From positions 23,446,197 through 23,510,196 of the forward strand of contig NC_133230.1 of the NCBI RefSeq assembly GCF_040436345.1: 64,000 nt of DNA, read 5' to 3'. This DNA comes from Pagrus major (lineage: Eukaryota > Chordata > Actinopteri > Spariformes > Sparidae). The translations under genes were made by a program, and so were the position numbers. Below the pieces are notes generated by a model. That model did no database searches. It saw only the letters and a program-made list of their open reading frames with translations, and had not been told where the DNA came from. Positions 1-64,000 of this stretch are shown here, one piece after another. Numbering within the stretch: the stretch's first letter is position 1; every line of letters starts with the position of its first letter.

Positions 1-1271
1 ATAAAGCATAATAAACAATAATTTAAGTAAAATAGATGGTCTGTCTTCCTCTCCTGTGTGTGGCAGCATGCATGCACAAATGCATTGCGTGTCTTTCCTT
101 AAATAAGCTCTCCAAAAGTATGTATATTGACATTTTTTAGGGCAATCAGTGGGTGTTGGAGAGCTGTCTTTGTATGTGTAAATGTATATGTGTTGTTTTC
201 TTTAGTGTACTGCATTTTATGTAGGCTATTTTTGTGTTTTCAAGGACCCCCTTGAAAATGAGATGGACCGTCTCAAGGGGTTTATCCTTCAAATAACAAC
301 TCTTGTGGAAGCGGAAATAGTTCCAAATAAACACAAATAGGCTACTTTAAAGGTGCACTATGTAGTTTTTGGGAAGACATTTGAATCAGAAGAGAAAAAT
401 ACTACATTGACTAATTTTGGTGACTGAATAAACTAAAAAAAACAAACAGTCCTCAAAGGACAGCACAATTTCATACTGATTTTACAGGACCCTTCTAAGG
501 AGCCACCTTTCTAGCTCCCAAAATGTGTTTTGAGGACCTTATTTCCCTCTGAGGGCAGAGGATATAAGATAATTATCAGAAAAAACATATTTTTTATGTT
601 TTATTATATTGGTTTATATATATATAGTTGACATTATATATTTAAATTGTATTTAATATTGAACATATTGCCATGTGTGTTTGCATTTCTTTTCCAAAAC
701 TACATAGTGCACCTTTAATATTCGTTTTAAACATGTATAGTCAGCCCCGGACGGCCCATCTTTACTCAATTACGCGCCAGATTTTTGTAAAACGCGGGTT
801 CCTCAGCTGATTTATGAGTGGGACGATGTGTTTGCAATAGAATCCATTATCACACAGCTGTGGGGTTATCTCATCTCTATCTAAAATAAACACAAGAAAC
901 AAGAGAGAGAGAGAGCTTCGAGGTCACAAGGCACTTGAAGCGGCCAGGCGCGTAAAGACGCACAAACGGTGGAGACAAATGACTTATTTTCCCCGAGCTT
1001 GCTGTAGCCAACAGTGATCATGTCAACTTATATGTTTTACATTTAATTATCTTACATGAATTTGTTTCTGCAAGATTCTGTATTTGGGTTAAAGGCATGA
1101 ACAACCTGCATGCAAAAACCTCAGAAAAGCGCGTTTTATTTCTGCACCAGGCGCCTCAAAGACAATCCCCTCCACAATAATAATAACTGATATTCCACGC
1201 ATAAAGAAGGTGGAGAGGGGAGTGGGCGGTGTCTTCTGACGGACAGTGTCTGTAATGGCACTACACTGCGG
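1..1271. other. Intergenic sequence upstream of dll4
   Basis: AT-rich, non-coding sequence with no ORF of recognisable similarity. It holds one complete MITE (351-714). From about 730 onward the sequence becomes more GC-rich and probably belongs to the dll4 promoter region. A short GA run lies near 903-914. Nothing else is recognised. Confidence 0.6.
351..714. mobile_element. TTAA-flanked MITE, copy 1
   Basis: A 364-bp non-autonomous DNA element. It starts with AGGTGCACTATGTAGTTTT and ends with the near-perfect inverse, AAAACTACATAGTGCACCT. A TTAA lies on each side (347-350 and 715-718), as expected for a piggyBac-like target duplication. It has no coding capacity. Related copies lie at 4389-4716 and 13748-14565, so the family was active more than once in this neighbourhood. 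Assignment to the piggyBac-like group rests only on the TTAA target and the end sequence. Confidence 0.8.
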
Positions 1272-1279
1272 TATATAAA
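1272..1279 (+). promoter_or_regulatory. dll4: TATA box of dll4
   Basis: TATATAAA in a GC-rich context, about 410 bp upstream of the dll4 ATG at 1686. A start of transcription near 1300 would give a 5' UTR of about 380 nt in the same exon as the start codon. The TATA match is seen directly; its use as the promoter is inferred from position. Confidence 0.55.
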
Positions 1280-1685
1280 CTGGGAGGGACGTCAAACATC
1301 CTTCACTGGTAGTCACTATGCGCTGATGCTCCGCCACACGCCCGCATCACTGTTGGCAACACGAGCCTCGCATCAGCACAGCAAACTCAAACCACATCTG
1401 ACCGGCACGATGGATGGGCAACAGAAAGACCGCAGACAGACTCACTTGTGGATATTGACGTTACTGATATTTGTCTAACATCCTGCACTGGATAACTCGG
1501 TCTGTTCCAACTTCTCCGTCTGGATACGGATGCGGAGCTGGATCTTGTCCATACAGTCTCTGGAAGAAGGATTATATTTATTTTGATCACGTTGTTTGTC
1601 ATCACTCGCCATCAGCATTTGGATTAGGAGCGTTTTTTTTTGTTGGAACTGATTTTTTACGGATACGCACATCAAACTCTAAAGG

Positions 1686-7381
<5,696 letters not shown>

Positions 7382-8763
7382 TAAATAGAAGATATTATTT
7401 ACCGTCAACATTGGATTTCTTGTGGACTGTTTACAAGCGTGGAGAGACTGGGATTTATTTAAATGAAAGTTGCTGCTCTTGAAAACTTGATAACTGGATG
7501 GAGCCGGTGTGCTCTTCGAACTCAACAGAACTAAAGCTACTTATCTTTGTGAGAATGTAAAGACTGAATAAAAAGACTGCGGGAAATAATGAGCAAACCT
7601 GACTTGTAGACGCTCCTTCAATGTTTTCGACTCAACCAAGCTCATCCAAGGGCTTCAGGCCGAGATGTTTATGCCTGCATGTTGATTAGAAAACAAGGAC
7701 TATCTTGATGTACTCCTCTCCACCTTATTGCAGTAATCAGCAATCAACAAATCAACTTACTGCCAACAAGCCTGTGGAGGGAGCCAGCCTTTTTCTTTTT
7801 CATTTTTTTTTTGTGGCCTGCAATGCGCTATGCAAACAAAAATCAGCATTGTGCTAAATCAAAAAGGGACAAAAAAACTACTGAAAACGGTTCATTTTTG
7901 AAGGATATTTAGGGTCGTCAGTTTTGTAAATCCTTTTTTTAATAAAGAATGTATGCAGCCTCGATCACAAAGCCTTATATATGTGTTGAAGACAAACATT
8001 GTGCCCCGCCTTATCTTGATGCCCTTGCACAACAAAATGGAGGTGACATAAAAGATCAAAAGATGCAATACGCTGTAGCTCCATGCAGGGATCTCATGAT
8101 AAGGCCTTGTTTTACCTTATGCAAGATCACCCTTAAATAAAGACAAAGAAATACATGAAGTGACTATCGTACCAAGGACGCCTTCAAAGGAAATTACTGA
8201 ACCAATAATGTTATTTTGTAAGATTAGTATTTCATTAGTAATTTAAGAATATGAAGCACTGATCCTTCTCTTTCTATGTTTTGTAAGATTATTTTGTATA
8301 TACTGTATATTTATATGTCGAGATTAGAAGTATGGACATCCGTTTTGACGCCCAGAAAAGGTGAATTTATTTTTAAAGTGTCGTTGGTGTTTTATTTTAT
8401 TAATATTTTTTTGTTATAAAAAGAAACAATGGATACATATCTGGTACACTGTTTGTTTGTTGCTCTTCAATGGTTGAGTGTACATGTGGTCAAATAGAGA
8501 TCCTAATTTAAATGTTTGGAATCATCTAGAAACTTTATTTGTGTCAGCTGGTGTGGAAGTGGCTTCATTGTCTATAGATACAGTCATATATATTTGGCCT
8601 GGTAGCATTTCGAATGATTCCACGACTATCTGTGTCAGTGTGATGTGAAATCAATGTGCTAGCAATCATTCAGTGGACAGCGTTGTAATTGGCAGCAATG
8701 TAAGGAATTACTCAAACAATAAGATATATATTTAAAAAAATAACATCTGTATGTGAAAATAAA
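7382..8763 (+). other. dll4: dll4 3' UTR with poly(A) signals
   Basis: AT-rich sequence after the dll4 stop. AATAAA hexamers lie at 7567-7572 and 8758-8763, among others. The last one, followed by a GT-rich stretch, fits a full-length 3' UTR of about 1.4 kb. Which signal is used cannot be told from the sequence. Confidence 0.55.
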
Positions 8764-9229
8764 GAATCCTTGTGGTCTCTCTACAGAACTTAACTGTTTC
8801 CCTGGGTTGCTAATGTATGAATATCATATAGCTGAATAACTGAGGGTTTTTAGTTCACTGTGATCTCTGATGATAAGTCATCTCTTATGGCAGGAAGCTG
8901 AAAAGGGGGAGGTGATGGATTGAGATGAGAGGAACTCAACAAAATTTGCCATATGCTTGGACATGTGTCAATGAGAAAATCTGCATATGCTGTTTTATTA
9001 TGCTGTTACTAGTGGAGCGTGGGTATAGCATACAGGGGCCCCACCGCCAATGAGGCTGAGGACCATTTACAACCCAGCAGACAATTTACGCTGTCACCCG
9101 TGCAGGGATGCAAGGATTGCACCCCCATCCCCAGCCCTCTAGAAACATGATAAAGTACCCTTTCAGTGGTGAAAACACAATTCCTACTCACAAGTTTCCC
9201 GGGGAGGTTACTGGAGAAACAATTATGGG

Positions 9230-9655
9230 TGATACAAAGTAATAAAGTATCATTACAACTGATGCACCAGCAGCACTTTGAAGGCGTAAGAAGCTTTAGC
9301 TAAGTGGGCTAAGTAATAATATTGGTGTTGAGGCTGATTTTATAGTTGCAAGTAGGCGCTACTCGAAGCCTACACTGCAACCTATGCAAGTGGCATATGC
9401 TGTTGTGAGCATTTATACTTGTGCACTGGCACATCTGCTTTGCTGACATAGGTGATACAGCAGAATACCAGCTATACTTTCCCAGGTAAACAAACCAACC
9501 TCTTCGGCAGGCAACTGTGTCTCTGGGCTAGGCAGAGTGGACAGGCTGAGTGTCCGCAGGGAGGGCTGCCCCTGTAGTGGAATAACTCTCAATAATAATA
9601 TATATTCCATTTATGCCCCCCAAATCCCCTTAAAATCATACATACTGGACCTTTA
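9230..9655 (-). mobile_element. Degraded MITE fragment
   Basis: On the minus strand this begins at a TTAA followed by AGGTCCAGTATGTATGATTT, which resembles the end of an abundant fish non-autonomous element. The other end is not clear. No coding capacity. Weak assignment based on the one end only. Confidence 0.4.
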
Positions 9656-10384
9656 ATAATTACCTGAGTGTGTGTGTTTGTTTGTTTGTTTTTATCACAG
9701 AAGTGTAGTGTGTTGTTTAGTAGTACTGTTTCACCATAAATGCATCACAACCTCCTCCACCATATGCAGCTGGTGCCCCTTTTATTTCTTTCACCTCTGC
9801 CCCCTCAGCCTGACAGCCTGCGTCCACTACTGCCGTCACTTTGCACGTTTTGTATTTTATTCACCTGGACTCCTGCAGCTAATATCAACACCGTAAGCCT
9901 CACTTTAGAGCTTTAGGTCTCAAGAATGGAGCAATGTATTTCAGCTACCACTTGGGGGCAGTGAGCTTCGTGTGAAATTGGAGGAAAAAGAGTTTCTTCC
10001 AATTGGCTCATCAAATGTCAGTGACAGGCAGAGGACAAAATTGATCTCAGGCTGTCATTCATTTGTGATCGGCCCATGTTGTGCTAGACAGGCCTCAGCA
10101 GAACACAGACACTTAATGAGCTTAAGAGAGCACAGATATAACAGTCCCAGCTATTTATAGGTAATGTGATTACCTGATGGACTATTACTGTCTGCTTTGA
10201 CACTCAAGGGTACAAGAGGTGCTCCCACATTCAAAACAATAATAATAATAATGATAAAATGGTCATTACAATACAGGCCTGTAAGCGTATGGCCATGATG
10301 TGAAAAATCAAATGTGTTGTGAAAATTAAAATTAAAATCACTTTCATGTAAAAAAGGGGAGAGTTTTGTGACAGAAAAAAAAGA

Positions 10385-10386
<2 letters not shown>

Positions 10387-10446
<60 letters not shown>
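10387..10446. repeat. (GAAA)n microsatellite
   Basis: About 15 uninterrupted GAAA units in a purine-rich stretch. It produces long but meaningless Phe/Leu/Ser-rich frames on the minus strand. Confidence 0.95.
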
Positions 10447-10627
10447 GTAAAGTAGTAGAAGTAATAGTAAGTAATAGGAGTAGTCGTAGTAGTAATGAAA
10501 ACACATTCAATGAATGTTATATATAAGTGATCAGTTCATGTAACATACTGTTGTTTTTCTGTCTGGAGAATTGTGTGTTTTCCCAACATTAACATTGGCA
10601 TGAAGCGTTATCACTAAAACGACCCTG

Positions 10628-10720
10628 ATTGGTTTAACTGTTGGCTATTCCCGCCCCTTCTTTGCTCCCATTGGTCGAGACCGTCTCACTCTGACGTGCT
10701 CTGAACAACAAAAACACGTG
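10628..10720 (+). promoter_or_regulatory. chac1: chac1 promoter elements
   Basis: Two inverted CCAAT boxes (ATTGG at 10628-10632 and 10670-10674), a CCGCCCC GC box near 10651, a CRE half-like TGACGT (10692-10697) and a CACGTG E-box (10715-10720) lie 220-310 bp upstream of the chac1 ATG. Mammalian CHAC1 is induced by ATF4/CHOP through CRE/ATF-type sites. The words are seen; their use is inferred. Confidence 0.45.
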
Positions 10721-10939
10721 TTTCTGCACATCCACGCAAGACAAACGGGACAGTTTCCACTCATCCAAGCGGTATTTTGACGACACTGCTCCTGAGACTT
10801 CAAGCACTTAACAACAGTGACAGCAGATGTATTGGAATGTATAGGACAACAGCAACAAGAGAGGAAACACCGGAGAGCACCTACTTGTTGACATCAACGA
10901 CCTCGTATTGTTTTTAAAAACACAGCCAGAGCGCTTACA

Positions 10940-12703
10940 ATGAAACCTCAGGACATTATCAAGGAGAAGACCAACGTGTGGATCTTTGGATATGGCTCCT
11001 TGGTGTGGAAACCAGGGTTTGCTTACAAGAGGAGCACAATCGGACACATTACAGGGTACAAGAGGCGCTTCTGGCATGGAGATGATTTTTATCGAGGGAA
11101 CAAGGAAAAGGTGAGATTTGTGGCATCATTTTCCTCCAACACATCCATCCACTTTCACATTGTATTGCTCTCCAACAGGTTAAAACTTTTTTTTTTTCAT
11201 TAATGTTAATTATGTTTTATTCTGAAGTGTAAAGCTGCCAGGGGATATGCTGAGTAGTCATGTTCTCACTGTGTGTCCTTGCTCTCCACAGCCAGCCAGA
11301 GTGGTGACACTAGTGGAGGATCAGGAGGTAAGTGTTCCCAAGTCTATTTTGATACTGTACACAGCATGCAGCGCTCAAATGGGTTTCTACATCCCTACTA
11401 TATTCATCCCACGAAGAAGAAGCGCTCACAATAATTGTTAGATCCAGTGATGCTGTGAGAAAATTAAATGACATGACCTTAGCCTGGACTTTATTCTTAT
11501 ATCATTCACATCAGTTTGATACAACATGTCTACTATTACTGCTATCTACTATCGAGCCAAGATACTACAACTAAGGCTAGCTAAGTCTGTATTTACTCTT
11601 TTCCAACTGTTGAAACTTGCCCTGGGGGGTTAAGGTTGACACAATACCAGACTTTCAACTTGCTACAATTATCTCTCTTCGCCAAGGGAAAAGGGAAAAG
11701 AAAGTCCTAGGCACACAAATACGATGACTTGTTTTCTTTTTTTTTTTAAAAAATTAACAATCAGAAAAAGTCAAGTCAAATGTGAATATCGTATCATTTT
11801 AAACGCAAAAGCATTCAAGTATTGATACTTTTGGACGACTCAGCGATATTATATTGTTATTGTGATATATATGGTGTTAGCCTTTGGATATCATTATAGG
11901 ATTGTCTTTTCCTGTTTTTAAAAACTCCTTGTGTCAATATTTTATGAAGGTACCAATTGTCTAGTCATCCCTACAATATTGTTGAAGTATCCATATTAGT
12001 ATTAGTATTTGGTCAAAAATACAGTCCTAGCATTTATGAAGTGCATATCACCCAAGCCTTCCTGGCTTTTAAGATTGTATCCTCATGATTAGTGATTTAT
12101 TCTACAGAATTAAACCATGAAACATTTTCTATCAAGCTAAAAAGATGGTCAGACCCAAAAGTGTCCATGTCAAAAAGAAAAACTAGGTCAAATTTTTTTC
12201 TTTTCCAACTCTGATGTAGAAACTTTTTCTTCTGTTGACATTTACTTAAACTATACTAACTATTCCACTTGTTTTCCCCTCAGGCTTGCACATGGGGAGT
12301 GGCCTACGAGGTGACTGACTCCGAGGTAGAAGAGTCCCTCCAGTACCTGAACATGAGAGAGGTCATGCTGGGGGGTTACAGAACCAAGATGGTGGAGTTC
12401 ATCCCGAAGGAGAAGGGTCAGGCTCCTCTGTCGGCCCTCGTCTACATCGCCACTTCGGACAACCCCATCTACCTCGGTCCGGCCTCGGACAAGGAGATCG
12501 CCGCCCAGATCGCTGCCTGCAGGGGCAACACGGGCCACAACAGTGAATACCTGGTGCGCCTGGCGGAGTTCATGAGGCTGTACTGTCCTGAGGTAGAGGA
12601 TGAGCACCTCTTCTCTATTGAGGCGGCTCTTCTGAACATTTTCAATGACTGTGGAGGGATTAAACCCTTAGACCAAACACCCCTACTGATGAGAGGTACA
12701 TAA
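10940..12703 (+). CDS. chac1: Glutathione-specific gamma-glutamylcyclotransferase 1
   Basis: Cytosolic ChaC enzyme that splits glutathione into 5-oxoproline and Cys-Gly; an ATF4-CHOP target in the unfolded protein response, also reported as the Notch antagonist 'Botch'. Exons 10940-11110, 11292-11327 and 12284-12703, all phase 0 with GT-AG junctions, give 208 aa. The substrate-binding loop FGYGSLVW (residues about 15-22) opens the fold, followed by GYKRRFWHGDDFYRG, RVVTLVED, CTWGVAYEV, NMREVMLGGY (contains the acidic residue expected in catalysis), YLGPASDKEIAAQI and GHNSEYL. The start is the first ATG and leaves a short N-terminal extension before the domain. CHAC2 is the closest alternative; the location next to dll4 (as CHAC1 in human) and the WIFGYGSLVWKPGF form favour CHAC1. 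An AATAAA at 12988-12993 probably ends the transcript. Confidence 0.94.
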
Positions 12704-12987
12704 AAGACTACATACTGTAAGACACTCCGTATTATTAAGATTTATATTTTTATGCTGGGTGAAAGGGAAATCTTGCAACACATTTTAAGGGTATTCTGTG
12801 CTTGAAAAAGCAATACCCTGTTTGACGTCAAGGAAAATATAATAACTGGTGACATTTTCTATTTTAAGCTAGTAACATAAGCTCACAGAGTGTTCCTCAG
12901 CACTCAACTTTGACCTTCTCACTCAACATTTTTGGACTATGAAGAAGGAGAATTTATCTTACACACACTTAACTGTACAGTATACTA

Positions 12988-12993
12988 AATAAA
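12988..12993 (+). terminator. chac1: Poly(A) signal of chac1
   Basis: Canonical AATAAA 285 bp after the chac1 stop codon. A second AATAAA-like word occurs about 130 bp further on. Use is inferred from position. Confidence 0.5.
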
Positions 12994-13747
12994 GATTCCA
13001 GGAGCATATGGTGCTTTAAAAAGCTCACACCAAGAGATGATGACTTCTCTTGTTGAATGTCTTACACCTTTGTTGTAAAAGGATTTCAGAGATGATTGTA
13101 TACTATGTACATTTTTAAAATAAACATTTAAAATCTGCATAAAGAATACGTGTTTTTTTCTCTCTGAGTTTGAATAAGTCACCTGTACATTTCTGCTTGC
13201 AGTTGAACGCTCGAGAGCATACAGACCCTCCCCCCTTGTCTCACGGCCCCTCATCACGTGGCCGAGGAATGTACAGCTGTGGCCTCCGACCTAAAGGAAA
13301 TGCTGACTTTTCCTCGGGGAGCTGTTAACTGTACAGGCCGTGCAGCTTTTAGCTTTTTCTTTGCACTTTAACTGCATTTTTTACATGCTCATAGCAGCTC
13401 TGTGCAGTTCTTGAGACAGGATTTAATGAAAATACTACATGTCACAACCAGCCAGGCTATATAAACATTCTCTTTCATGATGCCCGGATCACCAGGGTCT
13501 CGGCGTAGTGGTGGGTCCATCTTTTAAAATTCCTGTTGAGCAGCCAAGCATTCCTAAAACACATAAAACTTTACTTTAAAATCTATTTTAGATCCCAAAG
13601 AAAACACATTTGTCAGGGTGAATTAAATGGAAATGCATCTAAAGTGATCCACAACCATCTAGAGTATTCCATTTGATGTTATTGTAAGGCCATAGATTCA
13701 AATATCTACATATTTGACTCTGTAGAGAAGTCTCAGATGACATTTAA

Positions 13748-14565
13748 AGGTGCACTATGTAGTTTTGAGAATGCATTTTAATCAGAAGAGAAAGATCTTC
13801 ATTGACTGATTTTTATATGCCTAAAATATACTAAATAAACTCATTTTGTTTTCATGTCTGAATAAACTCAATAAAAAAAATGGACCTTAAAGGAATAGTT
13901 CACTCTAGAACGAAATGACGTCATTTGTGTTTGTGTGTCGCTCGGTCGCCCACAGCAGGATGTAAATACCGGTGTGTATCTATCGCGAGTCTCGTTGATC
14001 TTGTCCGGCGCGGCTTCCGTAGTGCAAACGCTGTGAGGGAGACTCGCGTGAACGCGGAGCCTGCCTCCAGGCAGATATAGTATAGTGACTGTTTAGGCTA
14101 GAAAAGTGTACTAAATGACGTCGTTTCGAGTAAACTCTGGACGTCGCCACTTCAGGACACTTGGATTGCAGCGGACGAGCAGTATGGAGGAATATTACAA
14201 AGCTTTTGTGTAGTTTTATGGACCTTTTCCTCTCGGGCGCCACTTACGCTCATTATATGGATTATTCCTGCCGGAGGGTACCCCTGCGGGTCTCCAGCTG
14301 CACTTTGAGGAATACACAACTACACCGGACTTCTCATCAGCATGAGGGTGAATCGATAATGGATGAATTTTGTTTTAGAGTGAACTATTCCTTTAAAGGA
14401 CTACACAATCTCATAATATATTTGGCAGACCCTGCCACCTTTCTTGCTTCAAACAGTCTTCTGGGGAACTTATTCTCCTCTGAGAACAGCTTGAGTTCGT
14501 ATTAGTACCTCATTGAGATTATAAATGTTAAAATTCTGAGTTTGAATTTTCTCTCCAAAACTACA
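13748..14565. mobile_element. TTAA-flanked MITE, copy 3, interrupted
   Basis: Third member of the family seen at 351-714 and 4389-4716. It starts AGGTGCACTATGTAGTTTTG after TTAA (13744-13747). The right end CCAAAACTACAT is followed by TTAA at 14566-14569 and has lost the last few bases of the inverted repeat. It is split by a second element at 13891-14392; without it the copy would be about 310 bp. Confidence 0.75.
13891..14392. mobile_element. Inner MITE nested in MITE copy 3
   Basis: A 502-bp element with terminal inverted repeats AGGAATAGTTCACTCTAGAA and its inverse (one mismatch), framed by TTAA at 13887-13890 and 14393-14396. It is inserted in copy 3, so it is younger. Its interior is more GC- and CpG-rich than the host element. 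It has no coding capacity; ORFs inside it are not genes. The end sequence belongs to a very common fish TTAA family (a diverged relative begins near 31611). Confidence 0.85.
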
Positions 14566-15824
14566 TTAAAAAAAATCAAGCATATATCATGCGCTACTTG
14601 GCCAGTGTGATGTCCAGCTGTGCTGACGTTGGGAGAAATCCGTGCTTTCGAGTGCACACAGTCAGCTGTAGAGGAAAACACCCACCCTGGACGAGCTCCT
14701 CCTCTTACAGTATAGAGTGTTGAGCATATGGGGGCTTAGCTCGGGGGTGGGTGGGCAGATAGGGTTTCTTTGCCTGTCTGAGCTTCTATCACGTGACCAT
14801 AACATGTGCACATGCCACATGGCAGACTTTTTTTTTTCTTTTTTCAGAGAAAGAAGTTCTATCCTTAAATAAACAAGCCAACACTTCAAGCTCCACATTT
14901 TTTCTGGAACGCAGCTCTACTTTCCAAGAAACCAGCCGAAACTAGGGCAAAGGTTTGAGCTGTGAAACGGAGAGCTAGGAACATGCAGTTCGCAAAGAGC
15001 TCACATGTACAGAAAGTAGACAAACAAAGGAATGGACTCCTGATATAGATCATGATAACCTGTCCTAGCCAAAGCACCTTGTCCAGCGGCTGTCCTTGTG
15101 ATACATGGAAGAACTTTTTATGGCTCCTGCTGTTGCCAAATGACCACTGAAAAACAGAGTACACCAAGTTCACTGTGCTGTCTGAGACATAGTGTTCTGT
15201 TGTCATTGAAACTAATAAGATCCAGACAGACAGCAATGAGTCAACAACAGACATGTTAGTTAGTGGCTTCCAACTGCAGGACACGGTATAATGTGGTACA
15301 TGTAAACAAGTTTTAGCACATGTCGTCCGCAACAAGAATATCTGATGACTCAGGGAATCTGGCTGACTCTCAGTCTACACCCTAAATTGAATTGTGTTGT
15401 TGTTCTTTCTTGTAGACGCTAGAACAGATAATCCGATGTGTGATTTACATCTTCATACAGACAATAACAAAGCCCATCTTCCCCACCCATATAAAGAGCC
15501 ATACATGTGACTCAAGCTATGCAATCCAAATTCAAGCCAGTGCCAAGTCATTTTTCTGGGGCAGGTCAGGTCACAGGCTATGTCAGGTTGAGTCCTTAGT
15601 TAAGGCAAGTCAGGTCTCTAGTTAAGTCACTTTTAACCCACCCAAGAGACTTACCTGCAGTATCCAGTCTTTGTAAAAAGATATGACAAGCTATTAGTAC
15701 CTGTCTAATAATGATATTATTGGCCAATTTATCTAACCTGTTCAGAAATTATGACAATAGGTTCGTAAATAAAAGAATAAAAGAAATGAAAATAATAAAA
15801 AATATTCTCTCTCCATCACATTTA

Positions 15825-15870
15825 AAGCAACATTATGTAGTAATTTATATTTTGTGCGATTTGGTGCCCC
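15825..15870 (+). repeat. Short dispersed repeat, copy A
   Basis: AAAGCAACATTATGTAG followed by ATTTTGTGCGATTTGGTGC. The same order of words occurs at 20956-21000, so this is a dispersed fish repeat. Its full limits are not clear. Confidence 0.6.
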
Positions 15871-18712
15871 CAAAACAACTGCCATAAAAAACAAATACCA
15901 GGTTTCTGTAACAATTTGTCAGATGTACTGTGGCGTTGTACGCTAACTACATACAAAACTCAGCACGTCTTAACTCTGTCATGATGTCGGTAGAGCCCGC
16001 TGAGCCCGCTTCTGTTGCTAGCTCACCTGGCTCCGGTTCTGGTGCCCATTCCCACCGTCCAAGCAGAGTCAGCTCACAGAGCTAACTTGAAGCTACAATA
16101 TGTAGCAGTTACAGGTTGCTTTCAGGACACTCCGTAAATCACAGAGAGTTGTGGCAGAGCAGCCAAAGGACATCAGAGGGAAAACCAGAAACCATTTTTT
16201 ATGTAAAATACAAACCAGTTTCACCAAAATCAGTGACCAGTGGTGTTGTAACGCGGTACCAAAAAGTTTCTATCCACTACCTGCACTTAGATAATGCAGA
16301 AAGAAGCGACAGGGAGGCAGAGTGGCTGAGACAGAGACATCATTTACCCTATTACAAGTCACTGTAACATTAAAATGATTTTGAAGCTGTTATCTGAAGG
16401 TGAAGAGGCTACATATTGTTGCATTAAACAGTGGAATACTGACAGCCAGACCAAGAAAAACACTGAAAAACTAAAAACATGAAATGAACACAGACAAGTC
16501 ATTCCAGTCATCATGTCTCAAGCCAAGTCACAAGTCATTCATTTCTGAGATCAAGTGGAGTCAACCTGTACGTCATCAAGATGGTGACGCGAGTCGACTC
16601 GAGTCCAAGACAAAATGTCTGGACCGCACGGAAAACTACAGCTGCAAAAACAGATTTTCCACTCTAGAAAGGCTGTGATAACATGTTTACGGGGGCGGAT
16701 CTAGAATTTCTTAATCTATTTGCAATTATGTTGCATTAGAGCATTATGATTTACAACTCACTCGGACACCTCTCACGAGAGACAGAATGATAAAGAAGAG
16801 TAAATCAATAAATGCCACTTACCACAGTTAGGGCTCTTTGGAGACATGCAGAGGGAACATGAAACCACCACGTTAGAGGTTTCTTACTCACAAGAAGAAG
16901 TGCAAAACATGTCCATATGTCTGACTTTGAATGTTCACAGTGAATATACTATTAAACCACATAAAATCTCATATAAAAAGCTTATTCTATTGACATAAGA
17001 TTTAAATTTACCATTAGTATACATGGATGAACAGTGGTCCCTATCCACTTTGGGGCCCTAATCAATATTATTACCCTTCCTGAGGTCATGCACACTCCAG
17101 GAGGAGATGTCAGTTATTATCTTCTGAAGAGAGCGCACACTGATTTTGAGGAACACGCACAAAGTGGAGATTGAGGTCATGTCCTAAGGTGGTGGCCTAT
17201 CGCTTCTCACGATAGTGTTTGCAGAACCCCACAAAACACGCATTTCAGAGCTTGCACCTGCATGCTAATGTGCTCCTAGTCTGAACCCTGACCCTTGACC
17301 TTGGCTCGGTCAGTGCAGGGCTGAAGGTCACCCTGGAAGTGTGTTAAAGAGAAAGTGATTGGCCCACTAATGGAGTCCATCCGCTTCAGAGCAGCAGCCC
17401 TCTCATATTGGGAGGTCAGCTCTCTCCGCGGAGGGGTCACCTCGACCCTCGCTTGGCTGCTGCCAGTGGACGTGAGTGCTTTCGGTCATGTAGGCCACTT
17501 CACCACAAGAGGAAGAGCGTCCATTAAAAAGGCACAAACAATGGCTAATGATTTGGCAGTAAACCACATGCCTTCTTTGGAACCACTATCAATCAACAAA
17601 ATAAAACTGAAACTAATGTTCCATATGTTTCGTAAAAAAGATTATTCCTGGATGATCAAACGACTGAGCTGGTTTGCGGTTTGGGCGTGAACTGCTGCTC
17701 ATCATGTTTCGTGACGCAGGAAAGACAAACACGGTTCAGACTCATCCATCATTGTGCAATGATAAACACCATTCTTTAATCCATTCATCTTTGCCAGCGG
17801 TTGATGTAAAAATTGTTTCTTCTCATCCAAACAGAACATGACTCACACCCACTGGATGCTTTAATCCAATCTGCTGGGAGCAGGACACAGGACTGAACCA
17901 GGCTTGACAAAATTAAAGCTCCAGCCAGAGAGCTGCCTCCTGCTTCATTAGGCCGATCTATCCCTGAGGAATGGCACTTTTGCTGCTCTTAATTTCATTT
18001 CCCTAATCTCTTTTACACTCAAACACATCACAGCTGCCAGCGTCTGGCCGAGGGGTGTTTGGCCCTGAGGAGAAAAAGGCTGTGAGATCGTCTATAGGCT
18101 AACTGAACTCTTTATCTGTTCTAACTTAAAACACCAGACGTATTTCCAAATTGTACAAATGCCACTGCCTCCTTAAAACGGTGGACGTTTTTTTATTTTT
18201 TATTTTTATTATGTTTTTGTTTCAGTTTTACGATGAATGAGGCATGAGAGAAGACTAAAACGTTTGTGAAAAGCATATTTGAGCTGGCGGCGGTATGGAA
18301 GGAGAGGTAGCATTGTGCGCATATGCTTCCTGGTCTGCTTTGCAGGAATGCCAGGAAACATCTGAGTCGACTCAGTTAAGCAGCACAAACCTCTTTCACT
18401 GCAGATGGCTCAGCACGAGCATCAGGTGCAAAGGTCTAAGTGTGTTGTTCAATGTAGTCCCGCTGCACTTTTGCAGATACATCAGCAACTGCCGCAGTTA
18501 TCACACATTTGGAAGCCAGACAAACCTCTTGTGGTGTGAACCTTGCGAAAGCAGAACAATCGGGTGAAGCAGGTGGGGGGTTTTCAGTGGCATCCAGTGC
18601 CAAGTATGGTGCCACAGTGACTTTTGGCAAACCACCTCTCACAGCTGAGGATGTGGCCTGTTTTTCCCTCCAGTAACATTCTGAAGTCCTATTTGTTATT
18701 TAATCAGTTTAC

Positions 18713-18736
18713 TTTTTTTTTTTTTTTTTTTTTTTT
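18713..18736. repeat. T-run
   Basis: Uninterrupted run of about 24 T. It may be the tail of a retroposed sequence on the minus strand, but no flanking element is recognised. Confidence 0.9.
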
Positions 18737-20955
18737 GCTTTTCCTGTAAAACATATCCCAGCTGATCAGATAAATTTGAAGGAGGGAATTATGCTAAGAG
18801 ACACTGAGGGTGTTGATGCCGTGTGCAGTGATCACACTGTGCAGAGGGACAGGTGTCTGTTTTTGTAAAAACAACACACAGTGTTTGCATAGCAGTCTGT
18901 GCTACAGACTGATTGGGCAACTCAACAAAGATGTCTTGCATATAATGCTCTACTTACTTGAATGACATGATGTCATCACATGGAAAAAACAAAATGATTG
19001 CGCAATGTTCACCTCATAAGATCAGCACCAGAACTGTTTTGAAATGTAGACAGCGGCTATGTATGTGCACCAGTGCGTCAACAAACTCTGTGGAAATATA
19101 GAGAGGTGTGGTGTTCCTGTGTAATTCTTTCTTTCCTTAAATTTTTCCATAAAGACTATTCATTTCACTCGAAGGTGAATGCAGTCAAAAAAGGGCAAAA
19201 CGGATGTGTGTCTTGGTGGGATTATGACCTTTAGTGGAAGTAATACAGATGAGGCTCCAGCCCCCCCTGTTGGCAGATACCAGCTGTAACTGGACAACAC
19301 CAAAAACTTAGAGGTTAAAGTTTGATACGTATGACCAAAATTTAACTATGTCCTCGGCTAATAGAGGAACAACATATGACTGGCATCATCCTTTATGATA
19401 AACGCTCTGTCAATGTTTTCTTTACTTTCAATAATTAACTTAACACGGTGTGCCCAACCCTGCAGGGGTTTTCGAGGAGAAGTAAAAAGATCTTGTGAAT
19501 TCTGAATACCTGGACTTTCTCACCTACTACACGACTTTGACATTCGCCTTTAAAGACGGCCTTGACATCACAAGGTCCCTCCGCTCTCAGGTACTCTGAC
19601 TCACTTTTCTTAGCCTGAATCAAAAGGCCCTGGAGGTTTCCTGCCATTTTTCTCTGGAGTGTTTTCTCTCAAAGAACAGGAAAGGCAGCTCTGTTTCCCA
19701 CACACTCGCAGAGCTTCAATATCAATGCCATTTTACGGCACGACCACTACAGCACACAATCAAGCAGCTGCGGAGTCATTGTGAGAGCCTCGGAGGCTTT
19801 GTGCTGGAATATCACACTGAACCAATAATGGTGTTTTGTATTTTTTGAGGGAACATTATGATTGCAGCCTCTATTGGCTTGTATCACTGATTATAAGGTC
19901 AGTTCATGTTCTTTATACAAGATCTGTGATCAGTCTTGAAAATCTTTCATTCAGAGTAAGAAACCACACATATCCTTATCTATCTGGTCACTCCCTTTCT
20001 CTGGAACATTGTGTTATTATCTAGCAACCCAAGCTTCTGCAATGAAATGCCACTTATTCAACACCCTAGCCAAAAGCCAACATTGTATAACAACCCCATC
20101 AACATATCCCTGAAGGCGTCCTTCTCTTGAAAGTGTTGACCACAAACAAGCGCCACAACATATTTTCACTCCAACTCAAATGTTTCCAAAGCATGTAATG
20201 GCAAGTAATGACGCTTTGTGTTTGTTTGGAAAGTTCTCTCCCTTTGAAAAGATTGCGTTCTCATGTTAATCAGCCAATTGCGGCACAGCTTCCTGTTTAG
20301 AAAGATCCTAATCAGGCTCCACGAGAACATATGCTGCTGTGTGGATTGATGTGGAGCCAATTGAAACTAAAATAAGAAGAAAACACAGATGCTTCAAAGG
20401 CCAAAGGGTGAGACGCCTGGTGATATTGTCATCAGTTCCCTGTAACGCATCAGATCAAACATTCAGACATTGAGGGACTGATGTGAATTTGTATCAGGAT
20501 GTGGACTTGTCATAACTTCTAAAGGAAATCTCTTCAGTTCCTGCGACATCTGGGATTTTTTGTGTGATTTCCAGCAAAGGATCAAATGACAAAACAAAAT
20601 GTGTGTCATCACACCTGATCCAGATGGAAATTCACGTCAGGTTTCCCATGGAAATGTATTTACGTGTGTAAAGGTAGCAATCAGCATTCCAGACATGGGT
20701 AGTCATCATCCACATATGATAATGGAAAAAGACATGAGTTCAGACTGGATTGATATATTTAGTCCTTGCCTGACAGAAACCAGTTGACACACCTGTCAGC
20801 TGAGGAAAACCCTGTATGATTAATGGGGAGAACACACCTGTGGGGATGCATTTTATGTGTTGCAGAAAAATAATGAAATATTTCTCATTCTTTGTTTTAT
20901 GTCTATGTTTTATTTACCTCTGCTGTCAGCTGCACGCGACGTGTTTGTTAACATC

Positions 20956-21000
20956 AAAGCAACATTATGTAGAAGTTGGCATTTTGTGCAATTTGGCGCT
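20956..21000 (+). repeat. Short dispersed repeat, copy B
   Basis: AAAGCAACATTATGTAG, then ATTTTGTGCAATTTGGCGC. This matches copy A at 15825 with a few differences. Similar openings occur near 22700 and 36080, too diverged to delimit. Confidence 0.6.
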
Positions 21001-24000
21001 TTGTGTTGAAAGCTATGTAACTACAGAAATCTCATGTGAAATCAAAAAAACTTGTTCCAACTTTGGCAGATATAAATTGTGTCCTATGGTATCGCATTGC
21101 ATGTAGTGAAAAGCTGGTTGAGAAAATGCATTTTCAGGGACTAAAATGTGTGTTGAATCAATCCATTGTATTAATTTAAAGGCATGTTCCCATGACAGTC
21201 ATCAAGCGGATCAAGTGAAAGATACTTGTGTGACTGTTTAAGAGCCGGGCTACTGTATATCCCACGAGGCACAAGGGACAGACCCCCTGTGATGCTCTCT
21301 GGAGGGTAAAGTGGGATTAGTCCGCCGCTCCGGGACCCCTGCCAGGGTTTAATGGAGCAGGAGTAACTAAATTGACGGGGATGCTTGCTGGCCAACAAAA
21401 GCCCAAAAACACTTAGGCTTTACTTAAAAATTGGGACATGCTGACTTACCCTAAGCTGGTTCACATCCAAACGATACAATGCTGGTTATAACATTAATTC
21501 AGATTAACTGCAAATGCACTGATCCAACAAAAAAAGGCAAAGCATGTACATCCTGATTCACACGATTGCAGTGTATTCACAGACGTACTTTATGCTTTCC
21601 TGCAATAACTGGCTACAAGTCAAGAATGTGAACAACAGGGGTCAGATAGGAGGTAGGGCCGGGTGGGGGAGACCCACAGAGGTCTGAATTCCCATGAATC
21701 ACTTGGTGCAGTGACCACAGGGTGCTAGAATTCTAGTTGACCTGGGAAGGGGGCTATATCCTCATGCAAATAACCTGCAGAGATACATGATAACTCTCTC
21801 ATATGATATGCTTGGCGTTGAAGTGATATTGACTTACCATCCACCAAAAAAATGAACTTCCGTGGCCTGGTGTAATTTCCGAAAACTTCTGAAAACACAA
21901 CAAGGTTGTGAATAGCACAAGAAGGGGTGTTTATATGAACTCTTGACTCTTTTACAGCCACATTTGAAGGCAGTAGCTCGCCTCAGACCAAAATACGGTT
22001 AGCTCATCAACAAATGGATGGATTTGTATTATTTCTGATACGTTTATAGTCATCAGAGGATAAATCCTCATGACTCTGGTGATTCCCTGACTTTTCCTGT
22101 AGCATCTTAATAAAGTTATTATTGTGTGTTTTTAAAATGTCTTAACAACTATCAGTTGTTTTTTTCATTGAATTCAGTATATACACATTTATGCTCCCCT
22201 CAGGATGTTTTGTAGCAGTCATTGAATACATCATCAGGTAAATTTTTATATTTGTCACAATACCCATGAAGAATGACTTTTTATTTTGATAGCATGCTAT
22301 GTAATTGAACTACAAGAATGTGAGTTAGTTGCCTGTTTAATGTAATATCTAGCCGCAGAACACGCCAAATGCGTCAATAAAGGGGTTTAAACCTTAACTC
22401 TATGCCCCAAGGTCAAGCCATCAAGGAGCAAAAAACATGTTAATCCACCACAGTCTATGTTTTGTGTCAAATTCAGACAAGCAGGTCAGCACCTTTGACA
22501 CCAAGCTGCAAACACCATCACAGAGATTATGACCAATATATGTATGGAAAGTGACGTGTCCCAGCCGTGACCCTAAAGTCACACCTAGGAACTAAAGAAG
22601 GAGAGGGCAAGGGTTTCCATTATGTTAGGTCCCAGTGATGGAGGCACCCATCCTCCTCTAATCCCCACCACTTAAGAGCCTTGGCGATATCTACTTAAAG
22701 AGACATTATGCAGGAAATGTTATGCAAATGGCTTGTTTATCACTTCATCTCCGTGTCAGCCACTTGTTTTTTGTGGCCAGTCTGCAGCGTGCCACGCTTA
22801 TCTCTGGCTTAGGGAGCAGCATAATCTTTTAACACCTAACTGGCAGATATCTCTATTGTTGTCAGATTTGATATGCGACACGAACCCGAGTCAGTCTCTG
22901 TGTTTTCTTTTCAACAACCGGAGCAGTACTTCAGGGCCACGTAAGGGGCATTTGAGTTCATCTTATAGTATACATTTGCATGAATTCACAGGAGTCATTG
23001 AGTCAACAGAAGTGGGATGAATTTTGAAGTGTGCTGTGCGCATACTGGGGGCTCTCTCTAAGCTGCACACATTGAGACACCCTTACTAAGCAGATTACCT
23101 CCACAAATCTATGTCAGGATACATTTCTGCATGTCTAGTCATGCAAACAGAGAGAGAGCGTGAGAATGCAGACACAAAGCATGTTTACAGTATCAGATAT
23201 GCATCCAAACTGACTACCTCTCAGCTACTGCTAAAAGACATCAGTGCGCTGCTGACATCTGCTGCACAACTTAAGGTACATCGCAAAAAAAAACCTGCAA
23301 ACACACAGTGCCTGTATTTGCATTTGTTGCATTAAAGAGCAGCTCACTGGTCGACCTGTGATGATAAAAGTGGCCGTTAACAGGAAAACGAATCTTTGGA
23401 TGTGGAGATATTTAAAGACCGTTTCCTGTGTTTGACGTTTACCTTGGATTAAGGAACAGCATTGTGACTCACAGCTGCCAGAGGTGCAGCATGGGAGCCG
23501 AGCTGGCAACATGACGTGTGTCAGTGGGGTGGGGGGGTGGGGACCAGATGTTGTCGTCCGACCATGGGGAATAAACTCTATCAGTCACACTGCAGGTGGT
23601 GGGAAAAAGGGGGAGAGAAAGGGAGAAGAGAACGAGTGAGCGAGAAACAACGGCAAACAGGAAGCAGAGACCTTACAACACAATGCTTGCAGAGTTTCCT
23701 GCAGGCTCAGACAGATAAGGAACAACACTTTGTTTAAAGCTGTATTTTCACCCCCAAACGTTTCCCGATCTCTAAAACCACATCTTACAATGCTGGTGCA
23801 ATTCTTCTGCACTACAGCTGTGATAATGTGCTGCAGAAAATGTGGATTTTGAGTTCTTGAAACTCAAAAATGAGGTGAAACCCTTACGTCTCAAGACAAA
23901 TTAACCTGCAAGTGAGTCTGATTAAATTAAAAAACAGCAATTATCATTACAACCACTGCTATTCTTGCCATTATGACACTATAGGCCTGCGTCATGAGGT

Positions 24001-24639
24001 CAGGGGCCAGACACAAGAATAGCTGTGTGATGAGGATCTGAAGGCTCGCTCATAAACATCGTCACCTGCACATTTCCTGTCTTCACAAAATCATACATCC
24101 TACAGCTGTGCACCAGATGCACTTCAATGCAAAAGATGAAAAAAAAATACAAGGTCGAGGTGTTGGTATTTCGGTCAGTGTAGGTATTTTGGTGTCTTTT
24201 GATGTTGAGCAGAGAGTGGGCGTCCAAGTCTCAGGTCTATCTTCAGCACGGCGATGATAATTTGGTGATTTCATGCGCACATACAAATCAAATGCACGGT
24301 GGATATTTGGAGCATCAAGAAAATAACGTCGATCAATGCAAATAAAAAGGGTGAATAGACATTCTTCAGAAAGTAGTCACGTTAAAAACCTGGATGTGAC
24401 GTACACAAGTCCTTTTTTTCCATTTTCTGCTACTTTATACTTTTTCTCCACTACAAGTCAGAGGCAGATGTTGTACTTTTTACTACACTAAATGAGTTCT
24501 GTGGCTCAGGCAACACTTGAAGACACCTTGGCCTGCTCAGTCGTCCTCCTGAATGCACATATATTTTATATAATCTACTCGTATCAGATATTTTGTCATC
24601 TGAGATATCTGTTTACTCTGTTATTTTGCTCTATTGCAT

Positions 24640-24742
24640 GCCTAACTGGAAGAGAGATCTTGGCTCTGTGGCTCTTCCTGAGGTGTCTTCCATTGTCTAT
24701 CCATGATTATCAGCTATATAAATAAAATTGACTTGACTTGAC
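24640..24742 (+). repeat. Possible non-LTR retroposon 3' tail
   Basis: The stretch ends in AATAAAATTGACTTGACTTG, a short-repeat tail of the kind found at the 3' ends of fish LINE-derived sequences. No reverse-transcriptase frame is found upstream, so at most a short 5'-truncated copy is present. Confidence 0.35.
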
Positions 24743-25959
24743 TAGTCACTGGTTATTTCACAGATTTAGTCTAACAATTCAAAATACCAAATAAATAAGA
24801 AATAAATCATCGTGTAAAATTGTAGATTAAGGAAAAACCTATTAATCCTCAAAGGGATGTACACATGCAGATAAACTATTTAAAGTAGTGAAACCACCTT
24901 TGACATTAATTTATTTTAATGTTAACCTGGGGGTGTTAATTTTCAGTAAATATGAACCCAGTCACCCTGAAAGAGACAGGATGAAACATGGAACATGAAG
25001 TTTCTGCTATAAACTGTAGCTGGTGACAGTCTAACAATGCCACCTCAGCTGTGGCCTTTGCCCCTTTCACATGGGAGAATAAAGCTGCCTGTGAGCGCTT
25101 TCACAAAATTTAATTTATAGACTGAACAACAGGAAAAGGTGGCAAACAAGTCGGGGGAAAATTAAAAAACTTATCTGGAAAGAAAAAGTTGCCGTGCTGA
25201 CAATTGAGCGAATGAATGATTGAAACCAAAAGCACAGAGGCCACTGTGCAGTATACATGCATACGTTCATTATGTGTCTGACTAACCGAGAATACTCCAC
25301 ATCTTGTTGCACGTAGACAGGTTGGGAGAGGAAACGTGTCATGTCACAAAGAGGAAAGTGAGAAGCAGCATCTGGATGAAACACCAAGGGGAGACTCCAA
25401 CATGTAAAATCTGATCCTGGAGCAACACCTCCCTCTAGGGACCAACTATGGCATTACATACAATTATTGGTAAATTCAGGATCTGAACTGTGAGGCGCAG
25501 AAGCATTTTTTAACATGGTACAGTGGCTTGAAAATAATATTGTCTAATGTAATATATTACACAAAATACATTTTTAAGAATATTTTTGCATTATAATAAT
25601 TAATCTATTACAGTAGGAGTTGTCTACCCGAGACTATAAATGATAGATGGTACTTTATATAGTCACTGTACCTTCTTTCTCATTATCAGTCAGCGGATCT
25701 TTACCAGTGGCCAGGCTCCTCTTTGTGGGAGTGACTATGTTAATCTACATCAAATGGAAACAGTCAAAGTGTTGGCGGATCCTCTGATTGGCTGCCTTTG
25801 TTCTTTCAAATCGAGGTGTCCTCTCCCCTTTATTGGCCCCAACTGACCTCCCTGTGGGAGAGGACATCTTTTACAGTAATGCTGCTGTTGCTGCTGCTGC
25901 TGCATGGACTTTGGAGCTGCTGGCATAATGATGGAGTCATAATCTGAGGAAAGACAAAG

Positions 25960-26793
25960 ATGGCACAGGCCTGTCAGAGACATGACAAAGCACACAGGCT
26001 GAGGGAGGAGGTGAGCTGCATGCTGGTCGGTGATGGAGCTGTAGGGAAGACCAGCATGATCATCAGCTACATCTTCAATGGATACAACAGCGAGTACAGA
26101 CAAACAGCTTTTGATGTTTTCACCGGTGAGTGCAGGTTCTTCTTTTAAAAGGTGACTGACTGCTTGACAGAGCAATGAAAACTTATTTCTACTTGACTTT
26201 CAGGTTTGGTTCATGTGAATGGAGTTCCAACTCGTATCAAGCTGATAGACACTGCAGGACAGGTAGAGATTCTACACCACCATCATTATAATTTCTGTAG
26301 TTGGTCTTTCCCTTCTCATCTCTCTTTACGTCTGATCTGACAGGAGGAGTTTGGCCATCTCCGCTCACTCTGCTATGCCCACGTGGATGTCTTCATCCTC
26401 TGCTTCAGCCTGGTCAACCCAGTCTCCTTCGAGAACATCACCTCCAAATGGATCCCACAGATCCGTGCTGGGAACCAGACCTCTCCCATCGTTCTGGTCG
26501 GGACTCAGTCAGACCTTCCCCACAACGTGGACGTCCTTATCCATCTGGACCAGCAGAGAACCAAACCAGTGCACTTCAGCCGGGCCAGGAGGCTGGCACA
26601 CAGGATCAGAGCTCATGGCTATATGGAGTGTTCAGCTCTGACACAGCACAACCTCAAAGATGTGTTTGACCGGGCTATATTTGCTGCCATCAAGCACAAA
26701 CACGCCGGCACTAACTCTAAAAAGCTAAGCTTGCTTAAGCGTTTGAAGACTTTTTGTGATTGTGGATGGAGGAAAATCATCAGGTTCATCTGA
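25960..26793 (+). CDS. rhov: RhoV-like atypical Rho GTPase
   Basis: Atypical Rho-family GTPase of the RhoU/RhoV (Wrch/Chp) group, acting at membranes on PAK-type effectors; RhoV is needed for neural crest formation. Exons 25960-26125, 26204-26262 and 26344-26793 (GT-AG, phases match) give 224 aa. Visible motifs: P-loop GDGAVGKTS, switch [10 protein letters not shown] with the conserved Thr, switch II DTAGQEEF keeping the Gln-61 equivalent, TQSD as the base-specificity motif (TQAD in human RHOV) and ECSALTQ. RHOV-typical stretches are LRSLCY, LIHLDQ and [13 protein letters not shown]. The tail ends [12 protein letters not shown], whereas human RHOV ends with a palmitoylated CFV; the terminal Cys is absent here but two Cys remain upstream. 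The start is the first ATG before the G domain. Position near dll4/chac1 matches human 15q15. A RhoU-related or lineage-specific paralogue is the alternative. Confidence 0.85.
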
Positions 26794-27076
26794 TGTGGAG
26801 TTAAAAGATGGATTGATTGTACTCAGCCTGGTGGACACAGTCTATTTAGGAATTTTTATGACAAATTATGCATTTTTATTGTGCAAATGCACTAAAACAA
26901 CATCATTTAACATGACTGAAAACCTGTGCCGATTTCCATCCTGTAACATGTGACAATCTTTATCCAAACTTCAGCATAAGAAGGCTACATTCTGCTCTTT
27001 TTTATCTTCTCCTTCCTTGGTTTCATTGTTTTATTTGTTGTTCATATTTGTATGTGTGTGTGTGTTGAGGTTTTGT

Positions 27077-27082
27077 AATAAA
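27077..27082 (+). terminator. rhov: Poly(A) signal of rhov
   Basis: AATAAA 284 bp downstream of the rhov-like stop codon, preceded by a TG-rich stretch. Probably the 3' end of that transcript. Confidence 0.55.
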
Positions 27083-28600
27083 TGCACTACGGTGAAACAT
27101 ATTTAATCGCCAGTTGCTTTGTTTTCTTTAAATCAGTACTTTAATGCAAAAATCTGGAGAGACATACAGTGTAGATCCTACAGTGGAAGGTACTGTCAGT
27201 GGAGAAATGGAGGGAAAACACAAAGTACCATTGGGGACAAATGGTCACCTGCTGATGCTTTGAAGTGCTACTTTACAAGACAAAAGCCATTTAAATCCAC
27301 CCTGTGTTTGAAAGCCTGTGCTGAGGCATGTGTCTAACAATTAACTTCAAAACAGCCACCCACATGGCATTTTCTTCAGTAAAATCATGATCAAAAAAAG
27401 TTTATTTAAGGGTTTGCCATAAATGATTGTCATATCAAAAGAAACCATTTTGAAAGCTGCTTTGAAATGGTTTACCAACTCAGACCATGATCTTATTATT
27501 TTACATTTTCTGTTTCTTAGGGGAGCGCAAAAAAAAAACTATCCTATCAATACAAGGGCTTAGTTTTATGTTGAAAAGAGGTGGGGGCATAAGGGCTAAG
27601 ATAATGTCACAGTAACCTTTAGTCCGTACAGGAAACATGTCACAAGTTATGTTTTAAAATTAGGAGGGTTTTTGAAATGATACAATTCAAGGACTTCTCA
27701 AGCACTTTTCATGGGCAAGTTATTTCAAAATTAGGGGCCAGTAGTTAGACAAAGTTCATACGGCTGGAAATCCTTGAAAACGCTTCCATTTGGTTTGGAA
27801 TTTTGAATGATTGAAAAGTGCTTGGATTTTGGATAAAGTGCTTGAAAGTACTTGGAATTGTAACTCCATTTCTTTCAAAGTTAAAAGCTCTATATTGGCT
27901 CAGCTCAAGACTGGTGACACATTTTGAAACATGAAACTATGTCACCCTGCTGTAGAATACTATCACAAAACATATCTGATTTAATGTGCTGAAGTGAAAT
28001 CGTTGTTTTGAGTGTGCATACTGTATCTAAATATGTAATTCACAGCAGCTGCAAGGTGCCAGACAACCTGAAAATGTAAAAAGCCTTTATGGACGTTCAC
28101 ATATACCAGTCTACCAGCCTACAGTACTCAAGGGTGGGGGGTCAAGGGTTTTTAAAAGCTATTTTTTGCATGTTTAACTTATTATAATTTTTTAAATGAT
28201 GGGGACAAAATGGTCATTTCAAAAAGTGGTGGAGACATCCCCAGTGTCCCTAATGAAATTTACTGCATTTTCTGCAAAGTAATCTTATATATGTTGCTGT
28301 GCTTCATGCTTACTGTCCTAATAAGTGATGGTATTTTAAAGTGCTTCAGGGTAAATGTCCAAGAGGTTATACTGGTTTGAGTTCCTAACCTGCCTATAGG
28401 AAGGACTGGATGTGAAAAAATGTAGGCCACACCTCCCCTCCTTTAATAATCATTCACATGCGATCTTTAGTTTTTATAGCTGTAATCTTCCAAAAGTTAA
28501 ATGTATAAACATATACTAAAAAAGCCACAATTCAGTGAGCACATGAAAACATTTTGGAAAGCTGCACAGGAATCGTACACTCGGCCTGGGCGCCTCCGCC
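27083..28600. other. Intergenic region rhov-zfyve1
   Basis: 1.5 kb of AT-rich sequence. No ORF with recognisable similarity and no clear transposon ends are seen. It leads into the zfyve1 promoter. Confidence 0.55.
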
Positions 28601-28607
28601 TTGCACA

Positions 28608-28627
28608 ACTACGTTTCCCATCATGCA
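28608..28627 (+). promoter_or_regulatory. zfyve1: ZNF143/Staf-like site in zfyve1 promoter
   Basis: ACTACGTTTCCCATCATGCA closely resembles the Staf/ZNF143 binding sequence (ACTACAATTCCCAGAATGCA type), common in TATA-less promoters. It lies about 1 kb upstream of the zfyve1 start codon in a region where GC content rises (28580-29100). A non-coding first exon of zfyve1 probably begins between here and about 29000. Confidence 0.5.
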
Positions 28628-29630
28628 ACCGCACTTTACCCTACTCTGACCCTGTGACTGAAAATAAGCTGATCAGCTGATCTGACCTGGCAACAAAATA
28701 ACGTAGCTAGAGAAATCTGCCAGGGAGGGGGCTGCTGAAGAACAAAACAATGACACTGCTCGGAAGGATTTAGACACAGTAACACTTTTTAAAGACTTTG
28801 TAACGCCGTCGCGCGGATTTTCCTCCCGTCGTAAAGTAAAGAAATAGTCCGCGGATATCCGAGCTTTGGACATCGGCTGGCTGTTGTTTTTGTTGATATG
28901 TTGTTACAGCTCAGTTGACAGACAGGAGGCTAGCTGCTTGTTAGGACGTGCTATGTACTATTAGGACCCGCTGGCTCGCTTATTGCAGTTGTTCTGTAGG
29001 AAAAGTTGAAACTGTCCGTCGAAGCCGAGCAGCTGTGAAGTGCGTTTTGCGGCTTTGTTGCCAAATTATCCACCGAGTTTGCCTGCGAGCTACTGAGAGG
29101 GTCGTTATTGCCAGCTAGCCTGTTGTTAGCATCAACATTTGCACATTCATCTTATTCAGGGAGAGTTCATTGTCTCGGTTGGTACAAGCTACCTGCATAT
29201 GCTATCCTGTGTTATTTTAGTGTTGCTCTCTGGCACTTGGATATATTTTATGTAACGCTGAGGCTACGTGCTAACTTTAATACATGAGCAAGCTAAGTGT
29301 TGGTGGCACAAAGATATCAGGTGTTCCTCGAGGAGACGGCTGTTTCTGCTTCATTGCCTCACTGTTTAGTTGCACTAGATGATATTATTAAAACCGTTTT
29401 TAAGTGTTTGAAATCCATACTGCCAGAGTTAACTTGATATATTTTATTGTATACAGTCAGTGGGATACTATGCAGCTGTTCTAAGTTGATGTAATTGTTG
29501 TTTTTGGTCATTTCAGCTGTCAGTATCACTGCATGTTGTGCATTTGTCATTAACTGCTATTGTCAATTGCTGGTGCTGTTGTCAAAGGTGATCCAATAAG
29601 CACTGCTCTGTATTTATCTTGTACGAAACG

Positions 29631-32600
29631 ATGAGTGGGCATGGCTCATCTTCAGAAAAGGGAGTCAATACTAGTCTAATATGTCAGGAGAGTTATGCCT
29701 GTGGTGGCTCTGAGGAGGCTGCATTTGAGTGTGATGAATGCAAGAGCTTGCAGTGTGTTCGTTGTGAGCTCGAGCTCCACAATCAGGAGCGTCTGAAGAA
29801 CCATGAGAGGGTTCAGATAGGCCCCGGGCACGTACCTTACTGTGACAACTGTAAAGGAGGTAACGGAGACAATGGCAAACGCCATAGATCTGTGGTCCGC
29901 TGCCAGAACTGCAAGGTTAACTTGTGCCAAGACTGTCAGAAGCGCACCCACAGTGGAGGCAACAAGAAGAAACACCAGCTCACATCTTACCCTCCGCCGC
30001 CCAAACCTGCGGTGGTCAACTCTGTCCAGACGCCTGTCCCACCCGCTGTCCAAATCGCCGAGGAGACCAAATCTCAGAGAGCAAAACTTCTGGAGAAGGT
30101 TTCCAGTTTTCTCTTGGTTGACGAGAATGAGGAAATGCAGGTGAGTTGTACCTAAAATACCTAGACATCAACATTCTTTGCTCTCACCACACATTTTGTT
30201 GTTTAAATAACACATTTTCACTTCTAATCTCTTGTTCCCTCAAAGATAAAAGATGATGCTTCATTCATAAAGCGCCTGAGCTGCGAGCCCGACCAGCTGC
30301 TGAAGGTGGTGTCCATCTTTGGCAACACAGGAGAGGGCAAATCTCACACCCTGAACCACGCCTTCTTCATGGGCAGAGAAGTGTTCAAGACTTCTCCCAC
30401 GCAGGAGTCCTGCACCGTGGGTGTGTGGGCAGCTTTTGACCCCACCCGTAAAGTGGTGGTCATCGACACAGAGGGGCTGCTCGGGAACAGTTCCAAACAG
30501 GGCCAGAGAACCCGTCTCCTGCTCAAGGTGCTCGCCATCTCCGACCTCATCATTTACCGCACCCACGCTGACCGCCTCCACGATGACCTCTTCAAGTTCC
30601 TCGGGGACGCCTCGGATGCTTACTTGAAGCATTTCACCAAGGAACTGAAGGCCACGACCGCCCGCTGTGGTCTGGATGTCCCACTGTCCACATTGGGCCC
30701 TGCGGTGGTCATCTTCCATGAAACGGTCCACACTAAGCTGCTTGGTTCAGGTAAAAATATCTCAGCACTTCTGTCATGGACTTGGTTCTGTTATTACACC
30801 TTTATTAGACAAGTCAAAACATAAAGTAGAATTTTACTTTAGGGACGATAGGCGTACCCTCAAAGTAAACCAAGGGTTAAGCATTTGCAGATAATTACAG
30901 GTTTAGCAAATATTAGCCCACAGTGTTTTTTTTCTTCTACATCACCGGAGGTAGCAATTGTCATTCTGCCTTTTTGTAAAATGTGTAAACACTGCTCTTT
31001 GGACTCAAAAGAAAATTGTGCAGACTGTGTAGTTAGGTCAAAAATGGGACACATAGTTGTAGTCACAGACGAAAGACAATTTTTGCATGTTTTAGTTCGG
31101 TCGCTACGACTCATACTTTACATTACTGTCAACCTTTTTCTATATAAATGTGTTTTCCAAACTCTCAGGCAGCTACTTGTTTCTGTTCTTTTTCCATCAA
31201 CTTGCAGAGACTAGCAATTTGCTTCATAAGGAAATAACGAGCATCATGCCTGCTTTTAGTGTCAGATTTCCGTTATCGCTGCTGCTGTAAAGACTAGTTT
31301 CTTTATGAAGTCTGTGCTCCATTGCCATGCAATAATGAAATAACAGAAGGACTTGACAGACCTGATATTAACTTCAGTGCATTACATCACTCAAGTAAGC
31401 TACAAGCCTCTACAAGCTGTTTTTCACACTATATAGAAATGTATGGAAACTGATTGCTGCTTGTGAGGGAGGAAAAACATATTCAAATTGGGGTTGGCCT
31501 TGTGCAAATATGCTTAAACTTAAAGGAACACTGGTATGAGCCTTTAAGACTTTGGACAACAAATGTAATGTAAATTAATGAGTGACATGGGTTTTCTGAA
31601 AGACTTAATAAAGGAAAAGTTCACCGAAAAGTGAAAATTAATTAATTATCTACTTACCCCTATGCTGATGTAAAGGCAGGTGAAGTTTCGTTGTCCACAA
31701 AACATTTCTGGAGCTTCACAGCAAAACAGTGTTGCAGCGTTCTCCTTAACACCTGAAGTATTTGGGGACTAGTTTTAAAATGTTAAAAAACAACCCAAAA
31801 GATAACATGGCTCCATACAGCTCGTCCAGCGTAATCCAAGTCTCTGGAAGCCCTGAGATTAATTTGGAAAGACGTTATTTACACCCTTTTCGAAGCTGAA
31901 GTCTTCACTGTAGCTGCTAATCTAAAAAGGTTAACGTACCCCATCTGCAGTGGGTGCACAAGCTTGACCGCCCAACGGTCTTGGATTAGATTAACTTGGA
32001 CGAGCTTTATGGACCCGTTACGTGTATGATATGATATGTCTATGATAGATGAAGGCTAACAGAATACCCACAGTGTATTCTGATTACACTCTATACTAAC
32101 CGCTCCATCCATGTCTCGTTTTAGACAAGTCATCTGAGTCAGTAGATCGGCTGCTGTTGGAGCGCTTCAAGAAGCTCTCCCGTTTCCCAGAGGCCTTCAG
32201 CTCTGTCCAGTACTGGGGCACGCAGACTCTCAACCCCCCCACTGACTTCCGTGGCCTGCAGAATAAACTGGAGCAGCTCCTGGATAACAACGCCACCCGT
32301 TCCCCACGCACCCCTGTGGTCATCTTCAAAGCCCTTCAGGTAGGGTTGTATAAAGTCAGCCAGCTGCAGATCTGCTTCAGACCCGCCTGTTTGCATTCAA
32401 CTATGTCTGTGCAATATGTGTGTATATATGAAGAGGTGGTGCAACACTATGTTTGGTCTAGGTCTAGCTAATTTGTACTCTTCCTTACTTTTCCTACAGG
32501 CGTTGAGTGAGCGCTTTAATGGGGAAATTGCAGGAGAGCTTGTAGCCCACAGCTGCTTCTTTCCTGATGAGTACTTCACCTGCTCCAGCCTGTGCCTCAG

Positions 32601-35600
32601 TTGTGGGTCAGTACCCTCCTGCTATTTAAAAAAAAATGTAATCATTGTTATCACTCCTTCTTTGTTGTGAAACCCCCTGCTGTATTGCTTTCATCACAGA
32701 TCTGGCTGCAAGAACAGCATGAACCACTTAGGAGAAGGGGCGTGCCATGAGGCGAAGCATCGCTGTCGTTATTCTGTCCAGTATGATAATCGCATTTACA
32801 CCTGTAAGGTAAGCACAGTCTCACTTAGATAGAACTGAGCTGTCTCTCTTAATCAGTGACTTTGTACTGACTCTTGTTCAATGGCTGATGTGTTAAGTTG
32901 AAGTCATTGTGTGGTGCATCACTGTAGGCCTGCTATGAAGGGGGAAAGGAAGTGATCGTTGTCCCTAAGACCTCAGCTTCCTCTGACTCTCCATGGTTGG
33001 GCCTTGCCAAATACGCCTGGTCTGGGTGAGTTGCAGCTGAATGAGCTGCAGTGTCATGCTTGATTTAGGCTTATGTTACCTTTACAGAGCCTAAGTTTAG
33101 CTCTGGTTTTCTAGCCTCTTACCTAAAATCTAAAATTTCTATCCACATTAGCCTACATGTTCCAAATAAATACCTCGGATACAAATTGGTTTACATTCAT
33201 ATTTTCACAGAGATTTGAGTTGTACATTAATGCGTCTACTGTATGTTCAGGTATGTTATTGAATGTCCCAACTGTGGAGTGATCTATCGGAGCCGTCAAT
33301 ACTGGTATGGGAACCAGGACCCTGTGGATACGGTTGTCCGCACTGAGATCCAGCATGTATGGCCAGGGGTAAGAGAAACAAGCTTTTTAATTCATTTATC
33401 CAATGTAGATTATATGTTTATAATTATCTGTAATCATACAGACGTATAATCATTGCTAGAGGTAACCATTTATCTACTTATGTTGATAACCTGTCTGCTT
33501 TTTGCAGTCTGATGGTTTTTTAAAGGACAATAGTAATGCAGCGCAGCGTCTTCTGGATGGAGTCAACCTAGTGGCCCAGTCTGTGTCAGAGCTCAGTGTC
33601 AAGCCTGCCAAGGCCGTCACCTCTTGGCTGACAGACCAGATCGCCCCGGCCTACTGGAAACCCAACTCCCTCATCTTGGTGAGTGACACACACAGCCCCA
33701 CCCTGTGCCACCCGCCACCAGCAGCCAAGTCAACACTTTCATGTCCAGAGGGATGTTTACTGGCTGGTGCTCTGCAGCTATTACACAATCTTATGTTTGC
33801 AGGTCACAAGATAAAACTTGAATACATACAGATTGCGTCCTCTTCCCTCTAGTACACTCTTGTACAATAACAGCTTCTCTTGTTATTGTTTTTTTTTCTC
33901 TTTCTCCTGTACTAGGTGTGCCATAAGTGTCACACAGTCTTCCAGGACAATGACACCAAACATCACTGCCGTGCCTGCGGGGAGGGCTTCTGCGATGGCT
34001 GCTCTTCCAAAGCTGCGCCCGTCCCTGAGAGAGGCTGGGGTCTTGCCCCTGTCAGAGTCTGTGACGTCTGCTACGAGCAGAGAGCCTCATACGCAGGTAC
34101 ACACACTCTCAATAATGTCAAATGCTCTTTTGTGTGTATTATGCAGCCATTTAACATTCGGCTGAGCTTTGGCTTTAGCAGATATCTTTGTCATCTTTAT
34201 GCAGAGATGCTTGAGGCTGAGCGCGAGGAGGAAGAAGGTGGAACCCTGGCCAGGAAGGTTGGAGAAGCAGTGACCAACACTATAGGCGTTGTGGTCACTG
34301 CTATTGACATCCCACTTGGTGAGTGTTGTCCAAAACAAAACCTAAAGAACATCGTTATGTAACAGGAATATATGACCCAGTAAATGTGAGGGAATGTATA
34401 CAGTGCCCTCTGGTGGCAGACGTGTAACGTTCTTATTTACGGTAAGGAAGAAAAGTAGTGAGGTCTTGTTTCTAGTTTGAACTCTCGAAGATGTCATTAA
34501 GGAGTTTGACCAGCGAAGGCTTCCTTATAAGGAATATGTAATGCCCTCATGGCCTAGTTATAGTAGAGACTGTACAATTAGCAAAAGCTCACAGGTCTTT
34601 GCTCACTCGCTGCAAATGTACACATCAAGAAAACAACTTACCTATCAAGTGACAAATAAGTTGGAAAAATTGTCAAAATCCAAACAGTCTGAATCCAATC
34701 AGTTGCCCAGTTGAGTGACTCAGATATTTGATAGAAAGCAGATCTTCAACTACTGATTTTTCATTTGTCTGTAACTGTCTCGCTAACAAAAAATGTTTAT
34801 AGACTGAAAAATTAAAATCCTCCTACACACACTGGTTACAGAACCTCAGATTCCCTTTAACAACGTCTTCAGGTTGGCAGTGCTTCCATGTAGAGGGGCC
34901 TCTGCTACCTAATGTCAAACATAGACTAGTGCAAAAGTGCCATAGTTGACCAGTTATCCTGTTTACTCCTTTCATTTTTTAGGCTTATTGCTGTAATATT
35001 TGTTCAAGAGTTGGTGTTATAAATGTTTTCCCCAGTGTTTTTGAGAAGAAGATTTTTCATAACAGCCAATATGACACATTTCTGTCAAGAAAATCCAAAA
35101 TGTGTTTTAGATTGAGAAAACTGGCTCCGCTGCAAAGTGTTGGCAAGAATAAATGCTGCACTCACTCAAACACACACCAGAAATCACAGCCCTTATTTTC
35201 GAATGTGGTTGTAGTTTCATGCATGTCTTAATCATATTTATATAACCTCAAAGAATGTACTTAATCCAAAGCATAAGTAGTATGTTAATGCATGTTAGGC
35301 TGCTACATGAGTCTACTGTAGGCCTATATTTACTGGTAAAGGGCATAGATGAATTTTTGATAACGTGATATCCTGTTGAAAACCTCTCCGTCTCCATCAC
35401 CGCCCCAAAAATACCTCAGAGCAAGGTCCACTCCAGTCACAACAAAATACTTATTTCTAAATACCAAACCTTGTTTCCATGTTTCCATGGCTACCCGAAC
35501 CAAGTCAGCCAAGGACTTTATTTTACCTGAAGCAGCAGGGTGCACTCCAAACAGTAGAGAGGAAAAATAAACAAAGTAAAGCGATGGTAACTGACAATGG

Positions 35601-36855
35601 AAACTGTTTTGGTATCAACAGTCGAGTATTTCAAATAGTCAGTAAATGCAAATAGATTTAGGCACTGCAGCATTTAATCAGCAGGGATGGTAGGTATAAT
35701 GAATGGGGCTCACAGAGTGTAGGTATTGTAACAGGAGACTCCAGGAAATTGTTGCGCTCTGCCAAGTCCGGGACATAACCCCCCATAAAACCACATCGTG
35801 CCATTTTTATAACATGCTAATTGGTGAGATTCGGATGGGGCAGTAGCAGGATATCAGGTCATTGCAAACCTATTACTCTGTGCCCTTTGTCAGTCAGTAT
35901 AGTCTAGGAATACAGCATCATTTGGACAGAGCAAGGCTACCAGTTTTCCCTCTGGTTCCAGTTTTTATGTTAAGCTAACAGATATGAAAGCACTATCCAC
36001 CTTCTAAGCAACAAAGCGAACGTATTTTCTGAAATGTCAAACTGTTCCTTTAAATGTCTGCACTATGTTTACAGTGACTTAAAGATATAATATGTAACAT
36101 TTACAGATACAATGTCCAAAAACAACTAGACCTTTGTTACGCTTTTTTTTTGAGTGGTGTACTGACATTATTATAAACTTTTCCAAAAATGTTCAAACTC
36201 AGAAATTTGCTAATTAATTCAAGGTAAAATTGCATTTCATGTGGTCTCCTGGTGCTATAACTGTCAGGGAAACATCAGATAATATGTCGGAGAGCAAAGA
36301 AGGAAGGTGAAGGTGACCAAACGTATATATGAATACAGCATTAATACATTACCTCGTCTGTAGACATTTCTGCTTAAATCATGTCAGATGGTGTTGTTTA
36401 GGAGTTGGGGGTTGTTTAACAATAAAGACAACAACTCCCATGATTCCACAGTACTTAACAATGTCACCAAACTACATCTTTTGTTTTCATTTTTTTTTTA
36501 GCGGAAATGACATACTGTGCGTTAAAAGTGACCACCATGTGTGTGTTTAATGTAAAAGATGTAACTGTTAGCTTACATTATAACCAATATGTGCTTGTGT
36601 ATGTGTGTATTTATGTGTTTAGGTCTCGTGAAAGACGCAGCCCGTCCTGCCTACTGGGTGCCCGACCAGGACATCCTGTCGTGCCACAACTGCCAACGCG
36701 AGTTCACTGCCAAGCTGTCCAAGCACCACTGCCGCGCCTGTGGCCAAGGAGTGTGCGACGACTGTTCCCCTGAACGCAGGACGGTCCCATCGCGGGGCTG
36801 GGACCACCCTGTGCGTGTTTGCACCAGCTGCAACCAGAAACCTGGAGAACTTTAA
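29631..36855 (+). CDS. zfyve1: Zinc finger FYVE-type containing 1 (DFCP1)
   Basis: PI3P-binding protein of the ER, Golgi and omegasomes, used as a marker of autophagosome birth and also placed on lipid droplets. Exons: 29631-30140, 30246-30750, 32125-32339, 32500-32606, 32700-32808, 32928-33025, 33251-33368, 33508-33678, 33916-34096, 34205-34318, 36623-36855. All are GT-AG with consistent phase; they total about 786 aa (human 777). Order: Cys/His-rich N-terminal zinc module (ESYACGGSEE to CQKRTHSGGNKKKH), P-loop NTPase domain with GNTGEGKSHT (Walker A type) and DTEGLLG, a Cys-rich middle part (FTCSSLCLSCGSGC to YVIECPNCGVIYRSRQYW), then two FYVE fingers, each with KHHCRACG and RGW; the first is in exon 9, the second in the last exon. 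The start at 29631 (MSGHGSS) matches the human MSAQTS start; no in-frame ATG lies just upstream. The last intron (34319-36622) is long and repeat-bearing. Very confident. Confidence 0.96.
31611..31900. repeat. Truncated MITE-like repeat (zfyve1 intron)
   Basis: Begins near a TTAA (31605-31608) with AAGGAAAAGTTCACCGAAAAG, resembling the end of the inner MITE at 13891 and a very common fish family. The matching right end is not found, so the right limit is approximate. Confidence 0.4.
34319..36622 (+). other. zfyve1: Last intron of zfyve1
   Basis: 2.3-kb intron between the two FYVE-coding exons. It contains a diverged dispersed repeat around 36070-36300 (opening AAAGATATAATATGTAAC) and otherwise unrecognised AT-rich sequence. 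No alternative exon is evident. Confidence 0.6.
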
Positions 36856-38731
36856 CAGGGATGGCCTTCCTTCCTCGGAGCACCAGAGAGAACCACTGGC
36901 TCACTCAGCTCGCAGTCTGTCACTGCTTTACCTCTGTTACTCTAATGGTTCTGTCTTGTATCTGTGGAAAGGAAGTTTTTAGGCATATACATATATATAA
37001 ATATAGGACAATTAGTAGATTTGGGATTTCAGAGTTCCTGTGGCCTTTGTAGAACAGCCAGAACATGTGAGTTACTTGACTGAGTGTGAAATTTCCACTC
37101 TGATTATTCACAGAGTGAATATTTTGATTCTTCTTGACACAAATCCCTAATTTTATGTTAAATAAGGCTGTTGAGCTATTTTTCTACTATCAGAAAATAT
37201 TATAAAAAAAATGTATCATTTAAAGGATATTAGTTAGCTGAGAACCCTGCGGGGTCGGTGTGAGTAGTTTCCAGCAATTCTTATTAATAAGCATTGTTTC
37301 TCTGATGTCGTACGTGTAATGGCGAGGAGATATTTTATATCCGTGCAGGTATAACTGCAGGTTCCATTGCATGCTGTACTGCATCATTTTAGTTTTTGCA
37401 CTAAGCCTTTTTCAGCTGTTATAGGCTGTTGCTTACCATGGCCAAAATCCAGATATCCCTATGATCAAGTAGTCTGTCCCAACTGAGCTGAAATCGACTC
37501 CAGCAGGTCCAGGCTGTGGATATCTGGTGTGCCAAAAATCATTCAGGTCACTGTGTCTGTGCTGGTATAATGTTTATATTTTATCATGTAATTTGTGGTT
37601 GTATGAAGACATAGAACTATGTTAGAGGAGTGTACATTTGAATTGTTGAAAATTATTTATGTATTGAGGATACAAAAAAAAAAAACTTATTAGCACTCTG
37701 GCATGCATGACAGTCTGATAAATCCATGGCCTTTTACTTGTTCAGAGGATGGTCTCTGAACGAACCTCACTGTCTCCTTTACCGAGCGGCATTTTAGTGT
37801 TCACACGTCATAAAATGTATGTAATTCATGGTCAGATTTGTTTTCCTGACACCTTGGTATTAATTGTTTTTCTTGATATTGTTTAGCTGAACTTGAAAAT
37901 ACCCAAATTGGTCTTCAAACCAGTTTCACAGATCACATTCACAATTCTGTAGGTACAATCTGTCAGGATAAGGAGTCCTGACAATGGTCAACACATTTTT
38001 TGTCCCGTTTTAGCTTGACAAAGCTCGTTTTTTCCGTTATCTTGCATCCGTTATTGAAACACATTGTATATGTTCTTTTTTTGGTTTTTGTTTGACATGA
38101 GTAACTGTATTGGTATTTATATACTTTTTAATGCCTGTATGTGAACCACCCATATTGTTTTTGGCTTTATTTTCGTTTGTCTTTCAGCATTACACATGAA
38201 AATTTGATGCTCAAATGTGACAGTGAGGAGATTTTGAACCATATTTAGTGACCGAGAGCTTTAACTTGTCTTGCATCATTGCTAGTTTTGAGTTGCTGAG
38301 TAATGAGACCGTCACATCTGGATGTCATATAAAGCACAAGGTGATGCCTTTAACACATATGCTTGTATTTTGTTGTTAAAAATGAGAGAAAAAAAGGGTG
38401 TTTGTCGATTGTAAGCCTTGTAGATAAAGTTAATTCTCCCTTTGCTCCTAACGTGGAACTTTTTGGTTCTGATGTCTGATGAGAAGATGTTGTGTCTGCC
38501 TTGTCTCGAAATAGATTTATCTGTCTGAATGTTGCATCACACACACACACACAGACACACACTCCTCTGAGATTCTAATATTGCACAGTATAGAATAGCA
38601 AACGCGTCATGCCGGATTACTTGTACTGGAGTTCATTCCAATGCAAATTTGTGCCGTCTGTTGCTTCAGATATACTTTGTGGTGTCCAGTTTTTTCAATA
38701 AGATTTGGGTGCTATCATCAACACTTCTCAC

Positions 38732-38767
<36 letters not shown>

Positions 38768-39370
38768 CAAATCAAGCAGGAATGACTGATGCATTTTAAA
38801 ACTGTTGGAAACTAACTTGAAGCGATGATGATGATGTGTGATGGAAGATTTGCATAAGATTAAAGATGCATCAGCTCCCAACTGTCAAAAACATAATCTG
38901 GAATTGCCTCCATGTTTTTAGCGTGCGTGTGTGTGTGTGTGTGTGTGTTTGCGTGTGTGTGTTCAAATCTCCCTGTGTCAAACCACTTGCTTGTACTGCA
39001 TGTGGGAGGAATAGATCGTGTGCACGCCTGTGTGCTAGGAACCTCGCTTCCATTCCTCTCCAGCCACTGCAGCTTCGGATAAAGTGAGGGGAAATATATT
39101 TGCTTGGTGCTTATTGATGATGATGATAAATGATTTATAATTATTTTAATAAATAATGTAACCCCAAGCTTCCATGTTGATATTCTGTGCCACTTTTGCA
39201 CTTGCACAGTCTCAGCACAGCCAGCAGGGAATTGCACTTGACATGTATCCAACCTCCTGTACGGGTCTCTTTAAAAAGTGCTGTTATTCTGTTAGTGCAC
39301 AATATAAATACAAGGGAAAACCCTTTAAAATAATTTTGACAGTTTAGCCCATAAAGCCACGCCCCGTTCG
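36856..39370 (+). other. zfyve1 3' UTR and zfyve1-dpf3 spacer
   Basis: The zfyve1 3' UTR starts here; its end is unclear because no well-placed AATAAA occurs soon after the stop. CA/GT repeats lie at about 38538-38571, 38734-38765 and 38923-38962. Human has DCAF4 between ZFYVE1 and DPF3; no trace of it is seen in this 2.6-kb interval. Confidence 0.5.
38734..38765. repeat. (CA)n microsatellite
   Basis: About 16 CA units, followed 160 bp later by a GT tract (38923-38962) of opposite orientation. The two could pair in RNA. Confidence 0.95.
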
Positions 39371-39374
39371 CGTA

Positions 39375-39490
39375 TGCCGCAGATGTATTGGTCCACGAAT
39401 TCACCCCGAGCTGCGATTGGTCCGTTCCTGTAGGTTTCCCTCAGAACTGCAAGACGCCGATATTGCGTTACACTGTAGCAAAATGGCGGC
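39375..39490 (+). promoter_or_regulatory. dpf3: dpf3 core promoter with YY1-like start element
   Basis: Two inverted CCAAT boxes (ATTGG near 39389 and 39416) precede the start codon. The ATG itself sits in CAAAATGGCGGC (39479-39490), which fits the YY1 consensus and nearly fits the TISU translation-initiator found on mRNAs with very short 5' UTRs. Transcription would then start just upstream of the ATG. Words seen; role inferred. Confidence 0.5.
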
Positions 39491-42400
39491 TGTCATTCAG
39501 AATCCACTAAAAGCGTAAGTAATTTAGACATTTAGGAAATTTGTGAAGAATTACTTTGCTGCCAACTTGTGCGTTAAAACTGTCCGCTCGTGCATGTGAT
39601 TTCCAGCCGTGTGCATGTGACAGATTAAGCTGTCCCAAATTCATTTTGTGTACTTCTTGCATGCCAAAGTAGCCTCGTATACTTCTTTTATTCCACGAGA
39701 TTTTTTTCTAACATTTAGTCTTGAACGTGCTCGCGAAGGCTGCCTGACATTTCGACTGCACGGGAAGAGCTTTTCTTCCCCTCCACACGGTCACACATTC
39801 AACACGGAGAGAGTGTCGTCTTTCCTGGGCTGTGCATTTATTTGAAAACTGTCGACAACGTGCCTCAGCGGCCGCTCCGGATAATTAAAAGCCGATTTTC
39901 TTCGTGCTCGGTTGGGCACAGCGGCGGCTTTATCGTCTGACACGGCGAAAAGTCGCTCATAGTTGGTTGTGAATTGTCGACATGTCAACTTTGGCTCCTC
40001 CGAGCGCAGACGTGGTCAGGACCCGGTAAAGCAAAGGGAGGAGGCATTTTGTATTTGCATGCTCGCTGGCGAAATCGACAAAAAGTGACAGCAATTTGAG
40101 TCGGCCGCTGGAAACGGACTGTCACCCTGCGGCCAAATAGCCCGTGCAATGGTCGTTTTTATCGCTTAACTTGAAAGCAATGCTCCACCTTTTTCTCCCA
40201 TTTCTCCCTTTGTTCTTTCTGTATTGTTTCCCCCTGCTTAACACGTTACTGTAAGTTGGGCGCTATCAGCCTCCTGCCTCTTGTCATGTCTGCGTGTTAA
40301 AACTAGATAACAACATGGCATTTCTTTGACACGCACGCCGAGCTGGACGTGACAGGAGCGTCCAGCCTGTATCGATGTGTGTTTTCTTCTCACCATCATG
40401 GCTCGGTTGGGACCGTGGAGGTAGAGAGCAGGCGCTCCACTGTGCCTTTAAGTGGAGGAGTGCTGGAGATTAGCTTGGTCCAGGATCCTGGGCCCATCTG
40501 TCAGAGAGATGCTCCGACAGAGAGGAAGTGTTGGGCACAGGCAGGAGAACCATCTGCTCCTCCATATAGGTACCCTGGCACCTCCGTGGACCGTAAAGCG
40601 CAGGGAGTGGACCACACAGCACCTTGCACGTCACCCACACTGTTGCCATTGTTGTTGTGGCATTGTTACTACAGCTAGGGGAGGATGTAGAATGATGCTT
40701 ATGATACCTGCTGATTGTCCTCTTGAAACTATTATTTTTTTGTGTGCATGTGCTGGAGAATAGTTGCCTATAATAATTAATTTAACAGACTCGGGGGATG
40801 AATCGTGGGCAAAGACAGTAGGGATAGACCGATTATAGGGGCAGATATTCTGCATTTTTCTGATTATCTGTGTTATTTGTGTCTGATTGCAGGGGAAAAA
40901 ATATTTGAAAAATGTGCTACTTTGGCTCTGATGCCGCATCCTACCCCTGTCTTTAGTCACCATCTCTGCTGTCTTACTCAATGTCCTGCCCACAACACTA
41001 TCTGACTGGTTACTAGGGTTGCAACGGTATGAGATTTTCACAGATCGATAACCATCTCAGAAAATGTCATAGTGTTATGGTATGTGGTATGAACAGCGAT
41101 GGAAAAATGAAAACGGCGGGGGTGTTTTTGGTTCAACGAACACTTGAAATATATGCAGTTAAAATAAAACTGCTAATACAGAAGAATTCGATATCGGCGA
41201 TATAGGAAATGTACACAGTATGATAACGGTACATTTCTTTTTTGAAACCTTGAAACTGGTACATAGCTGCAACCCTATTGGTTACACATCACAAGCAATA
41301 GCCTATCAACACTGAATGATCTGAATCTGCAAAGTAGCTAGGGATGGGACAATAAAAGATTTTGCCCCGAGATAAAAAAATTCACAGTAAGTTGATTCGT
41401 TAATCATGAATATCCTCACATGAATGACTTGACGGAGTTGTCCAGCTAGCTGACGTATGGTCCTATATTTGCTTCCTGACTTATTTTGAGTTGCCTAAGC
41501 TTGTCACCATGGCTGAAGGCTTGGCTTGCACATCATATTCCGCACAAAAACAATATATCAGATGTGTGTAAATACTACAAACTAAAAAAATGACAGGCAG
41601 ATGCGGTTACCACCATTTATTCCTCCTCTATTTGTACAGGACCACATGATTTATGATTAGTTATTCAAGACTCTTTGATTGTTGATGAGGGTTCTCAGTC
41701 ATCCAGGTCATGGTAATTCTAAGTGCTGTATTGTAGGCAACTGGACTTGTTTCAGTTTCTTGAAGACGTTGCATCTCTCATCCAAGAAGCTTCTTCAGTT
41801 CTAACTAACTGGAGGGGGGTTGCAGGCTTTTAATCCCTGTGTGGGAGTGTCCTCACAGAGTCATTAAGGACACGTGTGAGCTCTGAGTTTCAGAATCGTT
41901 GGTGCCACTTGTGGGCCGTTGACCCAGCCGGCCTTCATGTGGGTTGCTAGGGCTAGGTGAAGCCCAGGTGTGAATGGTTGTTAAGCTGTCTGGGGAAAGA
42001 ACTCAGTGCTGCATTTTAGGTGGGTGATAAGTAATGTCGTAGGCCACCTCCTCTGTTCACAGACGGTCGTCCCAGTTTGACATAGACAGATTTTTTAACT
42101 CCTCTTTCAAACCATCTGTCTTCTCTGGACAAGATGTTCACATTGTTGTCCCCAAAGGAATGATTTTTCTCCTTCACATGTAAGTGGACAGCAGAGTCTT
42201 GACCTGAGGAGTTGGCCCTCCTGTGTTGTGCCATTCGTTTATGGAGAGGTTGTTTTGTCTCCCTAATGTGCAAATCTGTGCCGTCCTGGCTGCATTGAAC
42301 AGCATAAACTACATTACTCTGGGTTTTGTTAGGTTTGAAGTGAACCGGGATATGATGTTTATTGAAGGTTCCTCCTGAGTTTCTCAGATGAGACTCTTTT

Positions 42401-45400
42401 GATTGTTTTCTCACAACAGAACACGTGTGTCCCATCTGTGATGCAATACAAATATTTGTTTCTAAACAAAATGTAAGGTTAAAGTGATTACAATATGTTA
42501 AAGTGCAATTTTAATTTATTTTTTTAAAGTTGTGAGAACATTTTGATGATTTTCAGGATAGTATTGTGAATCACAATTATGTTGGACAGGGTAGTCATTA
42601 CATCAAATTTTAATATCGTCCTATGCCTCGTAACTAATAGCAATATTATTGTATAAATGTAGAGCAGTGAAACTATAAAATAGCAGAAAATGGAAAAACT
42701 CAAGTAAAGTACCTGAAAATTGAACATAAGAACATTACTTGAGTATATCGTAGCTTACAATCCATTACTGGTTAATCTATTTTGACAATAAGTCTTTCAT
42801 TTTTTATGCAAATGTTTATTGACAAATATCGGTAATCAGTCTCTTTGATTACTGATAATAATTATCCACATTGGCCCTGAAAAAATCCTATTGGTTTCCC
42901 TAAAAGACAAGCTGCACAGTCATTGCATGTTCATGATGCTCCGGACGGTGGCTAAATGCAAATTTTGTGTTGAATCTGTATTTATGCTCTAGTCGACTGA
43001 GCGTGTTTGCACTTTTCATGAAATGCCCTGCTTCACAGTTTCGCTGGGCTCCACTGGGAATTGCCCAATACAATCACAGCCACCTGAACAGCTCAGTGAA
43101 GCACTTGATGCTAAAGTGGTCAGTGTAAATGTTTAATGAATGATCAGCTTCCTTGCAGCTCCTTCCATTCTCTCATCATGTGTCTGTGTATTTTTTCACA
43201 AGAGCGGGATCATTATTGGAAAGCACATTTCATTATTACCTTTGTTGGATTGTTTCCCTCTCTTGTGTCCCAACCAGCTTTAGTTTGCGTCTGTTGTCAG
43301 GCTGCTGTTTCATCTCGGCGCCGTTTTAGCATTCTGATGTGGAATGTCTCCTTGCCATAAACTGTGCTTAATGAAGTGTTTCAATGTGCTATAATTAGCC
43401 TCTGTCTTGGGTTTCTGACTTCATTTCACACGTTTGTCAGATTATAATTAGTCACACTTGACACTAATTGGATGTCGCTCCCGTGGACCAGTTTGACCTT
43501 TTTTTTGTATTAAGATGATTCACTTTAGGGAAATGAAATGCCGGTTTGACTTTGTTGGGGAGATGTGGAGGGATGAAGCTGCAGCGGCAATGTGCAAGCC
43601 CGTGCACGTCTGCATGTGAGGTCCGTCCCTCCTCTGAGCATGGGAGGACGGTAATCTCCAGAATCTGCTGATTAAAATGGAGTCTGGAATATTTGATTAA
43701 TAAAGAAGCTCATAAAGCTGCTCATTAAAATTTTAGCCACAGCTGGAGCTTTCTGTGGGTCAGACACATCCTCCATCCTCCCCCATCGTCAGCTACCTTG
43801 TCACTGGTGTTGAGTAGACTTTGAGTGAGTCAGGCCTGCTGTTTATTGGCACTGCAGTGTGGAGGTGTATGGTCTGGTTTTGCTCCTGCCCTCAACCAGA
43901 CTGTGTTGTTCTGATTGGTGTAATCAGAGGTTGTTGTCAGGATGCAGTCACTGTGTAGGCCCACCTCCTCCTCCTCCTCTTCCTCCTCCACCTCCTCCTC
44001 CTCCTCTCTTGTTATGTGGTAGCTCTAGCTTCCTGTGCAGTGCACCTGCAAATGTGAGAAGCCTCCTGATCACAGCAGCTGAAGAGCTTGAAGTTGTGTT
44101 TTTTAAGATCTGACTTTTCATTAATTCTTCATGCAACTCAGATCTGTTGAGTTCTGGACCGTGTTGGAGTTTGGTCTTGAATGCAGATCATTGTGCCTCT
44201 CTAAAGCCACTCTCCTGCAAACTGTAGCTTGTCGTCAGATATGCAAAATGAGTGTTGACACATGCTCACATTACCGTCGCAGCCATGTGACACGGCAAAC
44301 CGTTGACAGGAACACACTGATAGCGGAGGCCCCACTGGCCACAAGATTTGCTTTTGTTCCTCGCCCTCATGCATACACTCACCTTCTCTATTCAACTGGA
44401 AGATATTGAGGATGTGTAGCACATACCTCTGTCTGAGGCACCTTTTTAAGCCAGGGTGTGTTTGTTCTTCTGCCACTTCTGGGTGATGTATTGTGTACAA
44501 TGCAACCTGAGTTAAAGCTAATAACAAGGCGGATGAGGAGCTTATGGCAACAAAGAACAATCTTAAATGCAATTTTGTGTTTTAATGGTGCAGATGGAGA
44601 AATTCTTAGGCTAGTTTAAGTCTGGCTAATAGTTCTAGTAGGGGACACAAATTTTAAGCAATTTCTTTAAATTATTTAAATGATCAGTTTTGACATTATG
44701 ACAACTGATTGTTTTTAATCCGTTAAATTCTTGATGGTGGCCTTTGGGGCGTTATGAAATTAATAAAAATACATTACAGTTTAGATTGTGGAAAAATAAT
44801 ATGTTTTTGCAACCAGACATTGTTTAGCTGTGACCACAAGCCAGAATGTAAGAACCACTGATCTGAAATGCTTAACTTGGAGGTGAAACTGAAAGTGAAT
44901 GCGCTTGAAATTGTGGTAATCATTCCTCACTGCACAGGAAACTGTGTGCACGCATTCATGGTAATTACGGTGGGTCAAAGTTGAATAAGGAAGCTGCTCT
45001 GTAAACCGTGCTGGTCGTTTACAGCTGACAGACTAATTCAATTCAACTGAATTTCAGATTGCTCTTGTTTTTTGCCCCGTCTGACTTCTTTTTTAGCGAT
45101 CAGTATAAAGTGATCATAATTAATAGGAATGGTGGCGAAACTATAAAAATTGTAGTTGTAAAAGTTTGCGATAAGGTAGAATTATTCTTAAACCATTTTC
45201 AGATTTTAAAGGACGGTGCAAAAACACGTGCCTTTAAAAAAAAAAAAAAAAAAGATAGGGTAGGGGTGTTTTGTGTGTGTGTGTCAGCGTGACACTCTCC
45301 ACCTCGTGTGACAGCGTTGGTGGTGTGGGTCTTGTCACTCATTACAAGTGTCAGAAAGATCTCTCACCTAAGCCAGTGCACCTGCTGCTCGGGGCTGCGG

Positions 45401-47659
45401 GGGCCACTGATGGAGAGCTTGTCGTTACGCAGACAGCCAGCACCCGCCACAAGACTTTCACCACTTATTTGCTCTCTCTCGCTCTCTCTCACTCTCCCCC
45501 CTCCATGTTTCGCTCCAGACTGATCAGCATCCTCTCTTGGTTTCTTCACCTCGTGTAACTGCTCGGGAGCATTTACAGCTGGCGTGCTTTTAGTAAATTG
45601 ATATGTCACACTGCGTCGCAATCACATTACGAACGGCAGTGAAGCCAACAGGTTCGTTTGACGGGGATTGACTGTACGCTCGGCGCACATATGGTATAGA
45701 TCCGAGAGGAGCAATTTAGACATATCACTACACAGCTGTGTGTCGTTATTTTTTACGAGCCAAGTATTTATCTTTTAAAAAGAAATCCTTGATCAAGCTA
45801 CTGGTGAACATGTCAAACCTCTGATCTTTATGGCCAATCTGTTTTGAGTACGTCTCTGTGTGATTCCTCTTGTAAAAATTCCTGCATCTTAAAGGGTGAG
45901 AAAGTGCCAGTGCATGCCAGAAATTGGTGTTTTCTTTGCTTTGTATGCACTGAAAAACACTGTAGGACATCTTTACAAGAGAGATGGTAGTAGTGATGTG
46001 AGTATTACCTGCAATAAAGCTGCTATCTTGTAACACCAGTAAGGAAAAACAAAGTCCCACAGTTATTAGACATGATCTGCTTGTTAGCTTTCGACCTTCC
46101 TTTCTCACCGTCATGCCTTTTTGAACCCCCTGTCTTGTTGTTTTTATTCCTCTCTTTGTCTTTCTCACACCTCTCCACCCCTGCACTCGCTCTGTACCTG
46201 TGACTGTTTACTCTTCTCAGTATCACACACCGACACGAAGCCTCCCTTTCCCAGAAGCCTCACACACACACACACATACACACACAGACACACACACTGT
46301 GGCTTTGTCTGAACCGCAGAGCTGTGGGCTTTGTGCGGGACAGCATTCCTAACACGGCTGTTCATTTGCTGGACGTCGTCTCAACGAGGGAGTAAAGACG
46401 AAAGGGAAGGAGGGCAGAGCAGGATCTGGAAGACAAATTGGGCTCCTCCACCTCCTCCACCTTCTAGTTTAAGATTCCAGGCTCGACTCGCAGCCCCTCA
46501 GCTCATTAGTTTCACTTCAAAATGGCCGTCTTCCTAATGTTGTAATTGAGAACACGTGGAGGAACTTCATTACGCTGATGTGGAGATGTTCATACGAGAA
46601 GAGTCAGGAGCTATTATTTGCCCTGTTCAACCTGTGATATAACAGCAGACTGTGGAAATCACATACAAACTACTTTGCCATGATTTCAGAGTTGCAGCAT
46701 TTACCCCCATCTTTGATATAGTCAAATTAGAACCTGCCCTTGTGCTAGGCACTCTGCTGAGATTAATTAAGTAGGCTAATTACCATACCAGGCGTGTGGC
46801 AGCGATTGAGGGCTTGAATGTGAAGTATCCTCCCCCATTTCACTCTGAATATTAACAGTGAAACCCTGAGGGACTGCCAAAATCTCAGTGGTGCTAAGAA
46901 AAGTGGAACTAAAGTGTTAGTCTGAGCTGCTCGCCGACTTCACATCAGACCCCAGCCTCCATGTCGACGGGATAAACTAAACTCGGTCAGCGCCACCGTA
47001 GCTCACAGCCCATCTAGAATCAGATAAGACAAAGAGCCCACAGAGGTAATAATACGTTTAACTTGAGGAGTGGGAGCAGCAGCGTCGTGTCGTAACTGGG
47101 TTGCATTGTGTTTTTTCTCTCTGCAAATTCTTCCCGATGGCAAGCTGGAAGAGGAGAGAGAAGCTCAGCTGTCAGTTTGAGTCGTGCATTGAACAACGCT
47201 GATAAGAAGTTTGAACAGACGTTAACGGCATTATGTGGGTTGAGGAGAGTTTCTGAGGGACTTGCATACAAATCTCGTATCTGCTTCAGCTTACTGATTT
47301 AATGATCTATAGCCGGCAGAGCAACAGGCCATTATGGAGGCATTCGTACATGATAAAAAGGCTCATCTCCATATCAGAGATTCTGCAAATATGTTCACAT
47401 CACGGTTATTCTCCCAAAGCAGCTGCCCCATGAGCGGCTCAGCTGTGTAAACCATGTCACCCAGTGTCACTGACCTGACGTTACCCCCCTGCAGGTTGGG
47501 CGACCAGTTCTATAAGGAGGCCATTGAGCAGTGCCGCAGCTACAATGCCCGCCTGTGTGCTGAACGCAGCGTCCGCCTGCCATTCCTGGACTCACAAACC
47601 GGCGTGGCCCAGAACAACTGCTACATCTGGATGGAACGACACCACCGCAGCCCCGGTGG

Positions 47660-47728
<69 letters not shown>

Positions 47729-50700
47729 CATACAAAGAATGTTTTATGTTTAGGTTAAGAGTATTTTTGTCCATTAAGCTGAAAATGGCGTCTGTTTGTT
47801 TGTGATGAAAAGGTATTAACTAGGATTGGAAATAAAGATCATTTGATTATTTGTCGATAAATACATTAATTTAAAAGTCGGGTACTTTGGCTTTGATGCA
47901 GCATCCAGCATCTGTAGTCAACACTCTTTGGTCTCACGCAGTGTCACTGGGTCGGATTGCCCGCAAAATCATAACATTACCACTAAATGTTGATAGCTTT
48001 AGCATTTTCGATAAAATTACTATTACCAGTCAGATCTGTCAGCTGTTGGCCATCCTAGGTGTATAAACAATACTCAAACAAAGTGTACTTTGTTTCACCA
48101 TTGATATATTAGTTCAGTAGTTTAGTTTAGTACAGCTGTGTTTGAAAAAGAAAAATTATTGTTGTTAAAAATATGTTACACTACATGAGGCGGTGGTGCT
48201 CATACCCCTTTTGTCCACAGGCATGGCTGTAGACTTGTTAGTCTTGTTAGTCTATGTAAATCTCAACGTAGAATCTGTAATAAAACAAACAAAAAATTAA
48301 TATAATGAATGTTATAACCTGACTCTTTTCTTATCTGGGAAGTGTTTTTATTTTATAAAAATAATAGTTTCAGTTGAAACTCTTGTTTGCATCTTCACAA
48401 CTGTTATTGTACAGGCGTCGCAGCCGGGCAGATGTACACATACCCCGCCCGCTGCTGGAGGAAGAAGAGACGGCTGCACAACGCCACAGATCCACGTCTG
48501 GGCATCTACGGACTCCATCTCGGTGAGACCCTGCAGCCTCTTCTCCTCAAACCACCTGCCCGTCACTTTCTCCTCCTCTCAGTTTCCCCTCCCACTCAGC
48601 CTCCCGTCCACCGCCCGACTCCCACCCACCTCCTCCACCTCCTTCAGCTCATGTGATTACTGGTGATGATCTGGAATAATCTAGCTAAAAGCATATCGCT
48701 CTGTCTCAGCGCAGCGAGCAGAACAGGCTGCCAGTCATTTTTCAGAGGATGAAATGTGTCTGTGTTCACCCCGGCTGGTAAACTTGTTTTGCGAGAAGTA
48801 GAACATGTAATTAGATTTACCACTGCTGGGAGCAGCGAGACAGAGTTCGGCCACTGAAGACAGTATTTAATAAATGTTATGGAATAGAGTTTGGCCTTCT
48901 CTGCTGCTCACTCAACACATTTACCTTCTCCTCGATCTTATTTTCTCCTCACCACCTCCCTTGCTGATGGATTTTGTCTCTTTCTCTCTGGCAACTCTTT
49001 CATCTCTCCATCTCTCCCCGTTGTTGGCCGTGCAGTCTGTGAGCATTTTGTCGCCAGTCTTCTTTAGCTCAAGTAGTCCATTCTGTGCCCAAGGCTTGCA
49101 TACCCAGTGGGATGTTACACTACCCTCAGGAATGAACATGACAAAAGAGGGAATCTCACACAGAAACATTGTGTTACACCTTTCTCTTTCTAGTAGTTTC
49201 TATAAAAGGCTGTGACAAATCAGTTATGTTTTGATAGAGATCTCCAAGATCGTGATGCCTTTAGTTCAAATTTAATTTCTGCAGTGCACGCTGAAGGACA
49301 AATGCTTGGGAAGTTGAGAGAGAGAGAGAGAGCGGGCGTGGAAAGAGAAAGCAAGATGGAGTGATAGCATATGAACCAAGTCTTTGTTTCCCAAACACAT
49401 CCCATTGTCGCCTATTGTTTTCCACTGAGCTTGCGTTCGCTGAGACCCCGCCGCCACCACCCTGCTGTCCCTTCCCTTCTCCAGCAAAAGCGGAGTGCAT
49501 GTGCTGTCTGCGAGCGCCCAGCGGAGGGGAAATGTACCCTGATTTAACCTGGCGTCTCTTATACGGAGCACGTTGTGCAGCTGGCCAGAGGTGGCCAGCA
49601 CAGGGCAGCAGAGTCTGTCTCGCTACCTCGGCTGGCTGTCTAACTGATGGTGTGCTAGAGACTGGGGCTGCATGCAGAATCAGCTCCCTGCTGCAGGCTG
49701 CTGCCGGCTCTATTTTTAGCCCCCCAGCTCCCATGGGTTGAGAGGGAGGGAGGGAGGGGAGGGGGGGGGGGGGGGGGGGGGGGGGTCTGTCTCGTCGCGG
49801 AGAGTTGAAAGTCAACGTGTGCAGACACAATGGTGAGGGGCTGCCGCCGCATGGTGGAGAGGCCCATTTTGGAGGAGCGCGTTGTATCTGCTCCTCACGC
49901 CTACTTCCTATATCTGCCTCTTGCCTATGCAGTCTTCTGTTGCTTCAGCACTCCACGTTCAATATTCTGCAAAAGTCTGTCTGGTGGGCGCAATGGTGAG
50001 ATGAAGGGCTCATAGAAAGCTTGAGTCAGGGGGCTTTGAAGTGTGTCCTCTTTTCAACCATGCACAAAGCAACTGGATGACCACGAAGCTGACTGTGTAG
50101 AGGAGATTGTGTAAATAAGATCCTGCAGATCCAAGTGACTATCAAAGCTTTTGTTTGTACTGCTTTGTCTGCTCAACCTGCTCGCCTCCTACACTGTTTG
50201 TTTAGATCTTGAGCTCGCTGTAGGAGGAGATAACTGCATGATGTGTTCGGGGGTTAACGTGACAAGCCACTTAACTGCATTGTACCTCGGAGATTCCTGT
50301 GGACAAAGTCATCCCAGCTTCTGCATAGTGCAGCATTACTGAGAGCTCATCAATGACAATGCACTCTCGCTCAGAGTGACATGTACATTTTTTCAGCAAT
50401 ATAGTGCTGCGAAAATAGTTGTGATGACACATTGTGTAGCAGACAAAGAGAAAATAGATGACAGCCGCTATAGCAAACAAATGCCTCAGCAATTTGCCAC
50501 ATGCTGTTATTAGAACTAGAGTGGAGGAGACAATACATGTGAAATGTGCTGATAGAAATCTGCTCACAGAGTACAGAGATTGTAGCACTGATGCTTCTTG
50601 TCACAATTACAGCTCTTGATGGTGATTCAGGGGATGTAACACACTGCAGCTCATTCATCATCAGCAGTAAACAGGTCCCATTACTTTGATTTTACACCTG

Positions 50701-51706
50701 TGGAACTATTATCTAAAGTGAGCAATAGACGGATGTTTTCATGCACTTTGAAGTATGAACACTGAGCTGGTATTTTGATGATTCATCACGTGCTGCCTTG
50801 TTTTTGTCTTTATGCAGAAGGTGGCCTCATGTCCAAGGACACCTTGCCCACACAGAGCACCACGCTGGAGGCGCTGCTACGAGGAGAGGGGCTAGACAAG
50901 AGGAACAACTCTAAGAATGACGAGGAAAGCCTGCTGGAGATCCAGGTGGGTTCAGTCAGAAAGGTCTGAAACACCCACTGTATGCATTTATTTGACACAA
51001 TACTATAAAAAAAAATACAGTATCGATGTTTGATACTACATCAAAGAAATGACACAACATTGAAGGTAGAAAATTTTATATTTTTGATAATGGTAAATAT
51101 AATATGGCTTGTGTCCTTGTGTGTTAAGCACAACCGTATCAAAGTTAATGGTGCAATATGTAAGAATTGGCATCCTAAACTTAAAAAATAGGGGGGCAGA
51201 ATATCACCAGAGTAACAAGCTTACTGCTTCGAACTGTAACTGCTCTTAGTTAGTTAGCTCAGTTAGCCGTGCAGCTAGCAGTGCAGATTGGGAGCTCAGA
51301 GCATCGGGGCAGTTTTAGCATTTAGACTGCTAGCATAGGAGCTTTAGACTGGGCGGGCCAGGGCTAGCTGGTTAGCATGCTAACTTCACTAGATACCTCT
51401 GCAACACAATTTATAGACAGCATATTGTCATAAAGTGAACTGTTATTTCTTTACATTCTGTTGATAATTTTGCTAAAAGTCTTACATATCACACCTTTAA
51501 TTTACTTCTGACTATTATCAGATGAGTGAGAGAGAGGAGGCAGGCCTATGTGGGCCTGACAGTATGTGTGTCAACTCGCTGTTGCAGAGAAGAGAGAGCG
51601 AGAAAGTGCAGCTGGTATGGGTGTATCGATACTACAGAAAAAAATCGTAATGAAACAGTTTCAGATATTCAGAATCGATATGTATTGGTATTGCAATACC
51701 TTTGAC

Positions 51707-51767
<61 letters not shown>

Positions 51768-52803
51768 TTGTTGCTGTGGTTTTAGAGAGTCAGCCAAACG
51801 TTTAAAATGTAAATGTTCAGCGATATCACTCAAACGACTGAGGGCCCTGGCACTGAGAGTGAAGTGTTGCGCCCCAACAGGGCAACTTGCCAAGTTTTTC
51901 CAGCTGACCTGCAGGGCTCATTAGCTGGCTGCTGTCTCACTGAGAGGCATTTTGGACAAGTAACTTTGAATTCCCATTAACTGATTATTATATATGATAG
52001 TGATTCTCACATTAAAGCGGAAAACAAATATGAAACTTAATTAGCTCTATTGTCAAAAGCAGTTACGCCTTCTGCCAAATATACATGTGTACACATGTAT
52101 ATTTACAAGAAGAGAGGGCTTAGAGCATAACAGCTTATTTCTCCTCTCTTCATGCTCCTGGTACTAAACAAATGACTACAATAAAGTAACTGTCTCCATC
52201 CTGTAAGCAGCTGTCTGAGCTGTAAACATTTCATTATTAAACAGATGTTTACACCAATAGAGAACATGCACTACAACTGTCAAAAACACCCAGATATTGT
52301 GTTGAGAACTGAGAAATAGATTTTCTTTCCGCTCTGTTGCTGCCGCGCAGTGTGTTTTCAACAAACTGCTACATTAATCAGAGATGAGGAATGAACTGTT
52401 TTTTCCTCCCTGTCTCTTTGTGTCTCAGAGGGTTCTGGAGGCAGACGCAGCAGAAGACGCTTTCAACGATGATGACGACTACGAGGTGGACACTCCCAAG
52501 AGGAGACATCGGGGCAAAGGAAGAGTAAGCGACAACATAGACTCCAGCTGTCATGTTTCAAATTTAAGTTGCACAGTAGTCGAGGCAAAGAATTTTAGTT
52601 TCTTTTGACAATCTAGTTTCTATAAAACATAGTGTAAACATTAGGGATGTTATGATTTTGATTCTAAATTGAACATCGATAGAAATGTGCTTTCAATTGT
52701 AATCACCAAATTAAAACATAGTATCTTTTTATCATGTGCTGAGTGAGCACTTGGTGTCCAAGCTTTCTCTAATCCACAGATTGTCTCTTTGGCCAGCTGA
52801 CCC

Positions 52804-52882
<79 letters not shown>

Positions 52883-54937
52883 CACCCCCATCACCACTTT
52901 AACCCTTCAAATCCCCCAACAGGGGCCTCCCATCAGGGATACGCGGGTCAGAGCTTCAGCTGAGCCCAGAGCTCAGTGCTCCTTCCAGGGAAAAGTTGGG
53001 TTTCCACTTGGGGTCTAATGCTAGGTCTATTTTTAAGTGTCATATCAAAATATTTTAAATTTAAATTTTTTTATTTTTTGTGTTATATATATATATATAG
53101 TGTTTCATAAACACTTAAAAGTTCCTCGTAGTCACTTTATTCAACAGTGTATTTTACATATTAAACACTATGGATTCAAGTACAAAACATATATTGTGGT
53201 ATTCTGCCCGGGCAGGTTGTATAAAAATAAAAAATATTTTGTTTATTTTTATTACTCAAACCGAGCAATTGATTATGCGAATAGTTGTCAATTAAATGGC
53301 TGATAGCTAATGGATTAATTAATTAAATGATCTTTGAGCATTTTGACTTAATAAGTCTAAACAAATGAGGCCCAGAGTCCGACTTGTCCTCGTCTTACTT
53401 ATTAGCTTTGTACTGTATATTGTATCAACAAGTAATTCCAAAATAGCGTCCGCACTTCAGTTGACTCGCTGTAACTCAATCACCAACACAGTTTGTTGAG
53501 ATGGAAGATGAAACAAGGTAAACAAGTGTCACTGTAGCCTCCAGTATTCCTGTACATGCAAGTTGCATGTGGAAAGTGCAGGTAGGAGGGTATTGGATTT
53601 TACTCTTTCTGTTGTGACTCGTGTTGAAAGACACATGCTCATGCTGTTCTCTCTTCGCTCTGCGTCTTCTCTGTTTCAGACAGATACAAACAAAAGCAGA
53701 ACTCAAAATCTTCGACCTCAGGTACCTCGGTTTGTTGACTTTTTTCAAACAGTAGTTTTTAGGGTATTTGTTTTGATAGATTGTCGAGTGGTTGTTTCGC
53801 AAGTGCAGTGATTATTGATTTAGGCCCCTATATCATCTTACTTTTCTCAAGCTGAAAAGTGTCCTGGGTGCTGGGAGACATGGTTATTATGTTGTCTGTG
53901 TTTGTGTTTTATTTGACTGACTATTGTAATCAGACTGGAAAGTGCTTCCTTTTGTCCCCTTTTGGACTGAGACTGGAATTGCTACCTCCATGAAATGCCA
54001 TGAGTCTGTTTATTTTTCAATCATTGACTCAAAAAACTCTCTGTAGATATTTTTAGTTCATTGCTTTATAATGTAGAGACATGACCACCTCACCAGACAC
54101 CCATCCAGGTGTTCGACTGATTTTTGTAGGCCTCGTTATCGAAGTCTTTTTTCTGAACAAATGGTCAGAAAAGGAAACAAACATCCTGCATTTGGAAATG
54201 TTGTGTTGCCAAAAATAATTTTTATGCAAGCAGTTATAGTAGTAGGACTGAACATCTGCTGTCTGTTGCAGTCTGTGCGAAGCGCTACAGGAACCGTACG
54301 GGACTAAGCTACCACTACACTCATTCCCACCTGGCAGAGGAGGACAGAGCCGGAGAGAGAAGCACTGTGGCGTCCAGATCCCCCTCTGCACAACCGACTG
54401 ACAGACACAAACGTAAGAAGTCAAAGTGTTACACCTCTAACAAATCATAACCTTTGGTTTCATCAAACAAACCATCACTTACCATAACATACCATGTGTA
54501 TATGTCCCACTTGAATGTCCTGCTGACAGTTTGGATTTTAAGTCTGATTTAGTCTTTGATTAGATTTAGCTTTTGTAAAATCATTCTTTTTTTGTTTATT
54601 CGTATTTTTTTGAGAATTAGCTTTTAATAGACCAAATGTCTTTTTTTTTCTCAAACAAAATCCTCAATTTGAATAAAAATGATTCATCGGATTAAATGGA
54701 GCGTCGAGCGAATTATCTTTTCTAATGAAATGACTTCAGTAATTTACTAGAAGATGAAAATGAAAATGTTTTTGAAAGGCATAAATGGACTGAAGCAGAA
54801 TAATCAGCTTTTTTTTTATAATTCTGGAAATGATTACAACGATCTTTCATCATTAATTTTGACTTTTGGAAATGTTTGTATCACATGAGTTGACACAATC
54901 ATATATATATATACATATATATAATATAAATATATAA

Positions 54938-55020
<83 letters not shown>

Positions 55021-55858
55021 ATATAAATATATATATATATACACAAATAGTATTATACTAATAATATAGTGATAATATAGATATGATAATATAGAGTATA
55101 GCCTAATGTGAAACAGAATGAATAGACATGCAAAAAAAAAAAGCATTTGGTTATTCATTATGAACTGAGCTTCATACTATTTGATACATGCTCATTGTAG
55201 CAAACTGCTCTTTTCAGGATAAGCACAAACCAGAAGAATACAGGACAAAAGCACATTACATTCAAACTACAGAGAGAATCCACAATAAACTAATTAATAT
55301 CTATACAAACAATGCTTCAATACAAGATTAAAGGTCAAATAAAGGAAATGATTTTATATACTTAAATTAATCATGTTTCATTTATATTGAGCAGACTAAG
55401 CTACAATAGATGCATTAAGTATTGTGCTTAAGTCTGACCTGTCCGACCTTTTCAAATGTCCTTGTAGGTCCAAAGGCTCCAGGTGGGACCAGCATTCCCA
55501 ACAACTACTGTAATAAATGCCAGGGCTCGAATAAGAAAACGGGTAAAGCGGGGCCTCCATATGCAGCCTGCCGATGCACAAGTGAGTCCATATACACCAA
55601 AGTGTAAAATACATTGCGGAAGAACAAGCGAGTGTCCATTACTGTGTGGACGCTCACTTGTTTACCCATCACCTGACTCTGATCTTCTCCCATCCAGCTG
55701 ACCGTGGGGAAGAGAAGGAAGACGGGACTTTTACTGGAGCAGAGGAGCTGTTCGGCACCACCTCGGAGAGCGACACCTCCACCTTCCACGGCTTTGAGGA
55801 CGACGAGCTGGAGGAGCCCGCCACAAACAGCAACGGAATATCCAACCGACACAGATAG
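39483..55858 (+). CDS. dpf3: DPF3-type BAF45c subunit, 'a' form without PHD fingers
   Basis: Subunit of the BAF (SWI/SNF) chromatin remodelling complex, linked to heart and muscle development. Exons seen: 39483-39514, 47495-47655, 48415-48522, 50818-50945, 52429-52524, 54272-54412, 55468-55581, 55698-55858. The first five join in frame to the N-terminal Requiem domain ([51 protein letters not shown]). The sixth gives [17 protein letters not shown], the second half of the C2H2 finger; its opening phase needs an exon of 3n+1 nt between 52525 and 54271 that I could not find. The seventh encodes a PHD1 remnant (IPNNYCNKC) with altered later ligands. The eighth ends with [19 protein letters not shown] and a stop, matching the mammalian DPF3a isoform. 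No exon for the remaining PHD1 or PHD2 occurs before rgs6. Human order RGS6-DPF3-ZFYVE1 supports the name. Visible length is about 313 aa plus the missing exon. Confidence 0.92.
41014..41277. mobile_element. hAT-type MITE with 8-bp target duplication
   Basis: 264-bp element with ends TAGGGTTGCAA and the near-inverse TGCAACCCTA. It is flanked by CTGGTTAC (41006-41013) and TTGGTTAC (41278-41285), an 8-bp duplication with one mismatch. Ends and duplication length fit the hAT superfamily. No coding capacity. Confidence 0.75.
41341..42629. mobile_element. Second hAT-like repeat, split by a Penelope-like fragment
   Basis: Left end AGGGATGGGACAATA and right end ATCGTCCTATGCCT are imperfect inverses. 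The two halves (about 41341-41685 and 42440-42629) are separated by sequence of a different kind. No transposase frame; non-autonomous and old. Confidence 0.5.
41690..42440 (-). mobile_element. Penelope-like retroelement remnant (GIY-YIG part)
   Basis: The minus-strand frame 42435-42016 encodes about 139 aa of a GIY-YIG-type endonuclease domain as carried C-terminally by Penelope-like elements: VVYAVQC, then [19 protein letters not shown] and RWFERGVK, ending [11 protein letters not shown]. Downstream on the same strand comes the typical non-coding 3' part of such fish elements (41690-42000, includes CTTCTTGGATGAGA). The reverse transcriptase part is absent, so this is a 5'-truncated, broken copy inserted into the repeat at 41341-42629. 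Confidence 0.7.
43963..44008. repeat. CTC-rich trinucleotide tract
   Basis: Imperfect CTC repeat on the plus strand (GAG on the minus) within dpf3 intron 1. Confidence 0.9.
46261..46299. repeat. (CA)n microsatellite
   Basis: Interrupted CA repeat in dpf3 intron 1. Confidence 0.9.
47664..47727 (+). repeat. dpf3: (CA)n directly after a dpf3 splice donor
   Basis: About 30 CA units with one TA interruption, beginning 8 bases inside intron 2 (donor GTGGGC at 47656). CA-rich sequence near a 5' splice site can bind hnRNP L and change splicing, so its length could affect use of exon 2. Confidence 0.95.
47820..48000 (+). repeat. Partial copy of the repeat at 40819-41003
   Basis: TACTTTGGCTTTGATGCAGC and following bases align with the stretch at about 40918-41000 (CTACTTTGGCTCTGATGCCG). 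It lies in dpf3 intron 2. Diverged and without clear ends. Confidence 0.5.
49761..49785 (+). repeat. G-run of 25
   Basis: 25 consecutive G, preceded by GGGA repeats from about 49744. Able to form G-quadruplexes in DNA or in the dpf3 pre-mRNA (intron 3). The exact length may be affected by sequencing error. Confidence 0.9.
51149..51500. mobile_element. MITE-like repeat in dpf3 intron 4
   Basis: Left end GGTGCAATATGTAAGAATT and right end AGTCTTACATATCACACC, next to TTTAA, are imperfect inverses about 350 bp apart. No coding capacity. The TTAA on the left is replaced by GTTAAT, so the target duplication is only partly visible. Confidence 0.55.
51710..51766. repeat. (GT)n microsatellite
   Basis: About 28 GT units in dpf3 intron 4. 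Confidence 0.95.
52804..52880. repeat. (CT)n(CA)n compound microsatellite
   Basis: About 10 CT units followed by about 28 CA units in the dpf3 intron after the KRRHRGKGR exon, the intron where one coding exon is missing from my reconstruction. Confidence 0.95.
54900..55039. repeat. (AT)n tract
   Basis: About 140 bp of almost pure AT dinucleotides with small interruptions in a dpf3 intron. Strongly self-complementary, so copy number in an assembly may be unreliable. Confidence 0.95.
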
Positions 55859-58800
55859 AGAGAACCTTTTAGATTTGAAGAGACAATTTTTTTTTATATG
55901 GATTAACCTCTGGCAAAAATCTGCTGCTTCTTTTTCAATGTTTTTTTTTTTTTTTTTTTTTGTTTGCAGAAAGCACAAAGTGATCATTTCAGGACAGAAA
56001 TGCAAGTGGTATTTTATCTACTGAACATTGTTGAATAATTTATGAACACCTTTTTATATATAAATATATATATTAACTTTTAAGGCAATGAGCAACTGTC
56101 AGTGTTTCTTGACAAGTGAACTTGGTCTCCATGCAAAACAGAAGATGTTTTTGGAGTGTTTTTTTTCCCCCTCACTGGAGCAGAAGGAGCATAAACGTTC
56201 TGAACAAAAAAAAAACACTGGAGACATTTGAACAACTGAAACATTTAAAGGCATGAATGATACAGTCCGTTGGGGAGATGATTGAATGTCATTGCAGACC
56301 AATACTTGAGCTACTGGACGTTTTTTGAATCAGTAGTGGCTGTGACGATGAAGGTCTCTTCTTCTGCTCTAACTCTGGATTAAACTTGTGTGAAAATGAA
56401 GGAACCGATGGAAGGACTGCTACAGGCTACTGGAAATGTTTGGAGATGAAGAAACCTATAGATATAATCTTTAGAAAAATAGGGGACTAAACAAATGAAA
56501 GGTAAGAAACAGATTTGTTGTTTTTTGTTGTTTTGTAGAAAGATTAGAAAGCAGATGAAGCAATTCTGCAAGGGATTGACCGTTTAGACTTCCATCACAT
56601 TCTGTTTTATTCATGTTTTGAAACGGCATCCCAACATTTTTGGAGTCAGGGTTGTATACTTACTGGAATCTTTCACTCGCCCTCTTTTTAAAGCCACACA
56701 AGCTGCAATAATCGAACATAATGCTAGTTCTTAGCCATGTTAGCTGCTCTAGGGATGGCAATGTCTCAGTCAGTCCCCATTTTCCTGAATCCTGATAACT
56801 TTCGAGAGCCACTGATGTTCCCTCTTGCACTCTCAGTAGGTCACCATTTCAATTTGTCCAGTATTGATTTATGACCAACTAGCTGCAAAACCAATGACAT
56901 TCCCATCATCCTCAGCTGTACTGTGCTTTGTGTTTAGTGCTAACCAGCAAATGTTAGCATGCTAACATGCTAAGCTAAGATGGTGAACTATTTCCTGCTG
57001 AACTTCAGAATGCCTGCATGCTGAAATTGGCATTTAGCTCAAAGCAGCTCTGTCACGTCGCTTGTAGAGCCTCACAGGGCTGCTGCCACGGCTGGGGACT
57101 CTTAATCAAACATATAATGTGTGAGTCTAACCCATGTTGTCTGTCTTAAACACTGTAGGAGCAATCGGCACATTGGCATGTGGCCCAGGAGCGGGGGTGA
57201 CCAGTGAAGAAAAGGATTTTACTCTAAGAAACTAATGAGCCTTCATGTCGCTCCCGATTTTGGGCCTAAAATAACTGAAATGGATGAACAGACATCCAAC
57301 ACGTCTACAGGCCATGTGGCTTAATTGAAGCAACTGCTCCCTCGACGATATGTATCGATCCCCTCTGAACATTTGAAATGTGAGTAGATCCAGCTTGGTT
57401 TCGTCCCCTTTTTTTCTGCACTGTGCTGGAGCTCCACTGGACTATGGGAACACTAAAGGCCAGGCCTTTTTTTTGGACTGTTTGTGCCCCAGCGGGAGCA
57501 TTTGGGGCCCCGGCGGCCCAGCCTGCCCACTCCTGCTCTGTGACTGTGTGTCTGCTGCGTGATCCGATGTGACACTAAGACGTCATTATCCTCATCACTG
57601 TGCCAGCCTGCCGCTCTGCACTGGAAACCAGCTCTGACAGCCATGACCCTCCAACCTGATTGGACCAGTGACCCCCTGACCCCCAGCCATAGAGATGGTG
57701 CTCAAATCCACCACTATTACATGCAGACCTCTGGACTACTGTATGAATACCCTGACATGGTTTATCTCTCTGCTTCTGTCTCTTCTCTGTCTCTTTTTGC
57801 TCTTTATTTCCTGGGCCTCTCTGACTCAAATGCGTCGCAGTAATGTTTTTTTTCTTTGTTGTATAATATTTCTATGTTTTGATCTCTTCAGAGTTTAATA
57901 AGTATGACTTCTTGGGTTTGTTCAGACTGTATTGATACCTCTGTCCTGATCAGGTGCACAATAGCCACAACTACTCAGGCATCTTTTCATTTCCTCTGCT
58001 GTTGATTGTTCAGCCACGCAGCCCTGATTCATGTGATTGTATTCAGTCGGCACGGAGGGACAATAACACCACACAAGGATCCCATTCTAATCGGCTCCCA
58101 GGAGGGAAGTCGGGACGCTGTAGGAAAACATCGCAATAACAACCTTCAACTTCTGTCCGCTGATTTTTTGCAAAACCTTCTCCTCTTTCTGTTCAAATCA
58201 TCTCAGACGCATTGGGAAACAATATTGTTGCTAGAGAGACACAAATCTTCCCAGATCCACATACTTAGCAAGAAGTGAAATCTGTATCTGTGACATTTCC
58301 GTTGAGTGCTTTAGAGGGCCTAATTGCTTTATGACATTTAGAAGGTGCTTGAAGTCTTGTATCAAAAAGCCTTTTAGGGTACATAGGTTGCACACTGTGT
58401 AAAATGTCTGTGTCCTTCCATGTAATTATTCAGTATCGCTGCAAACTAATAATAGCCACTCCATTTTGAAGCATTAATCCTATGTGTCTGGTATGACTTG
58501 GGTATGTGCTTGTGCATCCACACCATATGTCTTCACTTCCCTCAGGGACCCTCCACACAGCAGTTTATCTCCTCCGGACAAAGAATGGACGCGAGACTTG
58601 TCAATTATCTCATCTTCTCTTGTGTGGTGTTTCCACAGTAGAAAAAAAAAATGGGTCATTGTGTCTTTTATCTTCCAAAGTCATGCCAGTAAGTGAAAGC
58701 ATGCGTCATCAATCATAAACCTGCTTATTAATGTTACCTGCCGTATATACAAACAGGCCTGGCGTTGGCGCAGTTCTGAACAAAAAGGAGAAGCTCCTGA

Positions 58801-59074
58801 AATGCAAAAGTCAGTGATGTCCGCTTCGACTTACGTGTCACCAATCATTGAATAGCCTGTATACCTCGTCAAAGACACAGCAATAGGCCCCTGGTACTCT
58901 CTTGTCATGCCTGCCGGGGGGGTGGAGAGGGACGATCGGGGTGGGAATGGAGCCAAGAGGAGATGAAATGGACACGACTGGGCGTTTGTTTCATCCTCAG
59001 CTGTAAATACGAGTCGAGATGGAAAGAATGAAGAAGTCTTTGTTTGTTAAACTATTTTTATTGTTCTGAAAAAA

Positions 59075-59093
59075 AATAAAGAAAAAAAATAAA
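59075..59093 (+). terminator. dpf3: Candidate dpf3 poly(A) signals
   Basis: Two AATAAA hexamers 13 bases apart, 3.2 kb after the dpf3 stop. They are plausible for a long 3' UTR but nearer non-canonical signals cannot be excluded. Confidence 0.35.
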
Positions 59094-60326
59094 GAATGGA
59101 TGGTGATGCTTGATGCTATTATTTCCTCTCTTTTTCTTTTTTCTTCTCTGAGAAAGACCAGGGGTCATTTTTGACAAGGCAGCTGATAAGCAGAAGAATC
59201 CGAGACTGGATCGATAGGTTGGAGTGACCCTCAGACTCTGTGAGCAGACGGAGAGGGGGAAAAACAGCACTTTGGTTTGTGAGAGCAGTGGAAACTCTGG
59301 ACTAGAAATAAGAACAAGATAACAAAAAAAGGCTCAGACACAGGGAGCTCTTATTGATCGGTAGGGGCTGCTTGAGCCATCACAAGTAAGTTGGCAGAAC
59401 TCAAAGTATGAGCAATAGAGTCTGCCTACAGAGAGGGCGATTTATGATTAGCAGTGTATGGGCTCTGAGTGTTAGCTGCAGGTATAAAGTAGGACGTCTT
59501 AAAGGTGCAAAATCGGATCTCCTAAAGAATGCCGCATCCTAGATTTCCAAGGCACAAGGCTTTCTGTTTTAAATGTGTCCAAACCCAAACTGAGGTATTT
59601 TTTTCAGACTTGTCAAAGCTTTAAGAGCCACAGGCGGAATTATACAACCGCTTCCGTGCCAGCTCTAGCCCCACCTTGAGGTGTTCTCTGAAACGTATCA
59701 AGACTATTGGATGAAATGCCATGAAACTGGGTGTAGTCCCTCTCTAGATTTATTATAATAACTCTGGTGAACCCTTAACTTTTCAGTTAGCGCCATCATC
59801 AGGTCAAATTTGTTCAACATTTTGAACCGCTCATGGCCAAATACCTGCAAAAATAAAGACAGTCTGGCATGTGTTGTCATGCTAATATACTAAACTAAGA
59901 AGGCCAAACTGCCACTGATCCAAAAATCAATCAGAGTATAGAGTATAAGTAGATCAGAAATTCTGAGTGTGTGGAGCGCCTTGGTAGCCAGGGCTCGACA
60001 TCGCAACAGTTTGGTTCCAGCCTGACCTTTGTTGCATATCATACCCCTCTCGCTTTCCTGTTGCCTGTCTGCCTCTTTACTATTATTCTCCAGTACAGCA
60101 AAAAATGTCAAGCTTTGAAGCCATAAAAAATAGCCAGAATAAAACCAAAAAATGTTTTATGATTGACATTCACACATACCATAATATCCCTGTAGCCTTG
60201 TGTTGTTATCCACCAGATAAAGGCAAAGCCAGTTTGCATCAGGACCTGACTCAAGGCATCAGATCTCAGCTGACACAGACAAAAGACTTCTTTTGATTCG
60301 TGACACAAAACAGCAAGAAAAGAGCG

Positions 60327-60353
60327 ACACACACACACACACACACACACACA
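60327..60353. repeat. (CA)n microsatellite
   Basis: About 13 CA units between dpf3 and rgs6. Confidence 0.95.
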
Positions 60354-62545
60354 GCAGACAGGTCCAGAGTGTTTATTATTTGGTACTCATGGATAGATAG
60401 CAGGTGCTTGAGTGTTTTGGAGTGCCAGTAGTTATCTTGCTGATTGAGAAACTAAAAGCACAAAATGCCCTGAATATGTTACATGCATAGTAATGTGCCC
60501 ATATCATAATAAAGTGTGCTTTTGGATAAATGAAATGTAGCCGATTTACAAGGACAATGCACCCTGTACATAGTGTCATTGTGTTTGTGCTGAGAATAAC
60601 ATTTGGTACATCGACTCGAGTTAAGCATCTCTCTCTACCTTATAATCAAGAGGTTATTGGTTTATGATAATAATGATGGTTATTAATATGACCTGTACAG
60701 TGCATTGCAACGACTCTAATAATAGAAAATGATAGATGATTGACTCGTTCAGCAGTGTGGTCTGTAAATGTAGCAGTCAGTGGCCTCATGGGGGAGCTGT
60801 GAGGCTAAAATCTCCTCAGTCCGGGCACTTTCCGTCTGCAGAAGAAGTATGAAGCCACAGTGGAGCACAGAGGCCTTTCATGTTCAGTGTGCGGCACCCA
60901 TGATGGGTCAAATAGTGTCCCCAGTTGCATTTCAGGGCTTTGATGTCCGTTCACTGAGGAGTGTCGCTCCACTTCCAGGGCTTTTCCACCAACTGTTTGC
61001 TGTCTTTGGAGAGTCAAGCCACTCCATTTATGGTCCAATAACATGCACCATTTTTCCTCATAGTCATCAAAACACATGACGATTATTAGATGGAGAGTCA
61101 CGGCATACACTTTGCCAAACAAAAGTGAATAGCTTTCATTGTTTTCAGAAAACGAACGATGACATATTCATGCAGTAAAAAAGCAACAAAACATAAATGA
61201 TCCCATATTGGGCTGCAGGCCTTGAAATGAGACTAGTTTTGACATCATGATATCCTTCGATATGAAGTGAACACAGCTTGATACAGTCTTGTAACACTCT
61301 GTTGTCTGGTCCTGTGGTTTAACCACCACTAGATGGACCCATGGCACTGGAAATTTTTAAAAACTACACTACAGTAGGAGCCCATAAAGCACATGGAGGC
61401 TATATCATATATGACTGTGCACACTAGAGCTGTGACTAAAGTAAATCCTCAAATTACTGTGATTCACACAACCATGTGGGCTATTGTTTGTGTCGAAGCT
61501 TCTCAGTTACTCACACACACTTTTAGGCATTGAATCATTTGAATGTACAGCATGATCATTTTGGACCTTGAAGTCTGGGAAGTTGTGAAAGCAGGGAGTC
61601 AATTGGAGCCATCCTCGCCACACGTCACATTACAAAGCACTGTTGTCGAAACACACACTAATCCTCAACAAAGACATTTGGGTGAGACATGCGACGACGT
61701 TGCAGTGTGAATGCTACATTAAGCCCTTATGCCAGATTTTGGAATGTAATGAAGCATGAGAAACCATACCATCAAAAATCGGTGAACTTATGGGACAACA
61801 AAACAACTTTGTATTCTTGAATACCGCCAAAATTACGTTCACTATTTAACCGTCATGTCGTGTACTTTATAAGGAACAGATAGAAATTTCAAGGATATAA
61901 AAGAGGTTGGATATATTTCTAAAAAAGGAAAAAAAAAATGGTCTCACAATTTATTTATTGCTGGCTGCCTGCAAAAAAACTGTAGATTTGTGTCTGTTGA
62001 TGTGCTTCTTTGACCATTCAGCAGTTGTGTCTGAGTCAGGACTGGCCCCGGCTGTTTCAGGACAACTAAACCACTAGTTAATTCACTGCAAATATTGTGG
62101 CAAATGTAAATGTTGTTTATTTTTACATTTTTTATCAAAGAATGTTGTTGCAATACCAGATATGTGCTTTTAATACACAATAAACCTTTTATATAAAACA
62201 AAATCAAAACAATATAAACTGATCAGCTTAGTCAACAACGTGCCTCGCCACCGGTTTGCCGACTAAGTGATGAAAAGAGGGCAGCCCTAGTCTGAATGTG
62301 CTTATACTGTATGCTGCATGCCATGTGTTGTGTTGGCTGAGGTTCCCCTTGTCAGCATCGTCTGTTCGGGGCGTTCACCCCCCGTACGCCCGGTGCTGCA
62401 CCACCAGTATGGCAGCAGCAGCAGTCCTCGGAGCGGCGTCTGAGAGCCTCCACAGCAGCTCCACTGTCTGTGCCCCCGCCCCGGCCCCTGTGTGGCGGTC
62501 ACCCCCCCAACAGGGTCTGGCTGTGCCCCTGCAGCACAGGCTGTG

Positions 62546-63462
62546 TCAGGATGACTGCATCAGGCCTGTCAGGCGCTTGCCCGTCAATGACTTGCCCTGA
62601 AAGGTCAATGAAAAAACATTACTAAACAGAGATGCTGACAGTCAGAGTACTTTAGGTAGCACTTTATATTAAAGCCCTTGTAATAAGCAATAGTTAATAG
62701 TTAATAAGGCCCTTATAAGTCCTTATTAGATGCTTATTAACATAAAAAAATGTATGTGTTAATAATAGCCTCATAAACATGTTAATTGTTAGATTATAAG
62801 ACATTCAAAATCACTATAAGAAACTTTTTACCAGTTTTAAGACACATGAACTTTAATAAAAACCTTATTAGCATAGCATAGCAGCCCGGGTTCAATTCCA
62901 GCTTGGAGCCATTGCTGCCTGTCTTGCATTCAACAAAATGCCAAGAAGTAGCAGTTTTGAAACACCAGCAGTGGCCCCTAGCTCATTTGAGTTTGAGACC
63001 CCTGCTTTAAGATGTCTATAAACCATTAACAAGTTTCCTTTAAGTGCTTATAACTGTCTTTTAATATAAAATCAATGTGTTTATGATGCTTTTATTAACA
63101 CATAAAGCTTATTAAAACCAATAAGCATCTTAACTTATAAGAGCCTTATTGCATTTTAATCAACACTTATTACAAGGACCTAAAGCGTTACTCTACTTTA
63201 CAAATCACACAACACAAGGTGCTATTTTTAAAATCTACAATGCTTGGTTGGACTAGGTGTCATCTTTTTCACAAATACACATCCTATTACATGTACAAAG
63301 AGCCATAACAGAGTGTAATATGGTTATAATTGCAAAAGCCACTGATAGTGAGCCAGCCAGTGTGGTTTGTGATATGATCAGCCCCAGCTCCAAATGACTT
63401 ACCACACTGCGGGTGAACTTCTCCAAGGAGGTGCGGCGGCCCTGCTCAGTGTCTGCTGGCTG
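62546..63462 (-). CDS. rgs6: Regulator of G-protein signalling 6, C-terminal exons (partial)
   Basis: R7-family RGS protein, a GTPase activator for Galpha-i/o that works with Gbeta5, for example in cardiac vagal signalling. Only the C-terminal tail after the RGS domain lies in the window; the rest is beyond the right edge. The penultimate exon 63462-63403 reads QPADTEQGRRTSLEKFTRSV; the final coding part 62596-62546 reads GKSLTGKRLTGLMQSS and a stop. Human RGS6 ends EQGRRTSLEKFTRSV then GKSLAGKRLTGLMQSS, so the match is nearly exact. The donor is GTAAGT and the last acceptor TTTCAG on the minus strand. The first exon has a CAGCAG acceptor, so it may begin with or without one Gln. RGS6 adjoins DPF3 tail-to-tail in human too. 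RGS7 is excluded by this tail. Confidence 0.9.
62655..63196. mobile_element. Inverted-repeat element in rgs6 last intron
   Basis: The left arm (about 62655-62745, with CCTTGTAATAAG) and right arm (about 63100-63196, with CTTATTACAAGG) are long imperfect inverses. The middle (about 62875-63008) is different and includes GGGTTCAATTCCAGC, a word like the B box of tRNA-derived SINEs. Probably a foldback/MITE-type element with a SINE fragment inserted. No coding capacity. Confidence 0.55.
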
Positions 63463-64000
63463 CTGTTTTGGGAGGGGGGGAAGCAGGGTGAGTGTTTGGG
63501 TCAGGTACGGGTGTTGACGGGGGGTGGGGGTCAGGGGGTGATGTAGTTAGTGAGGGGAAAAAAGGGGGCCAGGCATTGCAAAAATGAGGGCCGGGGACAA
63601 TGTGGGAGTTGCAGTTTTTTTTTTTTAATTAGGAAATGGAGTGGGGGTCAGTGACAGGCCAGCAGGAGGAGCAGTGTTCAAACGGGAGAGGGCAGAAAGG
63701 CTAGCATGAACAGAGGTAGCTGTGATTTGCTGGAAAGCTCCATATTACACAGTAACAGCTAAATGACTGTTTGTTTAGCTGTGCAAGTCTAAAAAGCTAA
63801 CACTTATAGCATAGGAAGGAGAAAAATCACACTATATTAGGATACACACATAAACTAGTTGCTTATTTGCATGTATATTAGTAGAGTATCGGCTATTTTT
63901 TTAAGTCATTATAAAGGTCTTATTAATGCCATATTCTGCATGACCATATTCTACAACTACTCGGCCATTAAGTAGGGAAGTACATGAATTATGATGTTAA
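63463..64000 (-). other. rgs6: rgs6 intron (to window edge)
   Basis: Intronic sequence of rgs6 upstream of its penultimate coding exon. It begins with a G-rich plus strand (63465-63560), that is, a C-rich tract before the acceptor on the minus strand. No further exon is recognised. Confidence 0.5.

Follow-up and report, generated by a model that had tools for sequence, protein, structure and literature searches.

A fish dpf3 locus likely keeps solely the DPF3a ending and lacks recognisable PHD exons before rgs6

The dpf3 locus described here lies in a stretch of fish DNA of 64,000 nt, which was analysed as a whole and is called the window in the following, and it likely keeps solely the DPF3a ending. 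We consider it probable, taking the parts of this statement jointly, that the locus is the orthologue of vertebrate dpf3, that it has lost the three DPF3b-only exons between the DPF3a last exon and rgs6, and that it is fixed as DPF3a. A gene that is spliced into reader and reader-less forms in other vertebrates would hence be fixed here in the reader-less form. DPF3a-only loci of this kind are already published for other fish; the present one is a further example and not a surprise.

Gene model of dpf3

Reconstructed sequences served as references for human DPF3, its DPF3a tail, DPF2 exon 6 and the insert peptide. The PHD part of the reconstructed human DPF3 agrees with PDB chains. At 357 residues, with SPT at positions 348-350, the reconstructed DPF3a fits the length published in PMC11678306 and the sites S348 and T350 named in PMC4824069. 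With reconstructed human DPF3b as query, tblastn finds exons 2-5, 7 and 8 at E <1e-3, while exon 1 is matched weakly (E 3.2). The features of the locus are as follows.

39483-39514, plus strand: dpf3 exon 1, coding part; tblastn weak alone (E 3.2), donor GTAAGT and phase fit exon 2
47495-47655, plus strand: dpf3 exon 2, first part of the 2/3 (DPF1-3_N) domain; tblastn E 1.8e-29, splice sites, Pfam PF14051
48415-48522, plus strand: dpf3 exon 3, second part of the 2/3 domain; tblastn E 7.2e-11, splice sites
50818-50945, plus strand: dpf3 exon 4; tblastn E 6.8e-7, splice sites
52429-52524, plus strand: dpf3 exon 5; tblastn E 9.7e-5, splice sites
52525-53679, plus strand: intron in which exon 6 (first C2H2 cysteine, ...DKPYVCD) is expected; not found by tblastn, pattern or open-stretch scan
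53680-53721, plus strand: dpf3 optional exon of 42 bases, a 14-residue insert between the C2H2 cysteines; splice sites and reading
54272-54412, plus strand: dpf3 exon 7, second part of the C2H2 finger; tblastn E 6.7e-10, splice sites
55468-55581, plus strand: dpf3 exon 8, first half of PHD1 in diverged form; tblastn E 1.4e-5, AG...GT
55698-55858, plus strand: dpf3 exon 9a, last exon of DPF3a type, contains the FHGF motif, TAG stop ending at 55858; tblastn E 1.8e-12
55859-62545, no strand: interval of 6,687 bases between the stops of dpf3 and rgs6; PHD exon not found
62546-62596, minus strand: rgs6 last coding exon (GKSLTGKRLTGLMQSS, then stop); reading and match to RGS6 chain 2es0

All nine placed dpf3 exons lie on the plus strand and keep open frames and splice sites. 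Exon 1 starts at an ATG, the last exon ends at a stop codon and all other borders are AG/GT, with exon phases that agree throughout except for one break between exons 5 and 7. The window contains no N. The readable parts of the protein amount to 175 and 137 residues, to which the contribution of the missing exon is to be added. The product matches DPF2 at E 6.4e-57 and carries the N-terminal 2/3 domain (PF14051, E 2.3e-37, score 127.5 at a cut-off of 27.6 bits), 67 of whose 75 residues are as in human in a pairwise alignment. In human DPF2 this domain is part of the chain in 6lth and 6ltj, which we take to be BAF complexes. Exon 7 keeps the second cysteine and both histidines of the Kruppel-type C2H2 finger, and 17 of 23 residues in this second part of the finger are as in human; the exon with the first cysteine was not found in the window. 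The optional exon, which comes between the C2H2 cysteines, seems to be retained and has good splice sites. Its 14 residues resemble the insert NSFKQKHTSKAPQR printed in PMC11678306; the tblastn match obtained with the insert peptide is weak alone (E 4.0).

The original prediction had the dpf3 frame end at 55858 with a DPF3a-type tail and a convergent rgs6 gene follow with its stop at 62546. Exons 8 and 9a, their splice sites and the TAG codon confirm the former, and the minus-strand last exon of rgs6 can be read as predicted. Hereby, the sole PDB chain matched by the rgs6 end at E up to 10 is the RGS6 chain 2es0, and this match is weak (E 0.074, GKSLAGKRLTGLMQ). Orthology to vertebrate dpf3 is indicated by the DPF3a-specific last exon, in whose tail core 21 of 27 residues are as in human, and by the convergent neighbour, with the weak RGS6 match just given. 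In the human gene order, rgs6 and zfyve1 are presumably the neighbours of DPF3, and the neighbours found here, rgs6 and a FYVE/GTPase gene of zfyve1 type, fit a dpf3 locus.

Search for PHD exons

In human DPF3, exon 9 is DPF3a-only and exons 10-12 are DPF3b-only, numbered in that order (PMC9363427). The interval 55859-62545 is therefore the expected site of the PHD exons. With tblastn, the part of the human DPF3b query that follows exon 8 gave nothing below E 0.8 in the window. A PHD profile built from human DPF2 and DPF3 and run over six frames reached a best score of 5.6 in the interval, compared to a median of 5.8 and a maximum of 11.2 in 60 shuffled copies, and its best match in the whole window has an E value of 0.16. 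Neither method gave a PHD match above chance in the interval or in any other part of the window downstream of exon 8, and a recognisable PHD relic was not found in the interval. Likewise, the tandem PHD (D4) domain of the d4 family was not found in the window by tblastn, profile or Pfam.

The sensitivity of the PHD search was assessed with planted PHD pieces. Hereby, 81 residues were cut into arbitrary pieces, not at true exon borders, and three pieces were inserted together, recovery of any one of them being counted as found. Recovery above the shuffled maximum was complete (20 of 20 trials) at each of 80, 60, 50 and 45% identity to human and fell to 17 of 20 at 40% and 11 of 20 at 30%; these figures apply to the PHD search. 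The original prediction, according to which dpf3 has no PHD exon before rgs6 and for which a tblastn of DPF3b against the window was proposed as a check, holds on both the tblastn and the profile results.

Two candidate stretches were discarded. The sequence at 60878-60928 (SCSVCGTHDGSNSVPSC), considered as a PHD2 relic, matches at E 9.6 over the window, and the best profile score of the whole interval lies below the shuffled median. The sequence at 29790-29912 matches the exon 8 region (E 0.023) and was first read as piggyBac-like; it lies in the B-box stretch of the zfyve1-type gene.

The half-PHD coded by exon 8 is itself altered. From NNYC on, the identity to human is 10 of 27 residues with gaps confined to one end and 14 of 27 if gaps may fall anywhere, compared to 26 of 32 between human DPF2 and DPF3 in this segment. 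The four cysteines are located at segment positions 4, 7, 24 and 26, compared to 4, 7, 26 and 29 in human, the second pair being C-x-C instead of C-x2-C. A diverged half-PHD with four cysteines, as in the published DPF3a-only fish, is hence present at this locus. Pfam gives a weak PHD match for the human half-PHD plus tail (E 0.0086, below the curated cut-off) and no PHD match at E up to 1 for the corresponding part of the window. With phmmer, exon 8 weakly matches the solved DPF3 PHD chain 5i3l (E 0.041), which suggests at the level of sequence that the half-PHD is not wholly unlike PHD1. Divergence of exon 8 is to be expected where the partner PHD exons are gone; had the assembly merely missed these, one would expect exon 8 to encode the first half of a working PHD1.

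Missing exon 6 and the reading frame

With tblastn, no equivalent of human exon 6 (...DKPYVCD) could be located anywhere in the window. A degenerate pattern of 21 bases, allowing up to 3 mismatches, had 0 matches in the window, and none of the 135 open AG...GT/GC stretches of 22-250 bases with the right phase in the intron region contains DKPYVCD. The candidate filter, which any stretch with KP or PY would pass, was passed by 27 of these 135. Two of the candidates were rejected: 53852-53903 ends in C-V but lies downstream of the optional insert exon, and 53631-53721 is merely a backward extension of the latter. A direct join of exons 5 and 7 puts the sequence out of frame, with a stop at codon 187; if the insert exon is included between them, the stop falls at codon 201. 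Splicing in the order 1-2-3-7-8-9a is in frame, but would leave out exons 4 and 5 and is thought unlikely.

Since the upstream exon 6 is missing, the locus as assembled cannot make an intact 'a' form. The original prediction that the locus makes only the 'a' form is thus borne out in part: the DPF3a ending alone is kept, as in the fish of PMC11678306, but the intact DPF3a frame that the prediction implied breaks without exon 6. As the later dpf3 exons are open and correctly spliced, exon 6 was either lost by assembly, or recently lost, or has changed beyond recognition. Its absence is a warning about assembly or decay.

The DPF3a tail

HRP2 reads H3K36 methylation. The tail coded at 55698-55858 keeps STFHGF and acidic residues after it, and a 12-letter stretch of the tail core is unchanged compared to the reconstructed human sequence. 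By its sequence it therefore carries the FxGF motif, which is the consensus of proteins binding LEDGF-type IBDs (PMC6877644). According to PMC11678306, the motif by which mouse DPF3a binds HRP2 is shared by all vertebrate DPF3a, and we infer that the FHGF of the present tail corresponds to this motif. The HRP2 route would thus be the part of known DPF3a biology which this dpf3 can still serve.

Release of HEY repressors is a function of DPF3a in mammals. HEY1 is not bound by DPF3a that lacks the half-PHD, changing S348 strikingly lowers HEY binding and phosphorylated S348 strengthens it (PMC4824069). In the fish protein, the half-PHD is altered and the SPT site, which holds the CK2/HEY serine (S348 in mammals), is absent from the end of the tail. 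Because both are published requirements, the HEY-releasing mode is less likely, and the HEY route appears doubtful for this dpf3. DPF3a also binds SNIP1, in cells via residues 254-357 and in vitro via either half (PMC9363427).

Comparison with other d4 genes

Loss of the PHD-pair exons, a retained DPF3a coding structure and a strongly diverged half-PHD are reported for dpf3 of O. melastigma, H. transpacificus, P. hypophthalmus and G. affinis (Kuvaeva et al. 2024, PMC11678306; 121 listed species according to its methods). The present locus resembles them in that no D4 exons were found in the window, the DPF3a ending is kept and the half-PHD is diverged. Table 3 of that paper gives dpf1, dpf2, dpf2l and one dpf3, marked DPF3a-only, for Oryzias melastigma, the sole species of this type among its main-text tables. 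The O. melastigma dpf3 proteins of 362 and 376 residues have the C2H2 finger, the longer one with the insert, whereas exon 6 was not found in our window.

With mammalian DPF3a (NP_036206, 357 residues) the fish locus shares the type of last exon, the 2/3 domain and the tail core with STFHGF. In mammals, however, DPF3a arises by last-exon choice from a gene with DPF3b as a further product, and the mammalian protein keeps C-x2-C / C-x2-C in its half-PHD and S348 in its tail, neither of which is present in the fish dpf3. Drosophila toothrin (tth) also belongs to the d4 family and is likewise fixed in a state that lacks the PHD pair. It differs in being a two-exon gene, thought by its describers to have originated as a retrocopy, in the complete absence of the Kruppel-type finger, and in that a paralogue with the PHD pair (dd4) is found in the same genome.

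Proposed explanations of the likely DPF3a-only state

In the reading that we favour, the equivalents of human exons 10-12, i.e. the second half of PHD1 and PHD2, would have been lost. The former alternative last exon would have become the sole one, which would fix dpf3 in its DPF3a form, and the half-PHD of exon 8, now outside any working finger, would then have diverged. The protein would still join the BAF remodeller via its 2/3 domain while reading no histone tail, and its FxGF tail would probably bind an IBD-containing partner of HRP2/LEDGF type which reads H3K36 methylation, so that targeting would come from this partner. Histone reading in the family would be left to dpf1, dpf2 and dpf2l and not to a second dpf3, which we assume to be absent. 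In its full extent, namely a sole dpf3 whose reader form was lost outright, a reader-less BAF adaptor targeted through FxGF by an HRP2/LEDGF-type protein, and a reduction that occurred at least twice in teleosts, with the catfish loss separate from that of smelt and percomorphs, this reading is held tentatively, with somewhat less than even confidence. Exon 6 speaks against outright loss insofar as it is missing, too; an assembly fault would explain its absence, and a similar fault might hide other exons.

The missing exon 6 thus leaves room for a technical explanation, which we consider unlikely, namely that the PHD exons are present in the genome and were lost from the assembly through a gap or a false join, a fate that exon 6 may have shared. 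In favour of this, the search for exon 6 failed between flanking exons that are open, in phase and correctly spliced, and simple repeats occur nearby, e.g. CA repeats at 52824-52885. However, the window is free of N, an assembly gap does not cause the loss of the working-PHD1 cysteine spacing seen in exon 8, and the identical state is published for four other fish (PMC11678306). It is very unlikely that the loss of both the PHD exons and exon 6 marks dpf3 as a decaying gene or pseudogene: the frameshift of the exon 5-7 join as assembled, with its stop at codon 187, would fit, but the nine placed exons keep open frames and splice sites, and the 12-letter stretch of the tail core is unchanged from the reconstructed human one.

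The number of losses depends on how the fish are related. According to the NCBI lineage, P. hypophthalmus (catfish) belongs with zebrafish to Otophysi, the smelt to Stomiati, and Oryzias and Gambusia to Percomorphaceae. Since zebrafish keeps the PHD exons, the four published species suggest that dpf3 lost them at least twice, or else that fish keep different ohnologues. Two dpf3 ohnologues could divide the forms, DPF3a being made here and DPF3b by the other copy, either in this genome or, via reciprocal loss, in different fish. We regard this as unlikely. It draws on the retention of the PHD exons in Danio and their absence from the catfish, which by NCBI lineage is nearer to Danio than the other three species are, a pattern that calls for at least two losses or for hidden ohnologues. 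It also draws on the 'four or more' d4 genes that PMC11678306 counts for bony fish. Zebrafish ohnologues, moreover, have fewer splice forms than singletons, which supports function sharing as a general process, but the opposite is reported for stickleback (PMC8146666). On the other hand, a single zebrafish dpf3 is listed with both forms, 3 of 4 proteins being predicted XP entries, and O. melastigma is listed with its single, DPF3a-only dpf3, the PHD-bearing relatives there being dpf1, dpf2 and dpf2l (PMC11678306). The teleost duplicate retaining the PHD form, which the original prediction had invoked, finds no counterpart in that table; sharing between duplicates is unproven, and this one published table speaks against it.

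Under the favoured reading of a dpf3 reduced to DPF3a, fish with such a gene are natural tests of DPF3a function alone. The retention of the 2/3 domain and the FxGF tail, set against the dropped half-PHD and CK2/HEY site, would point to the HRP2 and not the HEY route as the conserved function.

Neighbouring features

Upstream of dpf3, the window holds a gene of Notch-ligand type at 1840-6505 on the plus strand with MNNL and EGF-repeat matches in Pfam. The zfyve1-type gene, at 29592-34362 on the plus strand, has Pfam matches to B-box, GTPase-like and FYVE domains, and a second FYVE-like stretch near 36690-36691 (CRACGQ) is a chance tblastn row only. At 62640-63200, in what seems to be the last intron of rgs6, an A+T-rich sequence with repeated TTATTAA/CCTTATAAG units looks by eye like a small mobile element.
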